From Antedon mediterranea (Eukaryota > Echinodermata > Crinoidea > Comatulida > Antedonidae): DNA of 64,000 nt. The translations under genes and the position numbers were made by a program. The stretch lies in NCBI RefSeq assembly GCF_964355755.1, contig NC_092670.1, positions 17,111,201-17,175,200 of the forward strand, in the 5' to 3' direction. Shown in pieces: positions 1 through 64,000 of the stretch. The notes beneath the pieces were generated by a model. That model was not told the DNA's origin. It did not search any database and was given only the letters and a program-made list of their open reading frames with translations. Every line of letters starts with the position of its first letter. Positions within the stretch are counted from its first letter, which is position 1.

Positions 1-1690
1 TTAAACCTCGCCTAAATCCAGCCATTAAAAACTTGTTAAATGATTAATTACAAAGTTATCCAAGGACTAACCCCCACTTTACTTAGTTCAGCCAGGGAGT
101 AAATAAATGACAACTCCCTGATTCAGGTACTTGTTTATTTTACTGACCTATATGGTGATCTATTGAATGAATTATTCACAGCAAACAAATATTTAAATAA
201 TTCTTTAATGATACTTCTGTGTATATAAATATGCTCTTCATATAATATTCATTTTCAAATACAATAATTGAGTTGTTAATATTAATAATGCTAAATATTT
301 TTTTTTTTAAATATTAATATTGTACTTATTTTAGCCTTATTTAATTTTATTAGCTGAATGCTAATTGTGTATGTTGATATTTTTTATCTCTCTTATCTTT
401 TTAACCTTTGGCTGCCTTGTACGATTTTAATTGATGAAAAAAATACCTTGAATTAATGAAGTTATTGATATATTGGATCAATAAAGTTCTAATTAAAATC
501 ATTAAATATATACCAAGTAAACAGGATATATACAGTTACATCTAAAACTAGGTCAGATGATCAATTTAATATTCTAAATATTCTTAATTATATTTCCTTA
601 AAGTATTATTTTCATTTGATGTTTCAATATTTTTCCAAACTATATTTTACAGGCAAACTTTTGAAAACCAGTACTGTCAACGGTGGACTGAACAATAATC
701 TGGTAAACATATTATAATTTTTTTTCTCTTACAAAACAGAGTTTACAAAAATATATGATAAATAACAAATCAATCTAAATGCTTGCATATGACAAGGAAA
801 TGATATAAATATTACTTACAAAATAATAATGATATATACTTAGCAAATAATACAGAAATGACTTTAGCACAAATAATACAAATATACAAATACCTGTATT
901 AGTTTATTAAACTATATAAATATTACTTTTCACCATGGATTACAAGAATCAAATTAAACGACTAAGAATTGTTACAAATATCAGTGTAGTCTATAGTAAA
1001 AAAAAAACAAATTTAGTTTAAAACGTAACTATTGCTTTGACTGGATGATTAAATGATGCATAACTAACAAAATTGCTAATAGGTATCATCAATGTTGTAC
1101 TAATGTTGATGAGATATCAAAACCGGTGTTATACAAACGTGTCAAAACATTTCAAATCAAAGCGTTAGTTTCTCTATATAATACTCAAATCTTTTTAAGC
1201 TGTTTTATTACATACCGTAATTTCACACCAATCTCTCATCACTAAATCATTTGTTTCTCATAATTGGGGGAAACGCATGAAAAAGTTATATTTAAACCAA
1301 CTAAATGTCAACCGCAGAAAACCGTAACAATTGTTAGAAAAAAAAATATCATTATAAAGTTATAAACAATGTTTTAGGACTATGGTTGTTATTAATGCAA
1401 GCAGTTATTATCCTTGAATTAAAGTAAATTGAAGATATGCATATAAAGTCAATGTGTAGGAACTACTCTTATACATGTTGATATAAAGTTTGCGGTACAC
1501 CACATGTATTAGTTCTAAAGAACTGTTGAGTTTCTCGACGTTTCAATAAATATGCTTTGATCGTCCTCAGTATACAGTTATGAATTGAGATAAATAAACA
1601 TTGAATCTGATGAAACTATAGTCGGTTTAGTTATTACCTACCCACCAAAATAAGCAAGAAGTCAACATAATCAGCAAAAGTAAAGTGCAA
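1..1690. other. AT-rich non-coding sequence
   Basis: No gene is recognisable here. A short hairpin, CAGGGAGT at 93-100 paired with ACTCCCTG at 113-120, resembles a better hairpin at 11417-11442. A 50-base stretch at 653-702 has a plausible splice acceptor before it, a donor after it and one open frame, and is listed separately as a weak exon candidate. The rest is AT-rich with homopolymer runs. Confidence 0.6.
653..702 (+). other. weak candidate internal exon
   Basis: A pyrimidine-rich tract ending TTTTACAG precedes this stretch and GTAAAC follows it. The frame beginning at the third base is open and would read K-L-L-K-T-S-T-V-N-G-G-L-N-N-N-L. No protein family is recognised. It could be an exon of a plus-strand gene lying mostly outside the window, or chance. 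Confidence 0.15.
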
Positions 1691-1705
1691 TTATAGAATG
1701 TATGG

Positions 1706-3240
1706 TTGATAGTAATGATGTAATGCTGCAGCTTCATTATCTATATCATGCATTGTTTGGTTGATAGTAATGATGTAATGCTGCAGCTTCATTATCTATA
1801 TCATGCATTGTTTGGTTGATAGTAATGATGTAATGCTGCAGCTTCATTATCTATATCATGCATTGTTTGGTTGATAGTAATGATGTAATGCTGCAGCTTC
1901 ATTATCTATATCATGCATTGTTTGGTTGATAGTAATGATGTAATGCTGCAGCTTCATTATCTATATCATGCATTGTTTGGTTGATAGTAATGATGTAATG
2001 CTACAGCTTCATTATCTATATCATTCATTGTTTGGTTGATAGTAATGATGTAATGCTGCAGCTTCATTATCTATATCATTCATTGTTTGGTTGATAGTAA
2101 TGATGTAATGCTGCAGCTTCATTATCTATATCATGCATTGTTTGGTTGATAGTAATGATGTAATGCTGCAGCTTCATTATCTATATCATGCATTGTTTGG
2201 TTGATAGTAATGATGTAATGCTGCAGCTTCATTATCTATATCATGCATTGTATGGTTGATAGTAATGATGTAATGCTGCAGCTTCATTATCTATATCATG
2301 CATTGTTTGGTTGATAGTAATGATGTAATGCTGCAGCTTCATTATCTATATCATGCATTGTTTGGTTGATAGTAATGATGTAATGCTGCAGCTTCATTAT
2401 CTATATCATGCATTGTTTGGTTGATAGTAATGATGTAATGCTGCAGCTTCATTATCTATATCATTCATTGTTTGGTTGATAGTAATGATGTAATGCTGCA
2501 GCTTCATTATCTATATCATGCATTGTTTGGTTGATAGTAATGATGTAATGCTGCAGCTTCATTATCTATATCATGCATTGTTTGGTTGATAGTAATGATG
2601 TAATGCTGCAGCTTCATTATCTATATCATGCATTGTTTGGTTGATAGTAATGATGTAATGCTGCAGCTTCATTATCTATATCATGCATTGTTTGGTTGAT
2701 AGTAATGATGTAATGCTGCAGCTTCATTATCTATATCATGCATTGTTTGGTTGATAGTAATGATGTAATGCTGCAGCTTCATTATCTATATCATGCATTG
2801 TTTGGTTGATAGTAATGATGTAATGCTGCAGCTTCATTATCTATATCATGCATTGTTTGGTTGATAGTAATGATGTAATGCTGCAGCTTCATTATCTATC
2901 ATTCATTGTTTGGTTGATAGTAATGATGTAATGCTGCAGCTTCATTATCTATATCATGCATTGTATGGTTGATAGTAATGATGTAATGCTGCAGCTTCAT
3001 TATCTATATCATGCATTGTTTGGTTGATAGTAATGATGTAATGCTGCAGCTTCATTATCTATATCATGCATTGTTTGGTTGATAGTAATGATGTAATGCT
3101 GCAGCTTCATTATCTATATCATGCATTGTTTGGTTGATAGTAATGATGTAATGCTGCAGCTTCATTATCTATATCATGCATTGTTTGGTTGATAGTAATG
3201 ATGTAATGCTGCAGCTTCATTATCTATATCATGCATTGTT
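1706..3240. repeat. 55-bp satellite, about 28 copies
   Basis: This is a head-to-tail array of a 55-bp unit starting TTGATAGTAATGATG and containing CTGCAG (a PstI site) flanked by a small inverted repeat, TAATG...CATTA. Unit starts at 1706, 1761, 1816 and 1871 show the strict period. Copies are nearly identical. The recurrent variants are CATGCATTG versus CATTCATTG and TATGG versus TTTGG. One copy near 2890 has lost a TA and is 53 bp. The low divergence suggests recent amplification or ongoing homogenisation. Confidence 0.95.
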
Positions 3241-4426
3241 TTGATGAACAGTATATATAACTTAAATATAATTTTTTTGCATAAAAATTCTTTTTAATAT
3301 ATTGCTTTGGAAAGTTTTTGGCATGATTAATTACAGATTATAAAAATAAGGCACAAAATATTTTAAGGTATAATTTCCTCAGCTCAAACACAAATATAAA
3401 TACATATTAAGCACTACCACATTGGTATTTACTGTATAAGTACATACTTTAACAGTAGAGGCAAATATCATCATATTTACCTAATGCAGTGTTGAAAGAC
3501 ATTATTAACATTGAAAGCATATATTCTTGATAATGAGCTACTTAGAGATGATACATTTAAATAAGACCTTACTAACATATTGCTAAACTTACCTACTCTT
3601 ATTGGAAGTAAATTACTTAAGGCAATTTGTGAACATAAAATGCGTGTTCAATACTTGGCAATTTCTTGGCTTGTAATTCCAAGGGTCTAGTGCAACTATG
3701 AAGTATTCATTTTCATGTGTTTGTCATCAAAGGAATGTCACATTTTGTAAAAGATTTTTTTAATATACAACATACCATAGTAAAAACCAAAATACAAAAA
3801 TCTACAATATTGCACTATACATAAGAAGCTATCCATCACTTCTTAATTTATAGGTGTGCTTACCCCTTTTTTTGTTCATAACTATGCTTTCCCCTCAATT
3901 TATAGGTGCATTTTCCAGATGCATTGTTTTATACCTTTGCAGGGCACTAATTAAATCCTACCAACTACGCTGGCTCCTCCATTTTCCAGGTGTGTCCCAA
4001 TTTTTACAAGAATCTTATTAATTACGCCTTTTGTTTACTACATCCATTAAAATAATAAAACTTGTATTATATCCACAAGGTCCTTTTTACATTTAAAAAT
4101 TACTATCATCATAGTATTTATTCCTATACTTATTTATCTAAATCTAAATTAAAATGCATAATGTTGCAGTTCATAAAATGTTAGTTTGGTTGATTTAATT
4201 TATTTGTTATTATAATAATATTTGTTTAATAAAATTAATGTTTTCAATTATAAAATGAATGGTCAAAACCCATTGGCTGGCGGCCAATTTGACTATGCTT
4301 TGCTTTAAATTACATTTTTTTAGGTAAATAAATTTTTTTTCCGATCAAATTTTTGGTCAAAGTGGATAACTATTAGGTGACATTAAAATGGCATATTAAC
4401 AAAAAAATAAATTTAGAATTATTTTT
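3241..4426. other. non-coding sequence with a dispersed repeat
   Basis: No gene is seen. The segment from about 4258 to 4412 (CCAATTTGACTATGCTTTGC and following) is a diverged copy of sequence at 52313-52435, so it is a dispersed repeat. The region probably holds the 3' UTR of the minus-strand FAM234-family gene that ends at 4427. Confidence 0.5.
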
Positions 4427-7400
4427 TCAGGGGGACAATACATCTTTAATACTTTTATTCTGACCATCATTGTATATGCCATCACCATCCAATCCCATAT
4501 AGCCAAACCATCCACTATTAAACAGTTTAATTTCTGAATTACCATTGCAATTGTGACAACTTTCTGACTTAATAAAGGTTGTATTTTTGTTGAGTGGTAC
4601 TCTAAACAAATTTTGAGTATGAAGTTTTAAACGTTGTATTGTTAAGGAACTTCTTACATAATACACATCATCAAGAACAACGGCATCACGGCTGTACAAG
4701 TTTATCATATCCAAATTCCCGTCAAAATCTATATCACTTACTGCTCCTAATCAAGTAGAGACATAAAGAAAGTGCCTGTAAATGTATTCGGTGGAAAATG
4801 GCAAAATCAGCACTGTGGTCAATTATCTGATAAAACTCCTAGAAAGTAGGACCCCTTTTGTAATTTTTCCCCTGACTCTAATAGTTTAGTTGTATGGATA
4901 TTAATCATAATATCTGCCCATTAAAAAAAAGTATATGGTCATCCTTTGAATAATCAGTTTTATTTTATTTTGTATTTATTATAGTTTTCTTTAGGATTTT
5001 AAAGTTTCTTTTTGTTGCAATTAACTTATTCTATTACAGTATTATTTCATGCATATTTTTGGATTGCAATGCAATTACAGAAACCCCTCCTATCACAACC
5101 CATTCAAGATTTCAAGGGTTTCATTTGTAGCTTTGCTTTCTTCTGCTACATCAAATTCTTTCACTAGTGAGCTTTCAATTTACAACAACCAACCACCACT
5201 AAGTCATGTTAATTCATTGTAGGCATACTGGTATACTGGGACGGGATTACTCGCTCCCCATCTCGACACAGTTTTGACGGTTTCTACGTCCAGAAAATGA
5301 CCAATGACACGATTGATGTAGTTAGGTTATTGGTCGTCAAAAATTAAAAGCTCCCTAATAACATTGTTGGACAATAAACAAGTTAGAATAATTTAAAAGG
5401 TTTCACATGTGTATACTTACCAGTAGCAATAATTGTTGCTGCAAGGACAGTGCATTCAGACCCATCCTCTTTTTCTACTTCCCGTTTTCGATGGTGAGTG
5501 TTTTGTTTTGTATTTTCTTCTCTCAAAAGCTTATCACTAGTTGTTGTAGATATATTTTGATTGGGTTCATTTTCATTATTTGTGAGTTCTGTAAAGCAAT
5601 TTTCAAATACATATTAAAACCAAAAACACAAAAAATAGTAGTTTTTGCTTAAAAATAGTATGAAAAAATTTAAAAGTTGTACGCTGTATAAAACTGATGG
5701 AATGTACAAGCCTCGAAAAGCTAGTTACTCTAACGGTAGGTACCTGCACCCTGTTTAAAAATGTGGGTGCCCCCATTGAATGTGAGAATTTTACAAATTG
5801 TTACCATAGCGGTATGTGTCTGCTTGTACTCTGGTTAGAATTGATGGTGCCCTCATAGAGTCTCTGTCAACCATTAGTAACTCTGCCTCGTCCAATAGCA
5901 ATGTTTCATTATTGCAATTTTCACTGCCTGAATCTGTATGACGTTTTTTGTGATCACCATGATGATGCATTGGGCACTTAGCATGGCTATCATCCAACTG
6001 AAAATATACATCGTTGTGTGGTTGTTACTATGGGCAAAATTTAATACCAAGAATTCTCTATTTTAATTCTAATCTATTTACAAAAAACATCTTAAGTCTA
6101 CTACAAAGTATTTGTGTCTACTGTAAATAGAATTTATAAAGCCTTACAAAGCATGACTGTTGCAATGTAAATCTTCTACCAATTAGCCAAAATATAAAAG
6201 CTGATTTGTGTGAACCCTGGCTGACAGATAATGGAGAATTCATCATCCTTCGCTGTGACAATGCAGTTGTAGACCATAATGTTGAGCCATCTCTCCCATC
6301 TAGAATTGCTACCTGTGAAAAAGTTATATTTTACTCATATGATATTCTGACATTTTGAAACTTCGAAAAGTTATTATAATTAAAATATATTCTATTAAGA
6401 TATAAATTAGCATACATAAAACTGTAGCATTTGAATTATATTATATATATTTTTGTAACAGTAGCATGATATTTTTTAAAGCTCTGTCTACACTATCAAA
6501 TTAGATTGACAAAAAAAATGTCTGATGTGCCCAGATATGGTAGTGATATACCCAAATATGGTAGTGATATGACAGAATCATGTCCGAATATGGGCACATC
6601 ACATTTGTTTGTCACATAAAGTTTTATAGTGTAGACAGAGTTTAAGAAAAGAGAACCAAAGTGATTACAGTGTTTTGATGGTATACTGGCCATGTACCAA
6701 GTGACAAACACACCATGATGTCAAGGTACACATCATCATTAAAATAACCAGGCGCAGGAATACTGTGAATAATGAAGATGGTTATGTTTGACATATACAT
6801 GATAACAACATAATGAAATTGCGAGAGAAAATGATGCAATACAGAGAACCCCAAAATAACAATTATAAATATATTATTATATATCTATATGTTGTGTTAT
6901 ACATGAGAATATAAAACAACTTGCGTGTTTATAATTCCAATATAAGATCTGGCAATATGATTCAATGGTGGCTATGATATAATAACATAGCTTTATGATA
7001 AAATACACAGGTGGATGTTAAAACAGATGTACATAATTACCTGTATGATTGATAGCCTTCAAACATTTGACCTGTTGTCCAAATTACACTAAGATCATTA
7101 CCATTAAGAACTGTATACATTCCATTGAATAATGACACAATAAGATCATTTACTCCATCGTTGTTTATATCTGCTAAGATTGTTGGTACCATTACACCAC
7201 TGGTTCCTTCTGACCTATAAATATGTATAACAAGGTAGGTTACCATATTATTTCTGAACATGGGGAAATGAACTGTAAGGAGCACATTGTACTAAGCCTG
7301 GAAATTATGTGGTACAGTAGGGTCGCCAGATTCTTTCCATGTTGTCTTTTCCTCCCAAGTATTTTACTCATGCCATGTACTACAACTGAATAGACTAAGA

Positions 7401-10400
7401 GTTCTTATCAGGTCTTTCTTTGATAGTCAAGTGTCATAATCACTTTGCGAACTGATACTTATAAAAGTTGTATAAATTATTATTTGACAAGGATACAGTA
7501 TTCTGTGACATTGACAATATCCTTTTACTTTACAGAATCTGTCAACATCTCTTGGAGTATGAGATTTTTTAAATTAAAAAAGATGCACTATTCAATAATT
7601 ATTAGAAAGGTATCTCTTAACAATAGAACTCAATACTCTGCTCAGAATTATACAAACGTCAATTAAAGAAATAGACAATAGATTTACCTCATTATTTCTA
7701 TCCTATTTGTATCATCAAGACTGCTGCTTTCTCCCCATTTCAGGTTATACACATCAGATTTGAGTATCTGAAGATCTAACATTTCTGGTGTTGTCTCCAT
7801 TACATAGCAGTATAGATCTCGTAAAGAGATTCCAAACAAAGACCCTTAAAGCATAAATAAAATGAAGACAGTAAATTAATGTTGGTTATAATGGATCACA
7901 TATTATTTGATTTCATAAAATAAATATCTCTTCTAAGATCCAGCTATTCTAAACCTATGTGTATAGATTTGATCTGTAATTGTTTGTTTAGTTTTTTTTA
8001 TTTGTAATTGTAATAACATATCAATCAGAAGAGTTTAATGTTTCACTTTAAAGTGTCTTTTTCACTCTTGACAAAGTTCACACAAAGTTTTCTTGTTATT
8101 TTACAAAGTATGAAATGTAATAAAAGCCCACCTTGAACTGTCTCTCCACCTGAGCCAAATAGAATGTAAATAGCTCCATTTTGATGTGTGTATAAGGTAA
8201 TGGCTGAATAAGTTTCATGCTCATCTGACATGTTTAAATATCTTCCCAGTGATAAACCAGTTTTACCAGACAATAAAAGGATTCTCCCAGCCTCTCTATC
8301 TAACTCCTGCATGTAAGAGAATCAATGTTTTTTTTTAATCTGGAAGACCCTATAACATTTACCTTTCAAAAGCAAAAAGAGAAACCCCAAAATTCCTCAA
8401 ATGGCAAGAGGTTGGTCGGTTGTGTGTGTGTTTGTTTCTTCCTATTTTTGTTATTTAGTAGAATTACTCAAAAATTGATTGCTTAATTGTTATAAAAAGG
8501 ATAGTTACATAGCTGTATGGGAACATTAAATTAAATTTGCATATGCAAAGGTGGATTTTGCGCTCTCCGATTGCCTTTCTATACTAGTTTCATAAATTAA
8601 ATCAATGTAAATTGAGAGAACAAAACCTATGAAGTAACAGCATACAGTTGTACAATCTGACATCACAGTACCACATGCATATGTAATAAGGAATTGGTAC
8701 TACTGGATTTCAGGTTATAAAACAAATCAAACTGTGTTATTATTACATATTGATAGTTGCATTGAGTGTTGTTTTTTACCTCAGGTTTATACTTGTAGTT
8801 ACCACCATGGTTGACTACAATTTCTTCTACTCCATCACCATTTAAGTCTGGTACAATTTGTGGCTGATAAAAGTTCCATAAGGAATTACTGTATGAATCA
8901 TTAGCTGACCAAATTACGTTACCTGTAAGAAATATTGTGGCTCATCTAAACTTGTTTGATTCTTACAGTAGAAGAACTCTATTAAGGGGACACCAAATGT
9001 TTGTCTTCTTAATAGTGGTGTCTCATGAATAGGGCTTGGCTGTTATAGTGTTACTGTTAATATATATTGACTCTCATTCATTTCATATAGTAGTTAAGTG
9101 TCTATAGTGGTGCCCCTTAAATATGGGTTGGCTGTAGTGTTGCCTTAATAGGAGAGTGCTCCCTTAATAGGGGTGTCTCAAAGGAGGAGTTCCAGATTTT
9201 TGTAATAGTAATCACTTTTTTTTTATTGCATTTGCTTCGCTAAGGAAATACTATTCCATTTAATTTCACAGGAAAACCACCTAATTTCTTACCTGTTCTA
9301 ATATTAAGAGCCATGAGTTGTGCACCACGGCCAGCGACAATGCAATCTTTAAATCCATCTCTATCTACATCAAGCTTGCCACAGTTCATAGCAAATACAT
9401 CATTATCAACATTTGTTTGCCAAAGTAAATCACCACTTTTACCATCAACTCCCTGTATTGCTCCAAGACATGGAGCACTCATATCTATATACAAACAAAA
9501 CAACATGTTAGTTACTTACAAAGAATGACTTGCCTTTTCCATTATTGATCTTTGTAATTCCAGCTCAAGTTTATGTATGACACGCCATGTGTGCCAAAAT
9601 GTATCCTTTTACCAACACTAATTTACTAGAATCTAGACTAATAAAGTGTTGCTTTTAGATTTACAAATTTCAAATAAATGAAATTTGATTTAAAATTAAT
9701 AAACCAAAAAAAACCAAGCTTACTAATACTCTTGCAAAAATGGGCTCTCTGTATTGTTGATCTTAATAGTGTATACACAAAATCTAAAACTCCATCATCA
9801 TTTATATGTTCTAAACGCACAACAGACTCGCTGGAATACAGTCTTGAAATATTTTCCCAAACAACTTCAGAAGAAAAGTTGAAATTGGTTGAGTTTGATG
9901 ACTCTAAATCTTTAATTTCAATTTGAAGAAGAAATCCAAATAAAATGCCCATTATAACTAAACATATCAATGTCAGACAGAACGAACGGCAATTTGGCTG
10001 TTTTTGTTTAGTGTGTGGTGTCCGAACAGTGAGACTGAAGTGAGCATTTGTAACTGTCTCAAGTGGATTCTGAATTGTAGGCTGGTCATCTTGGATGTGT
10101 GGTTCATTGGGTAGTTGAAGTTTACCATTAACAGCAACAGGTGGTAAAAAGACATCATCCTCATCACTATCATCACTAGCTGACGGCAACAGAGCAACTG
10201 GCAGATACCCTTTCCTTTTACTTCTTAGGTCTACAAAAGAGAATCAACACTGTCAGATATTTTCGTATCAAAAGTCCGAAGTTTACACACACTAGGCCTA
10301 GACTTTACTAGTTGCCTTTTGTATACTGTAGTGTGTGAACTCCAGAGCGATGTGATTGGGTTTATGTTTATTACGCCACGATTACAACACTAATAAAAAA

Positions 10401-10621
10401 AATTAAGTCAAGTTTAAAAATAGGCGGCGGCCTGCCTACCTACTACCTAGTCCTAGTTAGTAGTAGGACTTAGGCTACCTAGCCCTAGCTAAATAAAAGT
10501 AAAAAAAGCCTAGCCTAGCTAGGCCATATGCTAGCCTATTTTATATTATTAATATTATACATGTTTTTGAGCCTAAACATTTACATAATCAGGATCAAAA
10601 CGTACCATTAAAAAGCGCCAT
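4427..10621 (-). CDS. FAM234: FAM234-family (ITFG3-like) type II membrane protein, complete, 12 exons
   Basis: Exons in coding order: 10621-10606, 10230-9724, 9484-9293, 8922-8780, 8306-8132, 7844-7688, 7214-7041, 6762-6669, 6312-6148, 5997-5805, 5588-5421, 4746-4427. All junctions have GT/AG sites and the phases sum to 767 codons plus stop. The ATG at 10621 (M-A-L-F-N) follows an in-frame TGA directly. The cytosolic N-terminus is acidic (D-D-S-D-E-D-D), with one membrane segment at about residues 88-110 (CLTLICLVIMGILFGFLLQI). The ectodomain has FG-GAP/propeller-like repeats with calcium-loop-like motifs: INDDGVLD, DVDRDGFKD, DLNGDGVEE, DINNDGVND, DIDFDGNLD and a C-terminal DGDGIYNDGQN. The stretch AIQGVDGKSGDLLWQ matches the family. 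The cellular role of FAM234 proteins is poorly known. A histidine-rich insert (CPMHHHGDHKKRH) in exon 10 is unusual, and the protein is longer than I expect for human FAM234B. Confidence 0.93.
6476..6645. mobile_element. MITE, family A, two-unit form
   Basis: An inverted-repeat element in a FAM234 intron. Its left end is TTAAAGCTCTGTCTACAC and its right end is the reverse complement, TAGTGTAGACAGAGTTTAA. The interior holds two imperfect 21-bp units (GATGTGCCCAGATATGGTAGT and a variant), then ATGGGCACATCACA in the opposite sense. No coding capacity. It appears to be the unexpanded state of the arrays at 53417-53637 and 58827-59415. Confidence 0.85.
8975..9190. repeat. AGGGGACACC-type dispersed repeat (family C)
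   Basis: Intronic sequence with repeated CTTAATAGGGGTGTC-like and AAGGGGACACC-like words in both orientations. Related words occur at 44239-44402 and 57713-57845. It is probably a degraded inverted-repeat element. The boundaries are approximate. Confidence 0.5.
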
Positions 10622-10820
10622 TCAACAGATAGCATTGCAAACAAAAACGTATCTTGAGTACACGATGTTGGCCTAGGCCTAGTAGCGTCACAGTAGTAGT
10701 GGGCCTTTGGGTAGTACAACCGGTGAATCGCCGTGTAGCCGTAGCGTAGGGGGCATGCGAGGTGTTTTCGGCCTGGCCTAGGCTAGCTAGGCCAAAAATC
10801 AAGCCTAGCAGCTAGACTTC
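10290..10820. promoter_or_regulatory. AGGCCTAG-rich island at the FAM234 5' end
   Basis: A cluster of TAGGCCTA, CTAGGC and AGCCTAG words surrounds the first coding exon (10621-10606). Similar islands sit near the starts of the SUN, zinc-finger, GALNT and EEF1B2/EXOG genes. I infer a promoter-proximal location. No TATA box or initiator is evident. Confidence 0.4.
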
Positions 10821-11416
10821 GGAAAAGAGTGAAACGTAATTGATGGCAAGGATACTTAACTACATGTTTTAAACTTCAAGATGATAGCAAGACTTTGAAT
10901 TCACATTTGTTCTAAAATTCGTTTATTTAGTAAAACAAACACACACGGAAACAAACGGTAAATAAAATCAAGGATGATAATATACACCGTTTTGGCAACT
11001 TGGTAATGTTCTAAATCTATGGAACGCTGGAACCGCAAATTTATCAGTAAAGGGAAAATAACTTGCGGTGTCTTCTATGAAATAAATTAAACTGTAGGAT
11101 GTATAAATTATATATTTCTTATATTATGTATTTTATGATCAATTTCCAAGCCAATTCAATCAAACAAACATTTTTTGTTCTCAAAATATTCTTTTATTTG
11201 ATATACAAACCTAAAAACATACATATTTTTTCTTTTCTGTGCAAGTAAAATACACAAGTTTTTTTTAGTGTTTTTTTTAATAAAATTGTATATTCTAATG
11301 TAATATCTAATATTTTTTGTGAATGGAAAATTGTTCACTTTTCTTTCCAAATGTAAAAATAAAAAGTTCAATAAATACTTTATAAATTGTGGGATAAACT
11401 TTAAGTTTAGTTCAGT

Positions 11417-11442
11417 CAGGGAGGTATAAAAATACCTCCCTG
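11417..11442. repeat. perfect 11-bp hairpin
   Basis: CAGGGAGGTAT at 11417-11427, a four-A loop, then ATACCTCCCTG at 11432-11442. TTCAGTC-like words flank both arms. A looser version, with similar TTCAG flanks, occurs at 93-120. This is a small repeated palindrome, function unknown. Confidence 0.75.
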
Positions 11443-11809
11443 GTTCAGTCAATGCCAAATAAACAGTTTTCGAATGCAACAAAATTGTGAGAAAATTTTT
11501 TTAAAAACACAAGAACGCTGAACTTAAATTGTGTGCAAAATACACTATGCATCATGTGTACAAATCATGCTTAGCATGAAAATTACATTACAACATACTC
11601 ACATAAATTATTAATGTTCAAAATGAACAATATATCACTGATGGGTGGCTGGTATTTATTTTAGCAAAATAATTACCAATAATAAAATAAATGTTTTAGC
11701 AAAAAATAAAGAAAAAAGTAATTTCAGTTATATGTAGCTTTTTCTGCTTCTTTATCGCACACATCCAATAACAGGATGAACAAACTATATGGTTATAAGT
11801 CTTGTTTGA

Positions 11810-11945
11810 AGGTGCTTAGGGAGTGGAGTAGAAATAGGCACTAGGTAAGGATTGAACACTGGGTTTTAAGATTGCAAGGCAAGTATGTATATCCAACAAG
11901 CCACAGTCCTACTACCAGTAGTTCTTATACTCTAATAAACTATGG
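11810..11945 (-). mobile_element. degenerate tRNA-derived SINE (same family as 61315-61520)
   Basis: The reverse complement reads TGGCTTGTTGGATATACATAC ... TTGCCTTGCAATC ... GTTCAATCCTTACC ... CTCCACTCCCTAAGC. It matches the plus-strand SINE at 61315 block for block, with many substitutions. The A-box-like head and B-box-like GTTCAATCC are recognisable but eroded. Confidence 0.65.
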
Positions 11946-12775
11946 TTCCTTTATACAAATTGCATTACAATAATAAACACACATAAATTGTAATACTTGT
12001 GTATGCTACAAAATGAAATAAATATATTTATGTCATTATCAATCAGTGGTTTATATATATTTACATCAAAATATTTACCAATAATATTTAATAATACTTT
12101 GTAAATGAACATTCTAATAAACTTTTAAATGACATGTTCAGTAAATCAATATTGAAACAAACCACATGATAAATTATTTACATTTAACTAAATACTTTAC
12201 ATCAAAACTGATAAATAATAGACCCATTTTATTGTCATTAAATCTACCTCATCACACTTTCACCCCTGCAAGACGAATCTATTTACTTATATCGAAAATT
12301 CCTGATCTATATCTAAGTTTGTGCGTTTGAAATATGAATATACAGTGGATAAACCAATGCTTTCTAAGCAGGGTTTATAATGCATATTTTGGCAAGGATT
12401 TAACAAATTTGTATTATGTCAATTTTATTTCAATACATTTTTGAAAAAGTATTTACACACCATATTTACAGTTTCTAAGTATAATTCCTTTGGCATTGAG
12501 TGTAAGAAAATAAAGGATAGCATAAACAGAGGATTTACAAAAACAATAATTGGCAGTGAAAATGCAGTACACTGTTATGTTAAGAGATATACAAGAATAA
12601 TACCCCTTTCACATAGTCTATAAAAAACTCTGGAGTGTACATACCAATGCATCAACACCAGAATTTCATATGGTGTGCATCAAAGTGTGTAAACTCCAGT
12701 TTAGCTAGGAGATGTAAAAGGGATATTAGATTGAGTTGACATTCATTTTATGAATGTAGTAGTGTATTGAAACAG

Positions 12776-15700
12776 TTACTTCTCCAGAATTCCATGAACT
12801 CTGAATCGATACAAACAAGTGTAGTCTGGGTTTCCATGGTTGTTGTTAATTCTTAACTCCACAATGCGAAACGGCTGTAGGTTTGGTTTCTGTAATTTAT
12901 TTAGAAATACAAGATATATTATTTTCATATTTCAACACAACAAACCATATACTGTGCTTTTGTTGAATATAATACGGCAATTATAATTATTTATTTTCTA
13001 TAAATCCTAAATTTTAATCAGCAGCACAATTGACCAATGACAAGGGACAGCTAGAATGACAAATCAAATGATGTTATACCTACATCCTGGAGCCTAAAGT
13101 AACAACTACACTTGCAATGAGATGTTTCAAACGGGAATTACTTACTTGTATAGCAAAGAACTGAATAGGACGTCCATTTTTGTCATAAGCATAATTACCA
13201 AGTTGAGTTCCCTCAGAATCATATTCATGTTCTAGGCCCTGCAAAAAGAATTAGTATCTATTTAGTTTTATTGTTTTTCTAGAGCTACAATTTTATGCCC
13301 TAGGCTACTAAACGTCTCTCCCAATATGTTCTTGTAGCAGTTCATTTTCATGGCAATCCATGAACACCTGGCAATAATGATCAAATTAGTATAGACCCTA
13401 GAAGTAAAGTATTTATTCGAAAAAATTAACACCTCTCCCGAATAAGTGCTCCCCTAAAAACCATCTTGAACAATAAACGCCCGGGAAATTTATTTGAATA
13501 AATATAGTATTTAAAAAATAATACAGAGTAAATATAAACTTACAATTACAGAGAAGTTGTTAGGAGCACTGTCAATGTTACCAGTTGCAGACAATGATCT
13601 TGGAATATGTTCCATTGAAAAGGAAGTTATCTTAACAAGACCTGATAGTTGAATCACTATGAATCCACGAGTTCCAGCAAATGCCCAGCAGTTACCAGGA
13701 TTCACATCAGGCTGTAATAGTTAGCATAGAGTAAACATAGGTTATAATATTAATAGATGATGGCAGTGGACCAAATGTGCAAGTAGAAATTGTTGTCTTT
13801 ATCTGTTCTTGTGTTTTTTTTTAAATTACCAAATCCTGGCATTTTTAGATTGAGTTTTCAGATTGAAACAAAACCAATTTCAGTTTCTATTATAGCAGCT
13901 TTTTGTTTCATAATGCACATCCGAACATTAAATTTATTAAGTAAATAAATTTGAACTTAAGTACAGTATATAACTGTAGAACATGTATGTATATTACTAT
14001 GGAACTATAAAATACCTAGACAATTAAAAAATTACAAATGCTGTAATTTTATTAGCAAACAAAGAACTGGCATTGGTTTTCAGCAAAAGGTGTTATCAAT
14101 AGTAAAAATTTCAGGATAATTGCTTCATATGGAAAAATGATACTACTCACCTGAATAACCATTCTAGGATTACTAGCATCGTACCACAAGGGAATACCAA
14201 AAATACTAAGTAATGCTGTCTTTGAGGAATAAGTTTTTGAACATCGTGTGCTTATTATACTACCACCAGCTGATTCTAAAGCAAAGTCAACCATACCAGT
14301 TTTGTCTGCATTGTTAATAAGCATCAGGTCATTCACTATATTGCGAATTTCCTATAAATGTAAAAAAAAACAAATTAATTTTAAACACCTTTGCACATTA
14401 CAGTTGTCATTTCCATTATGAAGAAGGGAAAAGTTGTTTAATGTTTTTATTTGAGGCATGTCATTGTTCAATGCCATAGTTTTGAATGACAGTGTTGTAT
14501 ATGATTGAGATTGAAGAACATCATTTTAGTTATTAAGTAAATAAATTTGAACTTAAGTATATAACTGTATATGTATAGTACGTGCATGCATTTTATCAAT
14601 AATAGTTAATAGATAGAATAATACCTGTAAATTCAAATTAGCCGTTGTATTTAGAGAACTGGTTGATAACTTTTCATTTGCCAGATCCAATTCATCTCTT
14701 CCAACAAATCTTGACATCAAGAAATCGAGAACGCCACCAGATTCATCGGACATAAACTGTTTTATTAGGTAAATATAGGTATTTAATATAATAATATATA
14801 ATACTTAATATCTAGAAATGTGCGAATGTTAAGATCAGTTTAAAACTTCTATTTTTACATCCTAGACTGGGAAGATGAAATTCACACCCCAATCAAGTCT
14901 ACACAACTAAGTGTCTGGTAAGTTGAAATGAATTATAAATAAAAGTAACATACCAAAGCAGCCATAGCTGAAGCATTTTTACAGCATTTGATCAGATCAA
15001 ACTGAAGTTGTTCAAAAACAGTGTTTAGATGCGTTACATCTGTCCGTATGTTCTCCAAATCTGCTACAGTAACACCACTGAGAAAAGGAAATGAAACCAT
15101 TTAAACCAGACAGAGGAGGGTATCATACAGAAATGTATCGGATATTTGTACTAAAATTTGTATTAAAATTAGAGATTTATATTTATACTATAAGAATTGC
15201 TTTATTTACCTCTCTAAAGCCTTTACTGATGTTGTTAACCTGTCAATACCCGATTTCAGTAGAACAACATCACCCGTTGCTTTTGACAGATCAAGAGCAA
15301 ATTGAGTGTTTGCTTCATCTCCAGTAATTGATTCCTCTAAAATTGCTAGCCTCTTTTGTAATGTTATAAGTGTACTGTCTTTTTTACCTGGTGAAACTCC
15401 AAGAATAGTGTTTAAAAGAACTATATCTTCTTGTAATTTCAATAGACCAGTTGTATCCGGATTGGATGATTGCTTAGCAACGTTGCTTGTAGCACTTAAC
15501 ATCACCAGATCTTGTTGAATGGTTTCAACCTGAGAGTCCAATGCTTTAACACGTTCGTTTAACAAATTAACATCAATCCATTTGGAAGTACCAGGAATAT
15601 ACAGTTGGTTTCTAATCTCTACAATGTCTGACTTAAGCTGATTTATTTCTTTGCTTACTCTTTCAGAGATAACAGTTTCTTGTTGCGGGTTTAAATTGGA

Positions 15701-18700
15701 ATCTTGTAAATCTGAAACATAAGACTTCAGGCCAGACATTTCAGAGGTTGTGGATATCAGTTTTTCCTGTATTATTTGCACAGTACCAGTTATATCTTTC
15801 TGATAAGTTTTCACTTCTTCGTCTAAAATTTCTAGTTTATTTTCCAACTGACTTAATTTATTATTCTGTAAATTGAAAACAGTAATGTTATGTTGATTTA
15901 TCGTTGTCTGCATTTGATTAACTATATTTGAAAGCTTAGAGACATTTCCATGTAGGGCTGCTATCCTTCCATTATCAGTGGCAGTAGCATTTGGTAGAGC
16001 TTCCAAATTAACCTCTCGTTTTTGCATATTTGTCTCATGAATATTCATCAATGTAATTATGTTGGTTTCTGATTTTGTTTGACCTTCTTCCAGTTTTGTG
16101 ATTCTGTCTTGGAGATCACTAATAACAACTTCTTGCTGAAAAACAAACAAATAATTATTTTAATATTGGAATTTGATTACAATGATTAATAAGGTGGCTA
16201 TTGTTCCTAGGCATACTTACTAATAGCCAGATTATTGGGTAAGATACATAATAAAAAATAAGTTAGTAAATGTGTTAATTATATACAGTCAATTCTCTCA
16301 ATACCAAACACTCCCAAAACTAAACTTTTCAAAAGATACCAAAAGGTCCCAAATTATTGTTACCATTAAAAAAGTTCTTGAAAGTTGTATTAGGCCAGGA
16401 CAAGAATGGTATTGAGAGAGTATATTATACTATATATAATACTGTATCTGCATAAAAAAAACATACTAGTTTTAATTTGTTTTGCTGAGCAAGTAACACA
16501 TTATTAACAGCAGCAATCTCTTTCTGAACTTGAGTAGAAATCAAAGCTTGTATTTCATGGACTGCGATGACTTTTTCTTCTACGATTCTTTCCGTTAAAA
16601 CTTTATCAGATGTTTTCTCATTCTGTAAGTTACTCATCATTTTATCCAACGTCTTATCAATATTATGAATAGATGAATCAACCTAAAGATAATGTAATTT
16701 TAAATAAATGTATAAAGCTCTGTCTACATCAAACTCTATGTAACAAAAAAGTGTGATGTGATGATCACATGTTGATGTCATATTACTACCATATTTGGGC
16801 ACATACACTTTTTTGTCAAACTAGTTTGATATTGTATGTATTATTATGGAAGAATAAATAACTCATGTTATTTATTGCTTAATATTATATACCAAGATAG
16901 CTTTCATTAGTCTCATACCTCCGTTTCCTCGTGGCTTGAAATTAAAAAATAACTTCCCAAAAGCATAACAGATCCTGTCATATAAAAATAAATTGCATTA
17001 CAATCTAGAAAATGAAACTGTAATCATGGGACTAAAATATTGGAAATAATTTTTAGAAGTTGGTATATAATAATGACATCAATACAGAAAGGCATTTATG
17101 AATGAATAAATTAAGTAAAACAAACCTAAAAGGGCAAGTAGTAAGACAAGCCAACAGCATAATGTACCAAATGCCTTTCTTTTTTTCTGCCTTCTATCTT
17201 CTTTATAATATGATGTTGATGACGTAAAAATCTGTAATATTTTGCTAAATATAGAAAAAAAATAACAATTAATTAAATTAACAAAATATTTATGAATTTA
17301 TGATGTTTCTTAATTATAACCTACCACTATTACAGTGAGGAACTTTATGTAACAGGGTTCTATTCTCATTATAGTAAACTTATGAGAGACAGAATCTAAA
17401 TATTCATAGAATCATCATCATTTGGCAGTGGAGATTTAAATTGTACTTGATTTACAGGTAAGCCCTTTATTTTACTAGTTGTAGGCTAATATCGGAGTAT
17501 CAAAGTATTAGCTAAACATACCTGTCTAAATAACATGTTAATAATTAAACTTTAATAACAAAATCTATGGCAGACAATGCAAAAAAACACTGACCTTAAA
17601 CTTGATACTATTTGTGTTTTTATATCAGTTTGCTCTGAGGAAGACTGGGTTACTATACTCTTGGCTATAAACAGGAAATAATAATATATTATTTAATTAC
17701 TTATTTCCATGAATGATGGTGTAATATACAGTATAAAAACAACAAATATTTTAATATTATACATGGATGGTAACAGGTAAGATCAGATCAAGATTTGAAT
17801 ATAAACAAGGGTGTGGGAGTCAATGGAAATAATCTTCATTTTTACAATTGAATCAAAAACAGAATTTCTATTAGGGAAACTTACCAAGACTTTTGGTAGG
17901 ATGAATAATGACTGTGCTTACAATTTTCGATGTTGTTAAGATGATAACAGAAATAACAGAAAACACTACATTTAATAACCTCATCACCATATTTGAAGCA
18001 CTATGATCTAACGACCTTAGATTTGAAGAAAAGCTACTACTTCGGGAATAAATTGCACTTGTTGATTCAGTATCTGAAAATAAATATTGAACATGTCTCA
18101 ATACATAAATACATTAAACATGCTCATGTTTTTTTTCTTGTAGTAATTAATATTGATTACAATTGACTAGCTAAATATTGTATTTTTCTTTTATTTATTT
18201 TTATTTCCTGATATTACTACTTTTTGCATCACACATTCGTATTCCAATTGTTGACAGAGATACATTGAGATCAATGATGGGTGTTGTTCTTCTACATTAA
18301 TTGTATCCATTTCCGAGATGTAAAAAAAAAGTACTCACCAGAAATTTCATCTCTATCGAGACCTATTTAGAAATATAAATATAATACAATGTTATTTAGT
18401 GTAGTCTAGATTATTATCATAAGAACTTTACTTTTAAGTTACATGAATCTGCACTGACGAGATCTAATAAGATCGAAACAGTACTGTCTGCAGATTGAAT
18501 ATATATATAGATATACGTTTTTTTATCGTTTTGATTTAGCTTTTCGTTTTTTTTGTTTTTGTATCTCCATTGAGATCCAGCTACTGATACCCACAGCATT
18601 GTCATTTTTTCAGTAATTTGCCTTTGGATTTATATATAGATATACGTTCGTTACCATATTTTATTCTATGTAAACGAATGATAAATGATATAATTACCAT

Positions 18701-21700
18701 AGAGATGATCCAGTCTTTTTTCACTATATTGTTCAGAAGAAGGAAATAATCTTCCTCTAATATTTGATGAAATAGCAGTTGAGCAATCTGACATATCAGT
18801 GTAATCATAGCTATTATGAGTATCTTGTGAGTAAATACTCGTCGTTGTACTAGTAATACTTTCAGAATACTCATTAAGGTTATCATACGATTCTAACGGC
18901 ATTTGTTTTGAAGCAAGACGTTTAGATCTCCTAGCTGTACTTGCACCATTACTATCGTTGTATATAACACCATGTGATCTACGGGACATTATTGGTGTTG
19001 GGTAATTGTTGGTTATGACCGCTAAACTTGCTTCTGCCTTGGAAGCTGAGTAGCTTGCACTACAAGAAAGAAAACAGAATGTGTATAGTAAGCGAATACA
19101 ATAACAACAATTCAACTGCTGCTCTACATTTACCAACAATGTGATTATTTTGCAGTTGTTTGTGCACTAGCTCTAGAAAAGGAAATAACCTATAATTTTA
19201 TATAAGAAAACTAAACTCTGTAAAAAAAAAGTGAGGCAAGCCATTGTGATTTTATATATATCAGGTATGAATAAATTGCATTAATGTAACATATTTATTA
19301 GGAACCAACAGTACTGTACAACAAATGTATTGTTACTAATATTAATAATGTTATAATTTTACTGTATGTGCACTAATTATGTGCATAAATTATTCAGTAG
19401 CATTACTTGGTAAGTAAAAATGTATATGGGCTATGAGGATGAAAGTGAAACTAATCAATTACTGTATGATACAGTAATTTCAAAACAAATTTAATTGTTG
19501 CTCTTTTGAACATTTGAAATATTTTTATTTAAAAAAATTTTATTTCAACAATATTTTATGAGGGTGGTCCATCCAGCATCAGCTGATCATTAGGGACCCT
19601 CAAACAATACAAACATAAAATACAAAATAAACTATAAAAACACAAAATTAACAAAGATAAAAAAAATAAATATATATATAAATATATAGTAGGCCAACAA
19701 TGAAAGAAGGATAAAAAGAAATAAAATCAGAGAGAGAACACTGAAAATACTGTAAGAATGTGGTTCATGTACTTGTTCATGCTTACCTTTTGGAATATGT
19801 GTAGTCTGTCTTTTCCCTGAAAATAAATAGTTTGATTTTAGATCAATAGGTTTACTGCAGGGTTATATTCACATAGCTCCACTCAGTATGACGTATGCAT
19901 TCAATTTATTGTTTTACATCTTATTTGATAAATGTGTGGAGACTCAAATAAGCCAAGTAACTGAGTTTCAATGGATATTTCATTATTCATTTATATCAAT
20001 CATTGTTGTTTACTTTGGGAATGAATGAGTTGGGACTATTTAAATTCACAATTTACAAACACTTACTTGGAAGAAAGCCATTCCTCAGTTTGCTTTGGAT
20101 TATTAAATCGAAGTTTAGGCCTAAAAACAAACAATATATTTAATGAACATAATCATCTACAGTATGTATACTACTACTAGAGGGCAGACCAATGAAATAA
20201 AATAGAATTTGAAATCATCCATAGACCAAGAGTATTAGTAAATTGATTTACATCCTGATATTCACCAGCTGTACACATACAGTTACTTAATATTCAATGT
20301 AAAAACAGTATGATTTTTTCAATTCAATAATAGCATTTATTTCATTAAGAAATCCATTTATTAAGACAATATACTGGAAAGTAAATAATTAATAATTACT
20401 GTAAAGTAAGTAACCCAGAGGCCTTACAATATATTGGGGGAAGAAACAATATATAATGGTGATTATAGTATCAGACAAGCATAGCACATTTTTTTTCAGT
20501 CAAGTTCACTCACTGTCTGCCTTATAATACTAATTAGCTGTTTCCTGTCAGTCAGACAAACAGTAAGGCATGCTGATGCAGACAACATTCACATTCTTAA
20601 GTATTCTTTATTAAAGCGTGGTTCCCACTAGCGACGCAACACAAGGACGTAACGCAACGCAAGTGAATTGACCTATCACAAGCGATGGTTTATCCGCTTG
20701 TGATTGCTAACTATCTATAACTTTGCTTGTCATTGGTTAAAACGCTTGCGTTGCGTTTACGTCCTTGCGTTACGTTCTAGTGGGAACCAAGCTTAACTAT
20801 CTGTTAACTGAAAAATGAAGCTATTGATTTTTAAAAAAAAACCACATTTATCTGGTGTGTAGTATGATGACTAAGCATGTTAGTTACAGGAAATACTTTA
20901 AGAAGGAAACATACGTAAGCGTCGCGTCGTTTTCCACCCACATTCATGCTGTATGTCTCTAAAGGCAACTACCACCTAGGAAAACTATCATTGGGAAAAC
21001 TTTGATTGAGTTTTGCAAAATAACAATTATACATACATTTCTTTCCTGCTAAAATCCAAAATTGAGTTATATGTTGTCGACTACAATGATAATTGTATTA
21101 GGTTTGGCTACCATTACTAGTGAGAGCACACTTCCCTTTTCCTGAGTCTAAGGTTTCCTGTATTAATCCTCTTTTCCTGAGTCCTCTAATCATCTGTTTC
21201 CTTAATAAACAGTGCTTACAAATTGCTTCAAAATGTCACGTAGTAATTTGACAATTGTGGGTATTTATTTACTTACTTGAATAAATTTCTTTACTTAATA
21301 TTACAAAATTCATTCAAGTTTTCCCAACTTTGTTTTTATTAAGAGTCTTAAAATCACATTCTAATTTACTCTAGCTTTGACACATCACACCAAAAATGTG
21401 CATACAAATTAAACACTGACTAACATAACAAAACACCGACTAAACAATTTATTTAATTGTTATCGATTCTGATAGATTATAAACTTCAGACAAGTTATTG
21501 ATTCTGACACATTAAAAACAGAAGGTTAAATAAAAATAAATGCTTTTGCTAATATTAAATAAATAAATTTTTGGTAATACATAAAATTGATCAGGTCATA
21601 TTCATAATTAATATAATACATAGATTTGTAAGAGTAGAAATGATTTTAGGCTTTTTCTATCTGATTTTCTAATGTAATCAGACAAGTTATAGGCCTAGGC

Positions 21701-22297
21701 CTATATCATGCTACAAATTACAATTAATAAAAAGACACTTTTTGACAGTTCAGACACTGACACTCACTTAGTTAGTATTTATTCTAGCTAGGGCTAATTA
21801 TAAATAAATTAGGACTGTATTTATCTAGGCCTACGTGCTAGGCTAGGCCCATCTCCTACTTATTATTAGTAGTCTAGCCTAGGCTAGACTCTAGAGTAGG
21901 GTCTACCTAGGCCTAGTAATTAGTTATTAGGCTAACGCACCTCTAGACTCTAAGACTAGGCCTAAAAGCCCCTAGCCTAGCCTGAAATATTTAAGGCCTA
22001 ATAGATAGGCTAGGCCGGCCTCTTGTTGGCCTGGCCTAATAGGCTAGGCCGGCCTCTTGTTGGCCTCTACTAGTAGGCCTAGACGATGTAGTAGGCTAGC
22101 CTAGGCTAGTTAGAGCCTAACTAGGCCTAGGCTAGCCTACTACTACTAGCTAGTAGTAGTAGGCTAGCCTAGCCTCTAGGCAGCCTAGCTTATTTAGACT
22201 GGTTAGGCCTAGGGCTTTTCATTTATTCTCACCTTTTGTCGTGTGGTCTTGACTTTAGAAATGGGCTATCAGGCCTTACCAGTGTTTCGTTATGCAT
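12776..22297 (-). CDS. SUN: SUN-domain nuclear-envelope protein (SUN1/SUN2 type), complete, 17 exons
   Basis: Exons in coding order: 22297-22233, 20120-20067, 19816-19787, 19059-18698, 18362-18339, 18073-17885, 17664-17595, 17244-17126, 16974-16919, 16682-16467, 16135-15210, 15077-14954, 14756-14625, 14351-14151, 13711-13544, 13238-13146, 12889-12776. They total 980 codons plus stop, all in phase. The first ATG has an in-frame TAA three codons upstream. A second good start, M74 (MSRRS) at 18989, begins like vertebrate SUN2, so a shorter isoform is possible. Hydrophobic stretches lie in exon 6 (about 205-230) and exons 8-9 (about 285-312, the likely inner-membrane span). A long coiled coil follows (about 324-750), then the SUN domain (about 800-980). 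Known SUN proteins bind KASH peptides in the perinuclear space and so link nucleus to cytoskeleton. The family cysteines in STRCSKTY, GNCWAF and YTCLYRF are present. It ends G-I-L-E-K. Confidence 0.95.
16284..16425. mobile_element. MITE, family B (TACAGTCAA... ends)
   Basis: The left end is TACAGTCAATTCTCTCAATA and the right end carries TATTGAGAGAGTATA. The interior has CAAAAGGTCCCAAATT, also found in the second copy at 37111-37242. Short, non-coding, and located in a SUN intron. Mariner-like ends are possible, but this is not proven. Confidence 0.7.
16713..16842. mobile_element. MITE, family A, short copy
   Basis: Starts AAAGCTCTGTCTACATCAAA and contains AGTGTGATGTG, ACCATATTTGGGCACAT and CAAACTAGTTTGATA. 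The right end is eroded and lacks the full TGTAGACAGAG. Located in a SUN intron. Confidence 0.7.
18525..18645. repeat. dispersed repeat, copy 1
   Basis: The block from TATCGTTTTGATTTAGC through GAGATCCAGCTACTGATACC to TTGCCTTTGGATTTATATA is nearly identical to 52497-52610. It lies in a SUN intron. I could not class the element. Confidence 0.75.
19555..19700 (-). mobile_element. possible non-LTR retrotransposon 3' end
   Basis: The reverse complement reads GAGGGTCCCTAATGATCAGC ... GGATGGACCACCCTC followed by an A/T-rich AATAAA-containing tail. The layout resembles 3' ends of CR1/L2-like elements. No coding remnant was seen. Confidence 0.35.
20611..20796. mobile_element. MITE with long inverted repeats and TTAA flanks
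   Basis: The left end TTAAAGCGTGGTTCCCACTAG and the reverse complement of the right end (TTAAGCTTGGTTCCCACTAG) match for about 50 bases, with GACGCAAC and AAGGACGTAA blocks inside. About 185 bp, non-coding, in SUN intron 1. The TTAA may be the target duplication, as for piggyBac, or part of the ends with a TTA/TAA duplication, as for Harbinger. Confidence 0.8.
21690..22215. promoter_or_regulatory. dense AGGCCTAG island beside the SUN first exon
   Basis: About 500 bp dominated by CTAGGCCTA, AGCCTAG and GGCTAGG words, including a near-duplicate of AGGCTAGGCCGGCCTCTTG around 22009-22075. It ends about 20 bases from the splice donor of SUN exon 1. It is the densest such island in the window. A regulatory role is inferred only from position. 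Confidence 0.45.
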
Positions 22298-24165
22298 TTT
22301 AACTTAATAATAACTGAACATTTAGCATGAAAAAGTTCAGAAATGCTGTCGTGTGATCATCTGCTGCAGCTCTCTCTCTCTCTCCTCCTCCTGTCTATTT
22401 TAATATAACGCAAACAATATAGTGGATACCCGCGCACTGCTGGGGGCCCAACCACCAACCAATCAAATTCCATGATATAGACGTGGGTTCCTTATGGGAT
22501 GACATCGGCGCCTTTACAATTATTATTGTTCTTTTTATTAAATACAGTATTACTATTAGTATTAGTGGGACATAAAAATAATTTAAAAAAAGTATTGTAC
22601 TGACAACAAGAATAATTTTGCATGAATATTGTGATTGATCCTTCAAATATCCATAATTATAATGCATTGTTTGTTATTAATTCCATTCGACAACTTGGTT
22701 TTATAAATAGGGGAAGCCGGCGGCAGGTTTCGCTATCTTGGCTCAGGCTCAAATCGTCCATGACCAGAATACCACAGAAGACTGGGAATTCAATAGTCGC
22801 ATCGAATCTGCCAAAAACAAATTTTCGTCAATGAAGAATGTTTATTAAATCACAATATTCTTCTCCAAACTCGACATTTGTTTTCCTCCGAGCTTATATT
22901 TGAAGTCGATGACATTCAATTGTCAAAACTGGATTTTAACGTCTGCACAATCAAATAAACTTGATTCGACCTGGTTTACGTTTTTACGACGAATGATCCG
23001 TAATGGTTATCTCCGAAAAAACACTTTAGATGATGAATGTTAACAACTGTATTACACCAACCAAAATTTACAATATATGTAAGACATGTGATTTATCTAC
23101 ATTCATCAAATAGCAGCAAAATTATGCTGCACTCTGATTAGATCCGATAATGATCGGATGACGAAGCTATTCTTCCAAGATGACAAATGCTCAAAGCGTG
23201 GTAGAAATATAGATATTTTAGTTAATTTAATATGTTTCACATTTCGATTATTGATTTTCCCCATGCACACCTTCAAACAATATGTTCATTTAGTGTTTAT
23301 TATGTTAATATCAAAGATTTTATACCCGAAGGCTAGATTGCAAACTGCAATGTTATCTCAGTTCAAAAAGTGATTCTTCATGGAGAGGGTACCAACAAGA
23401 TGGTGGCTGCAATCGACCAATCAGATATGCCCTACGAAATACACACTACTATTACTATACGCCTGTGTTGAGCCTATCTGTATGAGAACACTGAGCAGCA
23501 ACGCAGCGTGATAAGCATATAAATGCGAACACATTCTATATGATCCTCGTACAAAAACAATGCTAAATTACCAATAAATTATTCATTCCTGTGCTTTAAC
23601 AAGAATATGTGTTGTAATTGATGTGGTCTTAATATATTATATTAGATTAGATTATTATCTTTTAAAAATAAATAATGTTTTTAAACACACTTTTCAGAGT
23701 ACGCCTTCTGGCCTTTGGCTTATTACAATTCTCTGTTTAGAATAGTAATACAATTTTTTTAATTAAGGAAGAAACCACTTCACTGTTCGTGTTTTGCTGA
23801 ATAGAAATAGATTTTTAAATCTAAAAATATTGATTATTAATTAGAGATCCTAAGTGCTTGGATTTAAATTACTAATTGGTTCATCCAGTATTTACGTCTT
23901 TAGCGCTTCATACACGAAATGAAATCGGTACGATACACAGCATGCAGCTCGAGCTTCCTGTCCCTCCGATCTCATATATATAACAAGTAATTAGTTAGAA
24001 GTAATTAAAAACATGGGTTACGTAGCTAGTTAGGATAATAGTAATAGAACCTAGCTTGCTACTGTAGACCTGGCTTAGCTAGGTAGGCCTAGTAGTACTG
24101 TAATATTAATAAGGCTAGGCCTAGCTAGGCTTATACTTATAGGAGTATATAGGGCCTCTAACTAG
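22298..24165. other. SUN upstream region, no gene recognised
   Basis: A TC-rich run (about 22370-22392) just upstream of SUN exon 1 may belong to its promoter. The remainder has no exon I can support. A small AGGCCTAG island at 24055-24150 abuts the fold-back element. Confidence 0.45.
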
Positions 24166-24167
24166 GG

Positions 24168-25882
24168 ATGCTAGTCAAGTCGCCCCATCGCAAAGTCGCC
24201 CCATACAAAGTCGCCCCTTACACAGTCGCCTCATCGCAAAGTCGCCCCAAAACAAAGTCGCCCCGACACAGTCGCCCCATTGCAAAGTCGCCCCAACGCA
24301 AAGTCACCCCAACGCAAAATCGCCCCATCACAAAGTCGCCCTATCGCAAAGTCGCCCCAAAACGTTAAAAAATAGTTTACAAGTGCGTAAAATGTCGCAA
24401 TGATACACAAAATAACACGGAACGTGTAGGCATAAAAGCCCCGCCATGTAGTCTCAGGTCACACGATCGGCGCGCACCCCCATCATCATCAGAGAGGAAG
24501 CCCCCGACCAATCACTCCGCGGTCGCACTAACGTGCTAGCTTTACCAGAGGGAAACCCCCGTAATTACTCCGCCGTTGTCGCACTACAACGCACCATCTG
24601 AAATGGGGAAACCCCGCCGGAGTTTTACGATGATATCAGTCACGTTCGAAATCGGTCGCGTTTAATTTTGGTCGCGATAAAAACAATTTATTTATAAACA
24701 TTCAGTTTACTATTATATACATAGTATTACAATGAACATTGATTGTAAGCCTGGAAAGTCAATCCCATCATTATATCCATTATAAAATTGCATCATATCA
24801 CCACTATGTCGTATATAAATGATGACGTGCGTGTGTATTCGTTGTACGTCCGTGTACGTATTATTCCGTGCCTCTTCACTGTCTTGTTTAAATTTAAATT
24901 AAATAAACACCCGATATGAGGATATTTATTAGGCATGATAATTAGGATGTTCTATAACCAAAAGGGTTGAAAAGAATGTCTTCAGTAAAATGATCATTGT
25001 GCTGTTGAATAAAAGGCGACTCGCCATCTGAAACATTCTCTGAAACCAATCGGAGCCGCGCCTTCTGGTATCTGCAGTTTCCTCACAGCTGCTACGTCTT
25101 TCTGCTGACCGTCGGGGATTCCCCTTTTTAAAAAACACGCACACGATACTGTACGATGGTTTTTCCATGGTCAAAATGTAGCGTTTTAATTTTACTAAAA
25201 TACCTGCATGTAAAATATCGGCGATGAAATCCTTTTTTTTTTTTATTTCTTCATTTTGAAAAGTCATTATAAAATTAAGACACATAACTTGTCAATAAAT
25301 GCAAAATGATCAATAAGTAGCCTATAACACTCATTGTTTTAACTACTGTAAATCTATACGAAGGCCTACTACACATGTATACATTTATTATATTATCCTA
25401 AAAAATGAGCTGGTATCCACGCGTAGGTTGAAAAAAGATTCGTAATTGTGGCTCTGGTAACTAATTTTAAAATCCTATTAAATTAACATTTTCGAAACTA
25501 TAAATCAGGGATAATCTTTTTAGAACTTTCAAACAAGGGACTATTTTTTTAATGATTTTTAAAAAGCACATCACTCCATTAAAACCTGTAAAATAAAAAT
25601 GAAAACACAAATTATAATAGGATAAACATTATAATGCATACGACATTTAGCGCGACCAAAGTAACAACGCAATCGATATCAAACGCAACCGATAATTATG
25701 ATTAAAACCGTGGGCGACTTTGCGATGGGGCGACTTTGCGTTGGGGCGACTTTGCGATGGGGCGAATTTGCGATGGGGCGACTTTGTAATAGGGCGACTG
25801 TGCCGGGGCGACTTTGCGATGGGGAGACTTGTATTGGCCGACTTTGTATGGGGCGACTTTGCGATGGGGCGACTTGACTGGA
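24168..25882. mobile_element. TU-like fold-back element with tandem-repeat termini
   Basis: The left end (about 24173-24363) is an array of roughly 16-bp units, CAAAGTCGCCCCATCG, with variants. The right end (about 25710-25880) is the same array inverted (GCGACTTTGCGATGGGG). The outermost 40 or so bases match: AGTCAAGTCGCCCCATCGC on the left and its complement on the right. The interior of about 1.35 kb is GC-richer near the left array and carries the inverted pair TTGGTCGCG / CGCGACCAA. I see no transposase. Sea-urchin TU elements and Drosophila FB elements share this architecture of inverted repeats built from short tandem units. Open frames across the arrays are by-products of the repeat. 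Confidence 0.8.
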
Positions 25883-26561
25883 TCCCCTCTAGAAGGCCTA
25901 GTCTAGTTGGTAATGACCAAAGAGGGCGCGAGCCAAATAAAGTTTAAAATAATTTACTTGCTGTACTAGCGTGTGTAGTCTAGCCTATATCAAATAAGCC
26001 TACTACTGTGTACTAGGTAGGCCTAGCTAGGCTACATGAGTATTTATGTCAATCACTTTATAATTATTTACTACCAATCATAATTCATGAATCATATGCG
26101 ATTTTGATTGATGGGCAGCATTGATGGGGTTTGCTATGTTTCATTGGTAGGTGAACCCTCCCCGCTGTGAGCACCATCATGACAGTTTATCTTTATCTCC
26201 AGAGTAGACTATAGATTATTATGAATAAACTTCTTTAGTAATCTCACTCAGATAAGCAGTTTTATTCAATTTTAATTAATTCAGGTCTAGTTGTTTAAAT
26301 AAGTTTTGGATTTCTGATAATGTTGGTTTGATCACGCAGTACAGTATAGTAACTTATTTTACTCATTTTTTCTTTCAATTTCAGATCAAACTTAAACATT
26401 AGAACTAGACAGGAATCAATATTTATTGAGAGTGCATGTTTTTAAAATATATAGGCAAATGAAGATAAAAGACAAGAAAGATATGCTAGTGTATCATATT
26501 CTGTACCAATCATATTGAAACAAAGTGAAGATGAAAAATACAGAGATTTGTTGATAACCAA
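25883..26561. other. upstream region of first zinc-finger locus
   Basis: An AGGCCTAG-type island (about 25975-26035) is followed by AT-rich sequence. A good acceptor, TTTCTTTCAATTTCAG, ends at 26384. The sequence after it has stops in all frames until 26562, so it looks like 5' UTR. Confidence 0.4.
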
Positions 26562-26771
26562 ATGAAGGTTAAATTAATCATCAACAAATGGAAAAAATCA
26601 AGTATAATGACAATTACTAAAGAAAGTAAGGAACAGTCGATTGATTGTAAACAATGTCCAAATAAAACAGAATGTTCAAAACTGCATACAGGAGAGAAAC
26701 CTGAATTTAAACAGTGTGGAGAAAAGTTTAAAGAACAAGGTTTAGATGAAAATGTAAGGGAAACATACTGA
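26562..26771 (+). pseudogene. frame-shifted 5' part of zinc-finger locus 1
   Basis: This short frame opens at an ATG and reads basic sequence followed by eroded fingers (ECSKLHTGEKPEFKQCGEKF). It ends at a TGA. Alignment of the DNA with the repeat units downstream shows one extra base near 26760 (AGGGAAACATACT against AGGACACATACT in intact units). Without it, the frame would join the large array that starts at 26839. In the downstream frame the next finger has also lost a cysteine (YVFEHC). So either the protein now starts at 26839, or the locus is in decay. Confidence 0.6.
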
Positions 26772-26838
26772 AGAGAAGCCTTATGTATTTGAACATTGTG
26801 AAGAAAAGTTTAGGGAGAAACCAGGTTTAGCTGAACAT

Positions 26839-29178
26839 ATGAGGACACATACTGAAGAGATGCCTTATGTATGTGAACATTGTGAAGAAAAGTTTAAAGA
26901 AAAACAGGATTTAGCTGAACATATGAGGGCACACACTGCAGAGATGCCTTATGTATGTGAACATTGTCAGGACAAGTTTAAAGAAAAACAGGATTTAGCT
27001 GAACATATGAGGACACATACTGAAGAGATGCCTTATGTATGTGAACATTGTGAAGACACATTTAAAGAAAAACAGGATTTAGCTGAACATATGAGGACAC
27101 ACACTGCAGAGATGCCTTATGTATGTGAACATTGTGGAAAGAAGTTTAAACAAAAAAACCGTTGGACTAAACATATCAGAATACACACTGGTGAGAGGCC
27201 TCATGTATGTGAACATTGTGGAAAAGATTTTAGATTAAAATCTGTCTTGAATCAACATATTATTAACTTACACACTGGAGAGAAGCCGCATGTATGTGAA
27301 TATTGTGGAATGAGATTTAGATTGAAATCAATTTTGAGTCGACATATGGGCAAACATGCTGAATGGAGGCCTCATGTATGTGAATATTGTGGAAAGAAGT
27401 TTAAACATAAAAACCGTTGGACTAAACATATCAGAATACACACTGGTGAGAGACCTCATGTATGTGAACATTGTGGAAAAGATTTTAGATTAAAATCTGT
27501 GTTGAATCAACATATTAGCATACACACTGGAGAGATGCCTTATATATGTGAACATTGTGGAAAGAAGTTTAAACATAAAAACCGTTGGACTAAACATATC
27601 AGAATACACACTGGTGAGAGGCCTCATGTATGTGAACATTGTGGAAAAGATTTTAGATTAAAATCTGTGTTGAATCAACATATAAGTATACACACTGGAG
27701 AGAAGCCGCATGTATGTGAACATTGTGGAATGGGATTTAGATTAAAATCAATCTTGAGTCGACATATGGAAAAACATGCTGAAGGGAGGCCTCATGTATG
27801 TGAATATTGCGGAAAGAAGTTTAAATCAAAATCAACCTTGATTGTACACATTAGCATACATACTGGAGAGAGGCCTTATGTATGTGAATATTGTGGCAAG
27901 CACTTTAAACACAAACACCGTTGGACTAAACATATCACAATACACACTGGTGAGAGGCCTCATATATGTGAACATTGTGGAAAAGGTTGTAGATTAAAAT
28001 CGGGGTTGAAACGACATATGCAAATACACACTGGTGAGAGGCCTTATGTATGTGAACATTGCGGAAAAAAGTTTAGTACAGGTCAGAATTTAAAAAGACA
28101 TATTTTGATACACACGGGAGAAACACCTTTTCAGTGTAAATTTTGTGATAAGAAATTTAATCGAATGGTTTTGATGAAGACTCATGAAATGGGACATACT
28201 GGAGAACGTCCTTTTCAATGTGAAGTTTGTGGAAACGGATTTAAAGAAGCAAGTAAATTAAAAAGACATTTAAAGTTGCATACAGATGAAAAGCTAAACA
28301 AATGTAAATATTGCGAAAAGGAATTTAAAGAATATCATAGTTTGAAGAATCATTTGGAGGAAATACACAATGGACAAGCTCTATTTGAATGCTCAGTTTG
28401 TGGAAAGAAATGTCATTCCAACACATCATTAAAATTGCATTCAAAAACCCATACTAGAGAGTCATTAACTATTGAATGTGAACATTGTGGTAAGGCTTCT
28501 TCTGAGAAAAGTACTAACATGCTGTCACACTCCATTACAGATTGTGATGAGTCACCAATTAATTGCCAACATTGTGGAAAGCAATTCACCGAGAAAAGTA
28601 AGAAATTTACAGAGTTACTCTTTTTTTGTGAACATTGTGGGAGAAATTTCAAACAAAAAACTGGTCTAAAAGCACATTTAAGAATCCATACTGGAGAGTT
28701 GCCATTTGATTGTAAATATTGTGGGAAGAAATTTAGGCAATCCTATGCTATGTATGTACATTTGAGGATTCACACTGGAGAAAAGCTATATGTTTGTGAA
28801 ACATGTGGAAAAAGTTTTTACACCAAAGGCAATTTGAAAAGACATTGCAGGATACATACAGGAGAACAACCCTACGAATGCAAACAATGTGGAAAGAAAT
28901 TTAGTCAACGTACTGCATTAAAAGTTCATTTGAGGGTTCACACAGGAGAGACACCCTATGCATGTGAACATTGTGGAAGGAAGTTTAAAGACTATAAATG
29001 TTTTAAAAAGCATTTAGCATTACACAATACAAATATGGCTAGTCATTCAAGTTCTACCTTTTCAATAAGTATGTCTAATTCTGCTCATTGCATTAATGAT
29101 TTTCATTCTTACATTGTGTGGTTTTTAAGCACTATTTTCATGTTGGGCATGATTCTGCTGATTATAAAAATCATTTAA
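26839..29178 (+). CDS. C2H2 zinc-finger protein 1, about 24 intact fingers, hydrophobic C-terminus
   Basis: A single 779-residue open frame. The first ATG in frame is itself inside a finger; an in-frame TAA lies at 26755. I count about 26 finger units, of which two (around residues 545-590) are degenerate. The first three are near-identical acidic fingers (CEHC..KFKEKQDLAEHM) with E-M-P linkers. Later ones alternate FKxKNRWTKH and FRLKSVLNQH types with canonical TGE-K/R-P linkers. The last finger is followed by a serine-rich stretch and a strongly hydrophobic end, YIVWFLSTIFMLGMILLIIK, resembling a tail anchor. No KRAB, SCAN, BTB or ZAD domain is seen. C2H2 proteins usually bind DNA, but the acidic fingers make that doubtful for the N-terminal part. 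The 3' half is nearly identical in DNA to locus 2. Confidence 0.8.
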   Translation: MRTHTEEMPYVCEHCEEKFKEKQDLAEHMRAHTAEMPYVCEHCQDKFKEKQDLAEHMRTHTEEMPYVCEHCEDTFKEKQDLAEHMRTHTAEMPYVCEHCGKKFKQKNRWTKHIRIHTGERPHVCEHCGKDFRLKSVLNQHIINLHTGEKPHVCEYCGMRFRLKSILSRHMGKHAEWRPHVCEYCGKKFKHKNRWTKHIRIHTGERPHVCEHCGKDFRLKSVLNQHISIHTGEMPYICEHCGKKFKHKNRWTKHIRIHTGERPHVCEHCGKDFRLKSVLNQHISIHTGEKPHVCEHCGMGFRLKSILSRHMEKHAEGRPHVCEYCGKKFKSKSTLIVHISIHTGERPYVCEYCGKHFKHKHRWTKHITIHTGERPHICEHCGKGCRLKSGLKRHMQIHTGERPYVCEHCGKKFSTGQNLKRHILIHTGETPFQCKFCDKKFNRMVLMKTHEMGHTGERPFQCEVCGNGFKEASKLKRHLKLHTDEKLNKCKYCEKEFKEYHSLKNHLEEIHNGQALFECSVCGKKCHSNTSLKLHSKTHTRESLTIECEHCGKASSEKSTNMLSHSITDCDESPINCQHCGKQFTEKSKKFTELLFFCEHCGRNFKQKTGLKAHLRIHTGELPFDCKYCGKKFRQSYAMYVHLRIHTGEKLYVCETCGKSFYTKGNLKRHCRIHTGEQPYECKQCGKKFSQRTALKVHLRVHTGETPYACEHCGRKFKDYKCFKKHLALHNTNMASHSSSTFSISMSNSAHCINDFHSYIVWFLSTIFMLGMILLIIKII

Positions 29179-29623
29179 ATATTATAAGTAATATAAATAT
29201 AAACAAGACCAATAACAAAATATTTAAAAAATCCCTGTACTAATACTACAATGATTTTTTTTGGAAAATAGGCCAAATATTAATTTATAACCAATTTCTG
29301 TATTACCGTATGTCATATTTCTAAATTTTTTAGTTGGCTTTCAAGATTCAATAGGGAGCCTTGCGATTTGCGACAAAAAACAACCTAACTATAGGTTATG
29401 TCGATTCATTGTGCATGTTGGGAATTTGGGACATGCTTCCTTGGTCAACACCTCAACCCGGTACTACTGTATTGGTGGTTCTAGATCCAGAAAACAACTA
29501 ATTCCTCCTCGGTCGTTTTTTTTTTACAAATCCACATTCAACTTACACAATTTAATACAGATATCTAGTACGACACAATAAATGCTTCATTGCCTAAAGA
29601 TATATTCATATTTTTTTTTCCAG
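29179..29623. other. intergenic/intronic sequence between zinc-finger loci
   Basis: No exon is recognised. A polypyrimidine tract and CAG ending at 29623 form the acceptor for the next locus. The first exon of that locus was not found here and may lie farther upstream. Confidence 0.4.
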
Positions 29624-32100
29624 TTAATGACAAGAAGATTTCTAATGAAGATGAACTATATACAGTTGGTAATGATATGAAAAATTGTTTGCCAAAGGTA
29701 AAAGAAACAGACGAATCTCAGGAAGTTGAAATTTGTCTGGATTCAGAGCAAATACAAATTATAATTTATGAAAACTTTCAATTATTTGAAACAGCGATGA
29801 GTGAAAAAGAACAGAATACAAACAGCCTAAACAAAGATACCTGTATTTTGAATAGTCCAATAGAAGGCAGAGAAATCATTGGCGAAAGTGAGCCTAGAAG
29901 TAATGATGACAACACTTGCATGGATGACACTAGTAAAACAACTGAACAGTACAATACAAATTCAACAGCAACAAAATTCTTGAAAGAAGAAGAATGTGAA
30001 TATGATAAAAATCCTGCTAATGATAGACAATTGAAAATGCAAACAAAAATTTCACACGAATTCGAAGTACAAAATGAATATCAAATCCAGGTGTGTGAAC
30101 AAGAGGAATTGAGTCTTGAATCCCACATGAGAGTACAGATAGAGGAATTACCTGAAAATATTAGGAACCATACTGACGAGATGCCTTATGTTTGTGAACA
30201 TTGTGAGGACAATTTTAAAGAAAAACAGGATTTAGCTGAACATATGAGGACACATACTGAAGAGATGCCTTATGTATGTGAACATTGTGAGGACACATTT
30301 AGAGAGAAACAGGATTTAGCTGAACATATGTGGACACATACTGAAGAGATGCCTTATGTATGTGAAGAAAAGTTTAAAGAAAAACAGGATTTAGCTGAAC
30401 ATATGAGGGCACATACTGAAGAGATGGCTTATGTATGTGAACATTGTGAAGACAAGTTTAGAGAAAAACAGGATTTAGCTGAACATATGAGGACACACAC
30501 TGCAGAGATGCCTTATGTATGTGAACATTGTGAAGACAAGTTTAGAAAAAAACAGGATTTAGCTGAACATATGAGGACACATACTGAAGAGATGCCTTAT
30601 GTATGTGAACATTGTGAAGACAAGTTTAGAGAAAAACAGGATTTAGCTAAACATATGAGGACACACACTGCAGAGATGCCTTATGTATGTGAACATTGTG
30701 AAGACAAGTTTAAAGAAAAACAAGGTTTAGCTGAACATATGAGGACACATACTGACGAGATGCCTTATGTATGTGAACATTGTGAGGACAAGTTTAAAGA
30801 AAAACAGGATTTAGCTGAACATATGAGGACACATACTGACGAGATGCCTTATGTATGTGAACATTGTGAGGAAAAATTTAGAGAAAAACAGGATTTAGCT
30901 GAACATATGAGGTCACATACTGCAGAGATGCCTTATGTATGTGAACATTGTGGAAAGAAGTTTAAACAAAAAAACCGTTGGACTAAACATATTACAATAC
31001 ACACTGGAGAAAAGCCTCATATATGTGAACATTGTGGAAAGGATTTTAGATTAAAATCGTTCTTGAATAAACATATGAAAATACACACTGGAGAGAGGCC
31101 TTATGTATGTGAACATTGTGGACAGAGGTTTATTACAAGTCATAATTTAAAAAGACATATTTTGATACACACAGGAGAAACACCTTATCAGTGTAAATTT
31201 TGTGATAAGAAATTTAATCAATTGGTTGTGATGAAGACTCATGAAATGGGACATACTGGAGAACGTCCTTTTCAATGTGAAGTTTGTGGAAACGGATTTA
31301 AAGAAGCAAGTAAATTAAAAAGACATTTAAAGTTGCGTACAGATGAAAAGCCAAACAAATGTAAATATTGTGAAAAGGAATTTAAAGAATATCATAGTTT
31401 GAAGAATCATTTGGAGGAAATACACACTGGACAAGCTCTATTTGAATGCTCAGTTTGTGGAAAGAAATGTCATTCCAACACATCATTAAAATTGCATTTA
31501 AAAACCCATACTAGAGAGTCATTAACTATTGAATGTGAACATTGTGGTAAGGCTTCTTCTGAGAAAAGTAACATGCTGTCACACTCCATTACAGATTGTG
31601 ATGAGTCACCAATTAATTGCCAACATTGTGGAAAGCAATTCACAGAGAAAAGTAAGAAATTTACAGAGTCACTCTTTTTTTGTGAACATTGTGGGAGAAA
31701 ATTCAAACAAAAAAGTGGTCTAAAAGCACATTTAAGAATCCATACTGGAGAGTTGCCATTTGATTGTAAATATTGTGGGAAGAAATTTAGGCAATCCAGC
31801 AGTATGCATGAACATTTGAGGATTCACACTGGAGAAAAGCCATATGTTTGTGAAACATGTGGAAAACAATTTTACAAAAAAGGCAATTTGCAAAGACATT
31901 GCAGGATACATACAGGAGAACAACCCTACGAATGCAAACAATGTGGAAAGAAATTTAGTCAACGTACTGCATTAAAAGTTCATTTGAGGATTCACACAGG
32001 AGAGACACCCTATGCATGTGAACATTGTGGGAAAAAATTCAAGGATTTTAGTAGTTGTAAAAAACATGTGTTATTGCATGTTAAAAAGCTCCAGATATAA
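29624..32100 (+). CDS. C2H2 zinc-finger protein 2 (main exon; 5' exon not identified)
   Basis: The exon begins after TTTTTTTTTCCAG and enters with two bases of a split codon. Reading continues V-N-D-K-K-I-S-N-E-D to the TAA at 32100, about 825 residues. The first internal ATG in frame is at 29677. About 170 residues of acidic, finger-free sequence precede the fingers. Nine near-identical acidic fingers (CEHCEDKFKEKQDLAEHMRT) follow, joined by T-E/A/D-E-M-P linkers; the third has lost its second cysteine (YVCEEKFKEK). Ordinary fingers come next, with two degenerate units in the same place as in locus 1, one finger with its last His changed to Arg (KLRTDEKP), and a short basic end. The role is probably nucleic-acid or protein binding in the nucleus. 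A polyadenylation signal AATAAA lies at 32330-32335. Confidence 0.85.
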
Positions 32101-33096
32101 TAAGATGCTTACTAAATACAATTTCAGTTGATAAATGGCATTGCCATTTTGAAAAGTTTAGTTATGTATATTGTTGTTACTACACTGTTTATCTTTAAAC
32201 TAAAAGTTATTTGTTTTGAAAAGTTTATTTATGTACATTGTGAATGTTGTTGCTACAATGTTTATCTTTAAATTATTTGTTGTTTTTGGATGGTAAAAAT
32301 TGCCAGAGCACATTGTATTGTTGTTCTGTAATAAAAGATCTTTGAAAAAAATATTGTATTTGTATTTTAATTTCTCCTTTACTGAGGGGGAAAAAGTGGT
32401 TGGAAAAGTTTTTAGAAAGTTTTAACCAATCATTTTTTCTAGATAAACCGCGCGTTTATCCCTCCTCCACACGCGTTTTCAACCCAAAATACAACACAAC
32501 CACGAGGAGTACGTACTCTGGTCGGTTCGCGCCCTCTACCAAGGCTTTGTTTACCGTTCCTTCTGCAGTATTATATAGGCCTAGGCTCTCTCTCTGGAGG
32601 AGGTACGTGGCCGTTGATTTGTCGGTTTGAAATTGGATAAATAATTATTATAAATATATTATAGGCCTAATAATTATTCTAAACTTGATTTTTTTTTAAT
32701 ATTGAGAGAGATTATTTAGAAGGTTAGGTTTAGTTTGGGAAGTAGATCAGCTATCTTGCAATTCTTTGTAATAGAAAATAATTAAGGTAATGAATTATTC
32801 ATGATTCCTGCCTTAATTGCATAGGAAAAAAATAATGCAAACAAACAAACAAACAAGTGTTATATTATTTTTACATTAGGTATGTTTTTGTTATTGAATG
32901 CTGATTATTCACATCGATTAAAAAATAATGGATCGATCACACCACCACATGATGATTATTGTATTGACTACAGACAATGGACTAAATGACATGTATACTA
33001 AAATACAAACATCTTGAAAATGAACAGAAATCTTTTCATGAAATGTATCCAAAAAATTGAACTTATGGTGTAACATTAAATGAAATAAAAACACTA
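32101..33096. promoter_or_regulatory. ZNF2 3' UTR, then CpG-bearing region upstream of ZNF3
   Basis: AATAAA at 32330 closes locus 2. From about 32440 to 32630 the sequence becomes GC-richer with CpGs (CCGCGCG, CACGCG, GGTTCGCGCCC), a TATATAGGCCTAGG word near 32573 and a CT run. It looks like the promoter of the next locus. From 32640 to 33096 it is AT-rich with no gene recognised. Confidence 0.45.
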
Positions 33097-34327
33097 ATGG
33101 CTATGGAAGAAGATTCTGAAATCAATGTTGAAATAGGTAAAGTTTATATTTATATGCATATTTTATTATTTGTTATGGTTACATTATATATGTCCTATTT
33201 AAATATCAATAAGCATTTTACATATTGTTTTATTTCATAAATACTGTACTGCAGTTGTTCTTTTTCAGGTTACTATAAAGAATATATTCGGATTGATGAA
33301 GAAGGCTCAGATGAAGAACTTGCAGAAGAAAGTAATGAAGATAATTTGGTAACTAATAAAACTGGATTTATTTATGCTCAAAATAAAGATGGTGAAAAAT
33401 GTATTGATGATTGCAAAATGCAAAAATCTGTAAAATTGATAGAAGACAATAGTGAAGATGAAATGATGTATAAATGTGAACATTGTGCACAGAATGTAGA
33501 TTTAAATACATTAAGAGTTCATTTGGGAATTGAAAGAGAAAAAATGCAATTTGAATATGAATTTTGTGGAAAGGTATTTGATCATGAAAGTAATTTAAGA
33601 ATTCATCTTAGAAGGCATACTGGAAAGATACCATATGAATGTAAATACTGTAGAAAAATTTGTAATAAACTTACTGATTTGGAAAAACATATACGGATGC
33701 ATACAGGGGAAACACAATATGAATGTGAATACTGTGGAAGGACGTTTAATAGGTTTAGTCATCTGGAAAGGCATATAAGAATACATACTGGTGAAACTCC
33801 ATTCAAATGTGACTATTGTGAAAAGAAGTTCCAACGCAAGAGCTATTTGAAAACTCATATGATGATACATACAGGTGATTCACCACATGTCTGTCAACAT
33901 TGTGGAAAGAAATTTATCCAGAAGTGCAATTTAAGAACACACTTAAGAGTACACACTGGGGAAACACCATTCTAATGTGAACTATGTGGCAGAAAATTTA
34001 AAAATAATAGTTATTTGAAAACACATATGATGATACACACAGGAGAGACGCCATTTGAATGTCAGCAGTGTGGAAAGAAATTTAGCAAAAACAGCAATTT
34101 GAAAAGACACTTGTTAATACATACAGGGGAGACGCCTTATAAATGTGGAGATTGTGGGAGAAAATTTAATCAAAGGCAATTTAAATGCCCATTTGATTTT
34201 ACATACAAGAGAAACGCCTTTTAATTGTGATATTTGTGGCAAGAAATTTGGACAAATACCATATTTAAAAGCTCATTTAAAAATACATAATAAAAATTCT
34301 ACAGCAGCATTAGTGACATGTACATAA
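33097..34327 (+). pseudogene. C2H2 zinc-finger locus 3, disrupted
   Basis: Exon 1 (33097-33136, M-A-M-E-E-D-S-E) ends at a GT donor. Exon 2 starts at 33269 after TTTTTCAG with a compatible phase and an acidic stretch (DEEGSDEELAEESNED). Fingers follow, the first two eroded (the second has Tyr for its first Cys: FEYEFC), then four good ones. A TAA at 33973-33975 interrupts right after HTGETPF. The same frame then continues with further fingers until it is lost near 34178, where sequence reading NQ-KGNLNAH is split by a length change of -2 or +1. The last finger is read in another frame to 34327. The intact part could still make a roughly 250-residue protein, but the locus is broken relative to its ancestral length. 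Confidence 0.8.
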
Positions 34328-34740
34328 AGAACCAAATGTTGTAAATTATTATAAATGCATCTTTTACTTGAGGACATATGTAATGTTGGCACATTGTGGT
34401 CTTTTGTTCCTTCGTTCATTGTCCCATGACCTAGTAGTACTTTCATTATACAACACTCATAAACTCGCAAATGTTTGGTAGGAAAAAACTTGTTGTACGC
34501 AGTGGTGAGGGTATCATTCATTATATTCACTTTATCATATACATCTTTTATACTATAGACCTGCGACCAGTCAAATTTGGTAATCCAGTTTCCGAAATTT
34601 CTCATCGACGAATCAGTACAAGGCTTAAAAATCTTTGTAACCATTTTACCATTACACTTAATTGAGTCCAGCGGTTTCCAAATAATGACATCACTTTTTC
34701 CAAGTGGGGCTTGAATTGTAGGAGTCATGGTAGAGTTGAC
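34273..34740 (-). mobile_element. non-LTR retrotransposon relic (segment between endonuclease and reverse transcriptase)
   Basis: The minus-strand frame reads SDVIIWKPL, then TKIFKPCTDSSMRNFGNWI, FDWSQV, and ends near NKFFPTKHLRV. That order (end of an endonuclease domain, F..W.....DW..V, N..FP.K) is typical of the linker between endonuclease and reverse transcriptase in LINE elements. The catalytic domains are absent, so it is a fragment. The subfamily cannot be stated. Confidence 0.6.
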
Positions 34741-34829
34741 TGTGTTAGAATTTAAAACAAATAAATGAAATACACACAATATAAAATTAATTGATAAGTT
34801 TATGGGAAAATAAATGTGCAAATACACTA

Positions 34830-36701
34830 CAATTCATAAAATGTAGATGTACAACAGTATAATAATAATCAATCGCATTTAGAAATTATACATTGATATT
34901 GCTTTTTCGTTAATAAACAAACATGGTTTAGGCGGAAATGTATAGTACCCACCACACATCAATTATAATATAGCAAATAGAAAAAAATGCTAAATATTTG
35001 AAGATTTAAATCCCATCACCACTAATGTTAGTCCAAATTCATGTTTACCAGCATGCAATTTATTTAAGTATTATTGCTCTAATATAAATGTATGCGACGC
35101 CCAGATTTATAGATTGGATTTTACGACACTATAAAAAGATTAAAAATGATGAAACTAAATATCACCAAATTCATAAAAGTATGGACGGAAAAGAACCCCA
35201 CTTAAGAACATTTAATAGGATTCATTGATATGTGTATACAAAAAAAAATCATTTCCTGGGCCTTCCTACTGTACAAATATGTTTGACTTCTGTTGATTAA
35301 ATGCACATTGTAATATACAGAAATAAATTGTGGTACAAAGTACAAAATATAGATAGAAATCATTGTATATTTTTATATTTCATAGTTTTCAAGAGTACTG
35401 TAAAACTGTAAATAAAGTCTTTAAATGAAGTCTTCAAATTAGTATATAAATACTAAATATTAAATCAGTGAAATGTTATTAATTAAAGTCCCCCTCACTA
35501 ATAAACAGTACCTTATTGTTGCAGCAATTTGGTCTATTTTAAAAGGATTGACATTATTTAAATTGAGAATATTTTCTCCCTACAGTACACCCAGGCTGCA
35601 GCAAGAACGGTGATATAACCACCAATTATTAATTAAATTACAGTATGCTGGCTCTTTGTTGTACACGATAGAAGCGTCTCTTTCCCTTTATCCACTTACT
35701 CTACTAATTAATCAGTAATTATACTTTACTACATTTTCCTTCTTTAATTTAATCTACAATTATAATATTCCTATGTTCCCATCCAAAATAGTGTTAACAA
35801 AAACGAAAATTAAGTCCAATGTTGGATATACATATCCTCGTGATTTCTGTATAATGCAATAAATCATAGAAATTACTACAGTATAACAACAAATAATAAT
35901 ACTTATTATTGGAATGGATAGAATATTTCTATTAGTTGAAAGATGGACTGCAACTGGTCTATTTATCGATGTGGAGCAGTTCATCTCTCAGCTAATGTAA
36001 TCCATTCCACAAATACAAACATTATTTGTTTTATAACACACCTGTGACTGTCAAAGGCTAGGCACTAGACCTATACAAATTATGGTGTGTGGAGTAGAGC
36101 ACACTTAAGGTCGGTTTTCAAATGCAACATCATGTTCACAAAATTCTAAATTAACCCTGAACATTCAAAGTTCCACTAATCATGGGGTTGGATCCAAATA
36201 ATGCATGGCACATGACAAGCGACCAATTAAATGGCAAGGATACACATTGGTGTGTTATACTATTTTTAACGTACAGCTTGTTAGACTGGAGAACTTGTGT
36301 TATTTATTGCACTATTAACAGTTGATCTACATCGCAAAAAACAATGCAATATATATCCTATGTTATAATTAAATTTATATTCCTGATTATAGGATCTAAA
36401 ACAAAACTAATTTAACATGTTCTGCTTACATGCTCCATTATTCATTTGCTTATAGATTATATTCAAATCAAAATGTTAATTTACTTCAATAAATTATTTG
36501 AATTAAACTTTATGTAGATTAACAAGTTAACATACAATACTTGATTTGTTTCAGAGAAGACAGTAAGAAATTTGCATGTTACACAGGTGTTTTCAATACA
36601 CAAATTATCTTCAAAACTGTCAAAAGTGAGCAAATTGCCATCAATGGCAATGTTTCTTTTTGGTAGTATAAAACATGTAAGTTGTTTTTAAATTATGTTG
36701 T
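34830..36701. other. intergenic, no gene recognised
   Basis: AT-rich sequence between the retrotransposon relic and the GALNT stop codon. I see no exon, RNA gene or tandem repeat in it. Part of the right end is presumably GALNT 3' UTR. Confidence 0.5.
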
Positions 36702-39700
36702 TCAGTCAAGTAGCTGCATATTGATCATTTCCCATTGTTGCGTCTTGTGACCATTGCATGGTTTCACACTTGGTTCATCGTGAGCCTTTTCTGATGTATC
36801 CAAGCATAGTCCACTGCTATGTTTCAATTCTTTGGTCTGAAAACAAGAATAACTCAATGAAAGGAAATAACCATGTCTGATGAAGACCATGTACAGACAT
36901 GCAAAGGTACAGTATAAAATAAGATAGCATAAGAAATAATAAACAACAACTATCTCATCTCCACGCTACTGTATATATCGGTGTATAGTATATAAATAAT
37001 TCACATTTATTCAACAGGTAGTTCATTCATTAATTTATATTACTTATTAGCCAAGCCGTTCAGGCATTTGATAGAGCTACTTGCTTTAGAGCTACTCCGA
37101 CTTTTAACTAGTAAACTCTCCCAATACTGGACTCTCTCTCAAAACCAGTCCAGAAGGTCCCAAATTTTTCTTAATCATTAAAAACACATTCTGAATATCA
37201 GACTTTACAGAGAGGTGTCAGTTATTGGGAGAGTTGACTGTACAATTACTGAAAATATACCATCATGGTTTTTTTCATCTGCTCTGATGGTACAGTACAA
37301 TCAATAGTAAATTTCATATATTGAACATTTTCCTTATTAATTCACCCATTCATTCTGTTAATAAATTGTTCCTATTCATTGGGTGTATTATTAGGTGCAG
37401 GTTGTGTAGACATAGGTATAGGTTTATAGGAGACTCAACAAAAAATATTAATGTATACTGCAATATATTCACCCATGTCTTGCGCAATATTTGTTTAATT
37501 TGTACCTTAGTTGATTATAGTAAGTCTACATTAACTTAACTAATACTACAAACTAAATGATACCTGTTGGTAGCAAGTATTTTCACCAACTTTGTTTACA
37601 TTCAGTCATTAGTAATTAGTTCTAAACTCATTCCTCTATGGTGTAACTTATTAAATAATATTTCTTGTATATTCAGGTTGCTTTGTAAAATAAATTGCTG
37701 TCATCTACATACAGTGCAAGTTTGGGAGTTGCTGGAAGGTGGCAAGCAGTGAGGGGAAAGAATAATTAAATTAATAATTTCAGCCAAAGAATGCAAGAGA
37801 AGTGTAGCTTTTGCATGCAGAGTGAATTTAAAAAAAAAAGCAACATAAATGAAGATGCAGTGGAGCAAAAGAGTGCACCTAACATCGCTCTCACCTCTTG
37901 AAAATAAGTCCACTTTTGCCTTTCCTACATTGAAAAATAATTTGTATATTATTTTTGTGCTTATTTCACAAAAAGGATAAAATACCCTTATTCACTATGC
38001 AGACACGCAAAAACTTAAGTCGCGGAAACATAAACATAACAAATAAAAGTCCATGCCCAATAAAGTAGGATCAAGGAAAGAGAGTCCAAATCTAATCTAT
38101 CAAACTATCTGTTTTCCTTATCTCCTTTCATACCTGTTAAGGCCAATTTACACAGATGAGCTGCAACGGTAATAAAAATATGGAATCTACATGGTTTTTC
38201 GCTTATTGAATTGAATTGAATTGAAATTTATATTTATACTGGGTAACCTCTTCAGTCAAAGACTGGTCTCCCAGAGGGCCCAGTTGGTGATCAGTGGCTG
38301 TGATGTACTAATACACCGGGGTAACCCCCTACTCGAAAGATGTACTAGGTTCTTTAAAGTGCACACGAGCTAGATGTGTACACTGGACCTACGGTTTATA
38401 GTCCTTATCCGAGAAGACTCGTTCTACCACCAGAACCATGGAGTGAGTGAGCATCGAACCCCTGCCGATGTTATGGCTACGTAATTACGGTTCCACTGTC
38501 TTAACCGCTCGGCCACTCACTCACTTATTGTTACCGCTCGTTTGTGTAAATTGGCTTTTAAACTGTGTCTACACTATCAAACTAGTTTGACGAAACAAGT
38601 GCCCAAATATAGTAGTGGTATGCCATATATGGGCACATCACATGTCACATAAAGCATAGAGATATTATAGTGAACATAATATCTCTATGCATAAAGTTTG
38701 ATTTGCTCACTCTATGAAGATATTATTTTTATCAATTGTATTAGCTAGTACAGTATGTCAAAAATGTGCCATGAAAAAAGTTAGCGACATTTAACCTTTA
38801 CATGTACCTGCCACAGCAATACATGTGTTGAATTAAGTTAAAAAACAAATAATTTTAGATTGAAATAGCCAATCTGTTTGCTATTCATGGAAATTAATAG
38901 CAACACAAAGTACAGTATAGATTTCCTGCTGTAAAAATGAATAGTTAACAATGTGTGTAATGATACTTAATATTAAATGAGATTTTCAATTATAAATTCA
39001 GACTAATTAAAGCTATATGCGTTAAGTGCATGGAAGCATAAAGCATTAATGGTGAATGGAAACATTGCACATATTAACTAGAGCATTAGGCATTCAATCA
39101 AAAGTAAGCATGATAGAAAATTAATGTTTCATGTATTTCATATCTTGTTTCATGCTTTTATAATTGACTAAAACTGTATACAGTAGTAACATAACCTAAT
39201 TCCACAGTCCACAAAACAGAATAGCAAGGCTGTCTAGCTTGATAACACATTGAATAACAAAGTTATATAGATAGAGTTCTCCACAATACATTGAATATCT
39301 AGCAGAATAGCAAGGCTGTCTAGCTTGATAACACATTGAATAACAACGTTATATAGATAGGGTTCTCCACAATACATTGAATATCTAGCAGAATAGCAAG
39401 GATGTATAGATAGGGTTCTCCACACATTGAATATCTAGCAGAATAGCAAGGCTATATAGATAGGGTTCTCCAAAATACATTGACTATCTAGCAGAATAGC
39501 AAGGCTATATAGATAGGGTTCTCCACAATACATTGACTATCTAGCAGAATAGCAAGGCTATCGATAGAGTTCTCCACAATACATTGACTATCTAGCAGAA
39601 TAGCAAGGCTGTATAGATAGGGTTCTCCACAATACATTGACTATCTAGCAGAATAACAAAGCTATATAGATAGGGTTCTCCACAATACATTGACTATCTA

Positions 39701-42700
39701 GCAGAATAGCAAGGCTATATAGATAGGGTTCTGCACAATACATTGACTATCTAGCAGAATAACAAGGCTATATAGATAGGGTTCTGCACAATACATTTTA
39801 TCTAGCAGAATAGCAAGGCTATATAGATAGGGTTCTCCACAATACATTGACTATCTAGCAGAATAGCAAGGCTATATAGATAGGGTTCTCCACAATACAT
39901 TGACTATCTAGCAGAATAGCAAGGCTGTATAGATAGGGTTCTCCACAATACATTGAATATCTAGCAGAATAGCAAGGCTAAATAGATAAGGTTCTCCACA
40001 ATACATTGACTATCTAGCAGAATAGCAAGGCTATATAGATAGGGTTCTCCACAATACATTGAATATCTATAATATATAATATATAATACCAGATTTATAT
40101 AGCGCCCTTTTCATGAGTAATCATGCTCAAAGGCGCTTTACAAGCATTATTACCCCAGTATTTTTTGGGATCAAACACGTATGGAAACATACTCCCATAA
40201 TGCAGCCGGTAACCAGCGCAGTTGTGTCTAGATCTAACTGGGTACCCCATTTATACACCTGGGTGGAGAAAGGCAACGTAAGTAAAGTATCTTGCCTACG
40301 GATACAAGCAATGCGGCGAGAGTTGGATTCGAACCTAGGTCTGACGATCGGTAGTCCAACGTCCAACACACTGCGCCACACGCCCTCACCATCTAGCAGA
40401 GTAGCAAGGCTGTATAGATAAGGTTCTCCACAATACATTGACTATCTAGCAGAATAGCAAGGCTATATAGATAAGGTTCTCCACAATACATTGACTATCT
40501 AGCAGAATAGCAAGGCTATATAGATAGGGTTCTCCACAATACATTGACTATCTAGCAGAATAACAAGGCTATATAGATAGGGTTCTCCACAATACATTGA
40601 CTATCTAGCACAATAGCAAGGCTATATAGATAGGGTTCTCCACAATACATTGAATATCTAGCAGAATAGCAAGGCTATATAGATAGGGTTCTCCACAATA
40701 CATTGAATATCTAGCAGAATAGCAAGGCTATATAGATAGGGTTCTCCACAATACATTGACTATCTAGCAGAATAGCAAGGCTAAATAGATAAGGTTCTCC
40801 ACAATACATTGACTATCTAGCAGAATAGCAAGGCTATATAGATAGGGTTCTCCACAATACATTGAATATCTAGCAGAATAGCAAGGCTATATAGATAGGG
40901 TTCTCCACAATACATTGAATATCTAGCAGAAAATCAAGGCTGTATAGATAGGGTTCTCCACAATACATTGACTATCTAGCAGAATAGCAAGGCTAAATAG
41001 ATAAGGTTCTCCACAATACATTGACTATCTAGCAGAATAGCAAGGCTATATAGATAGGGTTCTCCACAATACATTGAATATCTAGCAGAATAGCAAGGCT
41101 ATATAGATAGGGTTCTCCACAATACATTGAATATCTAGCAGAAAATCAAGGCTGTATAGATAGGGTTCTCCACAATACATTGACTATCTAGCAGAATAGC
41201 AAGGCTAAATAGATAAGGTTCTCCACAATACATTGACTATCTAGCAGAATAGCAAGGCTATATAGATAGGGTTCTCCACAATACATTGAATATCTAGCAG
41301 AATAGCAAGGCTGTATAGATAGGGTTCTCCACAATACATTGAATATCTAGCAGAATAGCAAGGCTGTATCGATAGGGTTCTCCACAATACATTGACTATC
41401 TAGCAGAATAGCAAGGCTAAATAGATAAGGTTCTCCACAATACATTGAATATCTAGCAGAATAGCAAGGCTATATAGATAGGGTTCTCCACAATACATTG
41501 AATATCTTAGCAGAATAGCAAGGCTGTATAGATAGGGTTCTCCACAATACATTGAATATCTAGCAGAATAGCAAGGCTGTATAGATAGGGTTCTCCACAA
41601 TACATTAACTATCTAGCAGAATAACAAGGCTATATAGATAGGGTTCTCCACAATACATTGACTATCTAGCAGAATAGCAAGGCTATATAGATAGGGTTCT
41701 CCACAATACATTGAATATCTAGCAGAATAGCAAGGCTGTATAGATAGGGTTCCCCACAATACATTGAATATCTAGCAGAATAGCAAGGCTATATAATAGA
41801 AACTGTAAAAGATAGCTAGGAATAATCACATTGACTTTCGAGAAAGCAATATAGCAAGGCTGTAAAGGTAACCAGGTATTTCAATATTAAAGCGACTATC
41901 TAGCAGAAGGAAAAATAGCAAAGCTAGAAAGGTAACCAGGTATTTCAATAGTACAGTAAATTGACTATCCAGAATGAAATTACAGTGACTATCTAGCAGA
42001 ATGCAATTTAGCAATGTTGGGTAGCAAAGAATCTGAAAATTACATTTTAAGCAGAATGTGTAGATTAGTACAGTGACTTATGCAGTAATTTAGCATAGCT
42101 GTAAGTTAGTAAGTCGCCTAGAAGTACATATAGCCGAAAGTAATTTAGCCAAGCGAAAGGTAGCCATGTCTCCTAGAAGTACATTGACTATCTAGCAAAA
42201 GGTAGCCATATCTCCTAGAAGTACATTGACTATCTAGCAAAAGGTAGCCATGTCTCCTAGAAGTACATTGACTATCTAGCAAAAGGTAGCCATGTCTCCT
42301 AGAAGTACATTGACTATCTAGCAAAAGGTAGCCATGTCTCCTAGAAGTACATTGACTATCTAGCAGAAGGTAGCCATGTCTCCTAGAAGTACATTGACTA
42401 TCTAGCAGAAGGTAGCCATGTCTCCTAGAAGTACATTGACTATCTAGCAAAAGGTAGCCATGTCTCCTAGAAGTACATTGACTATCTAGCAGAAGATATA
42501 TTAAAGTAGTAGGCGAGTAATATTAGCAGTACAGTGACCAACAATCACCCTACATATTATTATGTAGATTGTAAAAATAATTCTGTCTGTATACCTGTTT
42601 ATCATAGGACCATTTCTGATTACCACCTTGTTGATGGCATGACAACATCATTACTGGTCCTGTGTGTGCCACATCTAGACAGGAATCATCATGTTTTAAT

Positions 42701-45700
42701 TCAAAGTTCTTTGTAAAAGCCCAGATCTGAAAAAAGATAGTATCAAGTAAGAACAGAAATCATTTTTTCCTCCTCTTTTGTATACCATACATAATGTGTG
42801 TTTGAAAGAAGATCAATAAATAAATGAATTAAGTATCGATACAAATTAAAATGAAATGATACCTGGTTACCCCCTTGACCATGGCAAGCATAGAGGCCAA
42901 CTTTATGACCTGTGTCTCTCATCATAGTATCTAAGCATTGGTTTGTCTCTACGTTTCGAATCTTTAAAAAAAAAAGCTTAATAACAGTTTGCTCAAGACA
43001 TTTAAACTCAACATATGGTATTATATATATATATGATATATACTGTATATTGTTAATATTTAAAAAAACTAAATTTTAACTTAATTATTTATTATAGTCT
43101 ATCAATTTTAACTTTTAATGAAATGGATATGTAATTTGACGTTTTAACAAAAATATCTTTATGCATTGTTTTCTGTAGAGTGCCTATTCAAGTCAGCTGT
43201 ACTGGTAAGTGCATCTGTTAGACCTAGAGTATACCCTTGCAAAAAAAGAAATAAAATATAAAAATAAAAATAAATAAACAAATGCTATTTACCTCACCCA
43301 TACTGAAGAAATTAACAGGCCACGATGACTCTGGGTAAACATTCTCTAAATACCATTTAAAGGATTTACAATTCAGACTTTTCCTAAGGTTATGACGTTC
43401 TGTAAGATCTCCTGGATCGGTTTTGGCAACTGATGGCGCTATTCTATAATAAAAATTCTTGTATTCATCAAGCCATACTTCCGCTAATCTTCGATTATTT
43501 TTATTTACATAATTTGTGCCTGGAGGAAAGTGATATGGTGACTTCTTCCTAAAAACATGGCCTACGTGAGAGCATGGAACAAATTCCAATGTGCCTCCAC
43601 ACATCCATATCTAGGAAAATTACAAGAAAAAGAACAACTATGCATTAATTTCATGAATTAAACTGTCAAAACTGCCTAAATTAGTATTTTTTTCTCTCAG
43701 TAATAAAATGCAGTTTGTTTATACATTGGTTCAAATAACATAAAAACTAATACTGATATTCTTTATTGTCCATAGTAATACAAAATGGAAATAAATATAA
43801 ATTTCAATCAATCAATGAAATATAAAAAAGAAAAAAAAAGATGTACAAATTAAAATAATAACAACTAAATACACAAATATACAGATGTAAGTATAGACTA
43901 TTAGAATATTGATATTAACTATCATTAATCTTACTTTAAATGAAAGTTCAAGATTCTCTCCTCCCCATATATCAAAACCTGGATCATACCGCCCAAGCTC
44001 TTCAAAATAATCCTTAGAAATGGCAAAAAGACCACCAGCCATTGTAGGAGACCTATAAAAATACAACATTTTTAAGAAATTAACATTTATGATCAAAATA
44101 TATAATAACAGTTAAAAATTGCCTTTACAAGAAATTCTGGTTACATTGATTAAAATTAAATTGATTCAGCTGTACAGTAGATATAGCTATTATATTATTA
44201 TTATTATATCAATAATTTATAAAGCGTCAATTCAAAATACAGTAGTAGAATCCCTCCCCACCTATTCAAGGGACACTTATATTAAGGGGACATTTTATGG
44301 TTGAACGAAGAGTATATGTTTTTACCACTATGACCAACCCTTATTCAGGGGGACACTTTTCAGTGTCCTGAAGATGCCCCCTTAATAGAGGTTCTACTGT
44401 ACAAGAAAGTGGACAAAAGGTAAATTAAACCAAAACACATGGTTTTATGGAAATTTAGGTTTTCATCATGCTTTTACGAAAAGGAATAAAAACATCAGGA
44501 AAGCAAACGTAATAAAATATATTCCGGTATACCAAACTGAAACTAAATACATTGATTCTATGATTAATGATGTTTGCCTTATACAAATAATTATTTAATG
44601 AATTATGAAAAATAGATAAAGAATAAATGTATGCTTTTTCCCAGTAAATCACTTTCCTATTTGCAACAAAGATCATTAATTTGTAATTATCATTAAAGAA
44701 GCAACAAAAATAGTATTAAAAAGAAAATTAAAATGCATCCTTAAAGCAGATCATTGAATCTATATAAAATATCATTAATATTCAAAATAACTATTAACTC
44801 TATTCCTATAGGACTAGTAGCTTGACAGATTATCCAATAATATGACACTATATGTAATTTGCCTCTGCATACACTCTAGAATAATTTGACACTTTTGAAT
44901 TACAATTTTATAGAAGAAAAAAAATTGTAAAAGGTTTTTTTAAAAATTCATAAGTGTCTGAATATTTTGATGTATTTTTACACTGAATTTCTTCCACATT
45001 TAATTTCCAACATTAAATGGAAAAATAACATTCGGTGGCTTTACAGACAAAATAATATATCAAATTAAAATAGCAAATTCATGCAGATACATAAACATAC
45101 ACCAACACACATGGCAAACAACATGCTTTAGTTCAATGCACTTGGTTGCCAAATCATTAATAAAAAGAAGTTACATTTTTATACAACATAAGCCAGTAGC
45201 CAGTAGCTTTATTTGGTGGGGTTCGTTTTGCCACAAGTTATGCCAATTATAAGGCCTATACCATCACTTCCGCTGTTATTTAGTTTGAAAAAGGTATGTG
45301 AGGACAAAGGCTGATTTAATTGAACCCTCAACCCCAACTGGCTATGGGCTTTAGAGGAAATTCCTTGAAGGTATGTTACTGAACAAATTATAAAATCTAT
45401 ATTAGTACAATTAATATAGAATAGTTTGTATCAAGAAGAGTAAAAGACATTGTTAAAATAAAAAACTTAAAAAACAAATCTATAAAACACATGATATTAT
45501 TAAGTTTTTGATAATTAGACCTCCCGACACTCCAAGTCGTGCGGAAATTTATTCTCTTAAAATGGGAATTTTTACAAAATAGTATGAATAAACAACCAAT
45601 TTTGTGTGTTTTAGTTGATAAAAATCAACCATCGGAACAAAACAAAAATTGTATATAAAAATAGACATATAAATGTCTATTTTCATAAATTCCAATTAAA

Positions 45701-48700
45701 TTTTCATTAATTTTCTGTAGTATCAGATTTTACAGTATATTACATCATCTAATTACATTTTTCCTTGTAAGTAGGGAGGTCTGGATACATGGATATGGTT
45801 ACACAATAAATACTTGATGTTAATAACACAATTATTAAGGCAAGAAGAGAACATTTAATAATGTACAGTAGAATGAGGAATGATTATTAAATGTGCATTA
45901 CCATGCCTGTAATTTTAACATATTATGTTACTAAATACAAGCTTGGTCATAATGTTACTGCAGTTGACTGCATGCAAGAGATTCCTCCTATCGCTTCAAT
46001 TTATAAGACATTCAGTCTATTGGTCTGAGTCTCTATCTTGTGGTTATTTGTTATTTTTTAGACATGCCAAAACTTCCAAGAATGATGCACAAATCAAGTT
46101 ATTTATTCCCGATTCAGGACTATTGTCAATGAATTTGTATATTAATAAAAACAAATTAGACAGAATTAAGGTTCTCCAACCAGCTTGAAGAAAACAAAAT
46201 GTTGTGCAATATTAGTTTGTTTGTGCTCATTTCATTCTGTCAACATGCCATAGAATGCAGGCCCAGGTAAACAGCTGGCCTACCTAACAGGCTGGGTCGG
46301 GTCACCTTTTCGTCGTAATGCTTCTCGTTTAGGGACACCGTACCACTTGAAAAATAAGGACCAACCGAACCCGCCCATCTGCGGGTCATTCCCGTGTTGA
46401 TAACCGAAAGTCTCATCACTGATTACATCAATAACAGGACAAACTGCAATTGTTCTGAATGAAGAAAAGAAATTATGTTTTACAAGAAAATCAACGAGAC
46501 GTAACCCTTGGGATGATGATGACGGCCGTTCTTGATATCCTATGAGAAAAACAAATTTGTAGTTAGTGGAAGGTAACAAATACAGTAGTCACCTCGTGTG
46601 ATAATACTGCTGCCTTACCTTACGGGTTCGGTGGGATCACCATGACGTCTTGTTTGTTCTCTTCTCGGAATTGCATGCCAGTTGAAGAACAAAGACCAGC
46701 TGAAACCACCAACCTGAGGGTCACCCGTGTGACCACCATATCCAAATGTCTCATCACTTATTACATCTATTACAGGACATACAGATGTCCTCCTACAGGT
46801 TAGAAATATTTTACACTATAATTATGCTTTTTAACAATTACAGTGGAGTCCTTTTAAAGTAGTGTTTTAGATCATTGTTTACTTTTTAAAACAATGGCTT
46901 TAGCTTAAGGTTTTTGTAAATTGCTAAAACTGAAAATCGTCAGAGATAATTTGTCTAAGACATTCCTTTTGCACGGTACGAGTATAAACTGTAAAGGTTT
47001 GTTGATGTTAACATAGTATTAGTTTCAAGCTTAAATTACAAATATTAGGGTTAGCTGTTCTGGAATTTTGCAACAGTGGATATGCTATGCTGTCACTGAT
47101 CCCTATACAGATTTCTAAAAACAACTTGGAAGAAAATTAAGCATTAGTAGAATATAAACAGTCTGGGAAGCTATTTTGAAATTCAATTAGTACTGTTGAG
47201 CCTAAATGGAATTTTTAGATGGCATTGGACATGCTTTCTATTACAAATCTACCCAAAAAATGTCAAATAAAGAAAAGGCCCAGACTAAGGACTTAAACAT
47301 GGTTCCAGGCATACGATACCATATAAAATGGTTTCAGATGTAATAAATTACCATATAATGGTTTTAAATACCATATATAATTGATTCAATGGTTTAAAAA
47401 TGTGGTGATAAAGGTTAAACTTTCTAATTACTGAAAACAAGTACAGGCAATGTTCGTAAGATAATTTTGACTTTCACCACTTGGTGCTATTATTAATATA
47501 CTGGTAATAATTGATACAGTATATGATAAATAAAAAGGACTTTAAATCTAGTGATACAGTAGGATAACATAATTTGTTTATTGAATTATTAAACTCAATT
47601 TTTCATTTAATTACAGTATGTAATAATGATCACATTACCTATCAGCGTGTATCCTTGCCAACAGTGGTTCTAACCAGCCTTCTGTAACTTCGCAATGGGA
47701 ATCGAGAAACGTAAGTACATTTCCTTTTGCAACGTCTGCTCCTCGCATACGCGCTCGTATCAATCCGGCACGTTTTGGCATTCGTTGTATATTAACGGAC
47801 ACCGGTAACTTAGCAACATAGTTTTCTAATTTCTTGCCAAGGTGATCTGAAAAATAAAGCCAAGTGTTGTTAAGTGTCCGATGCAAATATTTTGTTTGCC
47901 TAAAACGTCAATTAAGCAATGTGCCGCTTGCCTCGATTAGAATCAGTAAATTGTGATTTCCTATTAACAAGGTGTACCAAATCTATAACCCCTCGAAGAA
48001 ACAATGACAAACTAATCAATTTTTCAGAAATATTCATCATTAAGAAACAATATTCATTTAAATTTCACTGATGCACAACTGAACAAATAAATAAATTACT
48101 GAATTCTTATCCTAGTGTGTGCCATATGGTCGAAACTCACCAGTTTAAACAATTTTTTAAATGCTAATTACTGTACAGTCACTGTACACAGCTGTTTTAA
48201 GGAAAACAACTTCTTTTCAAAATACTATCACCATATGAAAGCTTTCAAACAGCAGGGGGCATTGAAATTTTATTTTAGGATACAAAATAGAATAAATGTT
48301 GTATATCTATTAATAAAACTCCATAATCTCCAATTTTAGTAAGCTAGGAAAAAGTCAACAGAACATTAAATACAAAATGTAATTTTAGTAATATCTTACC
48401 ATTTGTATCTATTTCATATGCTTCATTATTAATAATTTAAATACTATTTTTTTTAAACTTATACCATGGTATTGTACAAAGAATGAAATCTTTATGCAGT
48501 AATATATATATTTGCATCATGCATCATAATTAATTAAAATAAAGATTACATACCTTGATCACTAGCATCATCAACTAGAATAATTTCTCTTAAAAGGTCT
48601 CTAGGTGAGCGATTAATGATACTGTGAACATTGCGCAACAACGTGCTCCATGCTTCATTATGATAGACCAATATCACACTTGTGTCTGGTAAATTCTTAG

Positions 48701-50554
48701 AGTAGACTTTGTCCCGACATCTGAAATTAATTTGATTACATTTTTATGACATAATTTAAATTATCTAAAAATTCTTTTAAAAAGTTCTAATCAGTTCTAA
48801 TCTATTACTAGTATACAAATAATGAATGTTTATGAGTGCAATGGTACAAATAATGGCACGAAGTGAATGATGAAAGGTTATATCAACGAGGCAAAGCCGA
48901 GTTGATATAACCTTTCATCATTCACCAAGTGCCATTATTTGTACCATTACACGAATACAAAACATTCATTATTTGTTTTATATAACATCTAGACGTTGAA
49001 TAGTGCGTACTATTGCACGCCATGTGACCCACATTCGTCCAATCAAATGACAGGAATTTATATAGGTGTTATATAATATTGTTTATTTAATGAATGGATG
49101 GTGGATATTTAAATAGAGGTTGTACCATTTAATATCTGTTCTGAATGTGTATTGTGCTGTCACATAATCTCAAGTCTCTCCACGTGGCAACCATTCTCAA
49201 TCATTGATAATAGCATTGTTTTATCTTTTTGCACATGTTGCCACTGATTGAGTTAACATTAACAATGGATTGGTTGACAATTGTTTTCTCTCCACGTGGC
49301 AAACCTATTTCACAAACTAATCAATAATTTCTAAAGAATTTAATGCACACCAGGACAGAATGATTAATTCTGCTTGACTTAATACGAGTATCTGTAGTAT
49401 ATTATTGGAAACTATATATTAAAAGGTTATATAGTAATAGTAACAATATTCATACAAGTAAATTTTAGTACAGCACTTGTTTTTATTTGGGTTATTAACG
49501 ATGACTTCTGAACAGATGTGTAATATGATATCATACTGTAGATTATCTTTTAAGCATACTAAAATATAGATATAATTATATATACTAAAGAAATGTAACT
49601 AAATGGCAATCTGTATAATAATTATAATGACTGACAAATCAAATACTGCAAAATAATTTACAGTATTCTTTACATTATTACATTTTTTTTTTTGACATTT
49701 TTTACAGCAAAACTGAATACCTGATTTGTTTTTTTACCATAAAGTACAGTATACATACCATGGAGGAAAAAAAAAATGTTTTACCTCCATGATACATACT
49801 GTACATATTTTAACATTTAAATCACTCATCCATGTGAGGTCAGATTCAAACAATGATTTGAGTACACTTACTGTCTTGGACGGACATCAGGTAACGTTCT
49901 ATTTAGTGCAACTCTGTCGCTTGCCATTAAATTAAATTCATTTATCTTAAAAAGTCTGTCTGACTCTGCTTTATTTTCTTGTTCTATGATTACTGGCTTT
50001 CCCATTTCGCCAGGTGCATCTAAGTTGATTTGGCGTGGAACATCTAAAGAGAAGGCAATTATTATTTTGCTTCTTAAAATTAAGAAACAGTACCTGGAAT
50101 AATACTACTTCATAAGATAAGTTTACTGTACTTAATTATTAACAATAATAATTTGTTAAGCCAATACTTTTTACGAAGCCCTTTGAATTTTGTTTGTCTC
50201 AATTGTTTTTTAGGTCTAGGTTACTTTAGGCTAGAGGCTTTTTAAATCATTCATACCATCAAAATGGTCTCCCATATTTTTCTAGTTGTCTCCTCTATCA
50301 TAATTCTTAACAATAAGAATGTATTCAATCTTTAGATTCTTACCTATTTGTTTTTTATCTTCTGGTTTTCTATATACCCATTCATTTGCATTCTCAACAA
50401 TACGTTTCACTAGATTGGGATCGTTTTCACTTGCTTTTTTGCATGTAGGTCCTATACAAGGAGCAGAGTAGTACAGTACAGCCACTACATCAATAAAAAC
50501 CCAGATCATAGAGGTTGCAATGATCAACTTACACTGTCTCCTTTTCGAAATCAT
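36702..50554 (-). CDS. GALNT1/13: polypeptide N-acetylgalactosaminyltransferase, GALNT1/13 type, complete, 10 exons plus an alternative exon
   Basis: Exons: 50554-50344, 50043-49872, 48720-48554, 47846-47639, then either 46792-46619 or 46454-46284, then 44052-43935, 43610-43293, 42961-42863, 42726-42595, 36836-36702. The product is 577 or 576 residues (human GALNT1 is 559). It is a Golgi type II enzyme that adds GalNAc from UDP-GalNAc to Ser/Thr, starting mucin-type O-glycans. Visible features: a short basic tail, a membrane anchor at residues 9-31 ([20 protein letters not shown]), the GEMGKPV stem motif, the metal-binding DSH at 232-234, [18 protein letters not shown], and a ricin-type lectin domain (about 446-577) with three C-L-D and three Q-x-W motifs. 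N-terminal and lectin sequences match GALNT1/13 better than other GALNTs. A 5' UTR exon probably ends at the acceptor near 50608. Confidence 0.96.
37111..37242. mobile_element. MITE, family B, copy 2
   Basis: Ends AACTCTCCCAATACTGGA and TTATTGGGAGAGTTGACTGT. It shares GAAGGTCCCAAATTTTT with the copy at 16284-16425. Confidence 0.7.
38149..38558. mobile_element. MITE (family D) split by a SINE
   Basis: The left arm AAGGCCAATTTACACAGATG (about 38149-38185) pairs with the right arm GTTTGTGTAAATTGGCTTTT (about 38538-38558). The SINE at 38201-38530 sits between them. A likely related, uninterrupted copy is at about 55083-55245 (TTACCACTCTTCTGTG, AAATTGGTC). Confidence 0.55.
38201..38530 (-). mobile_element. 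tRNA-Ser/Leu-derived SINE, minus orientation
   Basis: The reverse complement starts AGTGAGTGGCCGAGCGGTTA, an A-box typical of Ser/Leu tRNAs, followed by a B-box-like GGGGTTCGATGC. It ends in a CAATT-type short repeat. CTTATTG flanks both ends as a 7-bp target duplication. Unlike a true tRNA it has a body of about 300 bp and no cloverleaf 3' half. Confidence 0.85.
38558..38712. mobile_element. MITE, family A, with internal 15-bp palindrome
   Basis: Starts TTAAACTGTGTCTACACTAT and contains GTGCCCAAATATAGTAG and ATGGGCACATCACATG. Near the right end a perfect inverted repeat, GCATAGAGATATTAT / ATAATATCTCTATGC with a 7-base loop, interrupts the CACATAAAG motif, which is duplicated on its two sides. 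Confidence 0.7.
39220..41797. repeat. 53-bp satellite with 212-bp higher-order periodicity, about 40 copies
   Basis: The unit contains CTATCTAGCAGAATAGCAAG and GGTTCTCCACAATACATTG. The marker variant GCTAAATAGATAAGG recurs with its core at 40781, 40993, 41205 and 41417, exactly 212 bases apart, and AAAATCAAGGCTG recurs at the same spacing. Four monomers therefore form a higher-order unit in the right half. The left half is less regular. The array is interrupted by a SINE at 40069-40395. It lies wholly inside the GALNT intron. Confidence 0.95.
40069..40395 (-). mobile_element. tRNA-derived SINE with L2-like tail, inserted in the satellite
   Basis: The reverse complement begins TGGCGCAGTGTGTTGGACG (A-box-like), has GGTTCGAATCC (a perfect B box), and ends GTAAAGCGCC...GGGCGCTATATAAATC, a tail type shared by many SINEs mobilised by L2-like LINEs. 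ATCTA on both sides may be a short target duplication. Satellite monomers continue on each side. Confidence 0.85.
42157..42496. repeat. 42-bp tandem array, about 8-9 copies
   Basis: The unit contains GGTAGCCATGTCTCCTAGAA and GTACATTGACTATCTAGCA, with AAAAG or GAAGG at the joint. The second half matches the junction ACATTGACTATCTAGCA of the neighbouring 53-bp satellite, so the two arrays share ancestry. Transitional sequence at 41800-42155 has isolated CTATCTAGCAGAA words. Confidence 0.95.
44239..44402. mobile_element. MITE, family C
   Basis: The left end TACAGTAGTAGAATCCCTCC and the right end GAGGTTCTACTGTAC are inverted repeats. The interior has AAGGGACACTTATATTAAGG and GGGGGACACTTTTC. Located in the GALNT intron between the alternative exons and exon 44052-43935. 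Confidence 0.7.
46284..46454 (-). CDS. GALNT1/13: GALNT alternative exon 5a (proximal to exon 6)
   Basis: 171 bp, flanked by TTCATTCAG and GTAGGC, entering and leaving in phase 2. It encodes [18 protein letters not shown], then [20 protein letters not shown] and GDPTQPVR. It is homologous to, and in the same phase as, the exon at 46792-46619. In known GALNTs this segment is in the catalytic domain between the DxH and WGGEN motifs. Only one copy is needed for a normal protein. The donor is weaker than that of 5b. Confidence 0.9.
46619..46792 (-). CDS. GALNT1/13: GALNT alternative exon 5b (distal)
   Basis: 174 bp, flanked by TAACCTGTAG and GTAAGG, also phase 2 to 2. It encodes [20 protein letters not shown], then [20 protein letters not shown] and GDPTEPVR. 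It is one codon longer than 5a. Both copies keep every residue expected of the segment (C-P-x-I-D-V-I-S-D-x-T-F, G-G-F, W, P-V-R) and neither has a stop, so both look functional. Confidence 0.9.
48816..48975. mobile_element. 160-bp near-perfect palindrome
   Basis: The left arm includes CAAATAATGAATGTT, GTGCAATGGTACAAATAATG and GAAAGGTTATATCAAC, and the right arm is its near-exact complement. The centre lies about GAGGCAAAGCCGAG. Located in GALNT intron 2. A shorter relative is at 55763-55865. It is most likely a MITE with almost no interior. Confidence 0.85.
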
Positions 50555-50608
50555 ATTTATTTTTTTTAAGGTCTCAACTAACCAACAAATACTGGACACC
50601 AAAGCCTG

Positions 50609-51965
50609 TAAAAAATCATTCAAAGGTCAAATTTTAGTATGCAAATTAACATTATGATCATATATAAACAAAATGAGGCAAACCACCAATAAATGACTGT
50701 GAGATATCATGTCCAACTTCATGCAGACATGCACTAAATAAATAGGATTAATGTGACAAAAATTGTTTTGTTTATTTTAATTTTATGATAAATCATATAA
50801 CATTTTTTCTTTTCACCATTAATCTTATTCTCAGTATATTTTTTTTGTCTTTTTTTTGTGAGGTTCACTTACCTTTATTTAATTTCAAAACATGATTATT
50901 TTGATAAATAAACATTCTTATTATGCTTTACTTGTTGTGTATTTGTTTATTTAAAATATATAAATTTAATAATAAATTAAATATATTAACTTGTTTCCTC
51001 TTACATCTAATCTTAAAAATCTCTGTAAGAGATCATTCATACACATATTCTAATTGACATTCTCTCAGTCCCATCACTTCAGTACTGCTGCATTTGATAT
51101 TTAATTAATTAAATATTATAAGTGTAGGCCTATGTTACGATGAGTCTACTGGACTCGTCTAGCCTGTAGTAAGCAGCTAAAGCTAGGCTACCTAGCTTTC
51201 CACTAGGCCTAGGCTAGATAGAGGCCTCTATTGGCTAGGAGGCCTTTTAGGCCTAGTCTACCAAGCAACCTGCTATCATAGCTAGGCCCTACACTAGATA
51301 GAGGGCCTGCTGGATGGATGATCCGAGGGCCTAATTAGCAGCTAGGCCTAGGCTAGGCTAGCCTTAGTCCGAAGCGAAGGTATTATTATTTTAGTCTATA
51401 CTATTCCAATACAATTTCTTCCATTATACTTACCTAACATTCACATTTATGAGGTACGATTACTTGTATATAGTGTTATTTACAACATGAGTAGTGTTCC
51501 CGTTGTCCGTTTCAATAAATTTACTAACTTCCGCAGGAGGTGGTGGTGGACATGTTATTTTTTATCTTGCAATTTACACGTCACGTACACGACTCAGACA
51601 CACGGCGGCCGGACGTCGTAATCGAGAGAGCAGAGCAGTAACGCACCACATCCACAGAGGGCAGCAGAAGAAATCGAGCGAGCAAACGGAGTGAACTCGC
51701 TTTCACGTTTCATTCTTTTCTACACAATGCTAGGACGTTTTACTTTTATTTTTGGTTTGCGTCAAAAAGTGAAAATGATTGTAGACCTGTATTAGTCCCT
51801 GGTGTTCAGCGCATATTTTTGACCAGTTTGTCGCACGTGTTACAACTACACGATGACATGTAAATTGGAATATCAACTACTGGCCAATCACATACTGAGT
51901 TTATGATATAGGCACGTGGTTGGCGGACACGACGAGTTTACTCTAGAATTTTAGGAGAGAAAAAT
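50609..51965. promoter_or_regulatory. GALNT 5' region and promoter
   Basis: The acceptor near 50608 shows that an untranslated exon lies farther right. An AGGCCTAG island occupies about 51125-51365. From about 51590 to 51700 the sequence has CpGs (CGGCGGCCGGACGTCG), a likely start region shared by GALNT and anything transcribed to the right. No TATA box is evident. Confidence 0.4.
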
Positions 51966-52038
51966 GCGGCCGGGCAGCGGTGATGACATGCTGCTGACGA
52001 TGGGTAAAAAACAACTTCTCAAAAGTGTCCGGACAATA
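51966..52038 (+). other. possible orphan first exon
   Basis: After GAGAGAAAA an ATG opens M-R-P-G-S-G-D-D-M-L-L-T-M-G-K-K-Q-L-L-K (positions 1-20) and runs to a donor, ATAG|GTAATGG. I found no convincing downstream exon: the only nearby acceptor-like site overlaps, in antisense, the last EEF1B2 exon. It could be a divergent transcript from the GALNT promoter. Confidence 0.25.
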
Positions 52039-52234
52039 GGTAATGGCTATTATATTTATAAATCAACATGCTAGTAGTTAATACTCTACTACTCTATATA
52101 GGCCTATAGATGATTATTAGTTATTGTATTAATTGTCGTATTCGATTGGGAACTTTCGTTGTCAACGTAAAGATTCGTTGAGTACTTTTTGTATTCGAAT
52201 ATATAGATATAGATAGATGTATATAGATTAAAGA

Positions 52235-52620
52235 TGTATTGTCACCCAAAAACATGAAAAATGAAGATTTAGAAAATCGTACTATGAATAGGCAATTTTG
52301 TAGCCTTAAAGTTCCAACCCACAGCCAATTTGACTATTTTTTGCTTTAAATTACATTTTTTTGGTCAAAGTGAATAAATATTATGTAATATTATGCAACA
52401 TTAAAATGGCTTATGCAACAAAAACATTTATATATCTTTAAGCTGTCAGTCTAAATAATATATATATAATATATAACTTTTCTGGCTGTTTACTTTATCG
52501 TTTTGATTTAGCTTTTCGCTTTTTTTTTGTATCTCCAATGAGATCCAGCCACTGATACCCACAGCATTGTCATTTTTTTCAGTAATTTGCCTTTGGATTT
52601 ATATATATACTGTATATAAC
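52235..52620. repeat. composite dispersed repeat, copy 2
   Basis: The left part (52313-52435) matches 4258-4412 and the right part (52497-52610) matches 18525-18645. Finding both here side by side suggests they are parts of one longer mobile element. No coding potential was seen. Confidence 0.6.
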
Positions 52621-52794
52621 ATTGAATGTAAAAGCATCTCAAAACATACTAGTATATTGGATACTTTTTGTTTAGTTGTTTGAGTGCAACTGTTGAAAGT
52701 TGAATACTATACACTAATTACATCATTTTATATTGGTATACAGTACATTGCAAATAAACAAATACAAATTGAAACAAAATCAGTAAATTCCATG

Positions 52795-52800
52795 TTTATT
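52795..52800 (-). terminator. EEF1B2: EEF1B2 polyadenylation signal
   Basis: AATAAA on the minus strand, about 100 bases past the EEF1B2 stop codon, in AT-rich sequence. Confidence 0.7.
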
Positions 52801-52897
52801 AATTCAACTTGCATTTGAACATACTAATCTAATAATATTTTTGTAGGCGCATCATTCAGCAGCTTTACTGCTCTGCACAGTTGGCAATTCAGAACAT

Positions 52898-55800
52898 TTA
52901 GATCTTGTTAAATGCTGCAATATCCATACTTTGAATCTGAAAAAAAAAAAACAGAATTGTGTTCATTAAATTAATTTCTTCTCATTGCATCATTTTAAAT
53001 CTGCTAATTAATTCCCTGAAATATAACTTGAAACAACAATTTGATAAAAAACATGATCCAAAAAAAATGATTTATCTCAAAACAATTATTTTAAGGAAGT
53101 CCGATTAAATTTGTCTTTTAAAAAAATAAGAATGGAATCAAAATAATTGTATGCATTTTCTTGGTATGTATAAATAAATGATACATTGTTTATTAAACTT
53201 ACATATTCATCAAATTCCAATATTTTTTCTTCCAAAAAATCTGTACTTATTTTATCATCTTCTACCACACATGAAATCGTAAGTTTTTTAATTCCATAGG
53301 CAACTGGCACAAGTTTACCTTAAAAAAAAATATTTTATTTTAAACTGATATATTTTATAAACGGAAGCTGGATTCATCACCTAATTTCATTACACACTAT
53401 CAAACTAGTTTGACAAAAAAGTGTGATGTGCCCAAATATGGTGGTGATGTGCCCAAATATGGTGGTGATGTGCCCAAATATGGTGGTGATGTGCCCAAAT
53501 ATGGTGGTGATGTGCCCAAATATGGTGGTGATGTGCCCAAATATGGTGGTGATGTGCCCAAATATGGTGGTGATGTGCCCAAATATGGTGGTGATGTGCC
53601 CAAATATGGTGGTGATGTGCCCAAATATGGTGGTGATATGACATCGTGTCCATATAGATGCATCACGTTCTTTTGTCACTTAAAATTTGACTGTGAAACA
53701 TGTTCATGTTTCAATGTTCAACTTTATTTTAGGTTGTCGTATGTGGGTTCATTCCACTTTTATTTCTTCAACCCTTCTCGGGACAGATGTTATATGTACA
53801 ATATTTTGATCAAGAAATAATACACATACACACAGTGGCGTAACACAGATGCCCGAGGCTTCTGGTTTAGGAACACTCCAATGCCAGAGGCCTCGGGTGT
53901 TTTTAGCCTTTTTTCGACATGTTTTAATGCCTGATCATCCCTCTTGGCACTGCTCAGGGGCCGCCCATAAGCTCCAGGCCCCTGGGTTTAGCCAGTGAGT
54001 GCTCATAGCTGGTACGCCACTGCATACATACTTTTCTATCTCTACTACTGTATCAGTTTTATTTGTCTACAATATTTTAACAATCTAATTAATTTGTATA
54101 AAGTCAATTGCCAACCTGTTCCCCATAGTAATCCATCAGCTTCTATAGATCGTACACGTTTTTCCAACTCCTTCATGTCTGTTTCATCATCCCACTTGAA
54201 TAAAATTAAATTGTTTACATGTTTACATCTGGTTTTCATTTAAAAAACATATTTGGATGTACTTTTTTACAATTGTAATTGTGTGTGTATTTGAATGCAG
54301 AGAGTTGGTTGTTTATTATTAAATCTAACCAGATTTCCGAGGATAATCATAAGAGAATAATTTATATTTATGCATTTTCAAGGGATGATATTTTTCTCAA
54401 AGGATTACATTTTCCCAAAGTGCGCAAGCAGGCAATATCTCAGTTGTATAATATTATACTGATTATACACTTACCGGTTTAACGTCCAAAATAATATTAG
54501 ATTTGGCAATCAAAGTAGGTTCTGGAGAAAAAAAAAAGGCAAAAATAACATTTTATTGATTTGGTTCAGCATTATATATGATTATGGAGGATAGGTATAC
54601 TAGGTGCAGTGCCAGGGCCAAAATGTTAAAAAACGTATATACAATTTAATTTAAAGAAAAACTGAAGAAAAACAAGGGTGCAATAAAAATGGTCTTGATT
54701 TAATGAAGATGACTACCACCATCAGACAGCCACAACTCCCATTAGACCAGTATAAGTCCCATGGTTGAGCACATTGTTAATTAATTTCAGTATTACCAAC
54801 ATCATAATGTGCTAATCAGCATAGTTTATCAGAATCTGGTAAAGCTGTATTAAGCAATATAATCATTTGTTAGCTTTTGATTGTTTTTGTAATATTTATT
54901 TAGTACTGTAGTTCAATTTCGTACTTCAAAATTATTAAGTTAATGCAAAATAATTAAGAATACTATTTTTTAAATTTCTTTGGCCTATTTAACAGTATTT
55001 TAACATTGGCCTATATCACTTCTGCAATTTGATGTATTTTTCTCATTGTCTTAATTATGTCAAGGAAAATTAATTTCCATTTTTTAAGTTGACCAATAAA
55101 CGAGCAGTAACTGTAAGCAGAAAAGCGTGTGCTTTTCCATGTAAAATTTGCATCTATCCGAGTGCTCAACCGCCTGTCTGCACATATTTTATGCAAATAG
55201 TCACTTACCGTTACCACTCTTCTGTGTAAATTGGTCTTAACACTACAGTACATATATAAATATAAAAGAGCAAATGAAAATTACTTTTAGCTTTCTTGGC
55301 ATTGTATGCCTCTAATCTTTCTTGCTTTAACCTTGCCACTTCTTCTGCATCCTAAAAAAAAAAACACCATAAAACCGTAAAAGTATAATCATTTTTGTTA
55401 ATTACATGTTATGTTTTTACAATAACATAGGCATTCATAATAGATAAAAACGTTGCTTTTTTAGGTCTAAATAAACATACCTCATCATCATCTGAGCCGA
55501 ACAAATCATCATCGTCATCATCATCATTTTTTCCATCACCTGCAGGACCATACTCCGAAGCTGGTTTCTTCACACCTGGTAGACTGCCAAAATCCTTACT
55601 GTAAGATTTTACATGATTGTACCAACGAGCAACATGAACTAAGTCTGCACCTGGGCTCTTACCTACCGCGTGGAAAATGACAACATCGGCCTGTGAAGGT
55701 ACATACCTAAACAAAATTGCATTTTGTGTTAAACATAGTAGTATTCTATATTACACAAATATAAATGTTTTTGAGAAAAATGGCACAAATAATTTTATGA

Positions 55801-56855
55801 GTTGAAAGATGAAAATAAAACATTTCATCTTTTTCACCAACTGAAATTATTTGTGCCATAGCAGGAATATAATACATTATTATTATATATAATCTTTATT
55901 ATACATTATTTTATAACCTAGAAAGAGGCCAAGGCTTAAACCATTTGATAAGGCAGCAATATCAATCAATTGGATGAAAAGTAGAACAATTATAGATAAT
56001 CTCCGGAAATACCCCGAAACGCAATAAACAGTTATTTTTTTATGTTTGACTGGTCACAAAAATCGTATATTGTTCAGAGAAATAAAGCCAAGTGCTAGGC
56101 CTAGATAGATGGTTAAACTCGCAATGCATTTGAAGCGCGAAAAGTGTACGGTTACCAAGCTGTAAATACTATTGAGCCAATAGTAAATTTAATAATTTAA
56201 ATCAAAACATTAATAAAAATTATGCAAACCCTAACTTAATAACAGTATAATAATATAGCACTGGAATATTTGCAATTAAAATGACTTTCAAGGATGAACA
56301 ATACATCTAGGATAATTAAATAAAGCAAATAGGCACGGCGGCCTTGCCCTTGGCTTTTATGTAATCCGAAAAATGTCACGTGCTACATTTAACTTACAAG
56401 AACCCTTGCACGTGGTCATACTAGCTACGGTAATCATTCTGCCAACGCATTGGACTGGTGGTAATCCGTGGTAGGTACTGCTACTGAGTAGGGTTATATT
56501 TTATGATATTCATGCTAAAAATAGCCTAGCTAGTCACGTCTAGGCCGAGTAGGAGGAATAGGAGTAGGATAATAATAAAACTAAACTAAAGCCTCATCAT
56601 CCCTCTCTTCAACACACTACCTAGTTCTAGGCTTCCTCCCTACAGGCGGCCTCTAGCCTCTTTCTACTACTAGAGTAGAGTCTATTTTAGTACACTACAG
56701 TAGTTTAGTATAGTCTATAGATAGGCCCTCTAGCTAGTAGAATTAAACCTAGCCTATACATACGGTTATTCGTACCCTTCAATATAACTTTTTTGTGCGA
56801 GAAACTCGTTCAGTGCTTGAAGACCAGTCTTGTTTTTCAAATCACCAAATCCCAT
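52898..56855 (-). CDS. EEF1B2: elongation factor 1-beta (eEF1B-alpha), complete, 7 exons
   Basis: Exons: 56855-56776, 55706-55481, 55351-55285, 54521-54475, 54194-54116, 53318-53203, 52936-52898. All are in phase, 217 residues (human 225). The protein is the GDP/GTP exchange factor that recharges eEF1A during translation elongation, in the cytosol. The N-terminal GST-C-like part begins [19 protein letters not shown] and includes [16 protein letters not shown]-rich linker contains LFGSDDDE, a typical CK2 site. AKKAKKPTLIAKS and DVKPWDDETDM mark the start of the exchange domain, and [19 protein letters not shown] and the invariant C-terminus AAFNKI follow. The catalytic lysine near the C-terminus is retained. 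Intron 5 carries a hAT-like MITE and a MITE-derived minisatellite. Introns are otherwise ordinary. Confidence 0.98.
53390..53693. mobile_element. MITE, family A, expanded into a 21-bp minisatellite
   Basis: The left end CACTATCAAACTAGTTTGAC and the right end TTTTGTCACTTAAAATTTGA are family A ends, though the outermost AAGCTCTGTC bases are lost. Between them, at about 53417-53637, GATGTGCCCAAATATGGTGG recurs with a 21-bp period about ten times, almost without error. The period is a multiple of three, so several frames on both strands stay open. These are not genes. Confidence 0.9.
53833..54022. mobile_element. hAT-like non-autonomous element with 8-bp target duplication
   Basis: Ends CAGTGGCGTAACAC and GTACGCCACTG are inverted. 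CATACACA (53825-53832) and CATACATA (54023-54030) flank it as an 8-bp duplication with one mismatch. These ends and that duplication length are hallmarks of hAT elements. The interior includes CAGAGGCCTCGGGTG and has no transposase. Confidence 0.85.
55083..55245. mobile_element. MITE, family D, intact-length copy
   Basis: The right end GTTACCACTCTTCTGTGTAA then ATTGGTCTTAA and the left end AGTTGACCAATAAACGAGCA resemble the arms at 38149-38185 and 38538-38558. Located in an EEF1B2 intron. The match is partial. Confidence 0.45.
55763..55865. mobile_element. palindromic element related to 48816-48975
   Basis: ATGGCACAAATAATTT on the left pairs with AAATTATTTGTGCCAT on the right, with imperfect arms meeting near AAAACATTTC. 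The same TGGCAC/ACAAATAAT words occur in the longer palindrome in GALNT. Confidence 0.7.
56510..56765. promoter_or_regulatory. AGGCCTAG-type island in EEF1B2 intron 1
   Basis: CTAGGC, AGCCTAG and CTCTAGC words are dense up to about ten bases from the donor of EEF1B2 exon 1. A smaller patch follows at 57112-57145 on the EXOG side. Confidence 0.35.
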
Positions 56856-57482
56856 CTTGTCTGTTTTGCTGCACGACGGCGAATGACCAAACTAGATAAA
56901 GAACCGAGAGAACCGGACCAACCCAAAAAGCCACGTGTATATTGTATGGAACGCCGTTTGGGCCTTGTGTATATTTTTTTCGCACCAACCCATTCTTTAT
57001 ATAGCGCCACCTTGTGGTTGTTTAGTTCAGACAATACTTACAATACAACTGGAATTTCCACACCGAAAAGTTCTTTACAGTATGTACAGTTAGTCCCAAG
57101 TAGAGTGTAGGCAAGTATAGACTAGTGACTACTAGGCTAGCCTATATCAAACAAGGTCAGGGAGGTTAAATAACCAATATTATCCGTAATATAGAATACC
57201 TCTTCTTTGTCTTAGTTATTAATATATAGTTATTATTACATTATATTATGATGCTGCTTTACCAATGATAAATTGAAGTGTATATTATTGGTTATATACT
57301 TTTTAAAGTACGGTAATACCATTCATTTTTATTCATTTGATTTGTTTATCACATAGTATAATTGTAATTATAAATTGCTCTCACAGGTTACTAATTTGTG
57401 CTACCTTCAATACACCAAAATCCCTGGGTCACCATTTCACAGAATTGTCAATAAAGTAGCTGACCTTCATAAAACAAAAAGT
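56856..57482. promoter_or_regulatory. divergent EEF1B2/EXOG promoter region
   Basis: The EEF1B2 start (56855, minus) and the EXOG start (57483, plus) are 627 bases apart. An acceptor ending at 57386 shows that EXOG has a further 5' exon within or near this interval. The stretch around 56880-57010 has CpGs and GCGCCACCTTGTGG, a CTCF-like word. No TATA box was seen. Confidence 0.45.
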
Positions 57483-60400
57483 ATGGCTAGACCTATTGGA
57501 ACATTTTGTGGAAACTTGGCAATTGCTGCAACGTCATCGTTCGTTGTTCTTGGATTTGTGAGTTTTTTTCAATCAAAAGAAAAAGAGACGGAGTTGCCTA
57601 ACAACATTAAAGAAAAATTCACAACAGGTAGTCATCACTTTCTAAAATTTAAATAATATATTTGTATTTGTTGATCAAGAATGCATGATGTGTATGAAAA
57701 ATCGATTTACAATAACCCCTATTAAAGAGACACCATTAGGACCCAACAAATTAATAAGTTAATTATCCCCTGAATAGGAGTTTCCCCTGTGTAAGTTGGC
57801 CATAGTTTCCCTGCAATAGTGGTGTCGTATAGGCTGTACTGCAGTTAATAAAAATGTGATAATTTAGAATCAATAAAACAAAATTGATCGTATTACTTTT
57901 AGCTGATCCGCAAAAAATATCTCAAGGAGCCAGAATTTTGAAGTATGGTGCCCCAGAGCGAGGAGAAAATGTCTATTTTCATGCCAATCATGTATTGGGG
58001 TATAATCAAGCCAAAAGAATTCCTGACTGGGTAGCAGAGCACATCACAGGCGATCATCTAAAAGGTAATTGCAACAGGGCATTTTGGTTGTATGTCACTG
58101 GTTGGAGGTAGGCCTACACACCTAATTGGTGACAGTGGCTTTTGTGTTTTCTTGGCAGCTAGTGACTATGATTTTATATTTTCTTCTTGCGTCGTGTTTG
58201 TTTAATTTGTTGATTTGTATTATATTTTGTAAAATATACCTTTTGCCTGAATAAATAATAATAATGATTCCTTTTACACATGGGGTAATTCCATGACAAA
58301 TCAACCAGTGGCTTGGTTAAAAAATCACATTAGTTTAAAAGTTATGGCTGTTTAAAAATGAAGCAGGTCCACATTGGTCGCAAAATTTGTAATATTTTAG
58401 TATTTTTATTAAACAATAATTGTGAATTTTATTATTGGACAAGGCTAAAAAATGCTGACTGTAAATCAACATTCTATTTGTCACTTTTTTCACTTATTAT
58501 ATTTTTTGCTTAGGTTCAGCAACACGCAAGAAGTCAAACTTCAAAGAAGATTTGCAAATAGTCGACATATTCCGATCATCCAATAGTGATTACAAAAATA
58601 GTGGCTGGTCAAGAGGTCACATGGCACCTGCTGCAGATAGTAAATATAGCCAAGTACTTATAGTTCATTTATATTTCATTTAAATTGAATCAGTTATTTT
58701 TTAGGTGTTATATCCTATTGTAATTCCCTTTTTTTCATATATCCACTCTTCTTTTTGTATAGATTGTACAAAGTGTTACCAGTATTAAGCTCTATACTAT
58801 CAAACGTTATGTGACAACAAATTGTGATGTGCCCATATATGGACATGGACCACATTGTGATGTGCTCATATATGGACATGGACCACATTGTGATGTGCTC
58901 ATATATGGACATGGACCACATTGTGATGTGCTCATATATGGACATGGACCACATTGTGATGTGCTCATATATGGACATGGACCACATTGTGATGTGCTCA
59001 TATATGGACATGGACCACATTGTGATGTGCTCATATATGGACATGGACCACATTGTGATGTGCTCATATATGGACATGGACCACATTGTGATGTGCTCAT
59101 ATATGGACATGGACCACATTGTGATGTGCTCATATATGGACATGGACCACATTGTGATGTGCTCATATATGGACATGGACCACATTGTGATGTGCTCATA
59201 TATGGACATGGACCACATTGTGATGTGCTCATATATGGACATGGACCACATTGTGATGTGCTCATATATGGACATGGACCACATTGTGATGTGCTCATAT
59301 ATGGACATGGACCACATTGTGATGTGCTCATATATGGACATGGACCACATTGTGATGTGCTCATATATGGACATGGACCACATTGTGATGTGCTCATATA
59401 TGGACATGGACCACATTTGGGCACATCACAGTTTTTTTTGTCAAACTACATTAGTTTGATAGCATAGAGGGAGCTTTAGTGGAAATCATTTAATAGTATG
59501 TGTTTACCTTTTCAGATAGCAATGGATGAAACGTTTTTATTGTCTAATATTGTTCCACAAGACATCAATAACAATCAACATTTTTGGAATCGTTTTGAGA
59601 TTTACTGCAGAAGCCTAACGCAAACATTTCATGATGTTCGTGTTATTAGTGGGCCTCTATTTATTCCAACAGTTGAAGAAAATGGCAAATTATTCATAAA
59701 ATATGAGGTAGTATTCAAACCACTGTTGTATTTGAGTCACAAGAACATTAGTACAACTACACTTAAAATACAAAGAAATGACTCAAATGAAGTTATAAAC
59801 AATTGAACCTTTAGTAGAATATATTTTCAAGTATAGTTGAAGAGATAGGGATTGGGAGTAAGGGATCCTACTGAACTCCACACACTACACAATGCTATAC
59901 ATCAGGATTTCTACTCTATACATAGCACCTACTGCACATAGTACCCATCCCAAAATAATCAACCTTACTCCTAAATATATCTGAATCTACCCTCGATCTC
60001 GATCTTAGAACTCTTTTTGCCTCCATGCTCTCAGAAAAACAACTGCTAGTTGAGCCAAGTTTTCGTGTTTAAATAAAGCATATTATTATTATTATTACTG
60101 TACTTACTAAACCAGCAGTAGCACCCGGGCGTGTGGTACGTTTGATGTGTGGTGTATAGTTGGACCATTCTAAATAAACAAATTCGTATTTACATTAATC
60201 TTTTGTAACTACACACTACTTTATTTACAGGTAATTGGTGTAAATCAGGTTGCTGTTCCAACTCATTTGTACAAGATTGTTGTCATTGAAAATACATTTG
60301 ACAAAATGGTAGCTGTTGGTGCATTTATTGTTCCAAATCAACCTATCACCGGTTCAGACCTTGCCAACTATCAAGTTTCACTTGATGATCTAGAGAAAAA

Positions 60401-60644
60401 ATCTGGATTAAAGTTCTTACCGATGTTAAATTTGAGTAAGACAAAGAACTTGTGTAGTGTTGTTAGCTGTAAGCTTATGGGTGGTAAAGAATTAGAACTA
60501 ATGTTTATTCGTAAGAAACTTGAAAGTGCTTATAACTTGGATGAACTTGAAAAAGTGTGGAAGGAAATGAAGAGAAAGAAAATAAGTCCAGAGAAAGCAG
60601 AATATGAAATATATGAAAGAAAAAAGGCTGAACTGATGAGATGA
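57483..60644 (+). CDS. EXOG: EXOG-type mitochondrial endo/exonuclease, complete, 5 coding exons
   Basis: Exons: 57483-57627, 57903-58064, 58514-58653, 59516-59707, 60231-60644. They give 350 residues (human EXOG 368), in phase throughout. The family is a beta-beta-alpha-metal, DNA/RNA non-specific nuclease of the mitochondrial inner membrane with 5' exonuclease activity in mtDNA repair. A hydrophobic N-terminal stretch (NLAIAATSSFVVLGFVSFF) fits the membrane anchor. The catalytic motif SGWSRGHMAPA places His at about residue 138, matching human His140. SNIVPQDINNNQHFWNRFE supplies the metal-binding Asn region. RVISGPLF, GAFIVPNQP and the charged C-terminal Wing-like helix (ELEKVWKEM) complete the family layout. 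The reading frame is also open upstream of the chosen ATG to the acceptor at 57386, so a longer N-terminus from another exon cannot be excluded. Intron 3 contains a 0.6-kb minisatellite. Confidence 0.95.
57713..57845. repeat. family C-like repeat in EXOG intron 1
   Basis: Contains CCCCTATTAAAGAGACACC and AATAGTGGTGTCGTATAGG, words shared with 8975-9190 and 44239-44402. Degraded, with approximate borders. Confidence 0.45.
58785..59478. mobile_element. MITE, family A, expanded into a 33-bp minisatellite (about 18 copies)
   Basis: The left end TTAAGCTCTATACTATCAAA and the right end TAGTTTGATAGCATAGAGGG AGCTTTA are inverted family A termini. Between about 58827 and 59415 a 33-bp unit, TGATGTGCTCATATATGGAC plus ATGGACCACATTG, repeats about 18 times with almost no variation. 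The first unit has GCCC for GCTC, as in the parent element. The last is followed by TTTGGGCACATCACA, the inverted internal motif of the family. Long open frames on both strands are by-products of the 33-base period. Confidence 0.93.
59810..60100 (+). mobile_element. probable LINE 3' end with ATT-repeat tail
   Basis: Located in EXOG intron 4. It ends GTTTAAATAAAGCATATT and then (ATT)n at about 60088-60105, preceded by TCTCAGAAAAACAACTGCTA. Such a tail is typical of CR1/L2-like retrotransposon 3' ends. No reverse-transcriptase remnant was seen. Confidence 0.5.
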
Positions 60645-60901
60645 TAATAAAACGTATCGGGGGAGGGTGGGGGTTTGTTGACAGAGATGGCTCCACACTT
60701 AATTATTTTTTTAATGAAATGAAGCTTATTGAGAAACCTGTAATTTTAGCTCTCCCTATCGTATATGGTGCTACATCGTATTTGTAAATTAATTTAATTA
60801 GAGTTAAAGACAAACTAAATATTAATAGGCTGCTCAAATTTTCATTTTAAGTGGACCAATAATTTCTTGAATCGTAAAATTGCGCATGTGCTTTGCAAGT
60901 T

Positions 60902-61025
60902 TATAAAGCTGTGTCTACACTATCAAACTTTATATGACAAAAGAAAATTGATGTGCCCATATATGGAAACGATGATGTCAAACTCAGTTTTTTCAAACTA
61001 GTTTGATAGTGTAGACAGAGCTTAA
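60902..61025. mobile_element. MITE, family A, complete short copy
   Basis: TAAAGCTGTGTCTACACTAT on the left and ATAGTGTAGACAGAGCTTAA on the right give well-preserved ends. The interior has a single GATGTGCCCATATATGG unit. This looks closest to an ancestral one-unit state of the 33-bp array in the neighbouring gene. Confidence 0.88.
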
Positions 61026-61314
61026 TAGCTTATTAAAAACCCATTAAATTAGTATTGACTTGGGTCTCGTGCCTAGAAAAGAAAAAGTATTGTTAGAATT
61101 GCCAAAATAAACAAAAGTGATGTTGATAGTCCTTATTGGTCTAGTCACCCTAACCATTCAACACAATATATCTTGTTTTGATCACTATTTTTCATTGAGA
61201 TATTATTATATGATTAGGTAAAATGATAATCGAGGCTCATGATTGATATCAATATCAGATCTACAGAAAATGATAATAATAATAATGTGATATATAGACT
61301 ATATAGGAATCATT

Positions 61315-61520
61315 TAGTGGAGCTGTAGCTTGGTGGTTAACGTGCTTGCCTTCCAATCCCAAGGTCCAGGGTTCATTTCTGACCAGGGTTGTAACTCACG
61401 ACTCTTTCAACTCCACTCCCTAAGCCTAAAATGAGACTTAGTTTGTAAGCACAAAATTTATAAAAGCCATCCTGTAATTGGCGAGTTTGTGCTCGCTGTT
61501 AAATACGATGAAATCAAATA
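61315..61520 (+). mobile_element. tRNA-derived SINE, plus orientation
   Basis: GTAGCTTGGTGGTTAACGTG is an A-box-like head and CAGGGTTCATTTCTG a B-box-like block at the usual spacing of about 35-40 bases. The body continues CTCCACTCCCTAAGC and ends near ATGAAATCAAATAAGG. The same family occurs, reversed and older, at 11810-11945. It is not a functional tRNA gene: it lacks the closing acceptor stem. Confidence 0.85.
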
Positions 61521-62473
61521 AGGAACGGAGAATAAAGAAATGCGTTCAAATATTCAATATATTTCTCCATGGTTAAACCGATGTTGAAGTCTTGGTGGAA
61601 ATACACAAGAACTGTATATATTATTTGGAATCGACTCGCTGAAGTCCGCAATGACAAAATACAAAAAAATAATTTTTAAAATAAATAAATAAATAAATAA
61701 TAAAAACAATAATACAAAAAAATGTAAGTGGTAGGTCACACGGGCAAATTTGCTAGATTCCTCGTCCTGGGTTGCTAATTAAAAATATACACTTTTAATG
61801 ATTTATTTATTTATATTAATTATTATACGTTTATATTATTCAGTATACAGTATCATGTCATGCAATTGTACCATACCAATACAATAAAATAAATAAGAAT
61901 ACATAACAAAGGATGATGGCAATATTAGAATTAATGAAATACAATGGTACTAACGCAGAAGCCATTATTATCAGCTATAAATATTTTAGTTTTGTTTGAT
62001 CAAGGTACTTAATACAAAAACACACATTAAATACTTTTATTATTATTTTATTAATTCATCAATGGTCATAATCAATAACATTAATAATCGTAATTATTAT
62101 ACTATTATATCGATTTGTCAACATTGAGTGCCAACTTTATCGCGAATGGTTCATCTTTTATTACTTAATTTGTGACGCCTCTGCCGTCATTTTCTCTGTA
62201 ACAAGTAACACAAATAGACTTTAAGAGAGGCTATTGTCACTCACACTCAATGAATTAAGCAACGCAGTACTGTAATCTTAACAACTGATGAATATTGAAA
62301 CCAATAGAAAGGACTCGTCGAACCGGCCAATGCTACCATGGTTACCTTTGGGATTATTCAAATTAGCTAACTTGAGGGGTTTATTACACATCAATGGGAA
62401 AGTGTGATATTCAAAATTTGAAAGAAACCAAGTAGTACTTCGAACAAGTAAAAACAACTATAAAATAGCAAAA

Positions 62474-63883
62474 ATGGGCGAATGGCAGCACGGTCTCTTC
62501 GGATGTTTCGATAACTTTGGAATGTGTATTATCACATATTTTGTACCATGTTATACTGCCGGAAAAAATGCAGAGAAAAACGGTGAGAGTTGCATGGTGT
62601 ATGGGTTGCTGTCCATCTTGGGATGTATTGGCGTTTGGTCCATGACCAAGATTAGAGGAAAAACAAGAGCAAATAAGGGAATAGAGGTTAGTAGGCAACA
62701 AATGTTTACAATTGTGTTTCTTTATCAATTTCTAAAACCAGTTTTCGTAGATGATGATGATGAAAATGTTGATTAGCAATTGTGAAATCATGGATGTTAG
62801 ATCAAGTTGATTTGTCGATAATTTGTTACTGTCTTCTGGTCTGATAAATATTACGTGTTAATGTTAAATATTGCGATTGATTATCACGTTATTTATACGG
62901 TTCATTTTGTAAATGTTTCCATAAACTCTTTAGCTCTCATTTGCATAACATTATTTTGAAAAAAACATAGACCTACTCCGTACCTAACATTATAATAGCG
63001 TTCTTAAAATTAAGATTGATGCGCCTACTGCATGTCTTATTATTAAAGGCTTGAGATTGAAACGAATAACAATGCTTTGTTGGACAAGGAATTGTTAATT
63101 AACAAAGTTACCTTGGACACTATTGCATTGTATGATTAAATATTGATTATTTACTGCTGAAACCATTTCTTCTTTTCCAACCAGTTTATGAAACATAATT
63201 ACGATGCAAATTTGTAATGTAATGTAATATTCAATAGTTCTTTTTTAAATAATACAACTATATAGCAATTACACGTCAATAAAATGTGTTATCTATTATT
63301 GCTTCTATTATTTGGACAAAGAAATAACGAAGCAGCATTTTAGAAATACCAACAATGAACAATTTCATTTTTCAGGGAAGCTACACGAGTGACTGTCTGA
63401 TGTCGTTATTCTGTCCCATATGCGCACTCGTTCAAGAAGGACAGGTTTGTTACATTGATCATGTTTTAAATTTATTTCTTTCCTCTTCCCTTATTCGTTA
63501 CCAAATTTATCCAATTGACCCTCCTCTTTCACCTTTTAATAAGGAAAAAAAGACGCTGATATTTATGTATGAACCTAAACGTATACCTAAATCTATCTAT
63601 TTAAAAATAAATGTTAACTTTTTTGTTAAACCAGTTTCCAGTACTTACTTGCTACGTTTCAGCTATTTTCAGAAAATTAATATTGACAAAAAGGTTAACA
63701 TTTATTTTTAAATATCCATTTGAAACCAGATGATTTTTTTTGTAAATCTATCTACCTTTCTTCTCTCATTCGTGTCAATATACCATTTTGCCAATAGCGC
63801 AATGCTAAATAATTTGTTCTTTTGTCAATGTTTTTATATAGGAACTGGAAGACGTCCAAGTAGCATCGATGGCTAGAGAATAA
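62474..63883 (+). CDS. PLAC8/cornifelin-like small cysteine-rich protein, complete, 3 exons
   Basis: Exons 62474-62686, 63376-63444 and 63842-63883, all phase 0, give 107 residues. The N-terminal half has G-L-F-G-C-F-D and MCIITYFVPCYTAGKNAE, the classic PLAC8 start, with the C-x-P-C replaced here by V-P-C. A glycine/cysteine-rich hydrophobic stretch (CMVYGLLSILGCIG) follows. The second conserved block is DCLMSLFCPICALVQEGQEL. Animal PLAC8/cornifelin proteins are membrane-associated or intracellular and their biochemical role is unsettled; plant relatives affect cell number and cadmium resistance. The ATG was chosen because it begins the family's usual N-terminus and sits in good context (GCAAAAATGG). 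AATAAA overlaps the stop codon. Confidence 0.93.
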
Positions 63884-64000
63884 AACTCAACCTTATAACG
63901 CTGCACTGTGATGATTTAATATTAGTGCATATAAGTTTTATATCATTTAAAACTTCCTTGGTTATCCTGGTTCAATTAGTTTCGTTTTAACTGTTCCATT
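63884..64000. other. PLAC8-like 3' UTR
   Basis: AT-rich sequence after the stop codon, to the end of the window. Nothing else is seen. Confidence 0.5.

Follow-up and report, generated by a model that had tools for sequence, protein, structure and literature searches.

Two tandem versions of an acceptor-groove exon in a GALNT1-like gene of the crinoid Antedon mediterranea

It is an open question how acceptor sites are apportioned among the numerous GalNAc-transferases that an animal has, and exon pairs that alter part of the groove in an otherwise identical enzyme are natural swap experiments. A candidate pair of this kind was pointed out in Antedon mediterranea, in a window of 64,000 nucleotides (NC_092670.1, positions 17,111,201 to 17,175,200), which is the whole stretch of DNA analyzed here. 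According to the original prediction, made from the sequence alone, two adjacent exons, which we call E5a and E5b, encode the same segment of the catalytic domain of a polypeptide GalNAc-transferase (GALNT) and are apparently mutually exclusive, so that their choice could tune peptide specificity. The locus raises the question of whether the two exons are indeed alternative versions of one segment, and whether each excludes the other. For enzymes differing in E5a or E5b, specificity would be assignable directly to a segment of 57 residues.

The gene lies on the minus strand, from a start codon at 50554 to a stop at 36702, and has ten coding positions, the fifth one being double (Table 1). Its identity as a GALNT, a family numbered GT27 in CAZy, was borne out: the product is GALNT1-like and has the full ppGalNAc-T domain architecture, with a type II anchor (N-terminal helix at residues 4-30), a GT2-type catalytic domain, a Glyco_transf_7C part, and a ricin-type lectin domain. 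PF00535, PF02709, and PF00652 scored above the cut-off in all three of the proteins P0002, P0005, and P0001. The metal-binding DxH motif (LDSH) and the WGGEN motif are both intact in the spliced product, and an alignment of 29 proteins showed no variation in the columns of D232, H234, and W340-N344. When the duplicated segment was excluded from the tree (midpoint root, with long-branch warnings), the gene fell into an ambulacrarian GALNT1-like clade (96/95). This clade was nested in a group of 19 rows that also comprises GALNT1/13 and PGANT5 (82/93), the inner branching of which was not settled. The starfish and the acorn worm each have an additional member outside the ambulacrarian clade (P0018 and P0022).

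The intron between exons 9 and 10 contains two tandem arrays, at 39338-41799 (53-bp unit, ∼46 copies) and 42152-42495 (42-bp unit, ∼8 copies). The same intron also contains a 30-nt stretch (37924-37895, minus strand) with AG/GT borders that is open in frame; this is a possible lectin-domain microexon and could explain another NCBI isoform.

Table 1. Exons of the Antedon GALNT1-like gene (positions in the window) and other proteins with tandem copies of the same segment
Feature or species	Position or protein	Strand	Segment copies	Basis and remarks
Exon 1, coding part (start codon, cytosolic tail, membrane anchor)	50344..50554	-		Splice model; splice products are P0002, P0005, and P0001
Exon 2 (stem)	49872..50043	-		Splice model
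Exon 3 (catalytic domain start)	48554..48720	-		Splice model
Exon 4, ending after LLARIHAD, with DSH metal motif	47639..47846	-		Splice model; donor TAG/GTAATG, score 5.0
Exon 5a (E5a), acceptor-groove segment version 1, 58 codons	46619..46792	-		Alone in X5 (P0002); with 5b in X2 (P0001)
5a-5b intron, 164 nt	46455..46618	-		CTAAC 56 nt and TTGAT 128 nt from 5a donor; AG at position 79 unused in models seen
Exon 5b (E5b), acceptor-groove segment version 2, 57 codons	46284..46454	-		Alone in X6 (P0005)
Exon 6 (SPTMAGGLF...WGGENLE)	43935..44052	-		Splice model
Exon 7 (catalytic flexible loop and linker)	43293..43610	-		Splice model
Exon 8 (first lectin exon)	42863..42961	-		Splice model; Ricin_B_lectin PF00652
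Exon 9 (lectin)	42595..42726	-		Splice model
Exon 10, last coding exon including stop	36702..36836	-		Splice model
Pinctada imbricata (bivalve)	P0009		Two	Gene model
Liolophura sinensis (chiton)	P0011, 'isoform X2'		Two	Gene model
Blattella	P0122		Two	Gene model
Timema bartmani	P0012		Two	Gene model
Ephemera	P0013		Two	Gene model
Timema monikensis	P0015		Two, first partial	Gene model
Armadillidium nasatum (isopod)	P0121		Four	Gene model
Diaphorina citri (psyllid)	P0010; P0123, P0124		Five in P0010; P0123 and P0124 each have another version	Gene models

E5a (174 nt) and E5b (171 nt) were found at the coordinates predicted, separated, as had been claimed, by an intron of 164 nt. Both begin with the third base of a codon and end in the same phase, have AG/GT splice sites, and contain zero stops. 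The peptide differences quoted earlier (GGHTGDPQ in E5a versus QHGNDPQ in E5b) were also correct, E5b being shorter by one residue. The reading of the two exons as alternative versions of one catalytic segment was supported, with 69% identity at the protein level (tblastn E value, ∼6e-27) and a blastn E value of ∼2.8e-15 for the DNA within the window. The same residue is encoded in 40 of the 57 aligned codons, and 32 third positions differ. When 55 random base changes, matching the number of bases by which the two exons differ, were made in E5b (2,000 trials), at most 32 residues stayed unchanged and a stop was gained in 85% of the trials. A chance likeness was rejected on the basis of the E values and these trials.

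No third copy stood out in the neighboring introns, the rest of the window gave chance-level matches only, and no significant extra copy of the segment came out when introns 4, 5a-5b, and 5b-6 were searched with a profile. The possibility that the AG at position 79 of the short intron precedes a decayed third copy was rejected, given that shuffles scored as well in 51 of 500 cases versus E5a and in 473 of 500 versus E5b.

The pair shows coding constraint: synonymous sites are saturated (pS of 0.81) with a dN of 0.21, and both exons look to be under selection. The matching segments of Anneissia japonica and of a sea urchin share 90% and 86% of residues, respectively, with E5b, and both share 73% with E5a. 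Given the saturated synonymous sites and these identities to other echinoderms, the pair looks old. The lower identity of E5a to Anneissia, together with its poor acceptor tract (see below), would fit a dying or rarely used exon that has been kept by chance. We consider this very unlikely, however, in view of the low dN at saturated synonymous sites, the absence of stops, the retention of the V, F, and W contact residues, the best-scoring donor of the gene, and the presence of E5a as the sole version in NCBI isoform X5.

For a date of the duplication, the segment offers 58 columns. The GLY6 and Glandiceps rows, which had long branches, were removed before the topology tests, and EquusT12, from which no segment was obtained, is absent from the segment trees. 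The tests rejected none of the origins compared, with p-AU values of 0.21 for an Antedon-only origin, 0.32 for a crinoid origin, and 0.27 for a hemichordate grouping. In the best tree of these tests, E5a was placed outside the other echinoderm segments, with support that is not firm (35/81). E5b grouped with Anneissia in a 20-row segment tree (85/91), and an 18-row tree left the grouping open. At four columns, the residues of E5a (V, S, N, and H) are also those of the hemichordate Ptychodera, and the remaining echinoderm sequences contain M, G, K, and either Y or F, a pattern that suggests, without proving, an ancient split.

A search of related species had been proposed with the original prediction. 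The feather star Anneissia has one listed model, which is short (527 amino acids) and E5b-like. An E5a-like segment outside Antedon was not found among 6 matches from 8 candidates, where E5a itself occurred in only two records, both from Antedon (P0001 and P0002), a point against the reading favored below. Within Antedon, a search for the family gave 19 matches, 8 of them as loci. Among these eight, only the gene in the window carries the segment twice; the other seven showed a single copy or parts of it within the 1.5 to 10 kb covered.

To which extent the two exons are used singly can be judged from the protein models. Three splice products of the gene were identical, letter for letter, to NCBI proteins of A. 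mediterranea, taken as predicted models from their 'isoform X' naming. Isoform X5 (P0002, 577 amino acids) contains E5a only and isoform X6 (P0005, 576 amino acids) contains E5b only, in agreement with the predicted single-inclusion proteins. Isoform X2 (P0001, 634 amino acids) contains E5a and then E5b in series. P0001 represents a cluster of four sequences, one of which was examined, and the clusters of X5 and X6 have one sequence each. Mutual exclusion, as suggested in the original prediction, is unproven and is contradicted by one NCBI model; in its strict form it is not supported, because X2 requires a 46619-to-46454 junction. The double form may be the commonest one or an artefact of model building. 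The prediction concerning the reading frame was confirmed, as E5a alone gives 1,734 nt, E5b alone gives 1,731 nt, both give 1,905 nt, and neither gives 1,560 nt, all of them in frame. Therefore, a frameshift cannot police the choice of exon.

The splice signals were then compared, donors being scored with a matrix against a set of 847 GT sites. The E5a donor (AAG/GTAAGG) had the top score of the gene, 11.7, at the 99.8th percentile of the set, and the donors of E5b and exon 4 scored 8.6 and 5.0, respectively. In the acceptor tracts, 9 of 17 positions were pyrimidines for E5a and 14 of 17 for E5b. The value for E5a is weak evidence of regulation, since exons 3 and 6 also have 9 and show no alternatives in the models seen. 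A strong E5a donor followed by a strong E5b acceptor tract is a layout that would invite E5a-to-E5b joining, and nothing visible in the sequence would bar it. It had been suggested that the short intron favors steric or RNA-structure control. The fold of the 164-nt intron was ordinary (z of -0.35; 67 of 200 shuffles as good), as was that of a 621-nt region (z of -1.0; 4 of 20 shuffles as good). Folds within the range of the shuffles led us to reject RNA-structure control. Steric exclusion as the sole cause was rejected as well, the branch-point-like CTAAC and TTGAT being located 56 and 128 nt, respectively, from the E5a donor. The suggestion is accordingly not favored, and recognition of the E5a acceptor may conceivably be the regulated step.

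These data bear on two other readings of the locus. Splicing might be strictly mutually exclusive, with the NCBI double model being an annotation artefact. Single-inclusion models exist for each exon, and tandem duplicated exons of animals are described as often being used in this manner (PMC9741552). Nevertheless, this reading is unlikely considering the double-inclusion model with its cluster of four sequences, the lack of policing by frameshift, and the absence of an unusual fold or an evident steric block. Alternatively, double inclusion might give the main product, the single forms being minor, in accordance with the larger cluster of X2 and with the top-scoring E5a donor ahead of a strong E5b acceptor tract. 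Isoform numbers, however, follow length, not abundance. Also against the dominance of the double form, no second copy was flagged in 222 of the 236 proteins retrieved in our searches, and in an AlphaFold model of this form the first copy was predicted to be unstructured (block means of 21 to 30). The latter argument is weak, because a low score of the first copy is expected when the relatives in the alignment pair with the second one. On balance we regard dominance of the double form as quite improbable.

We hold it somewhat probable that the fifth coding exon underwent an old tandem duplication, which gave rise to alternative groove modules that are used singly and partly together. The exon of the GALNT1-like gene would have been duplicated long ago into E5a and E5b, and selection would have kept the two as alternative modules between the DSH and TMAGGLF motifs, a segment that would be part of the acceptor-peptide groove. 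Transcripts with E5a alone or E5b alone would produce two Golgi enzymes of normal length with slightly different groove surfaces, and some transcripts would carry both exons. In the double form, the 57 added residues might protrude as a loop, and the activity of this form may be reduced or absent. The simplest determinant of exon choice would be the efficiency with which the E5a acceptor is recognized, rather than exclusion by steric or RNA-structure effects.

The location of the segment on the acceptor side was corroborated by comparison with GalNAc-T2. The contacts of this enzyme with the peptide are mainly hydrophobic and involve Val255, Leu270, Phe280, Trp282, Tyr284, Phe361, His365, and Phe377, and the change of Trp282 or Phe361 to Ala almost abolishes activity (PMC4432651). 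Five of these eight contacts (V255, L270, F280, W282, and Y284) map into the exon 5 segment. The V, F, and W contact residues are identical in E5a and E5b, and the two versions differ at neighboring positions, namely, 275 (S/G), 281 (N/K), 283 (H/Y), and 285 (I/V). At the position of Tyr284, E5a has Ala and E5b has Gly, and at that of Leu270 they have Pro and Gln, respectively, an assignment that varies with the placement of the one-residue gap. The coded segment carries a net charge of -2 in E5a and of 0 in E5b, and contains three histidines in the former and one in the latter. Thus, the core of the pocket is kept and its surroundings differ, and tuning of substrate specificity by the choice between E5a and E5b is plausible. 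By the same token, the most important peptide-binding residues are identical, and so specificity may hardly differ. A model of the E5a form superimposed on the mouse GalNAc-T1 chain 8v9q (60% identity) with TM scores of 0.83 by query length and 0.96 by chain length. In this segment, block-mean pLDDT ranged from 67 to 95, with the minimum at residues 271-280, corresponding to the GGHTGDPQV loop.

Alternative exons are known in other members of the family. As described in a preprint (PMC12776162), the isoforms PGANT5A and PGANT5B of fly pgant5 are swapped at residues 398-457, comprising the flexible loop and helix I-turn-helix II; their substrate preferences are unlike, largely due to one residue, and their expression in the salivary gland also differs. 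Like this Drosophila gene, described there as the GalNAc-T1 orthologue, the Antedon gene is of GALNT1 type and has two versions of a catalytic segment of the acceptor groove, each giving a full enzyme. Unlike in pgant5, the Antedon segment lies upstream, from DSH to TMAGGLF, and the flexible loop is encoded by the single exon 7, so the Antedon pair is not a swap of the PGANT5 type. Fly pgant9 has an alternative exon 8A/8B (PGANT9A/B) that alters both substrate preference and the charge close to the active site (PMC6115407). It is likewise an alternative exon in a ppGalNAc-T, but what is swapped in pgant9 is a lectin alpha repeat and not a part of the catalytic domain.

The paper on tandem duplicated exons mentioned above includes GALNT13/Pgant5/gly-5 among the families concerned, in vertebrates, arthropods, and nematodes (PMC9741552). 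The segment is not named in that passage and may be the same one as in Antedon; a search for the term 'echinoderm' in this source gave no hit. The Antedon pair has two of the properties of such substitutions, being adjacent homologous exons of the same phase with proteins (models) that contain either one alone; isoform X2 carries both.

Models of PGANT9-like proteins from several other arthropods were found to contain tandem copies of the catalytic segment duplicated in Antedon. The segment profile was run on 236 proteins pooled from three homology searches, the two large ones contributing the best 120 of 1,490 and the best 120 of 1,638 proteins, the latter out of 7,991 scored candidates. This set is biased, because the queries included the tandem Antedon and psyllid forms and the best rows only were kept. 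Two or more copies were flagged in 14 of the 236 proteins. P0116, P0125, and P0128 were set aside, their matches having the appearance of an insertion, a repeated whole domain, and a split match. The remaining eleven proteins belong to nine species, Antedon included (Table 1). The repeat unit extends approximately from GWLEPLL to GGFDWxL in the arthropod models, from LEPLL to DPVR, DPIR, or DPMR in the molluscs, and from just past LLARIHAD to PVR in Antedon.

The genes with tandem segments sit in different clades, the joining of the molluscs with PGANT9 carrying a long-branch warning. From these protein models we infer at least three separate duplications of one region; the tandem copies could also have arisen when pieces were joined during gene prediction. 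Among the 130 segments from 120 PGANT9-like proteins, there is one version with hardly any variation, and the remaining versions have diverged. Clastoptera P0131 contains one diverged version alone, as expected of an alternative exon, a pattern that would look alike if the species had that version only. The PGANT9-like models of Diaphorina citri comprise at least seven versions of the segment, with net charges from -7 to +6 (excerpts of 31 to 38 residues), and these versions constitute a candidate exon array.

We tentatively propose that the groove segment between DxH and TMAGGLF may be a recurrent target of exon duplication, possibly in a crinoid GALNT1-like gene, arthropod PGANT9-like genes, and a mollusc relative, with differing unit limits, giving exchangeable groove surfaces. 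If so, the choice of exon, besides the number of genes, would widen the glycosylation specificity of animals, and independent duplication in several phyla would mean that selection points to a part of the enzyme that governs the choice of substrate. The tandem duplication of this segment in arthropod PGANT9-like and mollusc models is apparently new. In titles and abstract openings of the open-licence literature on GALNT or pgant and mutually exclusive splicing or exon duplication, neither the duplication of the segment nor the arthropod and mollusc copies were described.

Elsewhere in the window, a short tandem repeat at 58715-59467 leaves several frames open on both strands, with repetitive open reading frames of more than 200 residues, and is likely not a gene. 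On the plus strand, long open reading frames at 26758-29178, 29569-32100, and 33241-33975 are rich, by eye, in C2H2 zinc-finger repeats, and the three apparently form a local cluster of zinc-finger genes.
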